From: Actinoallomurus bryophytorum
GTDB lineage: Bacteria > Actinomycetota > Actinomycetes > Streptosporangiales > Streptosporangiaceae
Length of the DNA: 64,000 bases
Assembly (NCBI RefSeq): GCF_006716425.1
Contig: NZ_VFOZ01000001.1
Span: forward strand, 4,154,001-4,218,000
Direction of reading: 5' to 3'
The notes under the pieces are model-generated. The model searched no databases. It was not told where the DNA came from and saw only the letters and a list, made by a program, of their open reading frames with translations. This document shows positions 1 to 64,000 of the stretch, piece after piece; positions within the stretch are counted from its first letter, which is position 1; every line of letters begins with the position of its first letter. The position numbers and the translations under genes were made by a program.

Positions 1-444
1 GGCGAGCGCCTCCAGCGTGTCGCCCGTCGGCTCGACCAGCAGGCGGTCGCCGGGCAGTGCCCGCAGGGTGGACAGGTCGCCGGGCAGCAGGCGCTCCGAA
101 TGCGTGATCACCAGGACCGCGTCGGGCTGGGCCCGCATCTGCTCCGCGGCGGCGGACGCGCTGCGCACCACCTTCACCGGCGTGCCGTTCTGCCGGGTGA
201 TCTCGGCGAGTGCCCTGGCTCCCTGTTGCCCCGCCGAGTCGGGGTCGAGGTAGGCCGCCTGCTGACGGGGCTGCAGCGCGGCGAGCACCACGCCGACGAT
301 GGCGAGCGCGAGTATCGCGACCAGGATGCCCCGCGACCGGCGCCAGCGCCGCCGCGCGACGTGGCCCGCGCTGTCGGGCGCCGAGGTCTCCGATGCCGGG
401 GCCTCCGGTGCCGCGGTCCCGGCCTCCGGCGCCGCCGTACTCAC
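1..444 (-). CDS. DUF4350 domain protein, 3' end missing (window edge)
   Basis: About 148 codons are visible from a GTG start that overlaps the stop of the DUF4129 gene (GTGA). An Ala/Pro/Glu-rich N-terminus is followed by Arg-rich residues and one membrane helix near residues 37-57 (GILVAILALAIVGVVLAAL). The extracytoplasmic part then begins with 'YLDPDSAGQQGARALAEI' and later 'AVLVITHSERLLPGDL', which fits the start of the DUF4350 (GATase-like) domain. In actinomycetes such genes usually lead into a MoxR AAA ATPase and a DUF58 protein, so those are expected beyond the left edge (inference). Biochemical role unknown. Confidence 0.75.
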   Translation of the reverse strand, partial: MSTAAPEAGTAAPEAPASETSAPDSAGHVARRRWRRSRGILVAILALAIVGVVLAALQPRQQAAYLDPDSAGQQGARALAEITRQNGTPVKVVRSASAAAEQMRAQPDAVLVITHSERLLPGDLSTLRALPGDRLLVEPTGDTLEALA

Positions 445-1085
445 GCGGACTCCGTTGAGACGAGCGGTGCGGGGCGCGCCGAGCGCAGCCGCCGGTCGAG
501 TTCGGTGAGCCGCTGGTAGCCCTCTGCATCGCCGGTGCGGCCGCCGTACCAGACGTCGTCGAAGATCCGCACGCCCACGGTGAGCTCCTCGGCGAAGTCC
601 GGTAGTGCCTGGCCCGCCTCGCTCGCGAGTTCGTCGGCCGTACGGCCCGGACGCGGTTCGACGATGACCCGCTCCTCCAGGTCGCGGGCGATGGCGCGCA
701 GGCGTTCGCGGATGGCCTCGGGCCACTCGCCCGCGGCGGCATGGCGTTCGGCCGTGGCGCGGTGGTCCTTGGCGGTGGTGGGTCTGTCGTCCAGCAGGGC
801 GTCGCGTTCGGCGGCGTTGCTCCGCACGTTGCCGATCCGCCACCAGACCGCGGCGGCGATGAGGACCAGCAGCACCAGGAGGACGACCAGCGCCGTCCAG
901 CTCAGGCCACCGGACTGGTTGCCGGGCGAGTGATTGAGCAGCGAGGAGATCCAGTCGTTGATCTTGCGCAGGATCCGGTCGAGGAACGACGGCTCGTCGC
1001 GGTGGTAGATCTGCTTCTGCAGCTCGCGGCGGGCGAGTTCGCGCGCCTGGTCGCGGCCGACCGGCGGGGGAGCGTACTCGATCAT
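441..1085 (-). CDS. DUF4129 domain membrane protein
   Basis: 214 residues. The ATG is taken at 1085 because it overlaps the upstream stop by four bases (ATGA); an ATG three codons earlier also exists. A charged N-terminal segment ('ARRELQKQIYHRDEPSFLDR') is followed by one membrane helix at about 60-83 and a cytoplasmic or external C-terminal domain with 'RTADELASEAGQALPDF' and 'FDDVWYGGR', which are typical of DUF4129. The family co-occurs with MoxR/DUF58/DUF4350 genes and some members are fused to transglutaminase-like domains; function is not established. Middle gene of a tightly overlapping three-gene operon. Confidence 0.85.
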   Translation of the reverse strand: MIEYAPPPVGRDQARELARRELQKQIYHRDEPSFLDRILRKINDWISSLLNHSPGNQSGGLSWTALVVLLVLLVLIAAAVWWRIGNVRSNAAERDALLDDRPTTAKDHRATAERHAAAGEWPEAIRERLRAIARDLEERVIVEPRPGRTADELASEAGQALPDFAEELTVGVRIFDDVWYGGRTGDAEGYQRLTELDRRLRSARPAPLVSTESA

Positions 1086-2263
1086 CGGCTCCATCCCGGA
1101 GGCGGGTACTGGGGCGCGTACGGGGGCGCGTACGTCGGAGGCGTGCCCGGCGGCATCACCAGGGGACCGCGCGGCACCTTCGGCTGGGGGCCGGAGCCCG
1201 CGGCGGTGAGCGGCCCGGGAAGCCAGGCGGCGACCGGATCCTCTGGCGTGTCCATCTGGAGCTCGAGGTCGAACGCCTCGCGCCGCATGCGCCGATCGGC
1301 GTAGACCATCGCGATCACGCAGGCGTTGAACGGGTTGACCAGCGTGCCGGCGATGATGCGGCCGACCGTGCCCAGTGCCACCAGGCCGACGAGCCCCCAG
1401 CCGGAGGGGTTCGGGTCGATGTTCAGCACGATCCGCTGGGCGATGGCGAACGGCGTCGGCAGCACGAAGGTGCCGGCGAGCAGCGTGATCACCAAAGAGA
1501 GGAACAGGACGCCGAACGTGCGCCACCACCGGCCACGTACGACCTCCGCCGACCGGCGCAGCGAGGCGATCACTCCACGGCGCTCCAGGACGAGGATGGG
1601 CGGCGCGAGCGCGAACCACACGTAACCCGACACCATCAGCACCAGGGCCACGGGTACGCCGACGATCCAGGTGATCGCCTGCACGCCGTCGGGGGCGTCG
1701 CCCGCGACCGCCGCGATCATCGGCGCGAACGGGACCGCCACGGTGAGGAACACGATCACCATCACCAGGGTCGCGGCGCCGAGAAGACGTGACACGCGCG
1801 GCCGCGCGATGCGCCAGAGCCCGCCGAACGACGTCGGGCGGCCCAGCAGCGTACGGGCCATGACCGGGGCGAGCAGTCCGCTGAGCAGGAGCACGACGTA
1901 GGCCGTGAGCAGGCTGCCGATGCTGAACGTGATGAACGCCCCGCCCAGCGTCCGGGCGAGGGCGGCCGGTGTGACCTCGGTACGGGCCTGCCCGCCGAGG
2001 AGGAAGTACTGGGCGACCGTGACGATGATCTCGATGACGCTCGTCAGGATCGCCGACATGCCGAGAGTGGCACGCGGGTTGCGGCGGATGTAGGTGACGG
2101 CCCCGTCGAGGATCTCCGAGACCCCGAGCGGGCGGAGCGGGATCTCCATCTCCAGCTCGCCGTCGTCCGCCTTCGCCTGTGCCGGCTCGGCGGGCGAGGG
2201 CGCGATCTGATCGGACGAGGGCGTGCCGGAGCCCGGTACTGCCCAAGCGTGTGGGTCGGTCAC
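1082..2263 (-). CDS. Multi-pass membrane protein, GDPD-membrane-domain type
   Basis: Start chosen at GTG 2263: a GGGGA sequence lies seven bases upstream, whereas the in-frame TTG at 2269 would be almost on top of it. 393 residues: a soluble N-terminus, the motif 'MEIPLRPLGVSEILDGAVTY' typical of glycerophosphoryl-diester-phosphodiesterase membrane-domain proteins, about six hydrophobic segments between residues 65 and 340, and a Pro/Tyr-rich tail ('PPTYAPPYAPQYPPPGW'). No catalytic GDPD domain is present. First gene of the minus-strand operon with DUF4129 and DUF4350, divergent from mtnA. Function unknown; an envelope role is an inference from context. Confidence 0.8.
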   Translation of the reverse strand: MTDPHAWAVPGSGTPSSDQIAPSPAEPAQAKADDGELEMEIPLRPLGVSEILDGAVTYIRRNPRATLGMSAILTSVIEIIVTVAQYFLLGGQARTEVTPAALARTLGGAFITFSIGSLLTAYVVLLLSGLLAPVMARTLLGRPTSFGGLWRIARPRVSRLLGAATLVMVIVFLTVAVPFAPMIAAVAGDAPDGVQAITWIVGVPVALVLMVSGYVWFALAPPILVLERRGVIASLRRSAEVVRGRWWRTFGVLFLSLVITLLAGTFVLPTPFAIAQRIVLNIDPNPSGWGLVGLVALGTVGRIIAGTLVNPFNACVIAMVYADRRMRREAFDLELQMDTPEDPVAAWLPGPLTAAGSGPQPKVPRGPLVMPPGTPPTYAPPYAPQYPPPGWSR

Positions 2264-2329
2264 ACCCAACTCCCCGATACCTGCTCCCCGCCGCTGTTAC
2301 CCGGCTCATCCTGCCACGCGGGACGGCGC

Positions 2330-2345
2330 TCACGTGATCACGTGA
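2330..2345. promoter_or_regulatory. 16-bp perfect palindrome in the divergent mtnA promoter region
   Basis: TCACGTGATCACGTGA equals its own reverse complement. It lies in the 125-bp gap between the minus-strand membrane operon and mtnA, about 44 bases before the mtnA ATG, as expected for a dimeric repressor or activator site. The cognate factor is unknown. Confidence 0.5.
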
Positions 2346-2388
2346 CGGGACTCCCTGGCCCCAGCGTCGAATAGGGCAAAATCGGGGC

Positions 2389-3402
2389 ATGAAAGCGCTG
2401 CGCTGGCTCGACCCGCCTGAGGGGCCCGCGATCGCTCTGCTCGACCAGACCCGGCTGCCGGACGAGGAGGTCACACTCGTCTGCCGGGACGTCCCCTCCC
2501 TCGTGGCGGCGATCAGAAGCCTCGCCGTCCGCGGCGCGCCGTTGCTCGGGATCGCCGGCGGCTACGGCGTCGCTCTCGCCGCCGCACTCGGCACCGACGT
2601 CCAGGCAGCCGCCGAGGAGGTCATCCGGGCGCGGCCGACAGCGGTCAACCTCGGCTGGGGCGCGCGGCGGGTGCTGTCGGCGTACGCGGAGGGCCGGGAT
2701 CCGCTCGCGGAGGCCCACGCCATCGCCGCCGAGGAGGACGAGGCCAGTGGGCGGATGGGCGAGTACGGGCTGACGCTCGTGCCGGACGGCGCCCGCGTCC
2801 TGACCCACTGCAACACCGGGGCCCTGGCCGCGGGGGGTCATGGCACCGCGTTCGCGCTGGTCGTGGCCGCTCACCGGGCAGGTCGCCTGAAGCACCTGTG
2901 GGTGGATGAGACCCGTCCGCTCCTCCAGGGCGCGCGGCTCACGGCGTACGAGGCGCGGCGCCACGGCATCCCGTACGCGGTGCTGCCGGACAACGCGGCA
3001 GGCAGTCTCTTCGCGGCGGGCGAGGTCGACCTGGTGGTCGTCGGCGCCGACCGCATCGCCCGTGATCACAGCGTCGCGAACAAGATCGGTACCTATCCCC
3101 TGGCGGTGCTGGCCCACCATCACGGAGTGCCGTTCGTCGTGGTCGCACCGACCAGCACGTTTGATCCGGACGCCCGGACGGGAGGTGACATTCCGATCGA
3201 GCGGCGGGACCCGGCGGAAGTGACTTTCATCGGCGGCCGGCGGGTGGTCCCGGAGGAGAGCCCGGCCTACAATCCTGCGTTCGACGTGACGCCCGGACAT
3301 CTGGTAACAGCGATCGTCACCGAGCAAGGGGTCATTACACGGGCGAACGGGGGTAACCTTGGCCTGCTTGGGGGGACCGCCTCTGACAACGCCGGACAAT
3401 GA
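2389..3402 (+). CDS. mtnA: S-methyl-5-thioribose-1-phosphate isomerase
   Basis: 337 residues, full length. Converts 5-methylthioribose-1-phosphate to 5-methylthioribulose-1-phosphate in the methionine salvage pathway. The N-terminal 'AVRGAPLLGIAGGYG' substrate-binding region, catalytic Cys141 in 'THCNTGALAAGGHGTA', the 'VDETRPLLQGARLTAYE' segment and catalytic Asp221 in 'VVGADRIARDHSVANKIG' are all present; related eIF2B subunits lack the Cys/Asp pair, so the enzyme assignment is firm. Only six bases separate it from mtrA, an adjacency also known in Streptomyces, so the genes are probably co-transcribed. No other methionine-salvage gene is visible. Confidence 0.95.
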   Translation: MKALRWLDPPEGPAIALLDQTRLPDEEVTLVCRDVPSLVAAIRSLAVRGAPLLGIAGGYGVALAAALGTDVQAAAEEVIRARPTAVNLGWGARRVLSAYAEGRDPLAEAHAIAAEEDEASGRMGEYGLTLVPDGARVLTHCNTGALAAGGHGTAFALVVAAHRAGRLKHLWVDETRPLLQGARLTAYEARRHGIPYAVLPDNAAGSLFAAGEVDLVVVGADRIARDHSVANKIGTYPLAVLAHHHGVPFVVVAPTSTFDPDARTGGDIPIERRDPAEVTFIGGRRVVPEESPAYNPAFDVTPGHLVTAIVTEQGVITRANGGNLGLLGGTASDNAGQ

Positions 3403-3408
3403 GGGTAC

Positions 3409-4086
3409 ATGAAAGGACGCGTGCTGGTCGTCGATGACGACCTCGCTTTGGCTGAGATGCTGGGCATCGTGCTCCGGGGAGAGGGTTTCGAACCGTCGTT
3501 CGTGCATGACGGTGACAAGGCACTCGAGGCATTCAGGGAGACGCGCCCGGATCTCGTGCTGCTCGACCTGATGCTGCCCGGCATCGACGGCATCGACGTG
3601 TGCCGTCAGATCCGGGCCGAAACCGGTGTGCCGATCGTGATGCTCACAGCCAAGAGCGACACGGTCGACGTGGTTCTCGGTCTCGAATCGGGCGCGGACG
3701 ACTACATCGTCAAGCCCTTCAAGCCCAAGGAGCTCGTGGCGCGCGTCCGCGCACGGCTTCGCCGCACCGACGACCCGACACCGGAGCTGCTGCAGATCGG
3801 CGACATCGCGATCGACGTGGCCGGTCACTCGGTCAAGCGAGGCGACCGGCACATTCCGCTCACTCCTCTGGAGTTCGACCTCCTCGTGGCGCTGGCACGC
3901 AAGCCGCGCCAGGTCTTCACCCGCGAGGTCCTGCTCGAGCAGGTCTGGGGCTACCGTCACGCCGCCGACACGCGGCTGGTCAACGTGCACGTCCAGCGGC
4001 TACGAGCAAAGATCGAAAAGGATCCTGAGCACCCGGAGATCGTCGTCACGGTACGCGGCGTCGGGTACAAGGCGGGCCCGGCCTAG
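3409..4086 (+). CDS. mtrA: OmpR-family response regulator MtrA
   Basis: 225 residues. N-terminal receiver domain with 'LVVDDD' acidic pocket, phosphoacceptor Asp53 in 'LLDLMLPG' and the Lys of 'VKPF'; C-terminal winged helix (from about 130) with 'LTPLEFDLLVALAR' and 'VWGYRHAADTRLVNVHVQRL'. Partner of the MtrB kinase next door, together controlling cell-wall, division and osmotic-stress genes in actinobacteria. ATG preceded by GAGGG. Gene order mtrA-mtrB-lpqB is the conserved actinobacterial arrangement. Confidence 0.97.
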   Translation: MKGRVLVVDDDLALAEMLGIVLRGEGFEPSFVHDGDKALEAFRETRPDLVLLDLMLPGIDGIDVCRQIRAETGVPIVMLTAKSDTVDVVLGLESGADDYIVKPFKPKELVARVRARLRRTDDPTPELLQIGDIAIDVAGHSVKRGDRHIPLTPLEFDLLVALARKPRQVFTREVLLEQVWGYRHAADTRLVNVHVQRLRAKIEKDPEHPEIVVTVRGVGYKAGPA

Positions 4087-4099
4087 CGCCCGGCCCCGT

Positions 4100-5758
4100 G
4101 TGCCCCCGGCCATGACCGTGCGGATCCCCTTGAAGGCGACGGCTCAGCGAGGCCTGCGTGTGGTTCGCCGCATGGCCCGGGCCGGCCTCGGCACGGCCAA
4201 GACCAGCTGGCGCCGCTCGATCCGCGTACGCGTGGTCACGACGACGCTGGTCATATCCGGCGTCGTCGTGGTCGTGCTGGGCGTCTTCCTGATGCAGCAG
4301 ATCACCAACGCCCTGCTGGAGGCCAAAGAACGCGCCGCGCTGCTCCAGCTCGACGATGGCGTCGGCGTGGCCCAGGGCCGGCTGGCCATCGGGCCGACCG
4401 ACCAGGAGACCACCAACGGCAAGCTCAACGACGTGGTGACCACGCTGGCCCGGCGCAGCGGGCCGGCAGGCCTGTACGAGGTCATCATCATCGACGAGAA
4501 CGACCCGGGGATCGCCGGGTTCAGCAGCAACGGCATCAAGCTGGACAGCGTGCCGCCCCGGCTGTCCGAACAGGTCCAGCGCTCGCTCGCCAGCACGCCG
4601 TACCGCACGTACGGGAGCCTGTCCTATGACGACGGCACCTCGGCGGCCGGCCTGATCGTCGGCACCAAGGTCAACGGCTACCAGCTCTACTACCTGTTCC
4701 CGCTGAGCCAGGAGAAGCAGAGCCTGACGGTCGTCCAGCGGACGCTGTTCGGCGTCGGGGCCGCGCTCGTACTCCTGCTCGCCGCGATCGCCTCCCTCGT
4801 CACCCGCCAGGTGGTCATCCCGGTACGCCTCGCGGCCCAGTCCGCCGAGCGCCTGGCCGCCGGCCGGCTCGAAGAACGCATGAAGGTACGCGGCGAGGAC
4901 GACCTGGCCCGGCTCGCCACGTCGTTCAACGACATGGCCGCCAACCTCCAGGAGAAGATCGTCCAGCTGGAGGAGCTGTCGAAGGTCCAGCGCCAGTTCG
5001 TCTCGGACGTCTCACACGAGCTGCGCACGCCCCTGACCACGATCCGCATCGCCGCCGACGTTCTCTACGAGGCACGCGAGGACTTCGATCCCTTGGCGTC
5101 CCGGTCGGCGGAGCTGCTGCAGAGCCAGCTCGAACGCTTCGAGGGCCTGCTGGCCGACCTGCTGGAGATCAGCCGGTACGACGCCGGCGCGGCCACGCTC
5201 GACGCCGACTCGATCGACGTACGTGAGCTGGTCCTGCGCGCCGTAGGCGACACCGAGGACCTGGCCGAGCGCAAGGGCAGCAAGATCGTGCAACAGCTCC
5301 CGGCCGAGGCGACCATGGCCGAGGTCGACCGCCGCCGGGTCGAACGCATCCTGCGCAACCTCCTTGTCAACGCCGTCGAGCACGGCGAGGGCAAGGACAT
5401 CGTGGTCAGCGTGGCGGCCGACCGCGACGCCGTGGCCGTCGCCGTACGCGACCACGGCTGCGGCCTGCGCCCGGGCGAGGCGCACATGGTCTTCGACCGC
5501 TTCTGGCGCGCCGACCCCGCCCGCGCCCGCACGACGGGCGGCACGGGCCTGGGACTGTCGATCTCCAAGGAGGACGCCCGGCTGCACGGCGGCTGGCTAC
5601 AGGCATGGGGCGAGCCGGACCAGGGCTCGCAGTTCCGGCTGTCACTGCCCAGGGTGGCGGGCGCCGAGCTGCGCGGCTCGCCGCTGCCGCTGGTGCCGCC
5701 GGAGGTGGAGCTGAGGCGGGCGCCGTACGCCGAGCTCAAGCTGGAGGCCGACGCATGA
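4100..5758 (+). CDS. mtrB: Sensor histidine kinase MtrB
   Basis: 552 residues from GTG 4100; an in-frame ATG four codons later is an alternative. Two membrane helices (about 45-70 and 210-235) bracket an extracytoplasmic domain; then HAMP, a HisKA domain with the phosphorylatable His in 'FVSDVSHELRTPLTTIR', and a HATPase_c domain with the N box 'RILRNLLVNAVEHG' and glycine boxes 'DHGCGL' and 'GGTGLGLSI'. Kinase for MtrA. The stop overlaps the lpqB start (ATGA), indicating translational coupling; LpqB is known to interact with the MtrB external domain. Confidence 0.97.
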   Translation: MPPAMTVRIPLKATAQRGLRVVRRMARAGLGTAKTSWRRSIRVRVVTTTLVISGVVVVVLGVFLMQQITNALLEAKERAALLQLDDGVGVAQGRLAIGPTDQETTNGKLNDVVTTLARRSGPAGLYEVIIIDENDPGIAGFSSNGIKLDSVPPRLSEQVQRSLASTPYRTYGSLSYDDGTSAAGLIVGTKVNGYQLYYLFPLSQEKQSLTVVQRTLFGVGAALVLLLAAIASLVTRQVVIPVRLAAQSAERLAAGRLEERMKVRGEDDLARLATSFNDMAANLQEKIVQLEELSKVQRQFVSDVSHELRTPLTTIRIAADVLYEAREDFDPLASRSAELLQSQLERFEGLLADLLEISRYDAGAATLDADSIDVRELVLRAVGDTEDLAERKGSKIVQQLPAEATMAEVDRRRVERILRNLLVNAVEHGEGKDIVVSVAADRDAVAVAVRDHGCGLRPGEAHMVFDRFWRADPARARTTGGTGLGLSISKEDARLHGGWLQAWGEPDQGSQFRLSLPRVAGAELRGSPLPLVPPEVELRRAPYAELKLEADA

Positions 5759-7500
5759 GGTCCCTTCACCGGCCTGTCTTCGCCGGTGCTCTCGGGGCCG
5801 TGCTGCTGGCGGGCTGCGCGAGCGTTCCGTCCGGCAGCCAGGTGGTCGGGGGCCGCGTGACCGGCCACCAGCAGCCGATCGACGACCCGTACGTCCGTGT
5901 CATTCCGGTCGGCCCCGGCCGCGACTGGGACCCCGGGACGATGGTCACGGCGTTCCAGGCGGCCTCGGGGAGCTTCGACGGCCCGAACGGCGAGCACCAG
6001 GTCGCACGGGAGTACCTCGCGTGCGGCGGCTGCTGGCGGCCGGGCGTGAACACGGTCGTCTACGACAGCGTCGAGCAGTCGGCGGTCCAGCGCGACGGCG
6101 ACCGGGCGACGGTGACCGACAAGGTCGTCCAACTGGGCCGCATCGGCACGGACGGCCAGTACATCGCCGATCCCCACAACTTCGATCAGACCTACCAGTT
6201 GCGCCAGGACGCCCAGAAACAGTGGCGGATCACCGACCTTCCGCAAGAACTCCTCCTCAGCAGGAACGACGTCAACCGCGCCTTCCGCACGCTGAACCTG
6301 TACTTCTTCGCGCCGGAAACGCCGGTCCTGGTGCCGAACCCGGTGTTCATCCCGCTCGTCAACCGCAACTGGCTGTCGGAGCAGCTCGTGAAGCAGCTGC
6401 TCGGGGGGCCGACGTCGTGGCTGCGGGGTGCCGCCGTCCGTACCGGCTTCCCGTCGGGCACCCAGCTGAGGCGGCTGGACATCACCGGTGGTGTGGCCAC
6501 GGTCGACCTGAGCCGGCAGGCCCGTGCCGGCAATCTGCGCAACATGTCCATCCAGCTCATGTGGACCCTGCGCCAACTGCGCGAGGTCGACCAGCTGAAG
6601 CTGGAGATCGACGGCAAGGCGATACGCGTGCCGGGCCTGAACAGCACGGTCCAGTCTTCGGGCGCGTGGAGCAGCTTCGATCCCAACGGCACGAGCGAAC
6701 TGCCGCGCAGCTACGTGCGTACGGCGGATGGGCGGCTCGCGAGGCTCGACACGGTTCCGCAGCCGCAGGTGCTGCTGCCGAAGCTGCGGGTGTCACATCC
6801 GGCGGTCTCCTACGACGCGCGCCAGGTGGCGGCCCTCAACACGTCGGGCGGCACGGTGACGGTGACGGACCTGAGCGACGGCACGTCCCGCGCGGTACTG
6901 AAAGCCAAGCTCAAGGACGGCCGGTTCAGCACGCCATCGTGGGATACGCGCGGCAATGTCTGGGCGGTCGAGTCGAACTCCAAGGAATCCAGGCTATGGG
7001 AGATCGCCGGCGGCACGAAGAAGGTGTCGATCGACAACTGGACCCTAGCGCCGCACCCGGTGAAGGCCCTGCGCATCTCCCGAGACGGCACCCGAGCCGC
7101 CGCGATCGTGCAGATGGGCAAGGTGGCAGAGGTCCAACTGGGACGCGTCGACCGAGCCCCGTCCGGCGGCCTGCAGGCGGAGGGCTTCATCGCGATCAGC
7201 TCCGAGGAGGGCGCGATCGACCTGGCGTGGCGCGACGCGGACCACCTGGCCGTCGTAGGCGTGACACCGGGCAACCCGTCGCCCGTGCTGTACGACGTGC
7301 CGGTCAGCGGCGCCGCCATCCAGCCCTTGGTGGGCCCGGGCGGAGACATGAAGGCCGTCGCGGCCTACCCGGGCGCGCCGCTCTTGGTCACGCAGCACGT
7401 CTCGAACCCTCAGTCTTCGGACAACGTCTGCCGCTTGAGCGACAAGTACGACGAGTGGAAGTGCTTCTACCGCACCTCTGACCCGGCCTATCCCGGCTGA
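5755..7500 (+). CDS. lpqB: Lipoprotein LpqB, MtrAB accessory protein
   Basis: 581 residues from the ATG overlapping the mtrB stop. Signal peptide with lipobox 'LLAGC' (Cys near residue 20), then an N-terminal region, a GerMN domain at about 195-300 ('NWLSEQLVKQLLGGPT', 'LDITGGVATVDLSRQA') and a C-terminal beta-propeller-like half (about 330-580). In Mycobacterium and Streptomyces LpqB modulates MtrAB signalling and envelope integrity. Full length; third gene of the operon. A repeat-rich, gene-free stretch follows and no clear terminator hairpin was identified directly downstream. Confidence 0.95.
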   Translation: MRSLHRPVFAGALGAVLLAGCASVPSGSQVVGGRVTGHQQPIDDPYVRVIPVGPGRDWDPGTMVTAFQAASGSFDGPNGEHQVAREYLACGGCWRPGVNTVVYDSVEQSAVQRDGDRATVTDKVVQLGRIGTDGQYIADPHNFDQTYQLRQDAQKQWRITDLPQELLLSRNDVNRAFRTLNLYFFAPETPVLVPNPVFIPLVNRNWLSEQLVKQLLGGPTSWLRGAAVRTGFPSGTQLRRLDITGGVATVDLSRQARAGNLRNMSIQLMWTLRQLREVDQLKLEIDGKAIRVPGLNSTVQSSGAWSSFDPNGTSELPRSYVRTADGRLARLDTVPQPQVLLPKLRVSHPAVSYDARQVAALNTSGGTVTVTDLSDGTSRAVLKAKLKDGRFSTPSWDTRGNVWAVESNSKESRLWEIAGGTKKVSIDNWTLAPHPVKALRISRDGTRAAAIVQMGKVAEVQLGRVDRAPSGGLQAEGFIAISSEEGAIDLAWRDADHLAVVGVTPGNPSPVLYDVPVSGAAIQPLVGPGGDMKAVAAYPGAPLLVTQHVSNPQSSDNVCRLSDKYDEWKCFYRTSDPAYPG

Positions 7501-7703
7501 GCACGAAGCGCGCGTCACCGCTGACCGACGTCAGCACGACGCCGGCCGTGACCTCGACCAGCACCAGCATGGCGAAGCCGTCGATCCGGCGTCCGTCCTC
7601 GCCGAGCGGCCGAGCGCGCAGATCACCGGCCGCTCGCAGGTTGAGCGGGGGTGGCGTCTGCCGAGGCCGTCCTGACGCTCCCGCCGCGGCTGACGATAAG
7701 CCC

Positions 7704-7815
7704 GCACTGAGCTGCCCGCGACCCGCGTGCACTGAGCTGCCTCGCGACCCGCGTGCATTGAGCTGCCCCGCGCCCGCATGTGCTGAGCTGCTCGCGACCC
7801 GCATGTGCTGAGCTC
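7704..7815. repeat. Tandem repeat, 23-26-bp unit, 4.5 copies
   Basis: Units of the form GTGCACTGAGCTGCC plus TCGCGACCCGC occur at 7704, 7727, 7753 and 7778, with a partial fifth at 7803. Part of the 7501-8703 gap between lpqB and comF, in which I find no convincing gene on either strand; the short reading frames there are Arg/Ala/Pro-rich by-products of the repeats. Confidence 0.85.
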
Positions 7816-7841
7816 AACCGGAGCCGCCCTTCGCAGAGCTC

Positions 7842-7901
7842 GACCGCGACCGCCTGCGCAGGACCGCGACCGCCTGCGCAGGACCGCGACCGCTTGCGCA
7901 G
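7842..7901. repeat. Tandem repeat, 20-bp unit, 3 copies
   Basis: GACCGCGACCGCCTGCGCAG repeats head to tail at 7842, 7862 and 7882; only the third copy differs, by one base. Because the copies are nearly identical, the expansion is recent compared with its diverged neighbours. Confidence 0.9.
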
Positions 7902-8057
7902 AACTAGACCGGAGCCGCCCTTCGCCGGGGCCGGTGCCGGATCGAGGCGCGCTTAGGCCAGGCTGCCCGAGGCAGCAGGCCCACGGCTGAGCCCGTGCGT
8001 GAGCCGAGCCACGAGTGAGCCGAGCCCCCACGAGTGAGCTTCCCTGCGGTTAGCGCA

Positions 8058-8337
8058 GGCTGTTCAGGCCGCGCTGAGGTGGACGGGGTCGCTTTTCGCC
8101 GGGGCCGGTGCCGGATCGAGGCGCGCTTGGGGCGGGCCGCCCGAGGTTGACCGAGACGGCAGGCTGACGGCCGAGCCCGCGAATGGGCGGAGCCCGCGCG
8201 TGAGCCGAGCCCGTCTATTAGTGGAGCCCGTGCATGAGTGGAGCCCGCGCGTGGGCTGTCACGCGGTCGGCCCGGGCTGTTCAGGCCGCGCTGAGGTGGA
8301 CGGGGTCGCTTTTCGCCGGGGCCGATGCCGGATCTAG
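8058..8337. repeat. Duplicated ~64-bp element, 217 bp apart, with partial relatives
   Basis: The segment beginning GGCTGTTCAGGCCGCGCTGA and ending near GGATCGAG or GGATCTAG occurs at 8058-8120 and again at 8274-8337 with very few differences. Its right half (TTCGCCGGGGCCGGTGCCGG) also appears at about 7919, and its left half, diverged, at about 8553. The lpqB-comF gap is therefore a nested array of roughly 180-280-bp higher-order units with shorter tandem arrays inside. No gene found. Confidence 0.8.
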
Positions 8338-8389
8338 ACGCACCTGGATCCGGCTGTCTCAGGCTGACCGAGACGGCAGGCTCACGGCC

Positions 8390-8474
8390 GAGCCCTGGGC
8401 GTCAGCCGAGCCCGGGCGTCAGCCGGGCTCGGGCGTCAGCCGGGCTCGGGCGTCAGCCGGGCTCGCGTATGAGC
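8390..8474. repeat. Tandem repeat, 17-18-bp unit, 4-5 copies
   Basis: GGGCTCGGGCGTCAGCC-type units start at 8390, 8408, 8425 and 8442, with a degenerate fifth at 8459. Same intergenic array as the neighbouring repeats. Confidence 0.85.
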
Positions 8475-8482
8475 CGAGCTCG

Positions 8483-8542
8483 CCGTGAGCTATCCCGCCG
8501 TGACCTATCCGGCCGTGAGCTATCCCGCCGTGAGCTGCCCCG
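8483..8542. repeat. Tandem repeat, 15-bp unit, 4 copies
   Basis: CCGTGAGCTATCCCG repeats at 8483, 8498, 8513 and 8528 with one to three changes per copy. The 15-bp period keeps a frame open (Tyr-Pro-Ala-Val-Ser repeats), but there is no ribosome binding site and the frame does not extend into a recognisable protein. Confidence 0.85.
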
Positions 8543-8703
8543 TCGCCGGCCCAGGCTGTGCAGGCCGCGCTCAGGTGAACCCGTGCTCCGCCCCATCGCT
8601 AGCCTTGCGACCGGTCACAGGCTGCCGCAGGCCGTCCCAGTGCGGACTCAGGCTGACCGGGCCGGTCCAAGGCCGTACTGCCGGAGGCGTTCGGTTCGAT
8701 TTT

Positions 8704-9489
8704 CTAGGTCTGCAGGCGTACCTCCTGGTGCCGGGTCGGTGTGGAGAACGGGCCTCCTGTGTGGCGTTCGGTGGCGGCTATTACGGCGGCCGCGGGTACC
8801 TCCGCTCCGGCGGCTCGTAGGGCGCGGGCCGCTTCGGTGAGTGTTGATCCGCTGGTGACGACGTCGTCCACGATGATCGCGCGTACTCCGTGCAGGTCGA
8901 GCCGAACGTGTAACGCGCCGGACAGGTTGGTCGTTCGGTCGGCTGCTGTCAGGCCGGCCTGGTCGGCGACTCGGCGCTGGTGGGCGAGTGCGGGGACGCA
9001 TGACACTGCTGCTCGCCTGCCGGAGCGGTGCCCGGCTCTCCGTATGGGCGCCCGTACGGCGCTCTGCGTCTCCGCTGCCTCACGTGTGGCCTCCTTCGCC
9101 GCCTCGCGGGCGATCCGCAGGGTGGGGTCGTGGCCTCGGCGGCGTACGGACTCACGAGACGACGGGACGGGGACCAGGACGAGCGGAGACCCCATGCCCG
9201 CGGAGTCAGCGGCGGCGAGTGCCGCGCGTGCCAGAGCGACGCCGAGAGGGCGTGCGAGGCCGGTCAGGCCACGCTCCTTGTGCGCCACGATCAACTGGCG
9301 GACCGTCCCGGCGTACGGCGCGACGGCGAAGGGCGGGGGCAGGCCCGACGGGACCGGACTTGGCAGGCACAACCTTGCGGGTTTGACGAGCGCTTCTTCG
9401 CAGGCCGGGCATATGAGCCCGTGCGGTATGCCGCAACCGGCGCACGGCTGGGGAAGTATCAGGTCGAGTGCTGCGGTGAGAACGCTCAT
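8704..9489 (-). CDS. ComF family phosphoribosyltransferase-like protein
   Basis: 261 residues. N-terminal zinc-ribbon-like Cys pairs ('CAGCGIPHGLICPAC', residues 16-30), a linker, and a type I phosphoribosyltransferase fold with 'LVLVPVPSSRESVRRRGHDP' and the PRPP-binding loop 'IIVDDVVTSGSTL' at about 205-217. ComF relatives are linked to DNA uptake in Firmicutes, but in actinobacteria the substrate and role are unknown. It sits on the opposite strand in the conserved lpqB-comF-hpf-secA neighbourhood. ATG at 9489 has a weak ribosome binding site, so a slightly different start is possible. Confidence 0.85.
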   Translation of the reverse strand: MSVLTAALDLILPQPCAGCGIPHGLICPACEEALVKPARLCLPSPVPSGLPPPFAVAPYAGTVRQLIVAHKERGLTGLARPLGVALARAALAAADSAGMGSPLVLVPVPSSRESVRRRGHDPTLRIAREAAKEATREAAETQSAVRAPIRRAGHRSGRRAAVSCVPALAHQRRVADQAGLTAADRTTNLSGALHVRLDLHGVRAIIVDDVVTSGSTLTEAARALRAAGAEVPAAAVIAATERHTGGPFSTPTRHQEVRLQT

Positions 9490-9654
9490 GTTCGGTGAGC
9501 CTGCCCCGCCAGGGGATTGAGCGCCAGTCCTGTCCACAGCTTGTGGAAAACCTTCGGGGGTTGACGCGGAGGTGCAGGCGGGGGCGGATCTCAGGCTCGG
9601 CATGGCTCTCCACTGGGGATCCACGATTGGCACGGCTCTATACCCGGGATCGCG

Positions 9655-9960
9655 ATGCGTACCACGTACCACGTCTGCGCCGCGCGCCCGTACCGCCGCG
9701 CGCCGGTACCGCCGTGCGCCGGTACCGCCGTGCGCCGCGTACCGCCGTGCGCCGCGTACCGCGTCTGCGCCGCGACCGCGTACCGCGTCTATGTCGCGCG
9801 GCGCGCACCGCGTCTGCGCCGCGTGCCGCTTGCGCCATAGCGCGTCTGTGCCGCGCGACCGCGTACCGCCTCTGCGCCGCGACCGCGTACGGCGTACGGC
9901 GTCTGTGTCACCCGCCGCGTAGCGCGTCTCTGCCACATACCGCGTAGCGCGTCTGTGCCG
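9655..9960. repeat. Degenerate GCGTACCGC-type low-complexity repeat
   Basis: About 300 bp built from variants of GCGCCGCGTACCGC and ACCGCGTCTGCGCCGC at irregular 14-20-bp spacing. Part of the 1.2-kb gap between comF and hpf. Short frames on both strands give Arg/Ala/Tyr-Arg repeats and look like artefacts of composition. The rest of the gap, 9960-10700, carries no recognisable gene but holds the palindrome at 10069 and presumably the hpf promoter and leader. Confidence 0.75.
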
Positions 9961-10068
9961 CGTCGGGATGGGGCCGATTGCAGGTCCGGACCTGACAGCG
10001 GAAGTGGGACCTGGGGCGGCTGCGAACGTTCGACACGCCGGAGGTGTCATGTCCCCGGATAAAGGTGG

Positions 10069-10093
10069 ATTCGGCTACCCGGGGTAGTCGAAT
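10069..10093. promoter_or_regulatory. Near-perfect inverted repeat in the hpf upstream region
   Basis: ATTCGGCTACCC is followed after one base by GGGTAGTCGAAT: two 12-base arms with a single mismatch. It lies about 600 bp before hpf and 580 bp before comF. It could be an operator; the factor is unknown and the distance from either start makes its target uncertain. Confidence 0.3.
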
Positions 10094-10700
10094 ACCGGCA
10101 CCGCCGCCCAAGATCGGCGAAGGTCCACCGGCACAGGCTGCGACGGAACCTGCGCATTGAGCGAAACGTCTCGAACCTCCCGACAATACTGACCAGGTCG
10201 TACGTGGAACGTGACACATCCCACGCCCTGGCCCCCATCCGGAGGGTCTAAGCGGCAGCGGTGGGACCGAAACCAGGCCCCCCAATGACTATCCGTGTTT
10301 TTTCTGGGGGTCCCCACCTGACATTCGTGGCGTAAGGGGTTAGCGTTCCTGACATGACACCCGCCCGGGTCCGTGGTTGCGCCGAGTCTCAACCGGCCCG
10401 GCAAGCCGATGCCAGCCGCAGGCGAAACGGCCCACGTAAGGCGACTTCTCGTCGACCGATCACGGTGCGGCTTAGAAGTAAGACCTGCCTCACCGGGGGA
10501 TCAGATGTCCTCCGGACCGGGAGAAGAGCAGTAGTGGCGAAAGCGCCGCGAGACTCTCCGCAGGCGGATGTGGGGACGAAGACCAGGTCGGCCGGGCGGG
10601 TGTTGCCCCCGTTTGATCGCAACTGAATCAGGAACAAGGGAGTGTCGAGCCCGGCTCCCCGTGTCGGGTGCTCTTGAATACCGGGAGGAGGGGGGTCCCC

Positions 10701-11399
10701 GTGGACATCATCGTGAAGGCCCGCCATACGGACGTCAACGATCGATTCCGTCGTCATGTGGACACCAAGCTTGCCAAGGTCGAGAAGCTGGATCCCAAGG
10801 TCATCAGGGTCGACGTGGAGGTTTCTGAAGAGCACAACCCTCGTCAGTCCGACACCCGTGAACGCATCGAACTCACCATCGTCTCCCGTGGCCCCGTGAT
10901 CAGGGCCGAGGCCGCGGCCGACGACCGCTACGCGGCACTCGACATGGCCCTCGGCAAGCTCGAGGGACGGCTGCGGCGCATGTGCGACCGGCGCAAGGTC
11001 CACCACGGCAACCACGGTCGCGCCAGGCTCGCCTCGGCGCTGGCGCCGGATCCCGACGACATTCCAGTTGGCGCCGAGCCGAACCAGCCGGACTCCGTCC
11101 CTGCCGCGGCTCCGGCCGCCACCGAGACCGTCGAAGCACCGCGATCATGGGACGAGGACACGTACGCCCCGCCCCTGGGCGACGACATCGTGCCGATCGC
11201 GATGGAAGGCGACGGTCCGGTCGTTCTGCGGGAAAAAGCGCACAAGGCCGACCCCATGACCATTGACCAGGCTCTCTTCGAGATGGAGCTGGTCGGTCAC
11301 GACTTTTATCTCTTCCGTGACAAGGAGAGTCTGCGTCCGAGTGTCGTATACCGGCGCCGAGGCTGGGACTATGGGGTGATCCGTCTAGTCGAGGAGTGA
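10701..11399 (+). CDS. hpf: Long-form ribosome hibernation promoting factor
   Basis: 232 residues from GTG 10701, which is preceded by GGAGGAGGGGGG and matches the family N-terminus ('VDIIVKARHTDVNDRF'). Residues 1-100 form the HPF/YfiA RNA-binding domain; after an acidic, Ala/Pro-rich linker the C-terminal dimerisation domain (about 165-232) includes 'PMTIDQALFEMELVGHDFYL' and 'SVVYRRRGWDYGVI'. Long HPF dimerises 70S ribosomes into inactive 100S particles in stationary phase or stress. Its place before the LuxR regulator and secA is conserved in actinomycetes. Confidence 0.95.
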   Translation: MDIIVKARHTDVNDRFRRHVDTKLAKVEKLDPKVIRVDVEVSEEHNPRQSDTRERIELTIVSRGPVIRAEAAADDRYAALDMALGKLEGRLRRMCDRRKVHHGNHGRARLASALAPDPDDIPVGAEPNQPDSVPAAAPAATETVEAPRSWDEDTYAPPLGDDIVPIAMEGDGPVVLREKAHKADPMTIDQALFEMELVGHDFYLFRDKESLRPSVVYRRRGWDYGVIRLVEE

Positions 11400-11547
11400 C
11401 GCTGCGCTTGCGCCGCGCCATGACCTCGACCAATCTGGTCCCAGGCGCGACCCGCGGTGGGTCGTGCCTGGGACCACACGGTCGTTGATCTCACCCCCGC
11501 GACACGCCCAGGATCCCCATGGGCCGGCGCACCGTTTGGAGGAGGAG

Positions 11548-12249
11548 TTGAGCGAGGCTCCGCAGACTCGTGACACCGTGGCCGGTGACCCTATCCGTGT
11601 CCTCATCGTCGATGACCACGCCCTGTTCCGTCGTGGCCTGGAGATGGTTCTCGACGACGAGGACGGCATCGAGGTCGTCGGCCAGTGCGGCGACGGCCAG
11701 GAGGCCGTGGAACAGGTGGGTGACCTGGTACCGGATGTCGTACTCATGGACATCCGAATGCCCCGCCGCGGTGGCATAGAGGCATGCACATCCATCAAGG
11801 ACCAGGTGCCGAGCGTCAAGATCGTCATGCTCACGATCAGCGACGAGGAGGAGGATCTCTTCGAGGCGATCAAGGCAGGCGCCACCGGATATCTGCTGAA
11901 GGATGTCTCGATCGACGAGGTCGCCGACGTCGTACGCGCGGTGCATGACGGCCAGTCGTTCATCAGCCCGTCGATGGCGTCCAAGTTGATCACCGAGTTC
12001 GCCGTCATGGCCAAGCGCGGTGACGAACGTCAGCAGCAGGTGCCGGCACCCAAGCTGACCGATCGCGAGATGGAGGTCCTCCGCCTGGTGGCGCGAGGCC
12101 TCGGCAACCGAGAGATCGCCAAAGAGCTGTTCATCTCGGAGAACACGGTCAAGAACCACATCCGCAACATCCTTGAGAAGCTCCAACTGCACTCGCGGAT
12201 GGAGGCCGTGGTCTACGCGGTACGCGAGAAGCTCCTCGAAATCAGCTGA
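11548..12249 (+). CDS. NarL/LuxR-family response regulator
   Basis: 233 residues from TTG 11548, chosen because GGAGGAG ends just before it; a GTG at 11578 without a good ribosome binding site is the alternative. Receiver domain with 'RVLIVDDHALFRRGL', phosphoacceptor Asp68 in 'VLMDIRMP' and Lys in 'LLKDVS'; C-terminal LuxR helix-turn-helix 'LTDREMEVLRLVARGL' and 'SENTVKNHIRNILEKLQL'. No kinase gene adjoins it, so it is an orphan in this window. Position between hpf and secA matches other actinomycetes. Three 9-bp repeats (AATCAGCYG) lie at its stop codon. Confidence 0.9.
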   Translation: MSEAPQTRDTVAGDPIRVLIVDDHALFRRGLEMVLDDEDGIEVVGQCGDGQEAVEQVGDLVPDVVLMDIRMPRRGGIEACTSIKDQVPSVKIVMLTISDEEEDLFEAIKAGATGYLLKDVSIDEVADVVRAVHDGQSFISPSMASKLITEFAVMAKRGDERQQQVPAPKLTDREMEVLRLVARGLGNREIAKELFISENTVKNHIRNILEKLQLHSRMEAVVYAVREKLLEIS

Positions 12250-12275
12250 ATCAGCCGAATCAGCTGAGGTCGGCA

Positions 12276-12297
12276 GCGGGTGGATCGAGCCACCCGC
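12276..12297 (+). terminator. Hairpin after the LuxR regulator
   Basis: GCGGGTGG / CCACCCGC arms with a six-base loop, 27 bases after the stop. A second perfect palindrome, CTCAGGCCGCGGCCTGAG, follows at about 12300-12317. Confidence 0.6.
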
Positions 12298-12765
12298 GGC
12301 TCAGGCCGCGGCCTGAGAACCCCAGACAACCGGCGCGGCGCTCGTCAGCGCCGCCATGCCCCCCTGTAGCGATCCACGCCACGCGAGTGAGCCGTCGCCG
12401 CCCGGCGGCCACGACGGGTCGGATGACCGACACCGACTCAAGCGAGGAGCCGGCCGGGCAAGAGCTGACTGGATGGGGAGTTGCCCGGGAGTGCCTCGAG
12501 TGAGAGTCGGCTGGGGGGCTGACTGACGTCGGCTTGGTACGGCGCGGAGGCGGTACGTGGCAGCGCCGTCGGCGAGCTCCGTCTTAGATCAACGGAACGT
12601 GACGCTGAGGGCGAATACACGGCCCCTGGGTACGTGCGGTGACCATTGCTCTGTCGCCGAGGTTGAGCCGCAGCACCGCGAGACCAGCCCCGCGCCCGCG
12701 CGACATGGCAACTGTTCATCGACCGACAGCGCGCATCGAGGGGCGGGCGATGTGAGCCGGGTAGG

Positions 12766-13270
12766 TCCCGCGTGCAGCTCTGTTCCGGGTCACCAAGCCC
12801 AGGACAGGCCGTTTGAGGGCTTCGTCAGGTGATTGGACCGTGCGGTGGCGCGGTCTTGGGACGTGTGCGAGACGGGTGGCTGTTCCTCGGGCGGGCAGTC
12901 CCGCGCTATCGGGGGGCGGGCAGGAGCGGTTCCTGCGTTCCTGGTTCTCGCGGCGGGCCGTTCGTGATGTCTCGCTGTTGGAATGCCGCACCGGTCCGGG
13001 TCACCAGGCCCAGGGGCAGGCCGTTTGAGGACTCTGTCAGGTGGGTGGACCGTGCGGTTGCGGTCTCGGGGCGTGTACAAGGCGGGTGGCTGTTCCTCGG
13101 GCGGAGAGTCTCGCGCTATCGGGGGCGTGCGGCCCGAGCAGGTTCCCGGCCAAGGTGGTCGGCACCGCTTGATGATTCCGTATCCCGAATGCCGCACTGG
13201 TCCGAGCAACCACGTCCAAGAGTGCGGCCGCCCGAGGACCGGCCGGCTGGACGGACCAGTGATGGCCGCG
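12766..13270. repeat. Direct repeat of ~206-211 bp, two copies plus partial third
   Basis: Landmarks recur with this period: GGGTCACCA at 12787 and 12998, GAATGCCGCAC at 12981 and 13187, and GGGTGGCTGTTCCTCGGGCG in both full copies. Copies 1 (about 12766-12980) and 2 (12981-13186) are clearly homologous; the third decays after about 50 bp. The 12.3-13.4 kb gap otherwise shows no believable gene: the long frames on both strands simply repeat with the DNA. Different in sequence from the arrays at 7.7-8.6 kb. Confidence 0.75.
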
Positions 13271-13425
13271 CGTACTCGGCCGACGCAGACAAACAGCCCT
13301 CCGACGGCCACCGTCCGCAGATATCAGCCCAGGCGGAGAGCGACGGCCGCGACCTCGGCCGCGGGCGTCTGTGCAGGTCGGCGCTACTCGAGCGATACCC
13401 CGCGCGTCAGTGGCGTGGCTCGGTG

Positions 13426-14640
13426 TCAGCGGAGGGCGGCGGTCAGTGGTGCGGCGAGTGCGGGTGGGTCGAGGAGTTCGACGCGGACCGCGTCGCAGCC
13501 GACCCATTCGGCCGCCTCGCGTAGGGCCTCTGCCAGGTAGGTCATCGCGCGTTCGGCCTTGGCGGGGGTGTTCACCGCCGCCGGCTCCAAGGAGACCTTG
13601 CGGGCGATCAGGGTGGTGCCCTCGCGGGCCGGGTCCACTCGGCCGATCAGGCGGCCGCCGGCCAGCAGGGGCATCGTGAAGTAGCCGTGGACGCGCTTCG
13701 GCTTCGGGACGTAGGCCTCCAGGCGGTGGTCGAAGGCGAACACGCGCTGGGTGCGTTTGCGGTCCCAGACCAGTGAGTCGAACGGGGAGAGCAACGTCGT
13801 TCGGTGCCGGCCGCGCGGGGGCTCGGCCAGCGCCTCGGGATGGGCCCAGGCGGTGCCGTTGGTCCAGCCGGAGACGGTGACCGGCACCAGGCCGGTGGCC
13901 TCGACCACGCCGTCCACCTGGTCTCCGCGTACCCGCACATAGTCGGCGAGGTCGGCCCTTGTCGCCACGCCCAGGGCACGTCCGGCCCGGGTCACCAGGG
14001 TCGTGACGCACTCGTCGTCGGACAGGTCCGGCTCGCGGAGGGCGGCGGGGATGGCACGCTCCGGGAGGTCGTACACGCGGCGCCAGCCGACCCTGCGGGT
14101 GCAGACCACCTCGCCCGTGGCCAGGAGGTATTCCGCGGCGATCTTGTGGTCGGTGCGGTCGAACCACTCGCCGCCCTTTTTGGCGCCGCCGAGCCCGGTC
14201 GCGGTGAGCGGCCCGTCGGCACGCAGGCGCGCCAGGACCTCCTTGCACGCCTGCTCCGGCGTGCGGTGCCAGTGCTGCCCGCGCTCGACGTACGCGCGCC
14301 GCCGGAACGCGTAGAGCGGCCAGTCCTCGATCGGCAGCACGCACGCGGCGTGCGACCAGTATTCGAACGCCGCCGTGCCGTTCCAGTAGGCGTGCTCGAC
14401 CGAGAGACGGCCGACCGCGCCCAGGCGTGCGTACGCGACCAGCTCGTGGGAGCGCGCCAGCACCGAGATCGTGTCGAGCTGTACGGCCCCAAGATGCCGA
14501 AGCGCACCGAGCGCCCGGCGCGCGCCTGGATCACGGCGCAGACCGCCACCATGGGACGGGGTGACGACACGCCCGAGGAGACCCTGGGCGCGAAGTTGGA
14601 TCCGGCGTGCCTGCTCGGAGGAGAGCTCTAGGGGAGGCAT
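13426..14640 (-). CDS. YcaQ/AlkX-type winged-helix DNA glycosylase
   Basis: 404 residues, full-length HTH_42 (YcaQ) family. The 'QLDTISVLARSHELV' segment near residues 54-68 contains the QxD motif used for catalysis in Escherichia coli YcaQ, which unhooks interstrand cross-links and removes bulky N-alkyl bases; Streptomyces relatives (AlkX, AlkZ) include resistance enzymes for DNA-alkylating natural products. Further conserved blocks are 'AYWNGTAAFEYWSHAA' and 'LLSPFDSLVWDRKRTQRVF'. Monocistronic on the minus strand with little room for a ribosome binding site. No natural-product cluster adjoins it, so a housekeeping repair role is more likely. Confidence 0.85.
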   Translation of the reverse strand: MPPLELSSEQARRIQLRAQGLLGRVVTPSHGGGLRRDPGARRALGALRHLGAVQLDTISVLARSHELVAYARLGAVGRLSVEHAYWNGTAAFEYWSHAACVLPIEDWPLYAFRRRAYVERGQHWHRTPEQACKEVLARLRADGPLTATGLGGAKKGGEWFDRTDHKIAAEYLLATGEVVCTRRVGWRRVYDLPERAIPAALREPDLSDDECVTTLVTRAGRALGVATRADLADYVRVRGDQVDGVVEATGLVPVTVSGWTNGTAWAHPEALAEPPRGRHRTTLLSPFDSLVWDRKRTQRVFAFDHRLEAYVPKPKRVHGYFTMPLLAGGRLIGRVDPAREGTTLIARKVSLEPAAVNTPAKAERAMTYLAEALREAAEWVGCDAVRVELLDPPALAAPLTAALR

Positions 14641-14695
14641 GACCCGAGAGTAGAGGGCGCCACCGACAGAAAGACGGCCGGTGACAAGGGGAGGA

Positions 14696-15004
14696 TCAGC
14701 CGTGGGGTTTGGTCGTGGCCGGGTCAGTGGCGATCTCGGGACCGCCCGACTCGCCGCGGGCGGCGGTCAGCTCCGAGTGGTGCCGTTCCTCAGGCTCGAC
14801 GCGGGGGCCGTCCATGATGACGTCGTCGAAGATACGCACGGCCGCGGCGATGATTCCGCCGACCGCGACGATCCCGAGTCCGATCCAGAACAGCCACCAT
14901 TTCGGATGGGGCACCAGTGCGGCACCTCCGACGCCGAACCCGATCCAGATCACGATGACCGCCAGCCATGAGCTGGCCCGGCCTGCGTGTGAGTTCTGGG
15001 CCAT
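14696..15004 (-). CDS. Small two-helix membrane protein (HGxxPAAW-like)
   Basis: 102 residues with a GGAGGG site before the ATG. 'SHAGRASSWLAV' resembles the N-terminal signature of the actinobacterial HGxxPAAW small-protein family, followed by two membrane helices (about 12-31 and 36-58) and a charged cytoplasmic tail ('FDDVIMDGPRVEPEER'). Function unknown. Divergent from secA across a 254-bp gap whose promoter I could not resolve; that gap contains tandem ACACGATC motifs near 15076-15097. Confidence 0.65.
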   Translation of the reverse strand: MAQNSHAGRASSWLAVIVIWIGFGVGGAALVPHPKWWLFWIGLGIVAVGGIIAAAVRIFDDVIMDGPRVEPEERHHSELTAARGESGGPEIATDPATTKPHG

Positions 15005-15258
15005 GCGTCCCTCCCCGCGGGATTACGCGCGTAGTCGTGCGGACGAATTGTCACACGCCCGTCGCTCAACTTTGTACACGATCGTTTGACACGATCATGG
15101 CAAACCCTGACGCGGTCGCGGACAACCCGGGTCTCGTGATAGTGACGGTTGTCCCGCTGTACGGTTGGACTCGCCTACGATGACACCGTACGGGTCGTGT
15201 ATGCGCCGTCGGACACGACCCCCGGCGATACCACGAACGCTTCGAGGAGCTCCCGAGA

Positions 15259-18078
<2,820 letters not shown>

Positions 18079-18102
18079 TCGTGTAGCACCGCAAGACCGA
18101 CC

Positions 18103-18127
18103 GGCCCCGGGGGATCCCCCCGGGGCC
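18103..18127 (+). terminator. Strong GC hairpin after secA
   Basis: GGCCCCGGGGG / CCCCCGGGGCC arms (11 bp, perfect) with an ATC loop, 24 bases after the secA stop. Very stable but with no T tract, as is usual in actinomycetes. Confidence 0.75.
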
Positions 18128-18216
18128 GTCGGCGTCTCAGAAAGAAAAAGGGAACAGGACGGCGTGATCGCACCAAGTACCTGATGACCGACGCATCCGC
18201 GCCGAGAGGAGAAACG

Positions 18217-18816
18217 GTGGCGATCAAAACATCTCCAGGCGCCGGGGAGGTGCACGACAGCAGGACGATCAGCGCGTCCCTCACGGACCCGGAGAGGTTC
18301 GCCGAGATCTTCCATCGGCACTGGGACGAGATACACCGCTACATCGCGCGAAGGCTGGGTCCGGAGCCGGCCGAGGACGTTGGCGCCGAGACCTTCACCG
18401 TCGCCTTCCGCAACCGCGGGCGCTACGACCTGACGAGGACGGACGCCCGGCCCTGGCTGTACGGCATCGCGACCAACCTCATCGGCCAGCACCGCCGGGC
18501 CGAACGCCGCCGCCACCGGCTACTGGCGCGGACCGGCGCGGACCGGGTGAGCGCGTCCTTCACCGACAGCAGCGACGCACGGGTGACCGCGGAGCGACTC
18601 GGCCCCCGCGTCGCCTCGGTGCTGGCCGGTCTGCCGGCCGGCGAGCGTGACCTGCTCCTCCTGATCGCCTGGGCGGACCTGACGTACGAGGAGGCCGCGG
18701 AAGCGCTCGGCGTGCCCATGGGCACGGTCCGGTCGCGCCTCCACCGCGTCCGCAAGAAGATCCGCCGGGCGTTCGGCGACATCGACCCGACATCTCTTCG
18801 GGAGGCACCGGAATGA
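18217..18816 (+). CDS. ECF RNA polymerase sigma factor
   Basis: 199 residues from GTG 18217, preceded at five bases by AGAGGAG; an ATG at 18184 lacks such a site. Region 2 contains 'FAEIFHRHWDEIHRYIARRL' and 'AEDVGAETFTVAFRNR', with 'DARPWLYGIATNLIGQHRRA'; region 4 contains 'AGERDLLLLIAWADLTYEEA' and 'GVPMGTVRSRLHRVRKKIR'. Its stop overlaps the next gene (ATGA), whose product is the probable partner. No zinc-type anti-sigma protein is present. The target promoter class cannot be read from this window. Confidence 0.9.
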   Translation: MAIKTSPGAGEVHDSRTISASLTDPERFAEIFHRHWDEIHRYIARRLGPEPAEDVGAETFTVAFRNRGRYDLTRTDARPWLYGIATNLIGQHRRAERRRHRLLARTGADRVSASFTDSSDARVTAERLGPRVASVLAGLPAGERDLLLLIAWADLTYEEAAEALGVPMGTVRSRLHRVRKKIRRAFGDIDPTSLREAPE

Positions 18817-19823
18817 ACGACCAGGAGATCGGGCTCGTCCGCCGCGCCCGTCCGGCCGGCCCGCGGTCCGACCCCGCGGTGAAGGCGCGGGCATGGGCCC
18901 GCCTGCACGCCGAGTTCGACGCGCCGCCGGCGCGGACCGGCCCACGGACGCCGCGCCGGCACGTCGCCTGGCGGCTCGCGGCCGTCGGGGTGGTGGCGGC
19001 CGGTACGGCCGTGGCGGTCGCCGTGACCCAGACCGGCCGGTCCACGCCGCCGATGACGCTGACACCGGGTGACGGCCGGCCCGCCCGCGTGCTGGAACTG
19101 GCGGCTCAGCAGGTCGAGCGGCAGACGGTCCCCCGGCCGAGGCCGGACCAGTGGGTCTACAGTCCGCAGCTCAAGAACTGGGCCATCGCCCCGGGCAACA
19201 CGATCGGGACGCTGAGAGGCAAGGTCAAGGTCGAGCAGTGGTGGAGGTTCGACGGCAGGGAGATCGCGTCCTCCACGCAGGGCTCACCGCTGGAGACGCA
19301 GGACGTCCTCCGCCCGGGAGAAAAGCTCAGGCCCCGGCGCGGTCACGGAGCCGTGTCCGGCCCCGCGATCTGGAGGAGTTCGCCACGCGCGCTCTATGAC
19401 TACGTGGCCACGCTGCCCACCGACCCGGTCGCACTGCTCGCGAAGATCCGGCACGACACGAAGGACTCCGGGAACGGCCGGAGGAGCTTCGGGCGGATCG
19501 AACAGATCCTCGATGACGACAAACTCGTCCCGCCGAAGACGAACGCGGCGCTCTACCGGGCCCTCGCCAGGATTCCCGGCGTCACGGTCGTCCCGGGAGT
19601 GAAGGACCTGGCCGGGCGTCCCGGCGTGGCGGTGACCCGGGCCGACCAGGGCAGTCTCCAGCAGATCATCCTGGACCGGAAGACGTATCGCTTCCTCGGC
19701 GTACGGATGACCCTCACCGAGGACGAGATCTTGAAGGGGAAGGTCTGGCGACACGCAGGTGAGGTGCTGAACGACTCGGCGGACCTGGACGGGCGCGTGG
19801 TCGACGGTCCTGGACAGCGCTGA
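18813..19823 (+). CDS. CU044_5270-type membrane-anchored protein
   Basis: 336 residues, overlapping the sigma factor stop by four bases. A cytoplasmic N-terminus of about 50 residues ('PAVKARAWARLHAEFD'), one membrane helix at about 51-70 ('WRLAAVGVVAAGTAVAVAV') and a large external domain. This topology and linkage to ECF sigma factors match the CU044_5270 family of actinobacteria; a role as a sigma-factor regulator is plausible but unproven. No Cys-rich zinc motif is visible. Confidence 0.75.
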   Translation: MNDQEIGLVRRARPAGPRSDPAVKARAWARLHAEFDAPPARTGPRTPRRHVAWRLAAVGVVAAGTAVAVAVTQTGRSTPPMTLTPGDGRPARVLELAAQQVERQTVPRPRPDQWVYSPQLKNWAIAPGNTIGTLRGKVKVEQWWRFDGREIASSTQGSPLETQDVLRPGEKLRPRRGHGAVSGPAIWRSSPRALYDYVATLPTDPVALLAKIRHDTKDSGNGRRSFGRIEQILDDDKLVPPKTNAALYRALARIPGVTVVPGVKDLAGRPGVAVTRADQGSLQQIILDRKTYRFLGVRMTLTEDEILKGKVWRHAGEVLNDSADLDGRVVDGPGQR

Positions 19824-19825
19824 AC

Positions 19826-19858
19826 GCGAGGGCCTTCCCTCCGGGGGAAGGCCCTCGC
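19826..19858. terminator. Bidirectional hairpin between convergent genes
   Basis: GCGAGGGCCTTCCC and GGGAAGGCCCTCGC form a perfect 14-bp stem with a five-base loop, directly between the CU044_5270-type gene and the convergent Rv3235-family gene. Confidence 0.85.
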
Positions 19859-19863
19859 GGCTC

Positions 19864-20364
19864 TCATCCGGGTGGCACGGTCGTCTCGACGGCGGCGCAC
19901 CGCCATCGGCCCCGTTCGTGCTCCAGCCGCAGGGCCAGGGCCTGGACGCGATGCCCGAAGGTCGCGACCACCGCGACCTCGGCCACACCTGGTGCGGGCT
20001 CGCAGACCCGGAGCCGGCTCAGCTTCGGCGCGGCCCGGCCCGGGACGCGAGCGGCGAGGGACTCGAGCCGCTCGAACAGCGACGGGGTCGTGCGCCCCGC
20101 CAGATGGTGGTAGGGCCGCACGCCGGCCAGTACGTCCAGGACGAGCTGGGCGATCAGCCGCGCCTCGGCACGTAAGGCCGTCGGCCGGTCCGGGCAGCCC
20201 TCGCGTACGACGCCGAGCACCGGCCGGGGCACGCGCCCGGGTGGAGGGCCGGAGTCCAGGGCGACCGCCAGGGACCCGTACACCGCGATCCCCATCGGGA
20301 CCTGCCCGCCGTACGGGATGAGCCGGATCAGGGCCGGGCGGCGTACGGGTGGTCGTTTGCGCAT
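19864..20364 (-). CDS. Rv3235 family protein
   Basis: 166 residues from ATG 20364, preceded by CCGGAGG; an upstream ATG at 20409 lacks a site. Basic N-terminus, then 'EARLIAQLVLDVLAGVRPYHHLAGRTTPSLFERLESL' split over residues of a conserved helical region, and a beta-rich end ('VAEVAVVATFGHRVQALALR'). It matches the actinobacterial Rv3235 family, which is commonly encoded just downstream of secA. Function unknown. Confidence 0.75.
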   Translation of the reverse strand: MRKRPPVRRPALIRLIPYGGQVPMGIAVYGSLAVALDSGPPPGRVPRPVLGVVREGCPDRPTALRAEARLIAQLVLDVLAGVRPYHHLAGRTTPSLFERLESLAARVPGRAAPKLSRLRVCEPAPGVAEVAVVATFGHRVQALALRLEHERGRWRCAAVETTVPPG

Positions 20365-20456
20365 CGCGAACCTCCGGAGGTGACGGCCGCCACGCGGCGG
20401 CAGCCACAAAGAGGGCTCAGAGCGCGAATTGATACGTCGTGGCCGGATGCGGACAG

Positions 20457-20483
20457 GTCACGGCCGGGACGAGACCCGGCACC
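20457..20483. repeat. 27-bp direct repeat, copy 1
   Basis: Matches 20883-20909 at 24 of 27 positions, sharing GGCCGGGACGAGACCCGG. The second copy includes the stop codon and last codons of the GntR gene; this copy lies beyond the decayed gene, 426 bp away. Confidence 0.8.
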
Positions 20484-20484
20484 T

Positions 20485-20514
20485 AACGGCCCCGGGCCGG
20501 CGCCCGGGGCCGTT
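20485..20514. terminator. Hairpin with 13-bp stem
   Basis: AACGGCCCCGGGC / GCCCGGGGCCGTT with a CGGC loop. It lies downstream of the minus-strand gene remnant and, beyond that, of the GntR gene. Confidence 0.75.
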
Positions 20515-20539
20515 CACATGCGTCCGGGCCGAGGGCGGC

Positions 20540-20772
20540 TCAGAAGTCCAGCTCGACCCCGTGTCCCACGTCGCCCCCGCCGGGGTCATCACTGAAATAC
20601 CTCGTGACGACCGCCAGCCACTGCCCGTTGACGAGCCGGTAGCCCACCGCCTCATCGCTGTCGGCGCCGCTGAGCACGGTGTGCCAGCAGTTGCCGGGCG
20701 GCTCGACGAAGGAGGGGTACTCCTTCTCGTAGAGGAAAAAGCAGTCGCTGTGTTCAGCCGACTACTTACGCA
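20540..20772 (-). pseudogene. Decayed gene fragment, family unknown
   Basis: Read on the minus strand, about 74 codons up to the stop at 20540 have normal composition for a protein ('DCFFLYEKEYPSFVEPPGNC', 'DEAVGYRLVNGQWLAVVTRY', ending 'GHGVELDF'). The frame has no usable start: an ATG at its head (about 20772) is followed after two codons by TAG. It is therefore either a 5'-truncated or nonsense-interrupted remnant. It is bounded by the 27-bp direct repeats at 20457 and 20883. I do not recognise the family. Confidence 0.5.
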
Positions 20773-20882
20773 TACGAGATGCGGACCGAAAGGTTCAGCG
20801 CCTGCTTCGGCAAGGGTCGGCCCCGGGCACGGCACGGCTGGCGTCGAGATGCGGGCGGCCGGCGACTCGGCAGTCCGGGCAC

Positions 20883-20909
20883 GTCAGGGCCGGGACGAGA
20901 CCCGGTTCC
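20883..20909. repeat. 27-bp direct repeat, copy 2 (3' end of GntR gene)
   Basis: Partner of 20457-20483, three mismatches. Encodes the last residues (RVSSRP and stop) of the GntR regulator, so the other copy looks like a duplicated gene tail. Confidence 0.8.
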
Positions 20910-21639
20910 GCCTCGGGATCTCCAGAGCGCTGTGCAACTGGTAGCGGTCCGCCCGGTACGTGGACACCGCGAGCTCGACGCAGGTGCCGTTCATGAACGA
21001 CCGTCGCTGCAGCAGGAGCACGGCGCTGCCGCGGGCCAGGTCGAGCAGGCGTGCGTCGGCCACGTCGGCGATGCCGGCCTCGATGGTCTGCTCGCCGGCG
21101 TCGAAGATGATCCCGAAGCGCGTCTCCAGCACGTCGTACAGCGACGCGTCACTGAGCGGGCTGTCCGGCAGGCCCGGGGCGACGGTCACCGGGATGTGGG
21201 AGCGCTCGACGGCCATGGGCTCGCCGTCGGCGGTGCGCAGGCGTTCGATCACGTGCACCCCGGTGCCCGGCGGGACGTCGAAGATCCGGGCGAGGTGGGC
21301 GTTGGCCGGCGTGGTGCGGCGGTCGAGGTCGCGAGCGCCGGGCTCGAGGCCACGGGCGCGCATGTCCTCGGTGAACGAGACGAGGCGCAGCGGCATCTCG
21401 ATCTTGGGTCGGGCCACGAAGGTGCCCTTGCCCGGCACGCGGTACAGCCGGCCCTCGGTGACCAGATGATCGACGGCCTGCCGAACCGTCATCCGCGACA
21501 GCCCGAACCGCTGGCACAGCTCCCGCTCGGACGGGATCGGAGCGTCGACCGGTAGTTCGGCGTCCTCGATCAGGTCGAGGAGGATCTCCCGGAGCTGGAA
21601 GTACTTGGGCACGGGGCTGGTCGGATCGATCTTGCCCAT
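20884..21639 (-). CDS. GntR/HutC regulator, DasR-like
   Basis: 251 residues. N-terminal winged helix ('PKYFQLREILLDLIEDAELP', 'RFGLSRMTVRQAVDHLVTEG') and a C-terminal UTRA effector domain (about 85-245). Sequence, neighbours and the TGGTCTAG-type operator match DasR, the GlcNAc-6-phosphate/GlcN-6-phosphate-responsive repressor of aminosugar use in streptomycetes. It is divergent from the deaminase-HPr-enzyme I operon, and the shared palindrome implies it regulates both that operon and itself (inference). Its effector here is not known. Final codons lie in a duplicated 27-bp sequence. Confidence 0.85.
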   Translation of the reverse strand: MGKIDPTSPVPKYFQLREILLDLIEDAELPVDAPIPSERELCQRFGLSRMTVRQAVDHLVTEGRLYRVPGKGTFVARPKIEMPLRLVSFTEDMRARGLEPGARDLDRRTTPANAHLARIFDVPPGTGVHVIERLRTADGEPMAVERSHIPVTVAPGLPDSPLSDASLYDVLETRFGIIFDAGEQTIEAGIADVADARLLDLARGSAVLLLQRRSFMNGTCVELAVSTYRADRYQLHSALEIPRRNRVSSRP

Positions 21640-21685
21640 TGGGTACCTCTGGCAGCAGAGTCGGGGAGTGAAGTATGGTTCATAC

Positions 21686-21707
21686 TGGTCTAGTCCGGAC
21701 TAGACCA
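21686..21707. promoter_or_regulatory. dre-like GntR operator, 22-bp perfect palindrome
   Basis: TGGTCTAGTCC is followed immediately by its exact reverse complement. DasR sites are TGG-N6-CCA (TGGTCTAGACCA); here two such near-sites (TGGTCTAGTCCG and CGGACTAGACCA) sit back to back. A second inverted repeat, GTATG-GTT-CATAC, abuts it at 21673-21685. Location midway between the GntR gene and the deaminase operon supports control of both promoters. Confidence 0.75.
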
Positions 21708-21838
21708 CACGTCCAGTTAGCGTGTCAATGCAGGTCAGGGCTACGAAGGCGTAACGACGCGATCACAGTCTGCCCGGTGACCGCAAGCAGGCACGGCCCG
21801 GACGGACAAGCCGTACGGCACACGGCGAAGGAGATCCC

Positions 21839-22882
21839 ATGACCACCCGGATGCGTACTGAGATCGGTGAGCAGGGCACCGCGCTGCGCGAGACCCTCGA
21901 CGCGCTGTTGCCCCGCGTGGCCGAGGTGGGCATCCTGGGCCGCGAGACCCGGCAGGTGCTGTTCATCGCGCGCGGTTCCTCGGACAACGCGGCCGTCTAC
22001 GGCAGCTATCTGATCCAGACCCAGGCCGGGCGGCTGGCCACCCTCGCCTCGCCGTCGATCGCGACCACGTACAAGAAGAAGATCGACCTCTCCGGCGTGC
22101 TCGCCGTGGCGATCAGCCAGTCGGGCAAGACCGAGGAGATCGTCGAGACGCTCGACTGGGCCGCCGACTGCGGCGCGCGTACGGTCGCGGTCACCAACGG
22201 CGAGGGTTCGCCGCTGGCCGAGGCCGCCCAGCTGGCCCTGGTCACCCGGGCTGGCGACGAACTGGCCGTGCCCGCGACCAAGACCTACACCACGCAGCTC
22301 GCGGCGCTGGCCGTCCTCGGCATCGGCCTGGGCGCCGAGGTCGACATCGCCGACCTGCGCCGGGCGCCCGACGAGGTCGACCGGCTGATCGCGGCGACCG
22401 AGGCCGCGGACGCGCTGCCCGAGATCGTGGAGGAGCTCGCGGGTGTGCCCGGCGCGGTCGTGTCCGGACGCGGCATGGCCTACGGCACCGCGCTGGAGTT
22501 CGCGATCAAGCTGAAGGAGGCGTGCTACCTGCACGCCATGGGCCTGTCGTACGCGGACCTGCTGCACGGGCCGATCGCGGTCGTGGACGACGACACCCCC
22601 GCGATCGTCGTGGCGGCCGACTCCGGCCCGACGCTGCCCGCCGCGGTCGCGCTGGCCGAGCGGGTCACGGCGGCGGGCGCGAAGGCGTACGGCATCGGCG
22701 GCGGCCGTATGCTGGCCGGTGCGTCCACGCGTGCGCTCCCCGGTCCGGACCTGCCGGAGTGGGTCGCACCACTTGCCTTGATCGTGCCCGGTCAGCTGAT
22801 CACCGAACGGCTGGCCCGCAGGCTCGGGATCGATCCCGACATGCCGCGCGGCCTCGGCAAGGTGACGCAGACCGATTCGTAA
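21839..22882 (+). CDS. SIS-domain aminosugar-phosphate deaminase/isomerase (NagB-II type)
   Basis: 347 residues with two SIS domains and no glutaminase domain, so it is not GlmS. Diagnostic blocks are 'FIARGSSDNAAVYGSYLIQT', 'AISQSGKTEEIVETLD', 'VPATKTYTTQLAALAVLGIG', and 'EFAIKLKEACYLHAMG' followed by 'DLLHGPIAVV'. This is the pattern of NagB-II/AgaS-like enzymes that convert glucosamine-6-phosphate to fructose-6-phosphate plus ammonia. First gene after the dre-like operator; HPr starts 14 bases downstream. Exact substrate is inferred from family and context. Confidence 0.85.
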   Translation: MTTRMRTEIGEQGTALRETLDALLPRVAEVGILGRETRQVLFIARGSSDNAAVYGSYLIQTQAGRLATLASPSIATTYKKKIDLSGVLAVAISQSGKTEEIVETLDWAADCGARTVAVTNGEGSPLAEAAQLALVTRAGDELAVPATKTYTTQLAALAVLGIGLGAEVDIADLRRAPDEVDRLIAATEAADALPEIVEELAGVPGAVVSGRGMAYGTALEFAIKLKEACYLHAMGLSYADLLHGPIAVVDDDTPAIVVAADSGPTLPAAVALAERVTAAGAKAYGIGGGRMLAGASTRALPGPDLPEWVAPLALIVPGQLITERLARRLGIDPDMPRGLGKVTQTDS

Positions 22883-22896
22883 TGGGGGAGTTCGCA

Positions 22897-23160
22897 ATGG
22901 CCGAGCGCCGTGTCACGGTCCAATCCGAGGCGGGGCTGCACGCCCGTCCCGCCGCTCTGTTCGTCCAGGCCGCCACGAAGGCGCCGATGGACGTCGCCGT
23001 CGGCCGGCCGGACGCCGATCCGGTCAACGCCAAGAGCATCCTGTCCGTGATCGGGCTCGACGTGCGCCACGGCGAGGAGATCGTGATCATCGCCGAGGGA
23101 GACGGGGCGGACTCCGCCCTCGACGAGCTCGCCGCGACGGTGACCGCGAGCGGTGCCTGA
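22897..23160 (+). CDS. ptsH: Phosphocarrier protein HPr
   Basis: 87 residues, ATG preceded at six bases by GGGGGAG. Phosphorylatable His15 in 'EAGLHARPAALFVQAA' and Ser47 in 'NAKSILSVIGLD', the site used by HPr kinase in Firmicutes. Accepts phosphate from enzyme I and passes it to EIIA proteins. Its final codons overlap the enzyme I start by eight bases. Confidence 0.95.
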   Translation: MAERRVTVQSEAGLHARPAALFVQAATKAPMDVAVGRPDADPVNAKSILSVIGLDVRHGEEIVIIAEGDGADSALDELAATVTASGA

Positions 23161-24820
23161 CCGCCTGAGTGGTCTCGGCGTCAGCCCCGGCATCGGAGCC
23201 GGACCGGTACGCGTGATCGCGGGCGCCGTGCCCGAGCCACCTGCGGGCGAGCGTCACCCCGGCGACGCCGCCGCCGAGACCGGGCGCGCGCTCGGCGCCC
23301 TCGAAACGGTCGCCGCCGACCTGGAAGAACGCGGCACGAAGGCCGGTGGCGAGGCACAGGACGTGCTGACCGCCCAGGCCATGATGGCCCGGGACCCGGG
23401 CCTGGCCGAGCTCGCCGGACAGAAGATCGCCGGCGGCTCCTCGGCGCCGCGTGCGGTGCACGAGGCGTTCGGGGTGTTCCGCGAGATGCTGGCCGGCGCC
23501 GGCGACTACCTCGCCGCACGCGTCGCCGACCTGGACGACATCCGCGACCGGGCGATCGCCGTCCTCCTGGGCGTGCCGATGCCGGGCATCCCCGCTTCCG
23601 ACCAGCCGTTCGTGCTGGTCGCACGCGACCTGGCCCCGGCCGACACGGCCCTGCTGGACCCCGCGAAGGTCGTCGGCTTCGTCACCGAAGAGGGCGGCCC
23701 GACCAGCCACACCGCGATCCTGGCCCGCTCGATGGGCGTACCCGCGGTCGTCGCCTGCCCCGGCTGTACGGCGCTGGCCGAGGGCACCGTCGTGCTGGTC
23801 GACGGCGTCTCCGGAGAGGTACGCCCCGGCCCGTCCGCCGACGAGGTGGAGCGGGCACGCTCGGCCGCGGCGGCGCGTACCGCCGCCCTCACCGTCACCG
23901 GACCGGGCACGACCGCGGACGGTCACGCGGTGCCCCTGCTGGCCAACGTGGGCGGCCCACAGGACGTGCCCGCCGCGCTGGAGTACGGAGCCGAGGGCGT
24001 CGGCCTGTTCCGCACCGAGTTCCTGTTCCTGGACCGTACGACGCCGCCGGGGGAGGAGGAGCAGGAGGCCGCCTACCGTGCCGTGCTGGAGGCGTTTCCG
24101 TACGTCGTCGTACGGACCCTCGACGCCGGCGCGGACAAGCCCCTCGCCTTCCTGCCCGCCGTCGCGGACGAGCCCAACCCCGCCCTCGGCGAACGCGGCC
24201 TCCGGATGCTGCGGCGCCATCCCGAGGTGATCGAGGGTCAGCTGCGCGCCCTCGCCAGGGCGGCCGAGGCACTCCCGGTGGAGTTGCTCGTCATGGCGCC
24301 GATGGTGGCCGACGCCGCGGAGGCCCGTGACTTCGCCGGGCTGTGCCATGCGGCCGGCATCGGGCGGGCCGGCGTCATGATCGAGATCCCCTCGGCCGCG
24401 CTGCGGGCCCGTGACCTGGCCGCCGAGGCCGACTTCTTCAGCATCGGCACCAACGACCTCGCCCAGTACGCCTTCGCGGCCGACCGGCAGGTGGGCGCGC
24501 TGAGCCGGTTGCAGGATCCGTGGCAGCCCGCGCTACTCGACCTGGTCGCGCTGGCCGCCAGGGGCGCGGGTGGCAAGGCCTGCGGAGTGTGCGGTGAGGC
24601 GGCCGGTGACCCGGCGCTGGCCTGCGTGCTGACCGGGCTGGGCGTCACGTCGCTGTCGATGAGCCCGCCCGCCCTTCCGGCCGTACGCGCCGCGCTCGCC
24701 GCCCATACGACCGAGCAGTGCCGCCGGGCCGCGGCCGCCGCCCGCGCGGCACGTGACGCCGCCACCGCGCGCAGGGACGCACGTGCCGAGCTTCCCGGGC
24801 TGGCCGCCCTCGGCCTGTAG
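23153..24820 (+). CDS. ptsI: PTS phosphoenolpyruvate-protein phosphotransferase (enzyme I)
   Basis: 555 residues from GTG 23153. N-terminal HPr-binding and phosphohistidine domains with active His186 in 'EEGGPTSHTAILARSMGVPA', then the PEP-binding barrel with 'GVGLFRTEFLFLDR', 'FSIGTNDLAQYAFAADR' and the catalytic Cys in 'GKACGVCGEAAGD'. Transfers phosphate from PEP to HPr. No sugar-specific EII gene occurs in the window, so the EII partners must be elsewhere. The C-terminus is Ala/Arg-rich and slightly extended. Confidence 0.95.
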   Translation: MPDRLSGLGVSPGIGAGPVRVIAGAVPEPPAGERHPGDAAAETGRALGALETVAADLEERGTKAGGEAQDVLTAQAMMARDPGLAELAGQKIAGGSSAPRAVHEAFGVFREMLAGAGDYLAARVADLDDIRDRAIAVLLGVPMPGIPASDQPFVLVARDLAPADTALLDPAKVVGFVTEEGGPTSHTAILARSMGVPAVVACPGCTALAEGTVVLVDGVSGEVRPGPSADEVERARSAAAARTAALTVTGPGTTADGHAVPLLANVGGPQDVPAALEYGAEGVGLFRTEFLFLDRTTPPGEEEQEAAYRAVLEAFPYVVVRTLDAGADKPLAFLPAVADEPNPALGERGLRMLRRHPEVIEGQLRALARAAEALPVELLVMAPMVADAAEARDFAGLCHAAGIGRAGVMIEIPSAALRARDLAAEADFFSIGTNDLAQYAFAADRQVGALSRLQDPWQPALLDLVALAARGAGGKACGVCGEAAGDPALACVLTGLGVTSLSMSPPALPAVRAALAAHTTEQCRRAAAAARAARDAATARRDARAELPGLAALGL

Positions 24821-24903
24821 TGCGCCTTACCGGCGCCATCACACGGCAGTAAGGGCTGGTGAGCAGGGCAGGTTTGCTCTCCACCCGTGGAGTAACTAGC
24901 GTC

Positions 24904-26181
24904 GTGCGCGTGCGACGGACGCCCGGCTGGAAGCTCGTGACCGCTCTCGCTGCCGCTGCGATGGCCGCTTCGGCCTGCCACGAACCCGGGGCGAGCTCGG
25001 CCACCAGCCCCTCTTCGCCGTCCTCGTCGAAGCCCGCGTCCCCGACGCCGACACCGACACCGACACCGACGGAGGTCGCGCTCGTCAAGAAGATGAGCAC
25101 GGCCGAAAAGGTCGGCCAGCTGTTCATGCCGACCATCCCCGGCTCGACCCCGTCGGCCGGGGCCGCCCTCGTCAAGCGCTACCACCTCGGCGGCGTCATC
25201 TACTTCCCGCTCAACCTGCACACCCCGCGGCAGACCGCGGAGCTGTCCAACGGACTGCAGAAGGCCGCGCTGAAGAACGGCGGCGTACCGCTGGTCATCA
25301 GCACCGACGAGGAGCAGGGGCCCGTCTCACGGCTTCCCTACGTCACCCGCTTCCCGTCCAACAAGCTGCTTGCCTCGACCAAGGACCCCGACGAGGACAC
25401 CCGCCTGGCGGCGAAGGTCACCGGCGAGGAGCTCATGGCGGTCGGCATCAACCAGGACAACGCGCCCGACGCCGACGTGAACATCAACCCGCACAACCCG
25501 GTGATCGGTGTGCGGTCCTTCGGCGCGAACCCGAGCAAGGTCGCCCACCTCGACGGCGTGGCGATCGACGCCTACCGCGCCACCGGCGTCGCGGTCGTGG
25601 CCAAGCACTTTCCCGGCCACGGCGACACCGCCACCGACAGCCACACCGGCCTGCCGATCATCAACCACACCAAGGCCCAGTGGGAGCGCATCGACGCGCC
25701 GCCGTTCAAGGCCGCGATCGACCACCACGCCGATGTCATCATGACCGCGCACATCGTCGTCCCCGGCCTGGAAAAGTCCCGGCTCCCGGCGACGATGTCC
25801 AAGACGGTGCTGACCGGACTGCTCCGCGGCAAGCTCGGCTACCAAGGCGTGATCATCACCGACTCCCTCCAGATGACCGGGGCGACGATCAAGTTCGGCC
25901 CGGAGGAGGCGGCGGTACGCGCGGTCGTGGCCGGCGCCGACATGCTGCTCATGCCGCGCAGCCTCGGACGCGCCTACAACGCGGTCCTCGCCGCGGTGAA
26001 GTCCGGCCGGATCTCGCGCAGCCGCCTCGACGACGCCGTGACCAGGATCATCCGGATGAAGAACGAGCGCGGGATGTTCCACCCGTACGTCAGCGTGGCC
26101 AAGGCTGGCCGCGTCATCGGCTCGAAGGCGCATCGGGCGGCGGCGCGCAAGGTCGCCGCCGACGTACGTGCCGGCGCTTGA
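24904..26181 (+). CDS. NagZ-type GH3 beta-N-acetylglucosaminidase lipoprotein
   Basis: 425 residues from GTG 24904, which gives a normal lipoprotein signal ('RVRRTPGWKLVTALAAAAMA') ending in a lipobox-like 'ASAC' at residue 25; a GTG at 24859 is possible. A Ser/Pro/Thr linker (PTPTPTPTPT) leads to a GH3 barrel. The His-Asp dyad motif 'KHFPGHGDTATDSHTG' and the nucleophile Asp in 'IITDSLQMTGA' are intact. NagZ enzymes release GlcNAc from GlcNAc-MurNAc fragments; here the enzyme is predicted on the outer face of the membrane rather than cytoplasmic. Confidence 0.88.
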   Translation: MRVRRTPGWKLVTALAAAAMAASACHEPGASSATSPSSPSSSKPASPTPTPTPTPTEVALVKKMSTAEKVGQLFMPTIPGSTPSAGAALVKRYHLGGVIYFPLNLHTPRQTAELSNGLQKAALKNGGVPLVISTDEEQGPVSRLPYVTRFPSNKLLASTKDPDEDTRLAAKVTGEELMAVGINQDNAPDADVNINPHNPVIGVRSFGANPSKVAHLDGVAIDAYRATGVAVVAKHFPGHGDTATDSHTGLPIINHTKAQWERIDAPPFKAAIDHHADVIMTAHIVVPGLEKSRLPATMSKTVLTGLLRGKLGYQGVIITDSLQMTGATIKFGPEEAAVRAVVAGADMLLMPRSLGRAYNAVLAAVKSGRISRSRLDDAVTRIIRMKNERGMFHPYVSVAKAGRVIGSKAHRAAARKVAADVRAGA

Positions 26182-26289
26182 TGTCCGCTGTCGGCCGTTG
26201 ACGCCGAGACCTGAGCGTGACTAAGTTTCAGGAGCTGGCCAGGGCCAGTCATTTTCTTTCGCGCATCTCGGGGGCGGAAGGAGTTATCG

Positions 26290-28104
26290 ATGTCCCGTCG
26301 CCGACGGTTCATTGCGGTAGGTACGGCGTCACTCGTGGCCATGGCCGGTCTGGGAGCAGGCACCGCGAACGCCGCCAAGGCCGGGCACCAGCCCGGCAAG
26401 GACAGAGGAGTCCTGAAGATCCTCAACAGGATGACGCTCGAGGAGAAGGTCGCCCAGCTGTTCGTGCTGCAGGTCTACGGCACGAGCGCGGACACGACCG
26501 ATCCCACGGCCGTCGCCGCCAACCAGAAACTGTGGGGCGTCGACAACGCCCAGCAGCTGATCGCCAAGTACCACCCCGGCGGGATCATCTACTACTACGT
26601 CGACCCGCCCAACCTCGTCAGTCCCCAGCAGGTCGCCCACCTGTCCAACGGGATCCAGCAGGCGGCCATGCACACGCGGGTGCCGATCCCGGCGACCATC
26701 ACCACGGACCAGGAGCAGGGCTCCATCGTCACGCGGGTCCCGGCGCCGTTCACGCAGTTCCCGGGCGCCCAGGCGCTCGGCGCGGCGCGCTCACCGCAGG
26801 ACGCGTACACCACGTCGAAGATCACCGGCGAAGAGCTCAAGGCGATCGGGATCACTCAGGACTACGCTCCCGACTCCGACGTGAACGTCAACCCGGCCAA
26901 CCCGGTGATCGGCGTCCGTTCTCCGGGGTCCGACCCGTCGCTGGTGGCCCAGATCGCGCCCGCCGAGGTCGACGGCTACCAGGCCGCGGGCATCATCGCC
27001 ACGGCCAAGCACTTCCCGGGTCACGGTGACACCGACACCGACAGCCACACCGGTGTGCCGATCATCAACCACACCAAGGAGCAGTGGGAGCAGATCGACG
27101 AGCCGCCGTTCAAGGCGGACATCGCGCACGGCGTCGACTCGATCATGACGGCGCACATCATCGTTCCGGCGCTGGACCCCTCCGGTGACCCGGCGACGCT
27201 CTCCAAGCCGATCCTCACCGGCATTCTCCGCGACCAGCTGCACTACAAGGGCGTCATCGTCACCGATGCCCTCGGCATGGCGGGACTCCGCGCCAAGTAC
27301 GGCGACGACCGGATCCCCGTGCTGGCGGTCAAGGCCGGCGTGGACCAGCTGGAAAAGCCTCCGGCGGACGACAGCGGCAAGGGCCTGTACGGCCTCCAGC
27401 GCGACTCTCTGGTCAACGCGGTCAAGAGCGGCGAGATCAGCGAGTCGCGCATCGACCAGTCCGTGTACCGGATTCTCAAGCAGAAGCTCGACCACGGTCT
27501 GTTCAAGCACCCTTACGTCGACGAGAGCAAGGTCGCGTCCCGCGTGGGCACGCCCGCGCACCTGGCGGCGGAGCAACGCATCACCGACAAGACGACCACG
27601 CTGGTCAAGAACGACGCCCTGCCGCTGAAGAAGGCCGGCCAGAAGGTCTTCGTCACCGGCTACGGCGTCACGACCACCCAGACGCTCGCCAATGACATCG
27701 CCAAGCGCGGGGCGGTCACCTCGGTGCTGCAGACGGGCACCACCCCGTCGCAGGCGACGATCGACCAGTCGGTGGCCCAGGCCGCGAACAACGACGTCAC
27801 CGTGGTCACCACCAATGCCGCGTGGAACAGCACGGCACAGCAGAACCTCGTCAAGGCGCTGGTGGCCACGGGCAAGCCGGTGATCGTGGCGTCGGTGCGC
27901 GACGCGTACGACATCGGATACTTCCCCGACGTCAAGAACTACCTGGTGACGTACGGCTACACGCCCGCGTCGCTGGAGTCGCTCACCAAGGTGCTGTTCG
28001 GTGAGATCAGTCCGAAGGGCAAGCTGCCGGTCATGATCCCGGTGGCCGGCCATCCCGACCAGACGCTCTATCCGTACGGCTACGGCCTGAGCTTCGGCAA
28101 GTGA
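26290..28104 (+). CDS. Secreted NagZ-type GH3 glycosidase with C-terminal domain
   Basis: 604 residues, ATG preceded by GGAAGGAG. Signal peptide with 'RRRR' and 'TANAAKAG' cleavage region, without a lipobox. The GH3 barrel repeats the motifs of the upstream paralogue ('KHFPGHGDTDTDSHTG', nucleophile Asp in 'VTDALGMAGL'), and an additional GH3 C-terminal alpha/beta domain (about 430-604) is present. The two genes therefore form a lipoprotein plus free-secreted pair of probable beta-N-acetylglucosaminidases acting on peptidoglycan or chitin fragments. A TGG-N6-CCA sequence (26236-26247) before the gene is a weak dre-like match. Confidence 0.88.
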   Translation: MSRRRRFIAVGTASLVAMAGLGAGTANAAKAGHQPGKDRGVLKILNRMTLEEKVAQLFVLQVYGTSADTTDPTAVAANQKLWGVDNAQQLIAKYHPGGIIYYYVDPPNLVSPQQVAHLSNGIQQAAMHTRVPIPATITTDQEQGSIVTRVPAPFTQFPGAQALGAARSPQDAYTTSKITGEELKAIGITQDYAPDSDVNVNPANPVIGVRSPGSDPSLVAQIAPAEVDGYQAAGIIATAKHFPGHGDTDTDSHTGVPIINHTKEQWEQIDEPPFKADIAHGVDSIMTAHIIVPALDPSGDPATLSKPILTGILRDQLHYKGVIVTDALGMAGLRAKYGDDRIPVLAVKAGVDQLEKPPADDSGKGLYGLQRDSLVNAVKSGEISESRIDQSVYRILKQKLDHGLFKHPYVDESKVASRVGTPAHLAAEQRITDKTTTLVKNDALPLKKAGQKVFVTGYGVTTTQTLANDIAKRGAVTSVLQTGTTPSQATIDQSVAQAANNDVTVVTTNAAWNSTAQQNLVKALVATGKPVIVASVRDAYDIGYFPDVKNYLVTYGYTPASLESLTKVLFGEISPKGKLPVMIPVAGHPDQTLYPYGYGLSFGK

Positions 28105-28110
28105 TCGAAC

Positions 28111-28147
28111 GGGTGCGGGACGACGGTGAGCCCGCCGTTCCGCACCC
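28111..28147. terminator. Bidirectional hairpin between convergent genes
   Basis: 16-base arms (28111-28126 and 28132-28147) with two non-Watson-Crick positions and a TGAGC loop, between the second GH3 gene and the convergent kinase gene. Confidence 0.75.
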
Positions 28148-28151
28148 GGCC

Positions 28152-29204
28152 CTAGCGTTCGAGCCGGTGTACGGCCAGGCGCGCGGCTCCGAGGGCTCCG
28201 TCGCCCGCGAGTACGGGGTCGACGCCGAACCTCGCGGACAGGCCGGCGCGTACGCCGTCGGCCACCGGCCCGCTCTCCAGCAGGGATCCGGCGACCACCA
28301 GGCCATGCTCGTCCCGTCCGCCGAGCAGGCCGTTCAGCGCGGGGCGTACGGCGTCGGCGTCCTCCAGGAGGTGCCGGACCGCCCTCTCGATGATCTCGAG
28401 GGCGACCGGGTCGCCCGCCTCGGCGGCCGCGCTCACGAGCGGGGCCACCCCGCCGATCGAGGCGGGCTGCCCGGCGTAGACCTTCTTGATGATCGCCTGG
28501 GGCAGGTCGGTCCCGGACCACGTGAGGCCCGCGGTCGGTGCCCCGCTCGCCATGGCGATGCCCGGGTCCAGCTCCGCCAGGAGCGGCCCGGAGGCCTCCC
28601 CCAGCAGGGCCCGCGGCACGGTCCCGGCGAGGAGCGTCGCACGGCCACGGCCGTCGTAGGCGCGCATCACGGCGCGTACGGCCTCGCGCCCGATCCACAC
28701 CGCGGATCCCTCGTCGCCGATCAGATAGCCGTTGGCGTCGGCGCGGCGCTCGATCTCGCCGGCGTTGACGACGGCCGCGCCCGCTCCGGTTCCGGCGAAG
28801 ACCACGAGGCCGACCGGCTCCGTGCTGCCGGCGGCGTACGCGACCGGGATGTCGGTGATCACCTCGGGCTCGCCCGTGATGCCCGCGGCCTCCCAGGCGG
28901 CGTTGGCGGAGGCGACCGCGCGTGGCCGGTTGGCGGCGCCCGCACCGGCGATGCCGAAGACGCCCCCGGCGACGAGTGCCGGATCGAGGTCCTTGATCGC
29001 CGTGGTGAGGGCCGTGGTCAGCGCGCTGGTCAGCTCGGTGGCGCTGCCGCCGCCGGAGTTCGGGTTGGCGCCGGGTCCGACGCCGTAGCCCGCGACCGTG
29101 CCGTCGAGCGTGATGATCGCGGCCCGCGTCCGGGTGCCACCGGCGTCGACGCCGACCACGTAGGGACCGATCGGGTTAGAGCACACATAGTGACCGTAGA
29201 ACAT
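28152..29204 (-). CDS. BadF/BadG-type aminosugar kinase (GlcNAc/MurNAc kinase candidate)
   Basis: 350 residues of the ASKHA fold. Phosphate-1 loop 'VVGVDAGGTRTRAAIITLDG', 'FGIAGAGAANRPRAV', adenosine-loop 'VVFAGTGAGAAVVNAG', and 'YLIGDEGSAVWIGREAV' match the N-acetylglucosamine kinase branch of BcrA/BadF/BadG proteins, which includes the Clostridium MurK-type kinase acting on both MurNAc and GlcNAc. Adjacent murQ favours MurNAc as a substrate (inference). Start at ATG 29204; a GTG six codons on is possible. Divergent from rpiR across only 42 bases. Confidence 0.82.
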   Translation of the reverse strand: MFYGHYVCSNPIGPYVVGVDAGGTRTRAAIITLDGTVAGYGVGPGANPNSGGGSATELTSALTTALTTAIKDLDPALVAGGVFGIAGAGAANRPRAVASANAAWEAAGITGEPEVITDIPVAYAAGSTEPVGLVVFAGTGAGAAVVNAGEIERRADANGYLIGDEGSAVWIGREAVRAVMRAYDGRGRATLLAGTVPRALLGEASGPLLAELDPGIAMASGAPTAGLTWSGTDLPQAIIKKVYAGQPASIGGVAPLVSAAAEAGDPVALEIIERAVRHLLEDADAVRPALNGLLGGRDEHGLVVAGSLLESGPVADGVRAGLSARFGVDPVLAGDGALGAARLAVHRLER

Positions 29205-29224
29205 TGCCCGTTGACATCACATTG

Positions 29225-29242
29225 TTTTCGTAAGAAACTTTC
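29225..29242. promoter_or_regulatory. Candidate RpiR operator in the kinase/rpiR gap
   Basis: TTTC-GTAA-GAAA inverted repeat followed by CTTTC, in a gap of just 42 bp between the two divergent starts. AT-rich against a GC-rich background. RpiR proteins often bind TTTC/GAAA-type palindromes, so autoregulation and control of the kinase are plausible; unproven. Confidence 0.4.
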
Positions 29243-29246
29243 CGCC

Positions 29247-30176
29247 ATGAGGAAGGTCGGGCCCGAATCCGGGCTGGGGGCCGACGCCGCAGGCGCATCT
29301 CCGCTCAGCACAGTCGTACGCGTCCGTTCGTTGCTGCCATCGCTGCCACCCGCGGAAGCGCGGGTCGCACAGCGGGTCATCGACAGTCCGGAGGCGGTCG
29401 CCAACTCCACGATCACCGAGCTCGCACAGGCGTGCGGCACATCAGAGACCACGGTCATCCGGTTCTGCCGGGCGATCGGCTTCTCCGGCTATCCGGAGCT
29501 CCGGCTGACGCTGGCCACCGAGGCAGGGCGGGCACAGGGAGTGACCGGCGGCCGGGACGTCGGCAGCGACATCAGCACGGACGATACGCTGGAACAGGTC
29601 GTCGAGAAGATTGCCTTTGCCGATGCCCGCGCGGTCGAGGAGACCGCCAACCAGCTCGACATCCAGGTGCTCGACCAAGTGGTCACGGCGATCGCGGCGG
29701 CCCGCCGGGTCGACATCTACGGCGTGGGCGCCAGCGCCTTCGTGGCCTCGGACTTCCAGCAGAAGATGCACCGGATCGGCCGGACCTCCTACGCGTGGTC
29801 CGACGCTCACATCATGCTCACCAGCGCAGCGGTCCTCGGACCGAACGACGTCGCCGTCGGGATCTCCCACACGGGGTCGACGGTGGAGACGATCGATGCC
29901 CTCAGCGTGGCCAAGCGCCGCGGTGCCACGACGGTGGCGCTCACCAACTTCCCTCGCTCTCCGATCGCCGACGCCGCCGATCTCGTACTCACGACGGCGG
30001 CGAGGGAGACGACGTTCCGATCCGGAGCGACGGCGAGCCGGCTGGCCCAGCTCACCGTGATCGACTGCGTGTTCGTCGGCATCGCGCAGCGTACGACCGG
30101 GACCCGTGAGCATCTGGAGGCGACACTCGAGGCGGTCACGGTCCGCCGAGTGCGTCCCGAGCGGAGGCGCAGGTGA
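29247..30176 (+). CDS. MurR/RpiR family transcriptional regulator
   Basis: 309 residues. N-terminal RpiR helix-turn-helix ('LPPAEARVAQRVIDSPEAVA', 'ELAQACGTSETTVIRFCRAI') and C-terminal SIS domain (about 150-290) with 'VDIYGVGASAFVASDFQQKM' and 'AVGISHTGSTVETIDALSVA'. SIS domains in this family bind phosphosugars; next to murQ the likely ligand is MurNAc-6-phosphate or GlcNAc-6-phosphate. Overlaps murQ by GTGA, so regulator and enzyme are co-translated. Confidence 0.88.
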   Translation: MRKVGPESGLGADAAGASPLSTVVRVRSLLPSLPPAEARVAQRVIDSPEAVANSTITELAQACGTSETTVIRFCRAIGFSGYPELRLTLATEAGRAQGVTGGRDVGSDISTDDTLEQVVEKIAFADARAVEETANQLDIQVLDQVVTAIAAARRVDIYGVGASAFVASDFQQKMHRIGRTSYAWSDAHIMLTSAAVLGPNDVAVGISHTGSTVETIDALSVAKRRGATTVALTNFPRSPIADAADLVLTTAARETTFRSGATASRLAQLTVIDCVFVGIAQRTTGTREHLEATLEAVTVRRVRPERRRR

Positions 30177-31096
30177 ACGACAGCATGCCCCTGGCGGTGC
30201 TGAAGGGCGTACCCACCGAGGTACGCAATCCACGCACCACCGAGATCGACGTGCTGCCCACATTGGAGATACTGCGGCTCATCAATGCCGAGGACACGCT
30301 GGTGCCCGCCGCGGTCGCGGAGGCGTTGCCCCAGGTCGCCAAGGCGGTCGACCTCGAGGTCGAGGCGCTCCGTGCCGGCGGCCGGGTGCACTACTTCGGC
30401 GCGGGCACCTCGGGACGGCTCGCCGTCCTGGACGCCGCGGAGCTTCCGCCGACCTTCGGCATCGATCCCAGCCTGGTGGTCGCCCACCACGCGGGCGGCT
30501 TCGGCGCGATCTCCCAGGCGATCGAGAACGTCGAGGACGACGCCGCGCTCGGCGCCAGCGACGCGGGTGACGTGAACGAAGGCGACGTCGCCGTCGGCAT
30601 CACCGCGAGCGGGCGCACGCCGTACGTCGTGGGGGCGCTGCGCGCGGCCGCGGAGGCCGGCGCGCACACCGTGCTGATCAGCTCCAACCCGGCCGCCGCG
30701 GCCGGTACGGAGGTCGAGGTTCACATCGCGGTGGACACCGGACCGGAGGCCGTGTCGGGTTCGACGCGGATGAAGGCCGGCACCGCGGCCAAGCTCGTGC
30801 TCAACGCGATGTCCACGACGGCGATGGTGCGGCTCGGCCGCACCTACTCCAACCTCATGGTCAGCATGAGCGCGCTCAACTCCAAGCTCCGCGGCCGCCT
30901 CGTCAAGATCCTGGTCGAGGCGACCGGTATGGACGCGGAGACGTGCGAGACCGCCCTGGCCGACGCGGCAGGCGACACGCGCACCGCCCTTGTCTCCCTG
31001 TTGTGCGACGTCTCACCGGGTCGCGCCGCCGAAGCCCTCGCCGGCTCCGGTGGCTCCGTCCGTGAGGCGATGAGCACGATCCACGGAGATGCCTGA
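30173..31096 (+). CDS. murQ: N-acetylmuramic acid 6-phosphate etherase
   Basis: 307 residues from GTG 30173, overlapping the rpiR stop and preceded by GGAGG. SIS-fold lyase that removes D-lactate from MurNAc-6-phosphate to give GlcNAc-6-phosphate. Conserved blocks: 'LPTLEILRLINAEDTLVPAA', 'GRVHYFGAGTSGRLAVLDAA', 'ITASGRTPYVVGALRAA', and 'VSGSTRMKAGTAAKLVLNAM'. With the divergent kinase it forms a complete two-step MurNAc-to-GlcNAc-6-phosphate route. The following deacetylase (NagA) is not in the window. Confidence 0.95.
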   Translation: MNDSMPLAVLKGVPTEVRNPRTTEIDVLPTLEILRLINAEDTLVPAAVAEALPQVAKAVDLEVEALRAGGRVHYFGAGTSGRLAVLDAAELPPTFGIDPSLVVAHHAGGFGAISQAIENVEDDAALGASDAGDVNEGDVAVGITASGRTPYVVGALRAAAEAGAHTVLISSNPAAAAGTEVEVHIAVDTGPEAVSGSTRMKAGTAAKLVLNAMSTTAMVRLGRTYSNLMVSMSALNSKLRGRLVKILVEATGMDAETCETALADAAGDTRTALVSLLCDVSPGRAAEALAGSGGSVREAMSTIHGDA

Positions 31097-31129
31097 TACC
31101 CGGGGGTAAGAGAAAGGGTCCACCTTCAT

Positions 31130-32398
31130 ATGCGTAAGTTCTGCACGGTCATAGCGGCGCTCAGCGTCGTGATCGCCGCTCCGGCATGTGCCCCGAGTAC
31201 CAAGAGCAGCGGCGGCGACAAGGTCACCCTCACCGTGCTCTCCTGGCGTCCCGAGGACACGGCGGGCTATGCGAAGATCTTCGCCCCGTTCGAGAAGAGT
31301 CACCCGAAGATCAAGGTCAAGTTCAAGCCGATCAAGAACACCGAATACCTCACGGTGTTGCCGACCGAGCTGCAGAAGTCCCAGGGCGGCCCGGACATCG
31401 TGCAGCTGAAGCCCTACGGGCCGATCCAGTCGCTCATCACGGGTGGCAACCTCACCCCGCTCGACGGCCAGGTCGACGTGGGCAACTGGGACCCGAACGT
31501 CCTCCAGGCGGCCAGGGGCAAGCAGGACGGCAAGCTGTACGGCGTCCCGTACGCCCTGCAGACGCTCCAGGTGCTCTACAACAAGAAGATCTTCGCCGAG
31601 CAGCAGATCCAGCCGCCGTCCACCTGGGCGGACTTCATCGCCGCGTGCGACAAGCTCAAGAAGGCCGGCATCACGCCACTGTCGACGAGCGGCCTCCAGC
31701 CGTGGGTGCTCGCCATCGACCACCAGATCTTCGGCGCCACGCGCTACGGCGGCGACGACTTCGCCAAGGCCGCCGTCGCCGGCACGAAGAACTTCACCGA
31801 CCCGGACTACACCGCCTCGCTCGACGTCACGGCGAAGCTCAAGCCGTACTACCCGGACAAGGTCGCCGCGGTCGACTACCCGGACGCGCAGACGCTGTTC
31901 ACCAGCGGCAAGGCCGCGATGTACCCCGGCGGGTCGTACGAGGTCGGGCCGTTCACCCAGACCAACCCCGACCTGCAGATCGGCTTCTTCGACGCGCCTC
32001 CCGCGCCCGGCGCCAAGGTCGACCACGCGCTGACCTCGGGCTACGTCGACGGCTCGTACGGCGTGAACGCGCACTCGCAGCACAAGGCGGAGGCGATCGA
32101 GCTGGCCAAGTGGATGGCGACGCCGGAGTTCGGCCGGCTGTACGCGAGCACGCTCAAGCAGATCTCCGCGGTGCCCGGAGTCACGCCCGGCGACCCGCTG
32201 CTGGCCCAGTCGCTGCAGAACTACAAGACCCACGGCGCGACGTACATGATGGTCGTCGACTTCGGCTACGGGAACCCGCTCGGCCGTGACCAGGAGGGCG
32301 GCGCCCTGCAGAAGATGCTGGGCGGCACGTCGGCCGCGGACGCGGGCAAGTTCGTTCAGAAGGGCGTTTCGGCGTGGTTCAAGCCGAGCGGCGGCTGA
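31130..32398 (+). CDS. ABC sugar-binding lipoprotein (CUT1)
   Basis: 422 residues. Signal peptide with lipobox-like 'AAPAC' (Cys near residue 24), then a type 1 extracellular solute-binding fold ('VTLTVLSWRPEDTAGYAKIF', 'GPDIVQLKPYGPIQSL', 'YALQTLQVLYNKKIFAE', 'AMYPGGSYEVGPF'). Binds an external sugar or oligosaccharide and delivers it to the two permeases that follow. Position 33 bases after murQ suggests MurNAc, GlcNAc-MurNAc or GlcNAc as ligand; this is inference. Confidence 0.9.
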   Translation: MRKFCTVIAALSVVIAAPACAPSTKSSGGDKVTLTVLSWRPEDTAGYAKIFAPFEKSHPKIKVKFKPIKNTEYLTVLPTELQKSQGGPDIVQLKPYGPIQSLITGGNLTPLDGQVDVGNWDPNVLQAARGKQDGKLYGVPYALQTLQVLYNKKIFAEQQIQPPSTWADFIAACDKLKKAGITPLSTSGLQPWVLAIDHQIFGATRYGGDDFAKAAVAGTKNFTDPDYTASLDVTAKLKPYYPDKVAAVDYPDAQTLFTSGKAAMYPGGSYEVGPFTQTNPDLQIGFFDAPPAPGAKVDHALTSGYVDGSYGVNAHSQHKAEAIELAKWMATPEFGRLYASTLKQISAVPGVTPGDPLLAQSLQNYKTHGATYMMVVDFGYGNPLGRDQEGGALQKMLGGTSAADAGKFVQKGVSAWFKPSGG

Positions 32399-33342
32399 AG
32401 GCGGGGCCGACCGGACCCGGTGGCGGGGCGACCCGCCGCCGGGCACGGCGATTCGTCCTGCTGCTGACGTTCCTCCTGCCGGCGCTCGTGCTGTACACCG
32501 TCTTCATCATCTATCCGCTGATCTCGGCGCTGCAGTACAGCCTCTTCTCGTGGAACGGCCTTCAGCAGGGTGGCTTCGCCGGAGTCTCGAACTTCGTGGA
32601 TCTGTTCACGAAGTATCCGCTCAGCGAGCAGGTGCCGCGCGCGCTGCTGCACAACTGCATCTTCTTCGTCGGCACGATGCTGATCCAGACCACGGCCGGG
32701 CTGCTGCTCGCGGTGCTGCTGCACCGGTCACGGCGCGGCAAGAGGTTCCTGCAGACCTCCTACATCCTGCCGCACCTGGTCAGCCCGATCGTCGCCGGCT
32801 ATCTGTGGTCGATGATGCTCAACCCGCAGTTCGGCGCGGTGAACGCCGCCCTCAAGGGCATCGGCCTCGGGTCGCTCGCCCAGCCGTGGCGCGGCGACCC
32901 GCACCTGGCACTTCCGGTGGCGATCCTGGTGAACGCCTGGCAGTGGGTCGGCTTCCCGATGCTGCTGTTCGCGGCCGCCCTGGCCGGCATCCCGGAGGAA
33001 TACCACGAGGCGGCGCGCGTCGATGGCGCGTCGGCGTGGACGAGCTTCCGCCGGGTCACGTTCCCGCTGCTCACGCCCGTGCTCGGCATCGTCACCGTGC
33101 TGACCTTCATCGGCAACTTCAACATCCTCGACCTGATCTACGCGTTGCAGGGATCCAAGGGCAACCCGTCGTTCTCCACGGACGTGCTGGGCCTGCTCTT
33201 CTACCGGACCGCCTTCGAAAGCCCTGACGCGAACGCGATCGGCCAGTCCTCGGCGCTCGCCGTCCTCATGTTCGTACTGATCTTCGGGGTGTCCATCGTC
33301 GCGAACCGCTTCTTCCGCAGGATGGAGGCACGCCTGAAATGA
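32374..33342 (+). CDS. ABC sugar permease, MalF/UgpA type
   Basis: 322 residues from GTG 32374, which overlaps the binding-protein gene by 25 bases; no better in-frame start follows before the first helix. Six predicted membrane helices and the EAA loop 'EEYHEAARVDGASAWTSFRR' typical of CUT1 permeases. Forms the channel with the next gene product. Stop overlaps the next start (ATGA). Confidence 0.9.
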   Translation: MVQAERRLKAGPTGPGGGATRRRARRFVLLLTFLLPALVLYTVFIIYPLISALQYSLFSWNGLQQGGFAGVSNFVDLFTKYPLSEQVPRALLHNCIFFVGTMLIQTTAGLLLAVLLHRSRRGKRFLQTSYILPHLVSPIVAGYLWSMMLNPQFGAVNAALKGIGLGSLAQPWRGDPHLALPVAILVNAWQWVGFPMLLFAAALAGIPEEYHEAARVDGASAWTSFRRVTFPLLTPVLGIVTVLTFIGNFNILDLIYALQGSKGNPSFSTDVLGLLFYRTAFESPDANAIGQSSALAVLMFVLIFGVSIVANRFFRRMEARLK

Positions 33343-34217
33343 GCACCTCCGTGCTGGAGAAGCCCCAGGTGATGGCCCCGCAACGCCGTCCGCGGCGGCG
33401 CCGGCCGCGTACCGCGGTGATCGCCTCGACAGCCCTCCTGTGGGTGTACGCCGCGGCGGCCCTGGCCCCGTTGATCATCATGGCGCTCGGCTCGCTGCGC
33501 ACCGAGCAGCAGCTCGCGGACCAGCCGATCGGGTTCCCGCTGCATCCGGCCTTCGAGAACTACGCGAAGGCCTGGTCCGAGGGCGGCTTCAGCGCCTACT
33601 TCATCAACTCCATCGTGGTGACCGTCTCCTCGGTGGTGCTGGGCACGGGCGTCGCGGTGCTCGCGGCGTACCCGCTGGCACGGTTCCGCTTTCCTCTGAG
33701 CGGCCTGCTGAGCGCCTACTTCCTCGCCGGCCTGATGTTGCCGATCCGCCTGGGTATCAAGCCGGTGTTCTTCCTGCTCAACTCGATCGGCCTGATCGAC
33801 TCCCGGATCGGCCTGATCTGCGTGTACGCGGCGAGCGGCGTGCCGTTCGGCGTCTTCGTCCTGTCCGCGTTCTTCCGCGCGCTGCCGAACGAGCTGGAGG
33901 AGGCCGCCCGCATCGACGGGGCCGGTGAGCTGCGCATCTTCGGTCAGATCATGGTGCCGCTGGTCCGCCCGGCCCTGACGACGGTGGCGCTGTTCCAGTT
34001 CATCCCGCTGTGGAACGACTTCTTCTTCCCGTTGGTGCTGGTCGAGGACGACAAGTACACCTTGCCCGTCGGCCTGACCCGGTTCGTCGCGGAGTTCGAG
34101 GCGGCCCACGCCCAGCTGTACGCGGGCCTGGTCATCACCACGATCCCGCTCGTCCTGCTGTTCCTGCTCGCGACCAAGCAGATCGTGGCCGGCCTGACCG
34201 CCGGCATGACCAAGTGA
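33339..34217 (+). CDS. ABC sugar permease, MalG/UgpE type
   Basis: 292 residues, ATG overlapping the previous stop. Six helices; EAA loop 'NELEEAARIDGAGELRIFGQ'. No ATP-binding gene follows: as in many actinomycete CUT1 importers the ATPase is probably a shared MsiK-type protein encoded elsewhere (established pattern, not shown here). Confidence 0.9.
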   Translation: MSTSVLEKPQVMAPQRRPRRRRPRTAVIASTALLWVYAAAALAPLIIMALGSLRTEQQLADQPIGFPLHPAFENYAKAWSEGGFSAYFINSIVVTVSSVVLGTGVAVLAAYPLARFRFPLSGLLSAYFLAGLMLPIRLGIKPVFFLLNSIGLIDSRIGLICVYAASGVPFGVFVLSAFFRALPNELEEAARIDGAGELRIFGQIMVPLVRPALTTVALFQFIPLWNDFFFPLVLVEDDKYTLPVGLTRFVAEFEAAHAQLYAGLVITTIPLVLLFLLATKQIVAGLTAGMTK

Positions 34218-34227
34218 TCGCCCGCCT

Positions 34228-34259
34228 CCCCGGCCGCCCGTAGGCGGGGCCGGCCGGGG
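34228..34259 (+). terminator. Possible terminator after the sugar ABC genes
   Basis: CCCCGGCC / GGCCGGGG arms with a 16-base GC-rich loop that can itself pair, eleven bases after the permease stop. Confidence 0.5.
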
Positions 34260-34336
34260 CGTCTTCACGCGTCCGCACAGGCCACCCCCGGCGCGGCGTC
34301 CCCTGAAGTGTCAGCACCCCTCGATAGGCTCTACTC

Positions 34337-34352
34337 GCACTACATCTAGTAG
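34337..34352 (+). promoter_or_regulatory. NrdR-box-like sequence
   Basis: GCACTACATCTAGTAG contains CTACATCTAG, a full match to the core CwAnATnTwG of the NrdR box (consensus acaCwAtATaTwGtgt). It lies 29 bases before the GTG of the TSCPD gene. Only one box was found; NrdR normally uses two. Confidence 0.5.
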
Positions 34353-34380
34353 CGCGAGTGTCCTTTCAACCCCACCAGTT

Positions 34381-34863
34381 GTGCCTACGCCTTTCGGGGG
34401 ATTCGTGCGTGAGTCGGCCATCTCTACGTGCACGCCAAGACGGGTTGCGGGTCACACCGTCTCTGTGATGATCGGTGGCGAGAGGTTCTCGCTGACCGCC
34501 AACGGCCGTGAGGACGGCTCTCTCGGTGAGGTGTCCGTCCGCTGGGGAAAGCCGGGCACGGCGGGCGCGGGCCTCATGGAGCTCTACGCCACCGCACTGA
34601 CGGTCGGCATCGAGCACCGCGTGCCGCTGGACGAGCTCGTCCGCCAGGGACTCGACCTTCGCTTCGTGCCCAACGGTCGCACCGATGACCCAGAGATCCC
34701 TCGCGTGCGCTCCATCGCCGAATATGTCGCTCGGCGCCTGGCGATCGACTGGCTTCCCTACCGCCGACGCGCCAAGCTCGGGATCTTCACCGTGGCCGAG
34801 CGGATCGAGCAGGCACGCGTCTGGATGGAGCCGCATGCGTTCCGGGCCGCCGGGAGCCGGTGA
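34381..34863 (+). CDS. Stand-alone TSCPD domain protein (class II RNR C-terminus-like)
   Basis: 160 residues from GTG 34381 (no clear ribosome binding site). 'SLGEVSVRWGKPGTAGAGLM', 'ALTVGIEHRVPLDELVRQGL', 'RFVPNGRTDDPEIPRV' and 'SIAEYVARRLAIDWLP' correspond in order to the C-terminal TSCPD region of vitamin B12-dependent ribonucleotide reductase (NrdJ), but the catalytic barrel is missing. The Cys pairs of the TSCPD name are not evident. An NrdR-like box upstream supports a link to deoxynucleotide metabolism; the role is unknown. Confidence 0.7.
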   Translation: MPTPFGGFVRESAISTCTPRRVAGHTVSVMIGGERFSLTANGREDGSLGEVSVRWGKPGTAGAGLMELYATALTVGIEHRVPLDELVRQGLDLRFVPNGRTDDPEIPRVRSIAEYVARRLAIDWLPYRRRAKLGIFTVAERIEQARVWMEPHAFRAAGSR

Positions 34864-34892
34864 TTCTCCCGGCGGCCGGTCCGGCGTATGTG

Positions 34893-35366
34893 TCAGCGGG
34901 CGGGAATGGGCGGGGGTGCACCCGGGGTGCCGGGCTTCACGGAGAAGCAGCGGAGGCCCTTGGGCACCGGCCCGAGCTTCGGGCCCCCGTGCCTGTTCTT
35001 CTCCCGGATCACCTTGGTGACCGCGGCCCCCGGCGGCGGAGCCGGCAGCGCCTTGCCGTCTGCCGTACGGCCGGGTACCACGCTGCCTGGCACCTTGGTG
35101 AGCGGTTTGCCGGTCTCCGGCGGTACCCGGAGGTCGCCGGGCTCCTTGACCGAGAAGGTGCCCTTCTCCGGCTTGCCCTTGATGTGCACACCCTTGCCGA
35201 CGCACGCGACGGCGACCGGACCGTGGCCCTTCGCCGGACCCGTGACCTTCACCGGGCCGGTGTCCTTCGCGGTCGGCGTCGCGCCTGCGGCGTACGCCGA
35301 GCCGGCCAGCCCGGTGAGCGCGACACCGCCGGCCAGGAGGCCGGTGGCGATGAATCTTTTCTTCAT
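34893..35366 (-). CDS. Small secreted protein, unknown family
   Basis: 157 residues, ATG preceded by GGAGGA. Classical signal peptide ('KKRFIATGLLAGGVALTGLA', cleavage near 'AYAAGA'). The mature part is Gly/Pro/Lys-rich with two Cys residues ('VAVACVGKGVHIKG', 'KGLRCFSVKPG') that could form one disulfide. Family not recognised. It is divergent from a two-component system, with 127 bp between the starts, so it may be its target or its signal partner. Confidence 0.7.
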   Translation of the reverse strand: MKKRFIATGLLAGGVALTGLAGSAYAAGATPTAKDTGPVKVTGPAKGHGPVAVACVGKGVHIKGKPEKGTFSVKEPGDLRVPPETGKPLTKVPGSVVPGRTADGKALPAPPPGAAVTKVIREKNRHGGPKLGPVPKGLRCFSVKPGTPGAPPPIPAR

Positions 35367-35429
35367 GGATTCCTCCGAGATGGAGTTGATCGGGACGTCT
35401 CGGAGTCTCGCGGCGGGGACCTGAAGGCA

Positions 35430-35461
35430 CGATGAGGACGGTTCTCAGCCCATCTTCATCG
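35430..35461. promoter_or_regulatory. Candidate response-regulator site in a divergent promoter
   Basis: CGATGA and TCATCG arms bracket GGACGGTTCTCAGCCCATCT; TTCTCA-type motifs are common near OmpR/PhoP-class regulators of actinomycetes. It lies between the secreted-protein gene and the response regulator gene. Confidence 0.35.
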
Positions 35462-35493
35462 TGGCTTTAGGTAGGGCCCGTCACGCTGGGCCG

Positions 35494-36162
35494 GTGCGGA
35501 TACTGGTGGTGGAGGACGAGCGGCGCCTCGCCGATCTGTTGAAGGACGGTCTGGCCGGAGAGGGCTTCGCGGTCGACCTCGCCTACGACGGGCGTGAGGG
35601 ACTGTGGCTGGCGACCGAGAACCCGTACGACGTGGTCATCCTGGACGTGATGCTGCCGTACCTGGACGGCAATGCGATCTGCGCCCGGCTCCGCGCGGCC
35701 GGGATCTGGACGCCGATCCTCATGCTGACCGCCCGGGACACGGCGCGGGACGAGGCTCAGGCGCTCGACAACGGTGCGGACGACTTCCTGTCCAAACCCT
35801 TCTCCTACATGGTGCTGCTCGCCCGGGTGCGCGCCCTGCTCCGCCGGGGCATACGTGAGCGCCCGGCCGTCATCACCGTCGGGGACCTGAAGGTCGACCC
35901 GGCCGGGCTGCGCTGCAGCCGCGCGGAGATCCCGATCGCGCTGACGCCGAAGGAGTTCGCGATCCTGCACGGCCTGGCGCGCCGTGCCGGCGAGGTCATC
36001 ACCAAGACCGAGTTGCTGTCCCAGGCATGGGACTTCGCCTACGACGGTGACTCCAACATCGTCGAGGTCTACATCAGCGCCCTGCGCCGCAAGATCGACA
36101 AGCCGTTCGGGCGCGCCACTCTCGTCACCGTCCGCGGTGCCGGCTACCGGCTGGAGGCCTGA
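35494..36162 (+). CDS. OmpR-family response regulator
   Basis: 222 residues from GTG 35494, where the receiver domain begins ('RILVVEDERRLADLLKDGLA'). Phosphoacceptor Asp in 'VVILDVMLPYLDG', Lys in 'LSKPFSYMVLLARVRALL', winged helix with 'LTPKEFAILHGLARRAGEV' and 'DGDSNIVEVYISALRRKID'. The last base of its stop is the first base of the kinase start, so the pair is translationally coupled. Signal and regulon unknown; resembles PrrA/CutR-type regulators. Confidence 0.92.
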   Translation: MRILVVEDERRLADLLKDGLAGEGFAVDLAYDGREGLWLATENPYDVVILDVMLPYLDGNAICARLRAAGIWTPILMLTARDTARDEAQALDNGADDFLSKPFSYMVLLARVRALLRRGIRERPAVITVGDLKVDPAGLRCSRAEIPIALTPKEFAILHGLARRAGEVITKTELLSQAWDFAYDGDSNIVEVYISALRRKIDKPFGRATLVTVRGAGYRLEA

Positions 36163-37442
36163 TGACACGGCGTCTGCCGCGCTTCGGCGGCGTACGACTG
36201 CGTGCCACGGCGGCGGCGGTGCTCACCGTGGCCGTGGCGCTCGGGCTGGCCTCGGTCGTCCTGCTCATGGTCCTGCAGGACAACCTGGAGAAGAGCGCGC
36301 GTGCCGAGGCGGCCGAGAAGGCCAGGGCCGTGGCCGCCGCGGTGAAGGTCGCGGGATCCCTGCCGGAGCCCCCGGGAGTGCCCGCCGTCACCCGGGACGT
36401 CAACGTGACCACGGCGCTGGAGGGGCCGACCTGGAAGACCGGATCCGGCTACGTCGTGGCCGGAGAAAAGGTGGACGCCCAGGGCAAGACGGTGACGATC
36501 CAGGGCCGGTCCTCGCTCGCGCCGACCCGGCAGGCGATCGCGACTCTGCGGCACCTGCTCCTGCCCGGCGTGCCGGCACTCCTGCTGCTCGTGGCGTTGC
36601 TCACCTGGACGGCGGTGGGCCGCGCGCTGAAACCGGTCTCGGCGATCCGCGGCAAGATGGCCGACATCACCGCCCACGACCTGGACCAGCGGGTCCCCGA
36701 ACCCGACTCCCGCGACGAGATCGCGGCACTGGCCCGTACGGTCAACGCCACCCTGGACCGGCTGCAGGTCGCCGTCGAGCAGCACAAACGATTCGTCGCG
36801 GACGCCGCACACGAGTTGCGCAGCCCGCTGGCCGTCCTGCGCACCCGCCTGGAGCTGACCGCCTACCGTACCGAGGCGCCGGCGGTGCCGGCCCAGGCCC
36901 TGGTCGACGTGGACCGGATCCAGACGCTGACCGCCGACCTGCTCCTGCTCGCCCGCCTCGACGCGGGAGAACCCCCGCGCGACCAGGAGGTGGATCTCGG
37001 CCAGGTGGCGGCCGAAGAGGCCGCCCAGAGCCGGCCGCGACCCGACGTCACGGTCACGCTGGACATCGCCGCCGACGTGCTCGTCCGCGGGTCCGCCGAC
37101 CAGCTCAGGCGACTGGTCGCCAACCTGGTCGACAACGCCGTCCGCCACGCGACCACCACCGTCATGGTCCGCGTGCGAGCGGACGGCTCACACGCCGTAC
37201 TCGAGGTCGCCGACGACGGTCCCGGCATCCCCCAGGAGCAACGCGAGATCGTCTTCGACCGCTTCACCCGCCTCGACGAGGCCCGCGACCGAGACCGCGG
37301 CGGCTCCGGACTCGGCCTCGCCATCGCCCGAGACATCGCCGTCGCCCACCACGGCGCGTTGTCGGTCGCCACCACGCCGGAGCCGGGCGCCTGCCTTCGG
37401 GCCGTGCTCCCGGCCGGCCCCGCGGACGCGTCGCGCCGGTAG
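36162..37442 (+). CDS. Sensor histidine kinase
   Basis: 426 residues. First helix near 14-36, a short external loop of about 85 residues, second helix near 128-148, HAMP with 'RALKPVSAIRGKMADITAHD', HisKA with the phosphorylated His in 'FVADAAHELRSPLAVLRTRL', and HATPase with 'LVANLVDNAVRHA', 'VADDGPGIP' and 'GGSGLGLAIARDIA'. Partner of the preceding regulator. Confidence 0.92.
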   Translation: MTRRLPRFGGVRLRATAAAVLTVAVALGLASVVLLMVLQDNLEKSARAEAAEKARAVAAAVKVAGSLPEPPGVPAVTRDVNVTTALEGPTWKTGSGYVVAGEKVDAQGKTVTIQGRSSLAPTRQAIATLRHLLLPGVPALLLLVALLTWTAVGRALKPVSAIRGKMADITAHDLDQRVPEPDSRDEIAALARTVNATLDRLQVAVEQHKRFVADAAHELRSPLAVLRTRLELTAYRTEAPAVPAQALVDVDRIQTLTADLLLLARLDAGEPPRDQEVDLGQVAAEEAAQSRPRPDVTVTLDIAADVLVRGSADQLRRLVANLVDNAVRHATTTVMVRVRADGSHAVLEVADDGPGIPQEQREIVFDRFTRLDEARDRDRGGSGLGLAIARDIAVAHHGALSVATTPEPGACLRAVLPAGPADASRR

Positions 37443-37697
37443 CGGCCCGAAATTCGGTGGCGTCCGCCACGGGAAGATCGTTACGCTCCGTGCATTGTCG
37501 CCGGTCATGAGGAGAGTGCACGTCTATGTCGGTCTTCAGGTCTATGCCCCCAGATGGATGGGGGTGACGGCGGACGCGGTGCCGCATTTCTCCTCGGTCG
37601 GACTCGCCGGCGCCGCGGCGGGTCCCTGACCGCGCCGGCGTGCTCACGCCGGCGGTGACGACCCGCGGACACAGCGGATCGAACACAGGGGAAAGCG

Positions 37698-38201
37698 ATG
37701 AAGACCATGACGTCGCCGCCGGAGGTGCGTACCCGGGCGGCCGAGACCACCGACGCGCCATCGGAGACCACGCGGCGACGTGCGGGCACGGTACGGCGCA
37801 CCGGCGCCGCTCGTACCGGCACCCCGGCCGCCGGTCGCGCGGCGGCGGCGCGTACGGCGCGTACGCCGGAGCGCCGGACCACCGCGCCGCGCCGGCCGGT
37901 CCGTGCGGCCGAACGCCGCGCGGCGACCGCGCCGCAGGCACCGTTCGCCGTGCTGGTCGTGGGCCTGCTCGGCGGCGCCCTGGTCGGCCTGCTCCTGCTG
38001 AACACCGCGCTCGCTCAGCAGGCGTTCACGCGCAGCGAGCTGCAGCGGGAGAACCAGCGGCTCGACGAGCGTCGGCAGGGGTTGCGGGTGGACATCGCGC
38101 GGGAGAGCGACCCGCGGGTCCTGCACGCCAAGGCACGCGGCCTGGGCATGCGGGACGCCGGCCCACGCGCGTTCCCGCCGGCCGCGCCGGCCTCGCGGTA
38201 G
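37698..38201 (+). CDS. Orphan FtsL/FtsB-like membrane protein
   Basis: 167 residues. A long Arg/Ala/Thr-rich cytoplasmic N-terminus (about 80 residues), one membrane helix ('FAVLVVGLLGGALVGLLLL'), a coiled-coil ('FTRSELQRENQRLDERRQGL') and a conserved end ('SDPRVLHAKARGLGMR'). This is the layout of actinobacterial FtsL, the divisome protein normally encoded beside ftsI in the division cluster, but no division gene is nearby here. The extended basic N-terminus is unusual. Either a second FtsL or a specialised paralogue. Confidence 0.6.
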   Translation: MKTMTSPPEVRTRAAETTDAPSETTRRRAGTVRRTGAARTGTPAAGRAAAARTARTPERRTTAPRRPVRAAERRAATAPQAPFAVLVVGLLGGALVGLLLLNTALAQQAFTRSELQRENQRLDERRQGLRVDIARESDPRVLHAKARGLGMRDAGPRAFPPAAPASR

Positions 38202-38211
38202 TCCGTCATCG

Positions 38212-38251
38212 GCCGCCCGCGCCATGGGCCGAAGGCTCAGGCGCGGGCGGC
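38212..38251. terminator. Bidirectional hairpin, 12-bp stem
   Basis: GCCGCCCGCGCC / GGCGCGGGCGGC, perfect, with a 16-base loop, between the FtsL-like gene and the convergent DUF5010 remnant. Confidence 0.75.
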
Positions 38252-38284
38252 GGCAGGCGATCACGCCCCGGCGGGCGGCGAGGC

Positions 38285-39560
38285 TCAGTCGGTCCAGTAG
38301 TTGAGGTTCACCCCACCGTTCAGGAAGGTGATCCGGACGTCGTGCACGCTGTTGGCCGCGAAGGTGAAGGTGCCCGCGTTGACCGTCTGGTACGTCGTCC
38401 AGGCGCCGGTGCTGGGCAGCGTGGTGACCGGGCCGGTCTTCCCGTCGACGTCGAAGCGGATCTGGGAGTTCGCGGACACCGTGGCCACCCGCACCTTGAG
38501 GGTGACGGTGCCGCTCATCGGCAGGGCCTTCCACTGCAGCCACTCGCCCGCCGCCGTGGAGCCGACGTTCCAGCCGGGGCCGCCGTCGGTGGTCGCCTGG
38601 ATGTCGGTGTCACCGTCGCGGTAGGTCTTGTAGAGGTTGCCCGCGGTGGTGTCGGAGGTGGAGTCGGCGCCCTCGGCCTCGATGCGAACTCCGGTCTGGA
38701 AAGGGTCGCGCGCGTACTGCCGCAAGATGTTGATCATCTGGTTCGGGTAGTCGTAGCGGGTGGCGTCGTAGGTTCCGGGCCGGCCGCGCCACAGCGCGCA
38801 GTTCTCCTTCCAGTCGCTGAAGCCCTCGACCAGGGTGACCAGGGCGCCCTTGCCCACCGTGTTCGCCAGGCCGGTACGCAGCGTGTCGCCGTGAGCGGCC
38901 GGGATGTCCCTCGACAGGTCGGTCGCGGCGCCGGTGTGGTAGCCGGGGACGAGCACGCCGAACGTGTCGCCCTTGAACGTGGCGAGCGTGGAGCTGCTGG
39001 TCATGGAGAACCAGTCGTTGACACCGTCGACCACGTCCTGCGCGGCCGGGTCTTCCTTGATCCAGCTGTTGTCCACGATGAAGTAGGGCGCGACGCCGAA
39101 CTCGGACTGCGCGTGCTGCTTGGCGTAGTTCAGCATGGCGGCGGCGTGGCCGCCGCCCTGGTCGGTGAAGAAGGAGTCCGCCAGCGACCACTCGTAGATC
39201 ACCGGCCGCCCGCTGAGGGTGAAGCGCATGTCCGCCGGGACGACCTTGAACCAGTTCTCCAGGTTGTACTCCCAGAAGTACTTGTATCCGCCCTCGCCGG
39301 TGCCCTGGGAGTCGCCGACGTCGAACTTCGGGTCATAGGTGTTCGTGCCGTGCTTGTCGAGGTTCTTCTTCGCGGTCAGCGAGGCGGCGGTGTCGTCGAG
39401 TGCGCTGATCTTGATGGCGGCGCCGCGCCGCTTGATGGCGGCCACGAGGTCCGCCAGCTTGGTGGTGTCACCACCGCCGTTGTACTGCGGCTTGGCAGGC
39501 AGGGTTCCGCGGATGGTCGGCGCGACGAAGTCGACACCCGAGGTCTGCAGAGATATCGGA
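38285..39560 (-). pseudogene. 5'-truncated DUF5010 glycosidase-like gene with CBM6-like C-terminus
   Basis: About 425 codons of convincing protein: 'GVDFVAPTIRGTLPAKPQYN', 'GYKYFWEYNLENWFKVVPAD', 'YFIVDNSWIKEDPA', then a carbohydrate-binding module ('RIEAEGADSTSD', 'GEWLQWKALPMSGTVTLKV', ending 'GGVNLNYWTD'). This matches DUF5010 proteins with a CBM6-like tail. The signal peptide and N-terminal part are missing, no start codon exists at the left end of homology, and the frame runs straight into the antisense-free shadow of cutC. I read it as a remnant truncated by the junction with cutC; expression as read-through is unlikely but possible. Confidence 0.65.
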
Positions 39561-39564
39561 CCGA

Positions 39565-40314
39565 TCAGCCGGAGAGCCCGGACGCGTCGATGATGGCGCG
39601 GATGCGGCCCGGTGTGGTCACCGAGCGGGTGGTCTCCGGGGGGTAGAGAGCGCCGCCCATGTAGATGCCCGCGGGCTGGAAGCGGGATTTCGACCGCACC
39701 GCCTCGCTCGCGGTGAAGTGGAGCTCCCGCGCGCCGGTCTGCTCGGCCACGCGTGCGGCCGTGCGCTCGTTGATGCCGCCCGCCGGCATCACGATGATCC
39801 GGCCTGCGGCCTTGTCCACCAGGCGGGCGATCAGGTCGGCGCCCTCCAGCGCGCTCGGGGCAGCCCCCGAGGTGAGCAGCCGGTCCACGCCCAGGGCGAT
39901 GACGTCCTCGAACGCCGCCTCCGGGTCGCGGGCCACGTCGAACGCTCGATGGAACGTCACGCTCAACGGGCGGGCCGCCACGACGAGCCGGCCGCACAGT
40001 TCGGTGTCGATCTCCGCGTCCGGGGTCAGCGCGCCGATGACCACCCCGTCGGCGCCCGCCATCTTCGCCGTCTCGATGTCGCGCAGCATCACCTCGGCCT
40101 CGGACGGGCTGTAGATGAAGTCCCCGCCACGCGGACGGATGATCACATGGACCTTGATCCGGCCGGCGGCGACGGCGACGGCCTGCTCGATCATTCCGTG
40201 GCTGGGGGTGATCCCGCCCTCGAACAGGGCGGCGCAGAGCTCGACCCGGTCGGCACCGGCCTCCGCCGCGGCGGCGACGTCGTCGGCGGACTCCAGGCAG
40301 ATCTCGTAACGCAT
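39565..40314 (-). CDS. cutC: CutC family protein
   Basis: 249 residues from ATG 40314, with GAGAGG upstream; a GTG at 40341 would add nine residues. TIM-barrel protein with 'MRYEICLESADDVAAAAEAG', 'HVIIRPRGGDFIYSPSEAEV', 'VIGALTPDAEID' and 'VTFHRAFDVARDPEAAFEDV'. Named for copper homeostasis, but evidence for copper binding is weak and the true activity is unknown. Twenty-four bases downstream of the M81 peptidase gene, so in the same operon. Its stop abuts the truncated DUF5010 gene. Confidence 0.88.
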   Translation of the reverse strand: MRYEICLESADDVAAAAEAGADRVELCAALFEGGITPSHGMIEQAVAVAAGRIKVHVIIRPRGGDFIYSPSEAEVMLRDIETAKMAGADGVVIGALTPDAEIDTELCGRLVVAARPLSVTFHRAFDVARDPEAAFEDVIALGVDRLLTSGAAPSALEGADLIARLVDKAAGRIIVMPAGGINERTAARVAEQTGARELHFTASEAVRSKSRFQPAGIYMGGALYPPETTRSVTTPGRIRAIIDASGLSG

Positions 40315-40337
40315 GGGTTCCTCTCGGATGGGGGCAC

Positions 40338-41792
40338 TCACAGCAGTTCCGGCGTGAGGTCCGGGTCGGGCATCTCGGGGTCGAACGGGAAGAGCGGGCG
40401 CCGTACGCCGTGGTGGCCCAGCCGGAGCAGGTCCTGGTCGACGCCGCCGGGGGTGAGGGCGAGCAGCCAGTCCGCGGCCAGGTCGTACAGCTCGGGTTCG
40501 AGATAGCCGATCTTGACGATCACCAGGTCGGTGCCGGCCGGGTCGAGGCCGAGCGCGGTGAAGTCGGCGATCGTGTGGTACGGCTTGCGCCGCGACGTCA
40601 GGATGACGTGCAGGCCGCCGGTCTTGATCACCGCGATGTCGCCGCCGACCTCGTCGCCGGTGACCAGCGAGTGCACCGTCCCGGCGATGGCGACCGGCCC
40701 GGACGGGCCGGAGTCGATTCGGCCGCCGGCCCGGATCATCACCTCGGCGCCCTGGCCCGCGGCGAACGCCGTCGCGACGGCGGCGGGGTCCTGGATGCTC
40801 GCGTGGATCGCGCTCACCTTGCCCAGGCGCAGCTCCTCCACGCCGAGCAGCTCGCTCAGCGTCCAGGACACGTCGCCGGCGCCGCCCGCGGTGGGGTTGT
40901 CACCGGAGTCGCTGATCAGGAACGGCCGGGCGTCACTCGCGATGGCGGTCTCCAGGCACTCGCCGAGCGTGCCGGTGGGCGCCACGAACGCGAAGTCGGC
41001 GCGGGCCCGCCAGTACCCCTCGGCCAGCTCACGCGCGTGCGCGGTGATGGCCTCCTCGTCGTCGCCGGTCACCACCACGGCGGCGCGGCACCGGGGTTCG
41101 TCGGCCCAGGCGTAGCCGACCCAGATCGCGGCGTCGAGCACGCCCGGCAGGGCCTCCACATCGGGAATCCGGCCGTACAGGCTCTTGGCCGGCTCGATGC
41201 GGGTGCTGGTCTTCTCGCCGGGAAGCAGCACCGGCACCTGCACCCACGCCTTCCGTGGCCGTCCGCCGTCGTGGAGACGCTCCACGAGGTTGTACGCCGC
41301 GCGCTCCCGCGACTCCCAGGCGTCCTCGTGCGGCGCCATCCGGTAACAGGTGATCAGGTCGACCGCCGAGGCGAGCTCGCGTGACACGTTGCCGTGCAGG
41401 TCCATCGAGGTGGAGATCAGCGTGTCCGGGCCGACCGCGCCGCGTACGGCCGAGGCCAGCCGGGCCTCGGCGTCCGTACGGCCGACGACGCTCATCGCGC
41501 CGTGGATGTCGAAGAACAGGCCGTCGAGCGGCCCGGCCGCCGTGGCACGTTCCACGATCTCGGCTTCGAGCGCGTCGTACACCTCCGGCTCGACCGCACC
41601 GCCGGGCAGCGAGACGGCGTGCAGGAGCGGCACCCACTCGACACCGTCGCACCACGGGGCGCCGATCCAGGAGTAGCGGGCGAGCAGCGCCTCGTCGCGT
41701 GTGACCCGGAAGTCCACCAGCCGGGTGCGGTGCGGGGAGAAGGTGCTCGACTCGATGGCGATTCCGGCGATGCCGATGCGCAGAGGCTTCAC
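40338..41792 (-). CDS. M81 family metallopeptidase (MlrC-like)
   Basis: 484 residues from GTG 41792, overlapping the ROK stop (GTGA). N-terminal DUF1485 domain with zinc-site motifs 'GLFFDIHGAMSVVGRTDAE' and 'STSMDLHGNVS' and 'CYRMAPHEDAWESRERAAYN', and a C-terminal MlrC domain with 'FLISDSGDNPTAGGAGDVS'. The family includes microcystinase C, which cleaves small peptides. Beside a divergent oligopeptide importer, it probably degrades imported peptides or peptide-like compounds; substrate unknown. Confidence 0.88.
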   Translation of the reverse strand: MKPLRIGIAGIAIESSTFSPHRTRLVDFRVTRDEALLARYSWIGAPWCDGVEWVPLLHAVSLPGGAVEPEVYDALEAEIVERATAAGPLDGLFFDIHGAMSVVGRTDAEARLASAVRGAVGPDTLISTSMDLHGNVSRELASAVDLITCYRMAPHEDAWESRERAAYNLVERLHDGGRPRKAWVQVPVLLPGEKTSTRIEPAKSLYGRIPDVEALPGVLDAAIWVGYAWADEPRCRAAVVVTGDDEEAITAHARELAEGYWRARADFAFVAPTGTLGECLETAIASDARPFLISDSGDNPTAGGAGDVSWTLSELLGVEELRLGKVSAIHASIQDPAAVATAFAAGQGAEVMIRAGGRIDSGPSGPVAIAGTVHSLVTGDEVGGDIAVIKTGGLHVILTSRRKPYHTIADFTALGLDPAGTDLVIVKIGYLEPELYDLAADWLLALTPGGVDQDLLRLGHHGVRRPLFPFDPEMPDPDLTPELL

Positions 41793-42910
41793 GGGATGGT
41801 CCTTACGGGAGTGGCCAGGCCCTGGTCGATGAGGAGACGGCCGATGCCCAGCAGCCCGGCGTCCGGCCCGGCCACGCTCTCCCCGATCTGGAGTTCCTGG
41901 GTGGTGAGCGGCAGGCAGCGCTCGTAGAGCACGCCCCGCGCGGCGGCGACGAACATGTCGCAGCCGGCCAGCGCGCCACTGAGGATGACGGCCTGGGGGT
42001 TGAAGAAGTTGACCACGGTGGCGAGAACCTCGCCGAGCTGCCGGCCGGCGAAGCGCAGGTTCGTGTTGACGGTCGGGTTGCCGTCGCGCGCCAGGCGCAC
42101 CAGGTCCGCGGTGTTCGCCACGGCGACGCCGTCCGCCTTGACCGCGTCGACCAGCGCGGCGCCGCTGGCGATGGTCTCCAGGCAGCCGAAGTTTCCGCAG
42201 CTGCACGGCCGGTCGCCGCCGGCCGGGACCCGAATGTGGCTGATGTCGCCGGCGATGCCACGGGCGCCGCGGTACAGCCGGCCGTCCCCGACGACGGCCG
42301 CGCCGACGCCCGTGCCCGCCTTGACGAAGACGAAGTCGCGCAGCTCGGGACCGCGCGTGACGGCCTCGCCCATGGCCATGAGATTCGCGTCGTTCTCCAC
42401 GAGGATCGCCGAGTCGAAGCGCTCGGTCAGCCAGCCGCGTACGGAGAAGCCGTTCCAGCCCGGCATTCGCGACGGCCCGACCACGACGCCGCCGAGCCCC
42501 ACCGGCCCTGGCATCCCGACGCCCAGCCCGAGGGTCGGGCGTCCGCCGCCCAGTTCGAGCAGAGCGTCGGTGACCTGCTCGAGGATCGGTTCGGGGCCCG
42601 CCGCGACGTCGATCTCCAGGTCCCGGATGGTCTGCGGCCGTCCGGCCCTGTCCAGCGCGGCGATCCTGGCGTGGTGCCCGCCGAGGTCGGCGCCGAGGAT
42701 CACCCCGTCTCCGGCGCGGACGCTCAGCAGGCGGGGCCGCCGCCCGCCGCGCGACCGGCCCTCACCGGACTCCTCCAGGAGGCCCGCGTCGAGCAGGTCC
42801 TGGACGTGGGAGGACACGGTCGAGGGCGCCCAGCCGAGCAGGCGCGAGAGATCCGCACGCGAAGTGGCCTGGCCGGACGCCACGAGCCCCATGATCTGCG
42901 CGGCCGACAT
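41789..42910 (-). CDS. ROK family transcriptional regulator
   Basis: 373 residues from ATG 42910, preceded by GAAGGAG; upstream in-frame starts are not supported. N-terminal winged helix ('TSRADLSRLLGWAPSTVSSH') and a ROK domain with 'GVILGADLGGHHARIAALDR', 'LVENDANLMAMGEAV' and the zinc motif 'CSCGNFGCLETIASG'. Bears both DNA-binding and sugar-kinase-like parts, so it is a repressor of the NagC/XylR type. First gene of ROK-M81-cutC and divergent from the peptide ABC genes, with direct repeats in the shared promoter. Confidence 0.9.
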   Translation of the reverse strand: MSAAQIMGLVASGQATSRADLSRLLGWAPSTVSSHVQDLLDAGLLEESGEGRSRGGRRPRLLSVRAGDGVILGADLGGHHARIAALDRAGRPQTIRDLEIDVAAGPEPILEQVTDALLELGGGRPTLGLGVGMPGPVGLGGVVVGPSRMPGWNGFSVRGWLTERFDSAILVENDANLMAMGEAVTRGPELRDFVFVKAGTGVGAAVVGDGRLYRGARGIAGDISHIRVPAGGDRPCSCGNFGCLETIASGAALVDAVKADGVAVANTADLVRLARDGNPTVNTNLRFAGRQLGEVLATVVNFFNPQAVILSGALAGCDMFVAAARGVLYERCLPLTTQELQIGESVAGPDAGLLGIGRLLIDQGLATPVRTIP

Positions 42911-42972
42911 GGTGGCTCCTTCACTGCGGCGATCCGTGGTTGCGGCGGCAACCCTAGCGATCAAGCTTGGTC

Positions 42973-43011
42973 GAACGAAGTTTAAGGACTTACTTCGAGA
43001 ACGAAGGTTAA
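42973..43011. promoter_or_regulatory. Direct repeats, candidate ROK operator
   Basis: GAACGAAGTTTAA at 42973 and GAACGAAGGTTAA at 42999 differ at one base and are 26 bp apart, in the 303-bp divergent promoter region between ROK and the peptide-binding protein. GAAGT and ACTTC between them also form an inverted repeat. Confidence 0.45.
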
Positions 43012-43213
43012 TCCCAGAACTTGGCTGGACGATAGCAAGCCATGGCAACCTCGTCCACCGTCCATCCGCGTAACACGGCCGTAATCAGCCGGTTCGTCGC
43101 GCACAAGGTCAGGCACTTAATTCGGTTGCGCCTTGTCTTCATTCGATATGGGCATGTATCGTCGCCGCCAGCATTCCGCCGAAAACGATGGACGTCCCCC
43201 ACATGGAGCACCG

Positions 43214-45016
43214 ATGAAGAGACCACTGACGCTGGCGGTGATCGGCGCGGCCGTCACCCTGCTGGCCGCCGGTTGTTCCTCCGGCGACCAAGGATCGGAC
43301 GCGAAGGGTGGCACCGCCCAGCAGGGCGGATCGGTCACCTTCGCCATGCCGCCGAACGCCACGCCGAACTGGATCTTCCCGATCGGTACGCCCGGTCACC
43401 TGGCGTCGTTCAACGGTTCGATCCGCCAGGAGGTCTTCCTCCCGCTTTACACCTACGACGGCACCAGCGGCACCGTCGCCCTGGACGAGAAGGCCGGTGT
43501 CGCCAAGCCGCCGGTGTACTCCAACGGCGGCAAGACCGTCGACATCAAGCTGAACGACCTCACCTGGGCGAGCGGCCAGAAGGTCACCAGCCGCGACGTG
43601 GAGTTCTGGTTCAACCTGGTCAAGGCCAACAAGGCGCAGTGGGGCAACTACAACGCCGGTGACCTGCCGGACAACGTCGCCAAGTTCGACACCGTGAGCG
43701 ACACCGAGTTCAAGCTCGAGCTCACCAAGGCGTACAACCCGGACTGGTTCACCGCCAACCAGCTGACCTACGTCACGCCGATCCCGCAGGCGGTCTGGGA
43801 CGTCCAGAGCGCCGGCGGCAAGGCCGGCGACTACGACCGCACCACCGATGGGGCCAAGAAGGTCTTCAAGTACCTGACCGGCGAGGCGGGCAAGCTCTCG
43901 GAGTACGCGAGCAACCCGCTGTGGAAGGCGGCCGACGGCCCGTTCACGGTCAAGGAGTTCACGACCACCGGCCAGGTCACGCTCGCCAAGAACCCCAAGT
44001 ACACCGGTCCCGACACCGCCCACCTGGACAGCGTGACGTTCAAGCCGTTCACCTCCTCGGACGCGGAGCTGAACGTCGTACGCTCCGGCGGCGTCGACTA
44101 CGGCTACCTGCCGGCGCTGGCGGTCTCCCAAAGCAAGTCGATAGAGAACGCCGGGTACCAGGTCAAGCCCTGGAACGGCTGGGCCATCACCTACATCCCG
44201 TACAACTTCAACAACCCGGCCATGGGCGCGGTGTTCAAGCAGTTGTACGTCCGGCAGGCCGTGCAGATGTCGATCGACCAGTCCACGATCTCCCGGGTCC
44301 TCTGGCACGACGAGGCCGCGCCCGGCTACGGGCCCGTACCCCAGCAGCCGGTCTCCAAGTACCTCTCGCCGACGCAGCAGACCAACCCGTACCCGTTCGA
44401 CCTGAACAAGGCCAAGGCCCTGCTGACCTCGCACGGCTGGACCATCGCGAACGGCGTGGCGTCGTGCGCACAGGCGGGCAGCGGAGCCACCCAGTGCGGT
44501 GCCGGGATCAAGGCGGGCACCCGGCTGAAGTTCACCATCGACAGCCAGAGCGGCAGCACCGAGACCGACAACATGATGCAGGAGGTCCAGTCCTCCCTGT
44601 CCAAGATCGGAATCGGCCTGTCGATCAAGGCGGAGCCGCTGAACTCGGTGCTCGACCACACGGCGCAGTGCAAGCCGAGCCAGTCGTCCTGCTCCTGGCA
44701 GCTCTCCTTCTTCGGCACGGCGGGCAGCTGGTACTTCCCGGCGTACCCGAGCGGTGAGCAGATCTTCAGCAGCACCGGCGGCACCAACCTCGGCAGCTAC
44801 GTGGACCCGGCCGTCGACGACCTGATCAAGAAGTCGACCAGTTCGACCGACCCGGCCGCGCTGCAGGACTACGACGCGTACGTCACCAAGAGCCTGCCGG
44901 TCATCTGGATGCCGAACCCCGCCTACCAGGTGTCGGCGATCAAGAAGAACCTGCGTGGCGTGATCCAGGACCCGCTGGCGAACATCCAGCCGCAGCGCTG
45001 GTACCTGGCGAAGTAG
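43214..45016 (+). CDS. Oligopeptide ABC transporter substrate-binding lipoprotein
   Basis: 600 residues, signal peptide with lipobox 'LLAAGC' (Cys near 21). SBP family 5 fold: 'NWIFPIGTPGHLASFNGSIR', 'DLTWASGQKVTSRDVEFWFN', 'GPFTVKEFTTTGQVTLAKNP', 'RQAVQMSIDQSTISRVLWHD'. Binds peptides or nickel/sugar-like ligands in this family; M81 peptidase next door favours peptides. Separated from the permease genes by a strong hairpin, a common device to keep binding-protein expression above that of the membrane parts. Confidence 0.92.
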   Translation: MKRPLTLAVIGAAVTLLAAGCSSGDQGSDAKGGTAQQGGSVTFAMPPNATPNWIFPIGTPGHLASFNGSIRQEVFLPLYTYDGTSGTVALDEKAGVAKPPVYSNGGKTVDIKLNDLTWASGQKVTSRDVEFWFNLVKANKAQWGNYNAGDLPDNVAKFDTVSDTEFKLELTKAYNPDWFTANQLTYVTPIPQAVWDVQSAGGKAGDYDRTTDGAKKVFKYLTGEAGKLSEYASNPLWKAADGPFTVKEFTTTGQVTLAKNPKYTGPDTAHLDSVTFKPFTSSDAELNVVRSGGVDYGYLPALAVSQSKSIENAGYQVKPWNGWAITYIPYNFNNPAMGAVFKQLYVRQAVQMSIDQSTISRVLWHDEAAPGYGPVPQQPVSKYLSPTQQTNPYPFDLNKAKALLTSHGWTIANGVASCAQAGSGATQCGAGIKAGTRLKFTIDSQSGSTETDNMMQEVQSSLSKIGIGLSIKAEPLNSVLDHTAQCKPSQSSCSWQLSFFGTAGSWYFPAYPSGEQIFSSTGGTNLGSYVDPAVDDLIKKSTSSTDPAALQDYDAYVTKSLPVIWMPNPAYQVSAIKKNLRGVIQDPLANIQPQRWYLAK

Positions 45017-45026
45017 TAACCGACGT

Positions 45027-45055
45027 GCCCGGGACGGCGACCTGCCGTCCCGGGC
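45027..45055 (+). terminator. Intra-operon hairpin after the binding-protein gene
   Basis: GCCCGGGACGGC / GCCGTCCCGGGC, perfect 12-bp stem, five-base loop, eleven bases after the stop and 28 bases before the permease start. Likely partial terminator or 3' mRNA stabiliser. Confidence 0.7.
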
Positions 45056-45083
45056 CTCCACCCCCCTGGTCGGAGGCATCCCG

Positions 45084-46037
45084 TTGACGCGCTTCCTGGC
45101 AAAGCGGATCGGGCAGGCGATCGTCGTCATCTTCTTCGTGACGGTGATCGTGTTCCTGCTGCTGCACTCCGTGCCGGGCGGGCCGGCCCATGGCATTCTC
45201 GGCCCGAAGGCCAGCCCGCAGGCGATCGCGGAGTTCAACCGCGAGCACGGCTTCGACAAGTCGCTGTTCCAGCAGTACTGGGCCTACCTCAGCGAGCTGT
45301 TCCACGGTGACCTGGGCGAGTCGTACACGCTCAACCAGTCGGTGGCCTCGCTGATCGGCCAGCGGATTCCCAAGACGCTGGTGCTGACGGGCCTGTCGAC
45401 GCTGGTCGCCCTCCTGGTCGCCATCCCGCTGGGCGTGTGGCAGGCACGGCGCCGCAAGGGCCTGGCCGACTACGCCGTCACCACCTTGGTGTTCGTCGGG
45501 TACGCCACCCCGGTCTTCTTCCTCGCCCTCATCCTGGTGATCGTCTTCACCCAGAAGACGCAGCTCCTGCCTCCGCAGGCGCCGCAGACCCAGTCGATCG
45601 CCGGCCTGTTCGCCGACTCACGCGCGCTCATCCTGCCCGTGCTCGCCGGGGCGATCGCGACCGTGGCGGCCTTCAGCCGGTACATGCGCTCGGCCGTGCT
45701 GGACAACCTCGCCGAGGACTACGTACGCACCGCGCGCGCCAAGGGCGCCTCCGAGCGGCGCGTCGTCTGGCTGCACATCATGCGCAACTCCCTGACGCCG
45801 ATCATCGCGATGCTCGGCTACTACCTTCCGGTCCTGTTCTCCGGGGCGCTGGTGATCGAGTCGGTGTTCAACTACCCCGGCATGGGGCTGCTGTTCTGGA
45901 ACGCCGCCCAGACCTCGGACTATCCGATCCTGCTCGGCGCGGTCCTGGTGATCGCGCTGGCAACCGTCATCGGGTCGCTGCTCGCCGACGTCCTCCAGGC
46001 GCTCGTCGACCCACGGGTGAGAGGCGCGATCCGATGA
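45084..46037 (+). CDS. Peptide ABC permease, DppB/OppB type
   Basis: 317 residues from TTG 45084, preceded by CGGAGG. Six membrane helices; first conserved block 'TRFLAKRIGQAIVVIFFVTV', EAA-type loop 'DYVRTARAKGASERRVVWLH' and 'NYPGMGLLFWNAA'. Channel subunit with the DppC-type protein. Its stop overlaps a 20-codon reading frame (ATGA). Confidence 0.92.
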   Translation: MTRFLAKRIGQAIVVIFFVTVIVFLLLHSVPGGPAHGILGPKASPQAIAEFNREHGFDKSLFQQYWAYLSELFHGDLGESYTLNQSVASLIGQRIPKTLVLTGLSTLVALLVAIPLGVWQARRRKGLADYAVTTLVFVGYATPVFFLALILVIVFTQKTQLLPPQAPQTQSIAGLFADSRALILPVLAGAIATVAAFSRYMRSAVLDNLAEDYVRTARAKGASERRVVWLHIMRNSLTPIIAMLGYYLPVLFSGALVIESVFNYPGMGLLFWNAAQTSDYPILLGAVLVIALATVIGSLLADVLQALVDPRVRGAIR

Positions 46038-46096
46038 GCGAGCGAACCAAGAACACAGCGTCTATGGTCACTCCTCCGACGAAGGAGGGCTCATGA
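46034..46096 (+). CDS. 20-codon linking reading frame between the two permeases
   Basis: ATG at 46034 overlaps the upstream permease stop (ATGA) and its own TGA at 46094 overlaps the next permease ATG (ATGA). The peptide MSERTKNTASMVTPPTKEGS has no recognised family. GAAGGAGG for the downstream gene lies inside it. The double four-base overlap suggests translational coupling across the gap rather than a functional peptide; expression is unproven. Confidence 0.4.
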   Translation: MSERTKNTASMVTPPTKEGS

Positions 46097-46989
46097 GTCT
46101 TTCCGCCCAGGTCGTCGCCGAGCCGGCTCCCGTACGGGTCGCCGGGTCGTACCGGCGTATGGCGTCGCTGTTCTTCGCCAACCGGCTCGCCGTCTCCGGG
46201 CTGGTGATCCTCGCCGCGCTGTTGCTGTTCTGCTTCCTCGGCCCGCTGGTCCACCACACGGACCAGACGCACACGAACCTGGCCGGCGCCAACCTGTCTC
46301 CCGGTCAAGGGGGACATCTTCTGGGCACCGACGATGTCGGCCACGATGAGCTGGGACGTCTGATGATCGGGGGCCAGACGTCCCTTGAAATCGGGATCGC
46401 CGCCGGACTGCTGGCCACGCTGATCGGCACCATCTGGGGTGCCGTCTCCGGCTACGCCGGCGGATGGCTGGACGCGATCATGATGCGGGTCGTCGACGCC
46501 GGCATCGCGATCCCGGCGCTGTTCCTGCTGCTGGTGACCGCGACCATCGTCCGGCCCACCGTGCCGGTCCAGATCCTGATCATCGGCTGCGTGTCGTGGC
46601 TCGTGCCCGCCCGGCTCGTACGAGCCGAGGCGCTGTCGCTGCGCAGCCGTGACTACGTGCAGGCGATGAGGGCGATGGGCGGCGGTCACCGGCGCGCGGT
46701 GTTCCGTCACATCATCCCCAATGCCATCGGGACCGTGGTGGTGAACGCGACCTTCCAGGTGGCGGACGCCATTCTGCTGATCGCCTACGTCAGCTTCCTG
46801 GGGCTCGGAGTGGCTCCGCCCAAGACCGACTGGGGCGGCATGCTCAGCAAGGGCATCTCCTACACCTACGACGGCTACTGGTGGCTGATCTTCCCGGCCG
46901 GCATCGCCATCGTCCTGGTCGTGTGCGCGTTCAACGCCATCGGCGACGGGCTGCGCGACTCCTTCGAAGTACGACTCCAGGGCCGGTGA
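46093..46989 (+). CDS. Peptide ABC permease, DppC/OppC type
   Basis: 298 residues, ATG preceded by GAAGGAGG. N-terminal OppC segment ('YRRMASLFFANRLAVSGLVI'), six helices, 'HLLGTDDVGHDELGRLMIG', EAA-type loop 'RDYVQAMRAMGGGHRRAVFR' and 'GVAPPKTDWGGML'. Forms the channel with the DppB-type subunit. Confidence 0.92.
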   Translation: MSLSAQVVAEPAPVRVAGSYRRMASLFFANRLAVSGLVILAALLLFCFLGPLVHHTDQTHTNLAGANLSPGQGGHLLGTDDVGHDELGRLMIGGQTSLEIGIAAGLLATLIGTIWGAVSGYAGGWLDAIMMRVVDAGIAIPALFLLLVTATIVRPTVPVQILIIGCVSWLVPARLVRAEALSLRSRDYVQAMRAMGGGHRRAVFRHIIPNAIGTVVVNATFQVADAILLIAYVSFLGLGVAPPKTDWGGMLSKGISYTYDGYWWLIFPAGIAIVLVVCAFNAIGDGLRDSFEVRLQGR

Positions 46990-46993
46990 CCCG

Positions 46994-48625
46994 ATGACCG
47001 ACACACCCATGCTCGCGTTCGAGGAACTTGCCGTCTCGTTCGGCGGCGGCCGGGACGGCGTACGCGCGGTCGACGGCGTCAGCCTGACGGTGGCGCCCGG
47101 CGAGGTCGTCGCCGTCGTCGGCGAGTCCGGGTCGGGCAAGAGCGTCACGTCGATGTCGGCGCTGGGCCTGCTGCCGCCGACCGCCACGACCACCGGGACG
47201 GTACGTGTCGGGGGCGTCGACGTGACGACGCTGGACGGGGCGCGGCTGCGGACGATACGCGGCGCCGAGGTCGCCATGGTGTTCCAGGAGCCCATGACGG
47301 CGCTGAACCCGGCGTTCACCGTCGGCTGGCAGGTCGCCGAGGCGCTGCGCCTGCACATCGGGGACCTGTCCAAGAAGCAGGCGCTGGAGCGGGCCGCGGA
47401 GCTGCTGGAGACGGTGGGCATCCGCGACGCGCGTGACCGGCTCGGGCAGTATCCGCACGAGCTCTCCGGCGGGCTACGCCAGCGTGTCGTCATCGCGATG
47501 GCGATCGCGTGCGAGCCGAAGGTGCTCATCGCCGACGAGGCCACGACCGCGCTCGACGTCACCGTGCAGGCGGAGATCCTCGACCTGCTCCGCGACCTGC
47601 GGGCCAGGTTCGGCATGGCGATGCTCGTGATCACGCACAACATGGGCGTCGTCGCCGACATCGCCGACCGGGTCGTCGTGATGTACCAGGGGAAGGTGGT
47701 CGAGCAGGCCACCGTCGAGGATCTGTTCGCCCGGCCCCAGGCCGACTACACCAAGAAGCTGCTGGCCTCGGTGCCACGCCTCGCGCGCGGCGAGGGACGC
47801 ACCCGCACGGCGCAGGCGGACGAGGAGGTCGCGCTCTCCCTGGAGCACCTCGTCGTGGAGTTCCGCGGCAAGGGCGGCCGGAAGAACCGCGCGGTCGACG
47901 ACGTGTCACTCACCATCGCCAAGGGCGAGGTCCTGGGGCTGGTCGGTGAGTCCGGGTCCGGCAAGTCCACCGTGGGCCGGGCCGCGATCGGCCTGCTCAA
48001 GCCCACCTCGGGGTCGGTGCGCCTGCTGGGCGAGGCGCTGACGGACGCCAGGGGACGCGACCTTCGCCGGCTGCGCCGCCGGTGCGGCATCGTCTTCCAG
48101 GACCCCGCGTCGTCCCTGGACCCGCGCATGACCGTCGGCGACTGCGTGGCCGAGCCCCTGGTCATCAACGGGGTCGGCGACCGTACCGCACGCGTGGTCG
48201 CCCTGCTGAAGAGCGTCGAGCTGGACCCCGCGCTACGCCGCCGGCACCCGCACGAGCTGTCCGGTGGGCAGCGCCAGCGCGTCGGCATCGCGCGGGCGCT
48301 CGCTCTCGACCCGCAGTTGGTCATCGCGGACGAGCCGACGAGCGCGCTGGACGTCTCGGTCCAGGCCGCCGTGCTCAAGGTCTTCCTCGAACTCCAGCAA
48401 CGCCTCGGCTTCGCCTGCCTGTTCATCACCCACGACCTGGCCGTCGTGGGCATGGTGTCGGACCGGGTGGCGGTCATGAAGGAGGGACGGCTGGTCGAGG
48501 TGGGCCCGCGCGACGAGGTGCTCTTCGACTCGCGCGAGGACTACACGCGCCGCCTCGTGACCTCGGCACCGGTGCCCGATCCCGTCGACCAGCGGAGGCG
48601 GCGCGAGGAGCGGCACCGCATCTGA
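46994..48625 (+). CDS. Fused DppD-DppF type peptide ABC ATPase
   Basis: 543 residues with two complete ABC domains in one chain: Walker A 'GESGSGKSVTSMSALG' and 'GESGSGKSTVGRAAIG', signatures 'LSGGLRQRVVIAMAIA' and 'LSGGQRQRVGIARALA', Walker B 'KVLIADEATTAL' and 'LVIADEPTSAL'. The two ATPases are usually separate genes in Dpp/Opp systems; fusion is a known variant. Four bases after the DppC-type gene. Energises the importer encoded by the preceding genes. Confidence 0.93.
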   Translation: MTDTPMLAFEELAVSFGGGRDGVRAVDGVSLTVAPGEVVAVVGESGSGKSVTSMSALGLLPPTATTTGTVRVGGVDVTTLDGARLRTIRGAEVAMVFQEPMTALNPAFTVGWQVAEALRLHIGDLSKKQALERAAELLETVGIRDARDRLGQYPHELSGGLRQRVVIAMAIACEPKVLIADEATTALDVTVQAEILDLLRDLRARFGMAMLVITHNMGVVADIADRVVVMYQGKVVEQATVEDLFARPQADYTKKLLASVPRLARGEGRTRTAQADEEVALSLEHLVVEFRGKGGRKNRAVDDVSLTIAKGEVLGLVGESGSGKSTVGRAAIGLLKPTSGSVRLLGEALTDARGRDLRRLRRRCGIVFQDPASSLDPRMTVGDCVAEPLVINGVGDRTARVVALLKSVELDPALRRRHPHELSGGQRQRVGIARALALDPQLVIADEPTSALDVSVQAAVLKVFLELQQRLGFACLFITHDLAVVGMVSDRVAVMKEGRLVEVGPRDEVLFDSREDYTRRLVTSAPVPDPVDQRRRREERHRI

Positions 48626-48679
48626 CACCGCCCGAACCCGGTTCGATTCGGCGTCCGCGCGGCGCTTACCATCGAGCGC

Positions 48680-49324
48680 GTGACGCTACGCGGATTGATC
48701 ACCGACTGGGGCGGCGTGCTCACGACGCCGCTGCGCGACGCGATCGGGGCCTGGATCCAGGCGGACGACATCGACAATGACGGCTACCGGACCGTGATGC
48801 GCGAGTGGTTCCAGAACGCGTACGCGGGTGACGGCGTCGTCAGCCCGGTCCACGGCCTGGAGGACGGCACCCTCCCGGTGGCCGAGTTCGAGCGCAGGCT
48901 GGCCGAGCGGCTCCGCACTCGTGGCGGCGCGGCGGTGGCGGCCGAGGGCCTGCTCACCCGGATGTTCGCCGCCTTCGAGCCGGTGGAGCCGATGTACGAG
49001 GTGCTGCGCAAGGCGCGGGCGGCCGGCATCCGCACCTGCCTGCTGTCCAACTCGTGGGGCAACAGCTATCCGCGTGAGCTGTTCGCCGAGCTGTTCGACG
49101 GCGTGGTGATCTCCGGCGAGGTGGGGCTGCGCAAGCCCGACCCGGAGATCTTCCAGCACGCCCTGGAGCTGCTCGACCTGCCGCCGCAGGACTGCGCGTT
49201 CATCGACGACATCGAGCACAACGTACGCGCGGCGGAGCGGCTCGGCATCGTGGGCGTCCACCATGTCGACGCCGACGGCACCGCCGCGCGCCTGGAGGAG
49301 CTACTCGGGGTGTCGCTCAGGTAG
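48680..49324 (+). CDS. HAD-superfamily hydrolase (subfamily IA)
   Basis: 214 residues from GTG 48680. HAD motif I 'GLITDWGGVLTTPLRDAI' with nucleophile Asp, cap domain, motif II 'CLLSNSWGNSY', Lys region 'VGLRKPDPEIFQHALELLDL' and acidic motif 'CAFIDDIEHNVRAAERLGI'. All catalytic elements present. Substrate unknown; similar proteins act on phosphorylated small molecules. Confidence 0.85.
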   Translation: MTLRGLITDWGGVLTTPLRDAIGAWIQADDIDNDGYRTVMREWFQNAYAGDGVVSPVHGLEDGTLPVAEFERRLAERLRTRGGAAVAAEGLLTRMFAAFEPVEPMYEVLRKARAAGIRTCLLSNSWGNSYPRELFAELFDGVVISGEVGLRKPDPEIFQHALELLDLPPQDCAFIDDIEHNVRAAERLGIVGVHHVDADGTAARLEELLGVSLR

Positions 49325-49357
49325 TGCGCGCATTCCGTACCGCGTACTGGCACACTC

Positions 49358-49873
49358 ATGAACGACATGCGCGTCTATCTTCCGTCCACGCTCAGCGGAC
49401 TCGCCGAGATCCTCCGGGATCGCAAGCTCGGGCCGGTACCGCTGACCGGCTATGCCGTCACACCGGCGCTGCGTGAGTGGTACGCCTCGGCCGACCTCGA
49501 GGAGCTCGAGTACGCCGCGATGGCGGATGCCGCGAAGGACTCACTGCGGCTGCTCGCCGCCGACCCCGAGGCGGCGTCACGCCGTGTCGTGATCGTCGCG
49601 GAGGTGCCCGACGACGCGATCGCCCACGGCGCGGGCGACCTGGTGGACGCCGAGGACCGCGCCCTGGTGCGGATCATCCGGCCCATCTCGTTCGACCGGA
49701 TCGTGTCCGGTCACGTGGACGACGCCGAGGCCGAGACCGACGTACGCGCCGCCCGCACCGCGGTGACGGCCGCCGACACCGGCGACGAGGACGCGCGCTT
49801 CACCGTCGACGGCGCGGCCGGCCACGAGCTGATGTGGTACGCCACACAGGAGCTTCCGCACCTGTTCTCCTAG
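49358..49873 (+). CDS. DUF6912 family protein
   Basis: 171 residues from ATG 49358; an ATG three codons later ('MRVYLPSTLSGLA') matches the family start better and may be the true one. Contains 'GYAVTPALREWYASADLEEL' and 'AMADAAKDSLRLLAADPEAA', and ends 'LMWYATQELPHLF'. Matches the actinobacterial DUF6912 family of unknown function. No membrane segments or signal peptide. Soluble, acidic. Confidence 0.75.
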   Translation: MNDMRVYLPSTLSGLAEILRDRKLGPVPLTGYAVTPALREWYASADLEELEYAAMADAAKDSLRLLAADPEAASRRVVIVAEVPDDAIAHGAGDLVDAEDRALVRIIRPISFDRIVSGHVDDAEAETDVRAARTAVTAADTGDEDARFTVDGAAGHELMWYATQELPHLFS

Positions 49874-49946
49874 GCGTTCCCGGCGTCTCGTCCAGGCGGA
49901 CGGCGGAATTCCCGTACGCCCCCGGCCCTCTCCCTGCGAAGCCCCT

Positions 49947-49966
49947 TGTTGGCACGCTTGCCAACA
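49947..49966. promoter_or_regulatory. TetR operator candidate, perfect inverted repeat
   Basis: TGTTGGCA-CGCT-TGCCAACA, 36 bases before the TetR ATG. A second perfect inverted repeat, CCCTTG-CAAA-CAAGGG (49978-49993), lies between it and the start. Both are typical of TetR autorepression. Confidence 0.65.
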
Positions 49967-50001
49967 GGCTATTGTCACCCTTGCAAACAAGGGGTGCGGT
50001 A

Positions 50002-50622
50002 ATGACACGACGACGCAGGCGTACGCCGGAGGAAGCGCGCGAGGAGATCCTCACGGCCGCCGCCGACCTGATCGCCCAGTTCGGTCCGGACGGCGTCGGC
50101 CTGCGCAAGGTCGCCGATGCCGTCGGTGTCACCCACGGTCTCGTGACCCACTACTTCGGCACCTACTCCGCCCTGGTGCGCGCGGTGCTCGAGCGCGAGA
50201 ACGAACGGCAGCGCGAGCGGGTACGCGAGCGGATGCGCGCCGACCGCGGCGTGCCGTACGCGAACGACATGACGCAGGTGCTGTTCGAAATCCTCGCGGA
50301 CGAGCGCTACGTACGCCTCTTCGCCTGGTCCAGCCTCCACGCCCACGACGCCGGCGCCTCATCGGAGGGTCTGTCCGAGCTGGTCGACGCCATGGAGGCC
50401 GGCATACGCGTCGTCCTGTCCGAGCCCGAGATGCCGGACCGGGCCCGTATCGAGGAGGTGGTCCTTCTCGCGCTGTCCAGCGCGTACGGGTACGCGCTGG
50501 GCCGCCGTTCCTGGCTCGCCGGGCTCGGGCACGATCCGGCCGACCCCGCCCATGACCGCGCGTTCCGCGCCGTCCTGTCCCAGGTCCTCGCGAAGCACCT
50601 GATCGGAGAGTCCTCGTCGTGA
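50002..50622 (+). CDS. TetR family transcriptional regulator
   Basis: 206 residues from ATG 50002. N-terminal helix-turn-helix 'EEILTAAADLIAQFGPDGVG' and 'RKVADAVGVTHGLVTHYFGT', C-terminal ligand-binding helices. Overlaps the next membrane-protein gene by four bases (GTGA), so that gene is its likeliest target. Two palindromes in front of it suggest autoregulation. Ligand unknown. Confidence 0.9.
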   Translation: MTRRRRRTPEEAREEILTAAADLIAQFGPDGVGLRKVADAVGVTHGLVTHYFGTYSALVRAVLERENERQRERVRERMRADRGVPYANDMTQVLFEILADERYVRLFAWSSLHAHDAGASSEGLSELVDAMEAGIRVVLSEPEMPDRARIEEVVLLALSSAYGYALGRRSWLAGLGHDPADPAHDRAFRAVLSQVLAKHLIGESSS

Positions 50623-51101
50623 CGACCCCCAACCTGCTGCTGGTCGCGGGCATCACCGCAGTGATCATCGTCAGCCAGTTCTCAGTCCGTCCTGTCCGGC
50701 CGCTGACCTACCTGTGGGTCGCCCTGCTGATCGCGCGTGGCTGCGTGCCGCCCGGTCCGGCCCGCATGACCGTGGCCGGAATCGCGATCCTCGTCGTCGG
50801 CCTGCTGGTGTCGGTGGTGTTCGGCGTCCTCCGCGGCCGCACCATGCCGATGTGGCGGGATGCGAGCGGGCGCCTGTACCGCAGGGGCGGCCTGGTGACA
50901 CTGTTGCTGTGGATCACCACACTCGCCACGCGGCTGGGTCTCGGAGTGTTCGCGGTGCTCGTCTTGGACGAGCCCTTCAACGGCAACGCGCTGTGGCTCG
51001 GCATCGGCGTGACGTTCGGCGTCCAGCAGCTGGTGATGACCTACCGCGGGCGTGGCCTGCGGCGACCTCGCGACGAGCGGCCCGTGCCGGCGCGTTCGTA
51101 A
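50619..51101 (+). CDS. Small multi-pass membrane protein (DUF1453/CcdC-like)
   Basis: 160 residues from GTG 50619. Four to five hydrophobic helices ('LLLVAGITAVIIVSQFS', 'VAGIAILVVGLLVSVVFGVL', 'LVTLLLWITTLATRLGLGVF') with 'RGRTMPMWRDASGRLYRRGG' between them, a pattern of DUF1453-type proteins. Co-translated with the TetR regulator. Could be a small exporter-like or accessory protein; function unknown. Confidence 0.7.
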   Translation: MTTPNLLLVAGITAVIIVSQFSVRPVRPLTYLWVALLIARGCVPPGPARMTVAGIAILVVGLLVSVVFGVLRGRTMPMWRDASGRLYRRGGLVTLLLWITTLATRLGLGVFAVLVLDEPFNGNALWLGIGVTFGVQQLVMTYRGRGLRRPRDERPVPARS

Positions 51102-51174
51102 CACCTCGGGGACTCCCCGAGCCGGGGTGAGGCCGTCGTCGTTGTCGGTGCGGCGTCTTATGCTCTTGGACGTC

Positions 51175-51807
51175 ATGCATATCGTCTGGGACTGGAACGG
51201 CACGCTCTTCGACGACCGCGATGCCATCCTCGATGCCACGAACGAGGTCTTCCGCTCCTACGGCCTGCCGCCGATGGAGCTGGACCACTACCGTTCGGTC
51301 TACAGCCGCCCGATCTGGGCCTCCTACGAGCGGATCCTCGGCCGCGCGCTCGAAGAGGGAGAGTGGGAGCGGCTCGACGCCGCGTTCCACGACACCTACC
51401 ACCGGCTGATGGAGCGCTGCGGGCTCGCCACCGGAGCCCAGGCCGCGATCGACCTGCTCGCCGGCGAGGGGCACACGCAGTCGGTGCTGTCGATGTGGCG
51501 GCACGACCGCCTCGGCGTCGCCGTACGCGAGCTCGGCATCCACCTGTCCTTCCGTCGGGTCGACGGGCTGCGCGCCGAGGAGGCGGGCGGGGAGAAGGCG
51601 GAGTTCATGGTGCGTCACCTGGCCGCGCTCGACGTCGACGCCGCCGACGTGGTCATGGTCGGGGACAGCGTCGACGACGCGATCGCCGCCCGGCACGTCG
51701 GCGCGCGGGCGATCCTCTACACCGGCGGTCTGCAGACACGCGCCGATCTCGACCGGCTCGGAGTGCCGGTCATCGACCGTCTCTCCGACGTCACAGTGCA
51801 CATCTGA
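51175..51807 (+). CDS. HAD-superfamily hydrolase (phosphoglycolate phosphatase-like)
   Basis: 210 residues from ATG 51175. Motif I 'MHIVWDWNGTLFDDRDAILD' has the nucleophile Asp6 and Asn at the second position (a known variant), cap domain, and acidic motif 'VVMVGDSVDDAIAARHVGAR'. Likely an active phosphatase on a small phosphorylated metabolite. It precedes pruA by 76 bases. Confidence 0.85.
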   Translation: MHIVWDWNGTLFDDRDAILDATNEVFRSYGLPPMELDHYRSVYSRPIWASYERILGRALEEGEWERLDAAFHDTYHRLMERCGLATGAQAAIDLLAGEGHTQSVLSMWRHDRLGVAVRELGIHLSFRRVDGLRAEEAGGEKAEFMVRHLAALDVDAADVVMVGDSVDDAIAARHVGARAILYTGGLQTRADLDRLGVPVIDRLSDVTVHI

Positions 51808-51883
51808 CCTGGATCAACGGTCGTTTTGTCGGGTAAGGCATCACGTGCGACGATGCTCATGACGACGACGTCGAGGAGTTTGC

Positions 51884-53515
51884 ATGGACGCTGTGACGAA
51901 CGTACCGATCCCCGTGAACGAGCCGGTCAGGACGTACGCCCCCGGTAGTCAGGACCGGACCTCACTCGAGGCGAAGATCAAAGAACTCGCCGGCGAGCAG
52001 ATCGACCTGACGATGACCATCGGCGGCGAGCAGCGCCTCGGCGGCGGGCAGCCGATCGACGCCGTCGAGCCGCACAATCACGGCCACGTGCTCGGCCGGA
52101 TGGGCGACGCCACCGCCGGCGACGTCAAAGCGGCGGTCGAGGCCGCACGCGCGGCCGCACCGGGCTGGCGGGCGATGGCGTTCGACGACCGCGCCGCGAT
52201 CTTCCTGAGGGCCGCCGAGCTGCTGGCCGGCCCCTGGCGTTCGACGCTGAACGCCGCCACGATCCTCGGCCAGTCCAAGTCGGTGCAGCAGGCCGAGATC
52301 GACGCGGCCTGCGAGCTGATCGACTTCTTCCGGTTCAACGTCTCCTTCGCGCGTGAGCTGATCAACCAGCAGCCGATCTCCTCCCCGGGCGTCTGGAACC
52401 GGGCGGAGTACCGGCCGCTGGAGGGCTTCGTCGTCGCGATCACGCCGTTCAACTTCACCGCGATCGCCGGCAACCTGCCGGCCTCGGTCGCGCTGATGGG
52501 CAACGTCGTGGTGTGGAAGCCGTCCCCGACCCAGACGTTCGCCGCGCACTTCACCATGCGGCTGCTCGAAGAGGCCGGGCTCCCGCCGGGCGTGATCAAC
52601 CTGGTCACCGGCAACGGCCAGGCCGTCTCGGAGGTCGCGCTGCGCCAGCCGGACCTGGCGGGCATCCACTTCACCGGCTCCACCGGCACCTTCCAGCACC
52701 TGTGGCGCACGGTGGGCGAGAACATCGCCGGCTACCACGCCTACCCCCGGCTCGTCGGCGAGACCGGTGGCAAGGACTTCGTGGTCGCCCACCCGTCGGC
52801 CGACCCGAAGGCGCTGGCCACGATCCTGGTCCGCGGCGCCTTCGAGTACCAGGGCCAGAAATGCTCCGCGGCCTCGCGCGCGTATCTCCCGCGCTCGCTG
52901 TGGAACGGCATGCGCGATGACCTTCTCGGCACCGTCGAGTCCCTGACCATGGGCAACGTCGCGGAGGACCTGTCGGCGTTCATGGGCGCGGTCATCGACG
53001 ACCGGGCGTTCGCCAAGCACAGGGAGGCCCTGGAGCGGGCCAGGGCGCACGAGGGCGTCAGCGTCCTCGTGGGCGGCGGCCTGGACGACTCCGAGGGCTA
53101 CTTCGTCCAGCCGACCATCCTGGAGAGCGCCGACCCGGGCGATGAGATCTTCACCAAGGAGTACTTCGGCCCGATCCTCGGCGTGCACGTCTACGACGAC
53201 ACCGACTACGACGCGATGCTCACCCAGATGGAGAGCGCCGCGCCGTACGCCCTGACCGGCGCGATCGTCGCGCGTGACCGCCAGGCCATCGCCGCGGCAG
53301 CGGACCGGCTACGGTTCGCCGCCGGCAACTTCTACGTCAACGACAAGCCGACCGGCGCGGTCGTCGGACAGCAGCCGTTCGGCGGCGCGCGGGCCAGCGG
53401 CACGAACGACAAGGCCGGCTCGATCTTCAACCTGACCCGCTGGGTCAGCACCCGGTCGATCAAGGAGACCCTCGTCCCGCCGACCGACCACCGGTACCCG
53501 CACATGGGCTCCTGA
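51884..53515 (+). CDS. pruA: L-glutamate gamma-semialdehyde dehydrogenase
   Basis: 543 residues, ATG with GAGGAG upstream. Oxidises P5C/glutamate semialdehyde to glutamate with NAD, the second step of proline degradation. N-terminal family segment 'ALTNVP-like' NVPIPVNEPVRTYAPG, 'ITPFNFTAIAGNLP', NAD loop 'FTGSTGTFQHLWRTVGEN', Glu in 'LVGETGGKDFVVAH' and catalytic Cys in 'GQKCSAASRAYLP'. In many actinobacteria it is paired with proline dehydrogenase (putA); that gene is absent here, so the partner is elsewhere or the enzyme serves arginine/ornithine catabolism. Confidence 0.95.
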   Translation: MDAVTNVPIPVNEPVRTYAPGSQDRTSLEAKIKELAGEQIDLTMTIGGEQRLGGGQPIDAVEPHNHGHVLGRMGDATAGDVKAAVEAARAAAPGWRAMAFDDRAAIFLRAAELLAGPWRSTLNAATILGQSKSVQQAEIDAACELIDFFRFNVSFARELINQQPISSPGVWNRAEYRPLEGFVVAITPFNFTAIAGNLPASVALMGNVVVWKPSPTQTFAAHFTMRLLEEAGLPPGVINLVTGNGQAVSEVALRQPDLAGIHFTGSTGTFQHLWRTVGENIAGYHAYPRLVGETGGKDFVVAHPSADPKALATILVRGAFEYQGQKCSAASRAYLPRSLWNGMRDDLLGTVESLTMGNVAEDLSAFMGAVIDDRAFAKHREALERARAHEGVSVLVGGGLDDSEGYFVQPTILESADPGDEIFTKEYFGPILGVHVYDDTDYDAMLTQMESAAPYALTGAIVARDRQAIAAAADRLRFAAGNFYVNDKPTGAVVGQQPFGGARASGTNDKAGSIFNLTRWVSTRSIKETLVPPTDHRYPHMGS

Positions 53516-53528
53516 GCCTCGCGTGACA

Positions 53529-53561
53529 AGGGTGGCTCCCGCGCCTGGTGGGAGCCACCCT
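53529..53561 (+). terminator. Terminator hairpin after pruA
   Basis: AGGGTGGCTCCC / GGGAGCCACCCT, perfect 12-bp stem, nine-base loop, fourteen bases after the stop. Confidence 0.85.
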
Positions 53562-53658
53562 CGCGCGGGGGCGGCCGGCGACTGAGCAGCGGGTTTGCGT
53601 ACGTAGGGCGCAACCCCGACGATTAACCGTCAATCCCGACTCGCCACAGGAGCCCGCT

Positions 53659-54369
53659 ATGCCCCGTCTGGTCTTGTGGAACGTCGATCACACGCTGGTC
53701 GACGTCGGCCGGGTGACGCGGGAGGCGTACGCCGAGGCGTTCGCACGGGTGACCGGACGGCCGCTGGTCCGTCTCGCACCGACCGCGGGACGCACCGAAT
53801 CCGAGATCATCTTTGAGACGCTCGCGTTCAACGACGTGGTGACCACCGAAGACCACCTCGCCGAGTTCATGACGGCGCTGGGCGACGCGTTCGCCTCGCG
53901 CCGCAAGTCGATCCGCAAGGACGGCCGGGTCCTGCCCGGCGCGCGTGAGGCCCTCGCCTCGGTCGGCCGGCTACGGGATGTGATCCAGTCGGTCCTGACC
54001 GGCTCCATCGAGCGCAACGCCATCGCCAAGCTGACCGCGCTCGGCCTGGACAAGTACGTCGACTTCGAGGTCGGCGGCTACGGCTCGGAGACCTACCCGA
54101 AGGCCGCGCTGGTGGAGCTGGCGCGCACGCGTACGGCGCAGAAGTACGGCACGAGGATCGCCGAGGCGGCCACGGTGCTCATCGCGGACTCGCCGAACGA
54201 CGTACGGGCCGCCCACATCGCGAGCGCCCGCATCATCGCGGTCGCCACCGGCAACGCCACGGAGGCCGAACTCCGCGGCGCGGGCGCGGACGTCGTGATC
54301 CCCACACTGGCCGACACCGACCGCGTCGTACGGGCCGTCGAGTCCCTCACCGACCCCGGCCCGGCCTGA
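53659..54369 (+). CDS. HAD-fold protein lacking the nucleophilic Asp
   Basis: 236 residues from ATG 53659 with ACAGGAG upstream. Overall HAD subfamily IA, but motif I reads 'LVLWNVDHTLVDVG': residue 8, normally the Asp that attacks phosphate, is Asn (codon AAC), while Asp10 is kept. Motif II ('QSVLTGSIERNAIAKL') and the acidic motif ('VLIADSPNDVRAAHI') remain. Probably catalytically weak or inactive, perhaps a binding or regulatory protein, unless Asn is deamidated or another residue substitutes. Confidence 0.75.
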   Translation: MPRLVLWNVDHTLVDVGRVTREAYAEAFARVTGRPLVRLAPTAGRTESEIIFETLAFNDVVTTEDHLAEFMTALGDAFASRRKSIRKDGRVLPGAREALASVGRLRDVIQSVLTGSIERNAIAKLTALGLDKYVDFEVGGYGSETYPKAALVELARTRTAQKYGTRIAEAATVLIADSPNDVRAAHIASARIIAVATGNATEAELRGAGADVVIPTLADTDRVVRAVESLTDPGPA

Positions 54370-54418
54370 GCCGGCCGGCGCGGCGGAACGACCGCGGGCA
54401 AAACGTATTCTGGCCGGT

Positions 54419-54841
54419 ATGTCTGAGGTCGCACCGAGCCTGAGCATCGGACAGGTCGCCGAGCGCACGGGGTTGAGCGTGCACGCGCTGCGTTTCTACG
54501 AGCGCGAGGGCATTCTCGCCAACCCTGTGACACGCGCCCCCGGCGGCCGTCGTCTGTACACCGAAGACGACGTCGACTGGCTCACCGTCTGCATCATCCT
54601 TCGGGCGTCCGGCATGCCCATTCCGGTGATCCGCCGCTACACCGAGCTCGTACGGGAGGGACGGGGCAACGAGAAGGAGCGGCTCGGCATCATGCGCACG
54701 CACCAGGACCGGGTGAAGGCCCAGATCGCCCGGCTCACAGAATGCCTGGATCTGATCAGTTACAAGGTCGGGGTGTACGAGGACTTCGTCGCCGACGGAC
54801 ACCTGACCGAGAGTCCTGTCACCGAGCCGGCTCACGGCTGA
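54419..54841 (+). CDS. MerR family transcriptional regulator
   Basis: 140 residues. N-terminal MerR helix-turn-helix ('LSIGQVAERTGLSVHALRFY', 'EREGILANPVTRAPGGRRLY') and a dimerisation coiled coil. No Cys cluster for metal sensing, so it is not a metal-type MerR; it resembles the small, aldehyde- or drug-responsive members. Its target is unclear: the next gene starts 69 bases downstream. Confidence 0.9.
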   Translation: MSEVAPSLSIGQVAERTGLSVHALRFYEREGILANPVTRAPGGRRLYTEDDVDWLTVCIILRASGMPIPVIRRYTELVREGRGNEKERLGIMRTHQDRVKAQIARLTECLDLISYKVGVYEDFVADGHLTESPVTEPAHG

Positions 54842-54909
54842 ACGCGGCGCGCAACCGAGCCCCGTCGCCGAGCGTCTTACCTGCGTCCCGTGCTCTCCCG
54901 GAGGACCGC

Positions 54910-55869
54910 ATGGAAACTCCGAGCGGCTACCGTCTCCGACGGCCGCGTCTCGTCACCAACCTAGCGGCGGCGCTCCTGGTCGCGGTCGCGGCGGGCCTCG
55001 CCGTGGCGATCGCGGCCGACGCCATCGAAGCGCCCCTCGGTGTCACCGAAATCATCATCAGCGGGCTCGTCCCGGTCATCGCCATCGCCATCGCGGTCTG
55101 GCCGGTGCGGGTGCTTGACCTCACATCGCGGTCGCTGCGATTTCGTGAGCGACTCGTCCTCCTCCAGGGCCGATCGGGGCGGCAGCCGATCCGGTCGGGG
55201 CTGCGCGAGGTCGCGTGGTCCGACGTCGCGGAGCTTCTGCTGGCGTCCCACCGTGGCCGCGTCACGATGATCGTCGGTCTCCGCGCGCCCGGTCCCGTTC
55301 TTCACGCGGCAGTGGTCGACCTGCCGGTACGCGACGAGGAGGCCGTCGAGAGCGCCATCTCCACGATCGCCCCCGGCATCGTCGTACGCCGGGGACGGCT
55401 GCCGGAGCTCCTCATCCACACGCGCCTGCCTTACACCACCGGCCAGGTCCGGATCGGCACCCAGGCGCTCGGCCTCGTCCTGAGCGGGCTGGCCTTCGGA
55501 ACCACGATCGTCCTCGTCAACCTCCTCACCGGCCTGACCTACGGGGTCGTACCGGGTGTGCTGTTCCTGCTGTCCATCAGGACATGGTTCGCGTCCCCGC
55601 CCCTGTTCGTGTCCCCAGAACGGATCTCGCTCAGAAAGGGCTGGCGGACCCGCACGGTGCCGTGGACGGCCGTCGCGTCGGTGTCACTGGCCGCGGAAGG
55701 GGACGGAGGTGAGCTGAGAGTGCGGGTCGGCCCGGCCTGCGGCCGGCTGGCGGCCGGCACGGTCCTCACCCGTCGTGTGCCTCGCCGATCCGACCTGGCC
55801 GACCTCGACGCGATCATCCGCGCCTACGCGCCGCCGCACGCGCTGCACCACCATCTGCAAGCAGGGTGA
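54910..55869 (+). CDS. Membrane protein with two paired-helix regions, PH-like
   Basis: 319 residues, ATG preceded by GGAGG. Two helix pairs (about 16-40 with 46-64, and 183-203 with 207-225) each followed by a soluble beta-rich segment ('RSLRFRERLVLLQGRSGRQP', 'ERISLRKGWRTRTVPWTAVA'), as in actinobacterial PH-domain membrane proteins. The two halves look like an internal duplication. Function unknown. Confidence 0.65.
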   Translation: METPSGYRLRRPRLVTNLAAALLVAVAAGLAVAIAADAIEAPLGVTEIIISGLVPVIAIAIAVWPVRVLDLTSRSLRFRERLVLLQGRSGRQPIRSGLREVAWSDVAELLLASHRGRVTMIVGLRAPGPVLHAAVVDLPVRDEEAVESAISTIAPGIVVRRGRLPELLIHTRLPYTTGQVRIGTQALGLVLSGLAFGTTIVLVNLLTGLTYGVVPGVLFLLSIRTWFASPPLFVSPERISLRKGWRTRTVPWTAVASVSLAAEGDGGELRVRVGPACGRLAAGTVLTRRVPRRSDLADLDAIIRAYAPPHALHHHLQAG

Positions 55870-55881
55870 TCGCGGAAACCA

Positions 55882-56451
55882 TCAGCCGGGCTTGCGGGCG
55901 GTGAAGTGCACCCGGCGCGGCACGGGGTTCACGTTCACGTCCGTGAATCCGGCCGCCTCCAGCCGGGCCGGGAGGGTCGCCGGATCGACCGGGACCAGCG
56001 TGTCGCCCAGGTGAATGACCCGGAAGCGCAGGTTCACCCGGCCGTCGCTGCCGGCGAGAACGCCCCCCGGACGCAGCACCCGGCATGCCTCGGCGAAGAG
56101 CCGGTCCTGCAACTCCGGCGCGGGCACGTGGTGCAGCATGGTGAAACACGCCACGCCGGTGAACGACGCGTCGGGGAAGGGCATCTCCGTGGCGTCGCCG
56201 TGCACGATCTCCACGTCGAGCTCACGCCGCAGCCGCGCGACGTACTTCTCGTCGACCTCCAGGGCGGTGAGCCGTGGCACGCGCCCGGCGAGCTGCCGGG
56301 TCGTCACGCCCAGCCCGGGGCCGAGCTCCAGGACGTCGTCGCCGAGGTCGATGTCGCCGAGCACCGCCGGGAACAGTCCCGTGCGCACGTACTCGGCCCA
56401 TTTGGGTGACGCGCAGATCCGGTTGTGGAGCAGGTTCATGCTCGTGCACAT
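55882..56451 (-). CDS. Class I SAM-dependent methyltransferase
   Basis: 189 residues; an internal ATG four codons in ('MNLLHNRICASPKWAEYV') could be the start. SAM-binding motif I 'DDVLELGPGLGVTTRQLAG', acidic residue after strand 2 in 'TALEVDEKYVARL', motif 'VHGDATEMPFPDASFTGVAC' and 'RVLRPGGVLAGSDG'. UbiE/methyltransferase-11 type; small molecule substrate unknown. Divergent from the AraC gene, 41 bases between starts. Confidence 0.85.
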   Translation of the reverse strand: MCTSMNLLHNRICASPKWAEYVRTGLFPAVLGDIDLGDDVLELGPGLGVTTRQLAGRVPRLTALEVDEKYVARLRRELDVEIVHGDATEMPFPDASFTGVACFTMLHHVPAPELQDRLFAEACRVLRPGGVLAGSDGRVNLRFRVIHLGDTLVPVDPATLPARLEAAGFTDVNVNPVPRRVHFTARKPG

Positions 56452-56492
56452 TAGAAGCGGCAGGCGGCGGCGTAAATGAGCCAGGCGGTCAG

Positions 56493-57278
56493 ATGATGTC
56501 GCAGAACGGCCAGTTCAGATCGTACGGCGACGGGGCGATCCTGGTCGCCGCGTTCTCCGCGGAGGGCCGCCGGTACGACGCGCACCGGCACGCGGAGCAC
56601 CAGCTGGCCTGGGCCTCCTCCGGCATGCTCACGGTGACCTCGGCCGCCGGCACCTGGGTGCTGCCGCCCGCACGTGCCCTGTGGATTCCGGCCGGCACCG
56701 AGCACGCCATGGACGCGGACCGGCACACCACCGTCTGCTGTCCCTACTTCGGCGAGGGGAGGGGCCCGCGCTGGACCCGCCCGACGGTGGTGGCCATCGG
56801 CGCCCTCGCCCGCGAGCTGATCCTCCACCTGGCCGCCGCCGAGCTCGCCGCGGCCGCGCGCCGGCGAGCCGAGGGCGTGCTCCTCGACCAGCTCGCGGAG
56901 GTCCCGGTGACGACCATCGCGGTGCCGATGCCCCGCGATCCCCGCGCGCTCGCGGTCGCCCGCGCGGTGGTGGACGACCCGGCCGACGACGCGACCCTGG
57001 AGATGTGGGGCCGCAGGGCCGGTGCCGCCGTGCGTACGCTGGCGCGGCTGTTCCCGGCCGAGACCGGAATGACCTTCGGGCGCTGGCGCACACAGGTACG
57101 CCTGCGCGCCGCCTTGCCGCTGCTCGCGGCGGGCCTGCCGGTCGCCACCGTCGCCCGGCGGGTCGGTTACGCGACACCCAGCGCGTTCGTCGCGGTGTTC
57201 CGCAAGGTGACGGGCGTACCTCCGGCCACATACTTCACGAACCGCTCGCCCTCACCACAGGACCGGGACCGGCGATGA
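56493..57278 (+). CDS. AraC family transcriptional regulator
   Basis: 261 residues from ATG 56493 (a second ATG follows directly). N-terminal cupin sensor with 'YDAHRHAEHQLAWASSGMLT' and 'LPPARALWIPAGTEHAMDA', C-terminal double helix-turn-helix ('LEMWGRRAGAAVRTLARLFP', 'VATVARRVGYATPSAFVAVF'). Such cupin-AraC proteins often control a neighbouring exporter or methyltransferase; the divergent methyltransferase is the candidate target. Confidence 0.88.
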   Translation: MMSQNGQFRSYGDGAILVAAFSAEGRRYDAHRHAEHQLAWASSGMLTVTSAAGTWVLPPARALWIPAGTEHAMDADRHTTVCCPYFGEGRGPRWTRPTVVAIGALARELILHLAAAELAAAARRRAEGVLLDQLAEVPVTTIAVPMPRDPRALAVARAVVDDPADDATLEMWGRRAGAAVRTLARLFPAETGMTFGRWRTQVRLRAALPLLAAGLPVATVARRVGYATPSAFVAVFRKVTGVPPATYFTNRSPSPQDRDRR

Positions 57279-57416
57279 ACCAGGTGCTCGCCGGAGGCCG
57301 CCACCCGCGTGCGCCCTACCCTGTCACCAAGGTGTCTATGTGGCCGGCTCACATTGCGGACCGGGGCCGTCATGTCGATGCTGGGGATGCCATGACGATC
57401 GCCGGGAGGCTGTGAC

Positions 57417-59396
57417 GTGTCCGTTGCCGAGGGTGACCTGCTCTGGGAGCCGTCCGAAGACCTACGGCGGAGTGCCCGTGTCGCCCGCTTCATGGCCGAG
57501 CGCGGCCTCGGCTCCTATGACGAGCTGTGGCGCTGGTCGGTCACGGACATCGACGGTTTCTGGGATGCGATCTGGTCCCGCTTCGAGGTCCTCGGCGAAC
57601 GCGGCGACGGACCCGTACGCGAGGGTGCGCCGGACGACTGGGGCGTTCCCCCGGGAAGCACGGCCGCGATGCCCGGCGTCCGCTGGTTCCCGGGCGCGAC
57701 GCTCAACTACGCCCGCAACGCCCTGCGGCCCGGCCGGGACCCCGGCGCCACGGCGGTGGTGTTCCGCTCCGAGACCGGCGACGCCGCGCGGACGCTGACC
57801 TTCGGCGAGCTCGCCGACGAGGTGGCCGAGGTACGCGCGGGGCTCGAGGAGCTCGGTGTGACCAGGGGCGACCGGGTCGCCGCGTACGTGCCCAACATCC
57901 CTGAGGCGCTGGTCCTCTTCCTGGCGACGGCCTCGCTCGGTGCGATCTGGTCCTCGTGCTCGCCCGACTTCGGGGCGCCGAGCGTGATCGACCGGTTCAC
58001 CCAGATCGAGCCGAAGGTGCTCGTCGCGGTGGACGGATACCCCTACAACGGCAAGCGGTACGACCGGCTCGGCGTGGTCCGCGACATCCAGGCGGCCCTG
58101 CCCACGCTACGGGCGACCGTGCTGATCCCCTACCTCGACGCCGGCGCGGAGCCGCCGGTGCCCCAGGGCGGCCGTGGCCTCCGCTACGACGACCTGCGCC
58201 GCCCCGGCAAGGCCCTGGAGTTCGAGGAGGTGCCGTTCGACCACCCCCTGTGGATCCTGTACTCCTCCGGCACGACCGGCCTGCCCAAGCCGATCGTGCA
58301 CGGCCACGGCGGCATCGTCCTCGAGCACCTCAAGTCACTCAGCCTCCACCAGGACCTCGGCGCGGGCGACGTCTTCTTCTGGTTCACCACGACCGGCTGG
58401 ATGATGTGGAACTACCTGGTCGGCGGCCTGCTCGTCGGCGCGACGATCGTCATGTACGACGGGGCGCCGAACGGCGACGCGCTGTGGCGGCTCGCCGCCG
58501 AGGCCGGGGTGACCTACTTCGGCGTCGGCGCGCCGTACATCCTCGCCTCGATGAAGGCCGGCCTGGATCCCGGCAAGGAGTACGACCTGTCACGCGTACG
58601 CGGCATCGGCTCCACCGGCTCCCCGCTGCCGCCCGAGGGCTTCGCGTGGGTCTATGACCATGTGGGACGCGACCTGCTCGTCGGGTCGATGTCCGGCGGC
58701 ACCGACATGGCGACCGCCTTCGTCGGACCGTGCCCGCTGCTTCCGCTGCGCGCCGGCGTCATCCAGTGCCGCGGGCTGGGCGCCAAGGTCGAGGCGTACG
58801 GCGACGCCGGCGAGCCCGTCGTCGACGAGGTGGGTGAGCTCGTCCTGACCGAGCCGATGCCCTCGATGCCGATCTACTTCTGGAACGACGAGGGCGGCCA
58901 TCGCTACCACGAGTCCTACTTCGGGATGTACCCGGGCGTCTGGCGGCACGGGGACTGGATCAAGCTCCTTCCCGACGGCGGAAACGTGATTTACGGACGA
59001 TCCGATTCGACGCTCAACCGCGGCGGCGTACGGATGGGCACCTCCGACTTCTACCGCGTCGTCGAGGCGTTCGACGAGATCGCCGACTCACTGGTGGTGG
59101 ACACCGGGCAGCTCGGCCAGGAGGGGCGCCTGTTGCTGTACGTCCAGCTCGCCGACGGCGGCGAGCTGTCGGAGGAGGTCGTCGGCCGGATCCGCGCGGC
59201 GCTGCGGTCGACGCTGTCGCCACGGCATGTGCCGGACGAGGTCCACGCCGTGCCGGGCATCCCGCGGACCCTGTCGGGCAAGAAGGTCGAGGTGCCGGTG
59301 CGCAAGATCCTGCTCGGCACCCCGGTGGAGAAGGCCGCGAACCCCGACGCGATGGCGAATCCCGAGGTCCTGGCGTACTTCACCCCAGGGTCGTGA
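57417..59396 (+). CDS. Acetoacetate-CoA ligase
   Basis: 659 residues from GTG 57417 with GGGAGG upstream. ANL-family enzyme that makes acetoacetyl-CoA from acetoacetate, CoA and ATP. N-terminal ACAS_N region, AMP-binding motif 'LWILYSSGTTGLPKPIVHGH', 'FFWFTTTGWMMWNYLVGGLL', 'GSMSGGTDMATAFVG', 'YHESYFGMYPGVWRHGDWIK' and the catalytic Lys region 'GIPRTLSGKKVEVPVRKILL'. Length and the W/TTTGWMMWN block separate it from acetyl-CoA synthetase. Supports use of ketone bodies or leucine-derived acetoacetate. Confidence 0.93.
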   Translation: MSVAEGDLLWEPSEDLRRSARVARFMAERGLGSYDELWRWSVTDIDGFWDAIWSRFEVLGERGDGPVREGAPDDWGVPPGSTAAMPGVRWFPGATLNYARNALRPGRDPGATAVVFRSETGDAARTLTFGELADEVAEVRAGLEELGVTRGDRVAAYVPNIPEALVLFLATASLGAIWSSCSPDFGAPSVIDRFTQIEPKVLVAVDGYPYNGKRYDRLGVVRDIQAALPTLRATVLIPYLDAGAEPPVPQGGRGLRYDDLRRPGKALEFEEVPFDHPLWILYSSGTTGLPKPIVHGHGGIVLEHLKSLSLHQDLGAGDVFFWFTTTGWMMWNYLVGGLLVGATIVMYDGAPNGDALWRLAAEAGVTYFGVGAPYILASMKAGLDPGKEYDLSRVRGIGSTGSPLPPEGFAWVYDHVGRDLLVGSMSGGTDMATAFVGPCPLLPLRAGVIQCRGLGAKVEAYGDAGEPVVDEVGELVLTEPMPSMPIYFWNDEGGHRYHESYFGMYPGVWRHGDWIKLLPDGGNVIYGRSDSTLNRGGVRMGTSDFYRVVEAFDEIADSLVVDTGQLGQEGRLLLYVQLADGGELSEEVVGRIRAALRSTLSPRHVPDEVHAVPGIPRTLSGKKVEVPVRKILLGTPVEKAANPDAMANPEVLAYFTPGS

Positions 59397-59489
59397 CAGA
59401 AGGGCGTTCGCGCCACCGGACAGTAGCGGCACGACTACCTTCCCGTCTCCGAGTCGGCTAAAACCAGATTTCGGGTTAACCTGACCGCC

Positions 59490-60344
59490 GTGAGCGCAAC
59501 ACCACAACGGCGTGGTGCCGCCGCTTCCGCTTCCGGCGTACCCGGAAACGGATCCGGCGCACCCGGACGTAACTTCGGTGAAGAGGGGGGGCGCCTCACC
59601 TACGGCGCCTACCTGAGGCTGCCAACCCTGCTGGACCAGCAGGTTCTCGAGTCCGACCCACCAGCACGCGACGAACTTCTCTTCATCTCGATCCACCAGG
59701 TCTACGAGCTCTGGTTCAAGCTGCTGCTGCACGAGCTGGGCGAGATCCGCCGGGCGATGACCGACGACGAGGTATGGCTCGCCCGCCACCTGTTCCGGCG
59801 GGTGCACGCGGTGGAGCGGATCCTGGTCGACCAGATCCAGGTCCTCGAGACGATGACTCCCCAGGACTTCATGGCCTTCCGGGAAAAGCTGGCGCCCGCC
59901 AGCGGTTTCCAGTCGGTGCAGTTCCGTGAGATGGAGTTCCTCTCCGGTCACAAGGATCCCGGGTTCCTCAAGCGTTTCCGCGGCCTGACCGACGACGAGA
60001 AAGAACGCCTCGACCGCAGGCTGGCCGAGCCGAGCCTCTGGGACGCCTTCGTCATGCTTCTGCGCCGGCGCGGGCTGGCCGCGGGCAACGATGACGAGAT
60101 CAGCGAGTCGCTCGTCACGGTGGCCCACGACCGTAACGGCCACGACGACCTCTGGCAGCTGGCCGAGGACCTGATGACGCACGACGAGATGGCCGCCCTC
60201 TGGCGGCAACGCCACGTCACGATGGTCGAACGGCAGATCGGCACGAAGTCGGGCACCGGCGGCTCGACCGGCGCGCCCTACCTCCGAAGCAGGCTTGACC
60301 TGCGGTATTACCCATTGCTATGGGAATTGCGAACCCTGCTCTGA
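59490..60344 (+). CDS. kynA: Tryptophan 2,3-dioxygenase
   Basis: 284 residues from GTG 59490. Heme enzyme opening the indole ring to N-formylkynurenine. Conserved 'LTYGAYLRLPTLLDQQ', 'ISIHQVYELWFKLLLHEL', 'ASGFQSVQFREMEFLSG' and the heme-ligand His in 'WRQRHVTMVERQIGTKSG' followed by 'GTGGSTGAPYL'. Residues 1-33 are a low-complexity, Gly/Ser/Ala-rich extension. A GGTTAACC palindrome lies just before the start. No kynureninase or formamidase gene is adjacent; the next gene is glutamate dehydrogenase, 25 bases on. Confidence 0.95.
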   Translation: MSATPQRRGAAASASGVPGNGSGAPGRNFGEEGGRLTYGAYLRLPTLLDQQVLESDPPARDELLFISIHQVYELWFKLLLHELGEIRRAMTDDEVWLARHLFRRVHAVERILVDQIQVLETMTPQDFMAFREKLAPASGFQSVQFREMEFLSGHKDPGFLKRFRGLTDDEKERLDRRLAEPSLWDAFVMLLRRRGLAAGNDDEISESLVTVAHDRNGHDDLWQLAEDLMTHDEMAALWRQRHVTMVERQIGTKSGTGGSTGAPYLRSRLDLRYYPLLWELRTLL

Positions 60345-60369
60345 GAAGGCACTGAGGGAGACTCTGAGA

Positions 60370-63300
60370 ATGAGCGGCGAATCGACCGGCCGGCCGGCGA
60401 TGCCCAAGGAGGATCTGCTGCGCCGTGCGGCGGAGACCTGCGTCAACCACGCCCATGGCGTGCGCCCCGAGCTCGCCGACGTTCTCGGCTATCTGCGGCT
60501 TTACTACCGGCACGTCGCCGTCGAGGATCTCACCGCACGGGATCCGGCCGACATCTGGGGGCCGGCGATGTTCCATCGCCAGCTCGGCGAGGACCGTCCC
60601 CAGGGCCGGGCCAAGGTGCGTGCCTTCACCCCGACCGTTGACGACCAGGGCTGGGACTCCGGGCACAGCGTGGTCCAGGTGGTCACCGACGACATGCCCT
60701 TCCTGGTCGACTCGGTGACGATGGAGCTCAACCGGCATGAGCTGTCCACCCATCTGATCGTCCATCCGCAGCTCAAGGTCTGCCGCGACGTGACCGGCCG
60801 CCTGCAGGGGATCGGCGACGGCGAAGGCCTCGTGCTCGAAGAGTCGTGGATTCACATCGAGATCGACCGGCAGAACGACCGGACGGTGCTCCAGGAGCTG
60901 GAAAAGGACCTTCTGCGCGTCCTCAACGACGTCCGCGCCGCGGTCGAGGACGAGGACAAGATGCGGGCCCTGGCCCGGGGGATCGCCACCGGGCTCGAAG
61001 AACACCGGCCGCCGCTGCCGGGATCGGAGACCAGTGACGGCGTGGAGCTGCTCGACTGGCTGGCCGATGGCCACTTCACCTTCCTCGGCTACCGGGAGTA
61101 CGGCCTGGAGACCGGCGAGGACGGCGAGCTGCTCCGCGCCATACCCGGCACCGGCCTGGGCATCCTGCGCTCCGACCAGTCCGAGTCGACCAGCTTCGCC
61201 TCCCTGCCCCAGGAGGTGCGCGCCAAGGCACACGAGCCCCGCCTCCTCGTGCTGACCAAGGCCAACTCCCGCGCGACCGTGCACCGCCCCGCGTACCTCG
61301 ACTACGTCGGCGTGAAGAAGTTCGACGGCGACGGCGGGGTCGTCGGCGAACGCCGCTTCCTCGGCCTGTTCACCCACGGCGCGTACAGCGAGAGCATCGA
61401 GCACATCCCGGTGCTGAACCACAAGCTCCACGCGATCCTCGAACGCGCCGGGCTGGCCGCCGACAGTTACGACGGCAAGGACCTCGTCGAGATCCTCGAG
61501 ACCTACCCCCGCGACGACCTGTTCCAGATCTCGGTCGACGAGCTGTTCCCGATCGCGATGAGCGTGCTGCGCCTGCGCGAGCGCAAGCAACTGCGGCTGT
61601 TCGTCCGTAAGGACGCCTACGGCCGCTACATGTCGTGTCTCGTCTTCCTGCCCCGCGACCGCTACACCACCCAGATCCGGCTGCGCATCCAGGAGATCCT
61701 GCGCCGCGCCTTCAACGGCACGAGCGTCGACTACAGCGCGATGGTCGGCGACTCCGCGCTCGCGCGGCTGCACGTGGTCGTCCGCGGCGAGCGCGGCCGT
61801 CCCCTACCCGACGACGTCGACCTGGGCGAGCTGGAGACCCGGCTCGTGGGCGCCACCCGGTCCTGGGCCGACGACCTGGCCGATGCCATCGTCGAGCAGT
61901 GCGGCGAGGAGAAGGCCGGCGTCCTGACCCGCCGCTACGCCAACGCCTTCCCCGAGGGTTACAAGGCCGACTTCCCCGCGCGTACCGCGTGCGCGGACCT
62001 CAAGCGGCTGGAGTCGCTGACCGAGCCGGGCCAGATCTCGATCAACCTGTACGAGCCGTACGGCGCCGAGCCCGGCGAACGCCGCCTCAAGGTCTACCGG
62101 CTCGGACCGCCGATCTCCCTGTCGCACGTGCTGCCGTTGCTGCACAACATGGGCGTCGAGGTCGTCGACGAGCGGCCCTACGGCGTCGCGCCCGAGAACG
62201 GCCGGCGTTCGTGGATTTATGACCTGGGCCTACGTCACGAGCCGTCGCCCGACGTGGACGAGGCCGACATCAAGGAGCTGTTCCAGGACGCCTTCACCGC
62301 CCTGTGGCGCGAAGACGTGGAGAGCGACCCGTTCAACAGCCTCGTGCTGGGCGCCGGCCTGGCCTGGCGGCCGGTCATGGTGCTCCGCGCGTACGCCCGC
62401 TACCTGCGCCAGACCGGCACGACGTTCTCCGAGCGGTACCTCGAGCAGGTGCTCATCGGCAACCCCCGCATCGCGCGGCTGCTGGTGCGCCTCTTCGAGT
62501 CGAGGTTCGACCCGCGCCTCAAGTCCCGCGACGGCCACGCCGCGGACGCGCACGAGGAGCTGGGCTCAGCGATCACCGAGGAGATCGAGGGCGCGCTCGA
62601 CGCGGTCACCAGCCTGGACGAGGACCGGATCCTTCGCAGCTTCCTGTCGATGATCCGCGCCACCCTGCGGACGAACTACTACCAGCGGACCGCGAGCGGC
62701 GCGCCCAAGCCGTACCTGTCGCTGAAGTTCGACCCCGAGGCGATCCCGGACCTGCCGCTGCCGAAGCCCAAGTTCGAGATCTTCGTGTACTCCCCGCGGC
62801 TGGAGGGCGTGCACCTGAGGTTCGGCCCGGTGGCGCGTGGCGGCCTGCGCTGGTCGGACCGCCGCGAGGACTTCCGCACCGAGATCCTCGGCCTGGTCAA
62901 GGCGCAGGCGGTCAAGAACACCGTGATCGTCCCGGCCGGCGCCAAGGGCGGGTTCGTGTGCAAGCGGCTGCCCGACCCGGGCGACCGCGAGGCGTTCCTG
63001 GCCGAGGGCGTCGCCTCGTACAAACAGTTCATCAGCGGCCTGCTCGACATCACCGACAACCTCGCCGGTGGCGAGGTGGTGCCGGCCAAGGATGTCGTAC
63101 GCCACGATGCCGACGACACCTACCTGGTGGTCGCCGCCGACAAGGGCACCGCGACGTTCTCCGACATCGCCAACGAGGTCGCGGCCTCGTACGGTTTCTG
63201 GCTCGGCGACGCCTTCGCCTCGGGCGGGTCGGTCGGCTATGACCACAAGGGCATGGGCATCACCGCGCGCGGCGCCTGGGAGTCGGTGAAGTACCACTTC

Positions 63301-64000
63301 CGCACGCTCGGCGTTGACGTGCAGAACGACGACTTCAGCGTGATCGGCGTCGGCGACATGTCCGGTGACGTCTTCGGTAACGGGATGCTGCTGTCCGAAC
63401 ACATCCGGCTCATCGCGGCCTTCGACCACCGGCACATCTTCCTCGACCCGGCGCCGGACCCGGCCACCTCCTTCCACGAGCGCGAGCGGCTGTTCGCCCT
63501 GCCGCGCAGCTCCTGGGCCGACTACGACACCTCGCTGATCTCCAAGGGCGGCGGGGTGCACCCGCGTACGGCCAAGAAGATCCCGCTGACGCCGCAGGTA
63601 CGCGCGGTGCTCGGCATCCCCGACGGTGCGGGTGCGATGACCCCGCACGAGCTCATCCACGCCATCCTGTGCGCGCCCGTGGACCTGATGTGGAACGGCG
63701 GCATCGGCACCTACGTCAAGGCGTCGGGGGAGACCCACGCCGACGTCGGCGACAAGGCCAACGACGTCCTGCGCGCCGACGCGACCGAGCTGCGCTGCAA
63801 GGTCGTCGGCGAGGGCGGCAACCTGGGCCTCACCCAGCGGGCGCGGATCGAGTTCGCCCTCGGCGGCGGCCTCGTCAACACCGACTTCATCGACAACTCC
63901 GCGGGCGTGGACACCTCCGACCACGAGGTGAACATCAAGATCCTGCTCGACCAGCTCGTACGCGACGGAGAGCTGACCCGCAAGCAGCGTGACACGCTCT
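60370..64000 (+). CDS. Large NAD-specific glutamate dehydrogenase, 3' end missing
   Basis: Open from ATG 60370 to the window edge: 1,210 codons of a family of about 1,600 residues (180-kDa GDH). N-terminal ACT-like and regulatory regions are followed by the catalytic dehydrogenase part: 'LRFGPVARGGLRWSDRREDF', catalytic-lysine region 'AVKNTVIVPAGAKGGFV', 'GVGDMSGDVFGNGMLLS' and 'NGGIGTYVKASGETHADVGD'. Oxidatively deaminates glutamate to 2-oxoglutarate. A GAGGGAG lies upstream of the start. No internal stop seen. Fits catabolism of glutamate supplied by proline or tryptophan-linked degradation. Confidence 0.95.
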   Translation, partial: MSGESTGRPAMPKEDLLRRAAETCVNHAHGVRPELADVLGYLRLYYRHVAVEDLTARDPADIWGPAMFHRQLGEDRPQGRAKVRAFTPTVDDQGWDSGHSVVQVVTDDMPFLVDSVTMELNRHELSTHLIVHPQLKVCRDVTGRLQGIGDGEGLVLEESWIHIEIDRQNDRTVLQELEKDLLRVLNDVRAAVEDEDKMRALARGIATGLEEHRPPLPGSETSDGVELLDWLADGHFTFLGYREYGLETGEDGELLRAIPGTGLGILRSDQSESTSFASLPQEVRAKAHEPRLLVLTKANSRATVHRPAYLDYVGVKKFDGDGGVVGERRFLGLFTHGAYSESIEHIPVLNHKLHAILERAGLAADSYDGKDLVEILETYPRDDLFQISVDELFPIAMSVLRLRERKQLRLFVRKDAYGRYMSCLVFLPRDRYTTQIRLRIQEILRRAFNGTSVDYSAMVGDSALARLHVVVRGERGRPLPDDVDLGELETRLVGATRSWADDLADAIVEQCGEEKAGVLTRRYANAFPEGYKADFPARTACADLKRLESLTEPGQISINLYEPYGAEPGERRLKVYRLGPPISLSHVLPLLHNMGVEVVDERPYGVAPENGRRSWIYDLGLRHEPSPDVDEADIKELFQDAFTALWREDVESDPFNSLVLGAGLAWRPVMVLRAYARYLRQTGTTFSERYLEQVLIGNPRIARLLVRLFESRFDPRLKSRDGHAADAHEELGSAITEEIEGALDAVTSLDEDRILRSFLSMIRATLRTNYYQRTASGAPKPYLSLKFDPEAIPDLPLPKPKFEIFVYSPRLEGVHLRFGPVARGGLRWSDRREDFRTEILGLVKAQAVKNTVIVPAGAKGGFVCKRLPDPGDREAFLAEGVASYKQFISGLLDITDNLAGGEVVPAKDVVRHDADDTYLVVAADKGTATFSDIANEVAASYGFWLGDAFASGGSVGYDHKGMGITARGAWESVKYHFRTLGVDVQNDDFSVIGVGDMSGDVFGNGMLLSEHIRLIAAFDHRHIFLDPAPDPATSFHERERLFALPRSSWADYDTSLISKGGGVHPRTAKKIPLTPQVRAVLGIPDGAGAMTPHELIHAILCAPVDLMWNGGIGTYVKASGETHADVGDKANDVLRADATELRCKVVGEGGNLGLTQRARIEFALGGGLVNTDFIDNSAGVDTSDHEVNIKILLDQLVRDGELTRKQRDTL

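Follow-up and report, generated by a model that had tools for sequence, protein, structure and literature searches.

A probable MurNAc salvage locus in Actinoallomurus bryophytorum combines MurQ with an ABC importer and a BadF-family kinase

Twelve intact genes, called as open frames in the 64-kb window (the whole stretch of A. bryophytorum DNA analysed here), fill positions 20884-34217 and form an island of two regulatory blocks. Block A comprises a DasR-like regulator, a SIS-type deaminase candidate, HPr, enzyme I and two secreted GH3 enzymes; in block B, a BadF-family kinase gene diverges from genes for RpiR, MurQ, a binding protein and two permeases. Every component that a sequence-only reading of this DNA had named (DasR-like regulator, deaminase, HPr, enzyme I, NagZ paralogues, kinase, RpiR, MurQ and importer) is present in this span as an intact frame, and the dN/dS of the island genes is 0.07-0.42 against loci L093 and L094. 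Neither an importer ATPase gene nor a NagA gene lies within the island.

Block A begins with a DasR/NagR-like GntR-UTRA repressor on the minus strand (20884..21639; PF00392 and PF07702), whose best solved relatives are YvoA/NagR (E=2.6e-55) and DasR (E=2.2e-49). In the intergenic region between it and the deaminase candidate, a predicted dre-like double palindrome, TGGTCTAGTCCGGACTAGACCA (21686..21707), heads the block, as a dre does before genes of the DasR regulon. This double element is identical in L053, L093 and L094 and takes altered forms in L056 and L060, and its second half lies at the contig start of L092. Half-sites with up to 2 mismatches number 91 in the 64-kb window against 48.5 expected, and the 11-mer alone is not enriched genome-wide (10 matches against 12 for the reversed control); the informative dre signal is the palindromic pair only.

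The SIS-domain protein that follows (21839..22882, plus strand) is a probable glucosamine-6-phosphate deaminase. SIS is its sole Pfam match, and its solved relatives are 7kqa and 3fj1, then 8eol, titled glucosamine-6-phosphate deaminase. Because it scores 186.3 bits on the NagB-II model NF046059, below the cut-off of 430, we describe it as probably working like NagB-II, not as being one. The GlcNAc-6P dehydratase NagS, placed near MurQ in PMC12680351, was rejected as its identity, as the protein matches GlmS and NagB-II instead. The first GH3 gene (24859..26181, plus strand; PF00933) encodes an N-terminal catalytic domain only, in a probable lipoprotein whose signal was judged by eye and whose start is uncertain (24859 or 24961); its best solved relative is the GH3 beta-N-acetylglucosaminidase 6k5j (E=3.7e-82), and it carries the motif KHFPGHGDTATDSH. 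The second (26290..28104, plus strand; PF00933 and PF01915) is a two-domain enzyme like B. subtilis YbbD (NagZ), matching 3bmx YbbD over query residues 42-601 (E=2.5e-88), with the motif KHFPGHGDTDTDSH and a secretion signal, again judged by eye. The NagZ catalytic motif, which we take to be KH(F/I)PGxGxxxxD(S/T)H, is intact in both, and the pair scores 170.5 and 147.9 bits on NF003740 (PRK05337), under its cut-off of 207. The matches to 6k5j and YbbD and the intact motif count in favour of a role in salvage.

Block B is organized around a 42-bp gap (29205-29246), from which the kinase gene (28152..29204, minus strand; PF01869, BcrAD_BadFG) and the gene of an RpiR/MurR-type regulator (29247..30176, plus strand; PF01418 and PF01380, HTH_6 and SIS) diverge. 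Distinct upstream regions carry the palindrome GAAANTTTC in 42 cases out of 55, against an expectation of 0.04. Here, the predicted operator AAGAAACTTTC (29232..29242) stands directly 5' of the RpiR start and is the only match to the RpiR operator with 0 or 1 mismatch in the 64-kb window. RpiR is predicted to control block B through the GAAANTTTC operator, and the DasR-like regulator to control block A through dre. Control of block B by dre was rejected, since half-sites with 0 or 1 mismatch are absent near 29205-29246; one with 2 mismatches is found at 29173-29183, inside the kinase gene.

MurQ, the MurNAc-6-phosphate etherase (30173..31096, plus strand), scores 303.1 bits on TIGR00274, over the equivalog cut-off of 302; it is the one match in this genome (E up to 1e-20). 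A separate scan of genome contigs with MurQ as query gave 5 loci. The kinase, a proposed MurNAc (or MurNAc/GlcNAc) 6-kinase, reaches 74 bits on the NagK model NF046058, whose cut-off is 370. Its best solved relative is 8zo3, named in its PDB title for both MurNAc and GlcNAc, and only residues 15-196 align well. Its closest solved structure being a MurNAc/GlcNAc kinase counts for the salvage reading, and from sequence we infer that it may act as a MurNAc kinase. An AnmK is encoded outside the island (C2:733598), so MurNAc-6-phosphate has another possible source in this genome. Three genomes (G195, G157, G096) give no AnmK match and a fourth, G180, a weak one below the cut-off; there, the kinase is therefore the candidate maker of MurNAc-6-phosphate among the sources tested. 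The block ends, on the plus strand, with three of the four parts of an importer: a CUT1-type sugar-binding protein, probably a lipoprotein (31130..32398; PF01547), and, by family match, a MalF/UgpA-like (32374..33342) and a UgpE/MalG-like (33339..34217) ABC permease. The binding protein scores 74.2 bits against a cut-off of 399.65 on the NgcE model TIGR03851, which no protein of this genome passes. Orthologues of it were found in 30 genomes out of 200, and 13 of these have it beside MurQ; in the 16 others whose loci were inspected (17 loci), a neighbouring MurQ call is lacking, which leaves room for a ligand other than MurNAc.

The island recurs in two Actinoallomurus records and in Actinomadura sp. 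DC4, where the stretches cover it. In a linkage comparison of 70 genomes, the blocks lie at most 20 kb apart in 29 of the 37 with the closest MurQ (at least 66% identity), the rest being cut by contig ends (7) or unlinked (1); in 34 of the 70 they are separated by a large distance or placed on separate contigs, all but one of these with a MurQ identity of at most 65%. The linkage extends over seven genera and persists through inversions (G197, G144) and gains and losses of genes between the blocks; it and the recurrence of the island point to more than a chance arrangement. Within block B, the kinase sits beside the RpiR-MurQ pair, at most 1.5 kb from MurQ, in 30 of 30 closest loci, our own included. 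Among 44 MurQ regions, RpiR is near MurQ in 38, the kinase within 6 kb in 28 and NamZ present in 7, while the binding protein and both permeases directly follow MurQ in 14, four of them from this genus or its nearest; g12 and g19, the closest genera outside in which the blocks are linked, have no importer. Planotetraspora and Terrabacter carry the MurQ-importer unit next to a GH3 gene, the exo-muramidase NamZ (presumably ybbC) and a beta-lactamase-like serine hydrolase, in clusters much like the mur cluster of B. subtilis; the Planotetraspora stretch yielded no kinase call. Gene order across relatives, the check proposed by the sequence-only reading, was thus favourable to it.

The best reading of the island, and one that we consider reasonably probable, is a locus for salvage of MurNAc and peptidoglycan amino sugars by ABC import, a kinase and MurQ. 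Judged by their family, the secreted GH3 enzymes would trim GlcNAc off wall fragments. The binding protein and two permeases, as operon conservation suggests, would take up MurNAc or a small sugar that contains it, driven by an ATPase whose gene lies elsewhere, and the BadF kinase, going by its relatives and synteny, would produce MurNAc-6-phosphate. MurQ, with its family assignment over the cut-off, would convert this to GlcNAc-6-phosphate and lactate, a NagA encoded elsewhere would deacetylate GlcNAc-6-phosphate, and the SIS enzyme may deaminate GlcN-6-phosphate to fructose-6-phosphate; the substrates of kinase, SIS enzyme and binding protein are those that we infer. HPr and enzyme I would be the remnant of a GlcNAc-type PTS, outside MurNAc uptake here. 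E. coli takes up MurNAc through the PTS permease MurP. The earlier proposal of external hydrolysis, uptake, kinase, MurQ and deaminase fits the conserved island, with ABC importer and kinase where E. coli has MurP, but the importer comes without an ATPase gene here. In favour of the salvage reading count MurQ over its cut-off, the conserved neighbourhood of MurQ, kinase and importer, the linkage of the two blocks, the absence of PTS_EIIA_1 and of any PTS_EIIC match other than the mannitol type, and the dN/dS values of the island genes. Against it stand the scores of deaminase and kinase far below their model cut-offs, the AnmK outside the island, the occurrence of the importer elsewhere without MurQ, the lack of NagA and importer ATPase genes in the island, the missing importer in g12 and g19 and the missing kinase call in Planotetraspora.

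Some of these points would suit an island for GlcNAc and chito-oligosaccharides, in which the importer takes up GlcNAc or chitobiose, BadF is a GlcNAc kinase and MurQ recycles the cell's own AnmK-derived MurNAc-6-phosphate. A dre stands ahead of block A, AnmK is in the genome, 8zo3 is named for both sugars, and chitobiose could likewise be a substrate for GH3 enzymes; NgcE is the binding protein's best named model, though far below the cut-off, in a genome with no NgcE over it. However, in all 14 importer-bearing MurQ regions the importer directly follows MurQ with RpiR near, and G195, G180, G157 and G096 keep kinase and MurQ close yet have no AnmK over the cut-off, which makes this alternative rather unlikely.

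What, then, of HPr and enzyme I? HPr (22897..23160, plus strand) exceeds the TIGR01003 cut-off (82.2 bits against 47.9) and has, within an LHARP motif, His15, presumably its active residue; enzyme I (23153..24820, plus strand) exceeds that of TIGR01417 (388 against 341.7) and has an intact TSHTAI motif, which we take to hold the active His. A working GlcNAc PTS was rejected, since the genome lacks PTS_EIIA_1 and any fitting EIIC: a PF00358/PF02378 search found no glucose-family EIIA and EIIC to accompany HPr and enzyme I, PTS_EIIA_1 (PF00358) having no match in this genome or in G195, and the sole PTS_EIIC (PF02378) match here being the permease of a mannitol locus that has an HPr and EI of its own. 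MurQ adjoins an RpiR-type regulator as in an E. coli-type divergon, but the divergon's MurP permease was not found among the PTS_EIIC matches of the genome. Several relatives retain EIIA and EIIB at the island's place. The idea that PTS and ABC-kinase parts form one system is not supported in view of these absences, and it is also at variance with each block having a regulator and a predicted operator of its own. The orphan pair could instead be functional in a regulatory phosphorelay or in phosphorylating the mannitol system, linking amino-sugar state to other metabolism. Its histidines are in place, its dN/dS is 0.09-0.22 (HPr) and 0.18 (EI), the genome has no PTS_EIIA_1, and dre palindromes precede phosphofructokinase and GAPDH genes; the mannitol locus, however, has its own HPr and EI, and a target of the pair was not identified, so we hold such a role to be distinctly doubtful. 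That a DasR/PTS amino-sugar locus and an unrelated MurQ locus have come to lie side by side by chance, with no joint function, would agree with their differing predicted operators and their separation in 34 of 70 genomes (MurQ identity at most 65% in all but one), but is highly improbable given that 29 of the 37 closest genomes, from seven genera, keep them within 20 kb of each other through inversions and gene turnover.

Finally, we would like to place the island beside known systems. With the B. subtilis mur cluster (murQ, murR, murP, amiE, nagZ, ybbC; PMC5061867) it shares a secreted NagZ-type GH3, MurQ, an RpiR/MurR regulator and the same logic from fragment to GlcNAc-6P, but has a CUT1 ABC unit and BadF kinase in place of the MurP PTS and no NamZ or amidase gene. 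Tannerella forsythia murT-murK-murQ (PMC5790795, PMC10465942) likewise combines PTS-free uptake with a subsequent kinase and MurQ in one operon, although MurT is described as a symporter/MFS-type carrier rather than an ABC system. The place of S133-P134-L135 in the T. forsythia comparison reads D-A-N here in the alignments. MurK of Clostridium acetobutylicum is a MurNAc/GlcNAc kinase (Reith 2011, cited in PMC5790795). S. coelicolor recycles MurNAc and, like the island, has a MurQ (SCO4307) with a MurR-like regulator (SCO4308) and no MurP (PMC5061867). In its DasR core regulon (PMC4398421), dasR, nagB, ptsH and crr-ptsI are targets; the island, by comparison, unites the genes for regulator, deaminase, HPr, EI and MurQ, with importer and kinase attached, and its genome has no match to the EIIA family PTS_EIIA_1. 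Streptomyces NgcEFG-MsiK is, like the island's importer, a CUT1 system without its own ATPase; NgcE serves chitobiose uptake and, in S. coelicolor, binds MurNAc (Kd 25 uM; PMC6167110), but the island's binding protein is far from its model (74.2 of 399.65 bits). In mycobacteria, MurNAc-related uptake is ascribed to 'an unknown transporter' in a 2026 preprint (PMC13041923), whose tested species lack MurP homologues, and the available portions of the open-licence literature yielded no description of an ABC-type MurNAc importer.

The comparison suggests a known pathway in a new form, with ABC importer and kinase in place of the PTS route. Tentatively, we propose that RpiR-MurQ-importer and BadF kinase are a PTS-free MurNAc uptake route of actinobacteria under a MurR-like repressor, which could have been joined to the DasR block in the Actinoallomurus lineage after loss of a GlcNAc-type PTS, leaving HPr-EI with another, perhaps regulatory, job. 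The island is of use for MurP-less actinobacteria, whose MurNAc importer has yet to be named: the conserved unit of MurQ and importer, together with the divergently transcribed kinase gene, provides named candidate genes, making the question of transport directly testable. It may show PTS and ABC-kinase routes substituting for each other at one chromosomal place.

The island at 20884-34217 is real and conserved, and all the genes that the sequence-only reading claimed for it are present as open frames matching their families. In block A, a dasR-like gene on the minus strand is followed on the plus strand by genes for a SIS deaminase candidate, HPr, EI, a GH3 lipoprotein and a secreted two-domain GH3 protein. 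In block B, a BadF kinase gene (minus strand) lies 42 bp from the divergent genes for RpiR, MurQ, a binding protein and two permeases (plus strand). The genes overlap between HPr and EI, RpiR and MurQ, and the binding protein and permeases, which suggests transcription units.

The order of these genes across relatives bore out the expectation of conservation: it is the same in Actinoallomurus iriomotensis, an Actinoallomurus MAG and Actinomadura sp. DC4 (three of the five loci of the scan; MurQ identity 90%, 93% and 91%), as far as the stretches reach. The stretch of locus L092 lacks both ends; that of L094 stops short of dasR and has one additional small called gene separating EI from GH3. 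Linkage of the two blocks was judged in 70 of the 200 genomes of the order from the positions of MurQ and EI (SIS in four genomes). The distance is below 20 kb in 29 of the 70, two of them via SIS (G094, G058); the genes lie far apart on one contig in nine, on different contigs in 25, counted regardless of contig ends, and on different contigs with MurQ near a contig end on the expected block A side in seven. All 29 linked genomes fall among the 37 whose MurQ is at least 66% identical; the other eight comprise the seven contig-end cases and one unlinked genome (G099). Linked blocks occur in genera g1, g12, g19, g29, g38, g39 and g44, the last from another family.

Around MurQ itself, we compared 44 stretches, 39 picked for spread plus five further, so that the counts are not population frequencies. 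RpiR is near MurQ in 38 (-1.5 to +4.8 kb) and a kinase within 6 kb in 28, a tblastn count (at least 50 bits) that misses weak relatives such as that of Terrabacter (L096, 35% by blastp). GH3 genes occur in 19 and NamZ in seven, and the binding protein and both permeases immediately follow MurQ in 14, four of which (L052, L092-L094) belong to the source genus or the one nearest to it. Other genera have a second MurQ class, 48-54% identical, in different surroundings (L084-L090); in L087 and L088, NamZ is divergent from MurQ.

What does the island do? The best explanation of its gene content is a MurNAc route via an ABC importer and a kinase. Published background on such systems was taken from PMC5061867, PMC13041923, PMC4398421, PMC5790795 and PMC12680351. 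MurQ scores just above its equivalog cut-off (303.1 bits against 302), and the closest solved relative of the kinase is a MurNAc/GlcNAc kinase (8zo3). The SIS protein is closest to 7kqa, 3fj1, 8eol (a glucosamine-6-phosphate deaminase) and GlmS, the GH3 pair to 6k5j and YbbD, and the binding protein to assorted sugar-binding proteins. In Tannerella MurK, S133-P134-L135 gives the lactyl group room and T94 also matters (PMC10465942). In alignments read by eye, the catalytic place of the kinase here reads T117-D118, and D156-A157-N158 comes ahead of GYLIGDEGS; its relatives carry T-D, or D-D, at the former (S-D in the case of Terrabacter), and mostly D-G-Y at the latter. A bulky Glu or His is not seen there, which permits MurNAc binding without proving it.

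Several observations count against a MurNAc route. The SIS protein and the kinase do not reach the NagB-II and NagK cut-offs, nor do the GH3 proteins reach that of NagZ. The source genome also encodes AnmK, which is over cut-off in five of ten genomes tested. Finally, the importer is absent from g12 and g19, the nearest genera outside g1 with linked blocks. Here, genes for a HAD hydrolase, DUF6912, an aldehyde dehydrogenase, a second HAD protein and an AMP-ligase lie at 48680-59396. The first three closely follow MurQ in g12, g19, g29 and g39 relatives, but in the window they start about 14 kb after the importer, so that a long stretch must have intervened or been relocated; in the sister genome G195, the first two come after the importer with one other called gene between. 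The importer would then have been either kept from an ancestor or inserted. The string at 39565-48625 (CutC, M81/MlrC metallopeptidase, ROK regulator, family-5 binding protein, oligopeptide-type ABC ATPase) may form another uptake system, with peptides as its substrates.

Binding-protein orthologues (E up to 1e-60) occur in 30 of the 200 genomes, beside MurQ in 13. For 16 of the remaining 17 (G198 left out), we compared 17 loci, two of them from G183, and none has a called MurQ adjoining the importer. Outside MurQ operons, RpiR or a BadF kinase often accompanies the importer (13 of 17 loci): RpiR in nine, six after the permeases and three before the binding protein, and the kinase downstream in seven. 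This company fits an amino-sugar or sugar-acid ligand and makes MurNAc less convincing as the ligand in general. L118, L121, L124 and L126 have neither RpiR nor the kinase among their called genes. A 248-253-residue protein follows the permeases in six of eight g7 loci. In L127, L128, L129, L131, L132 and L135, this protein and a BadF kinase follow the importer relatives, which may represent a related pathway acting on a different amino sugar or sugar acid; the one copy scanned, from L127, is SIS_2. Several of the six have a further 342-365-residue protein, without Pfam match in the one copy scanned (L127). The closest named model to the binding protein is NgcE of S. coelicolor, which binds MurNAc at 25 uM even though it serves chitobiose uptake (PMC6167110).

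NagA lies off the island, with two candidate genes matching TIGR00221 in the source genome (9.47 Mb, 3 contigs). The one over cut-off, C1:5270078, neighbours a SIS protein, a ROK kinase and a GatY-like aldolase and by eye looks like a galactosamine-type locus; the other, C2:342588, is below cut-off, as is the NagB-like gene adjoining it. A NagA gene precedes the SIS gene in G157, G094, G180 and G096. None of nine genomes tested has a nagB over the TIGR00502 cut-off, with matches below it in five.

The proposal that the ABC-kinase and PTS parts form a single system found no support: there is no glucose-family EIIA partner, and EIIC is only of mannitol type. HPr and EI score above their own model cut-offs and retain the histidines that we take to be their active residues, and with dN/dS of 0.09-0.22 for HPr and 0.18 for EI they show no sign of decay. 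In the SIS-HPr gap of eight relatives' stretches, covered wholly or partly (L053-L057, L059-L061), a PTS_EIIA_1-type gene is present in six and an EIIB gene in four, most accompanied by a HAD protein; in L053 and L056 the gap contains neither EIIA nor EIIB. Among seven genomes searched, PTS_EIIA_1 is absent from the source genome, G195, G157, G068 and G061 and occurs once each in G096 and G180. The sole PTS_EIIC match of the source genome is a mannitol permease encoded in a locus with EIIB, EIIA, HPr and EI genes of its own, so the HPr and EI of the island form an additional pair that has no glucose-family EIIA. Two of the seven genomes have the importer without EIIA and two EIIA without the importer; G157, G068 and G061 have neither, so that a swap of importer for PTS is only suggestive. 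The PTS half of the island is either a leftover or has another role.

The two blocks also carry different regulatory elements. In block B, no dre half-site occurs with 0 or 1 mismatch, and a TTGAC-AAGAAANTTTC arrangement is present. GAAANTTTC is found in 42 of 55 distinct RpiR upstream regions against 0.04 expected from mononucleotide shuffles, the sequences being related and not independent (regions with under 330 bp upstream, no RpiR match or an identical upstream end were left out). It is absent from 13, including Planotetraspora and Terrabacter, and present even in genera with an RpiR identity of just 65-70%; we infer that RpiR binds it. In block A, whose regulator has YvoA/NagR and DasR as closest solved relatives, the gap separating dasR from the SIS gene contains the double palindrome TGGTCTAGTCCGGACTAGACCA. 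Loci L053, L093 and L094 share it, L056 and L060 have changed forms, and the L092 contig begins inside it. The remaining eight loci compared have no match; judging by gene content, their stretches leave out the gap beside dasR. The exact dre 11-mer alone is not enriched in the genome, where it matches 10 times and the reversed control 12 times; two of the 10 are single matches on C2. Palindromic pairs lie on contig C1 at 179712 and 7471437-7471474 (L040, L044), one before a phosphofructokinase gene and two before a GAPDH gene. Judged from these predicted operators, the DasR regulon may here reach into glycolysis.
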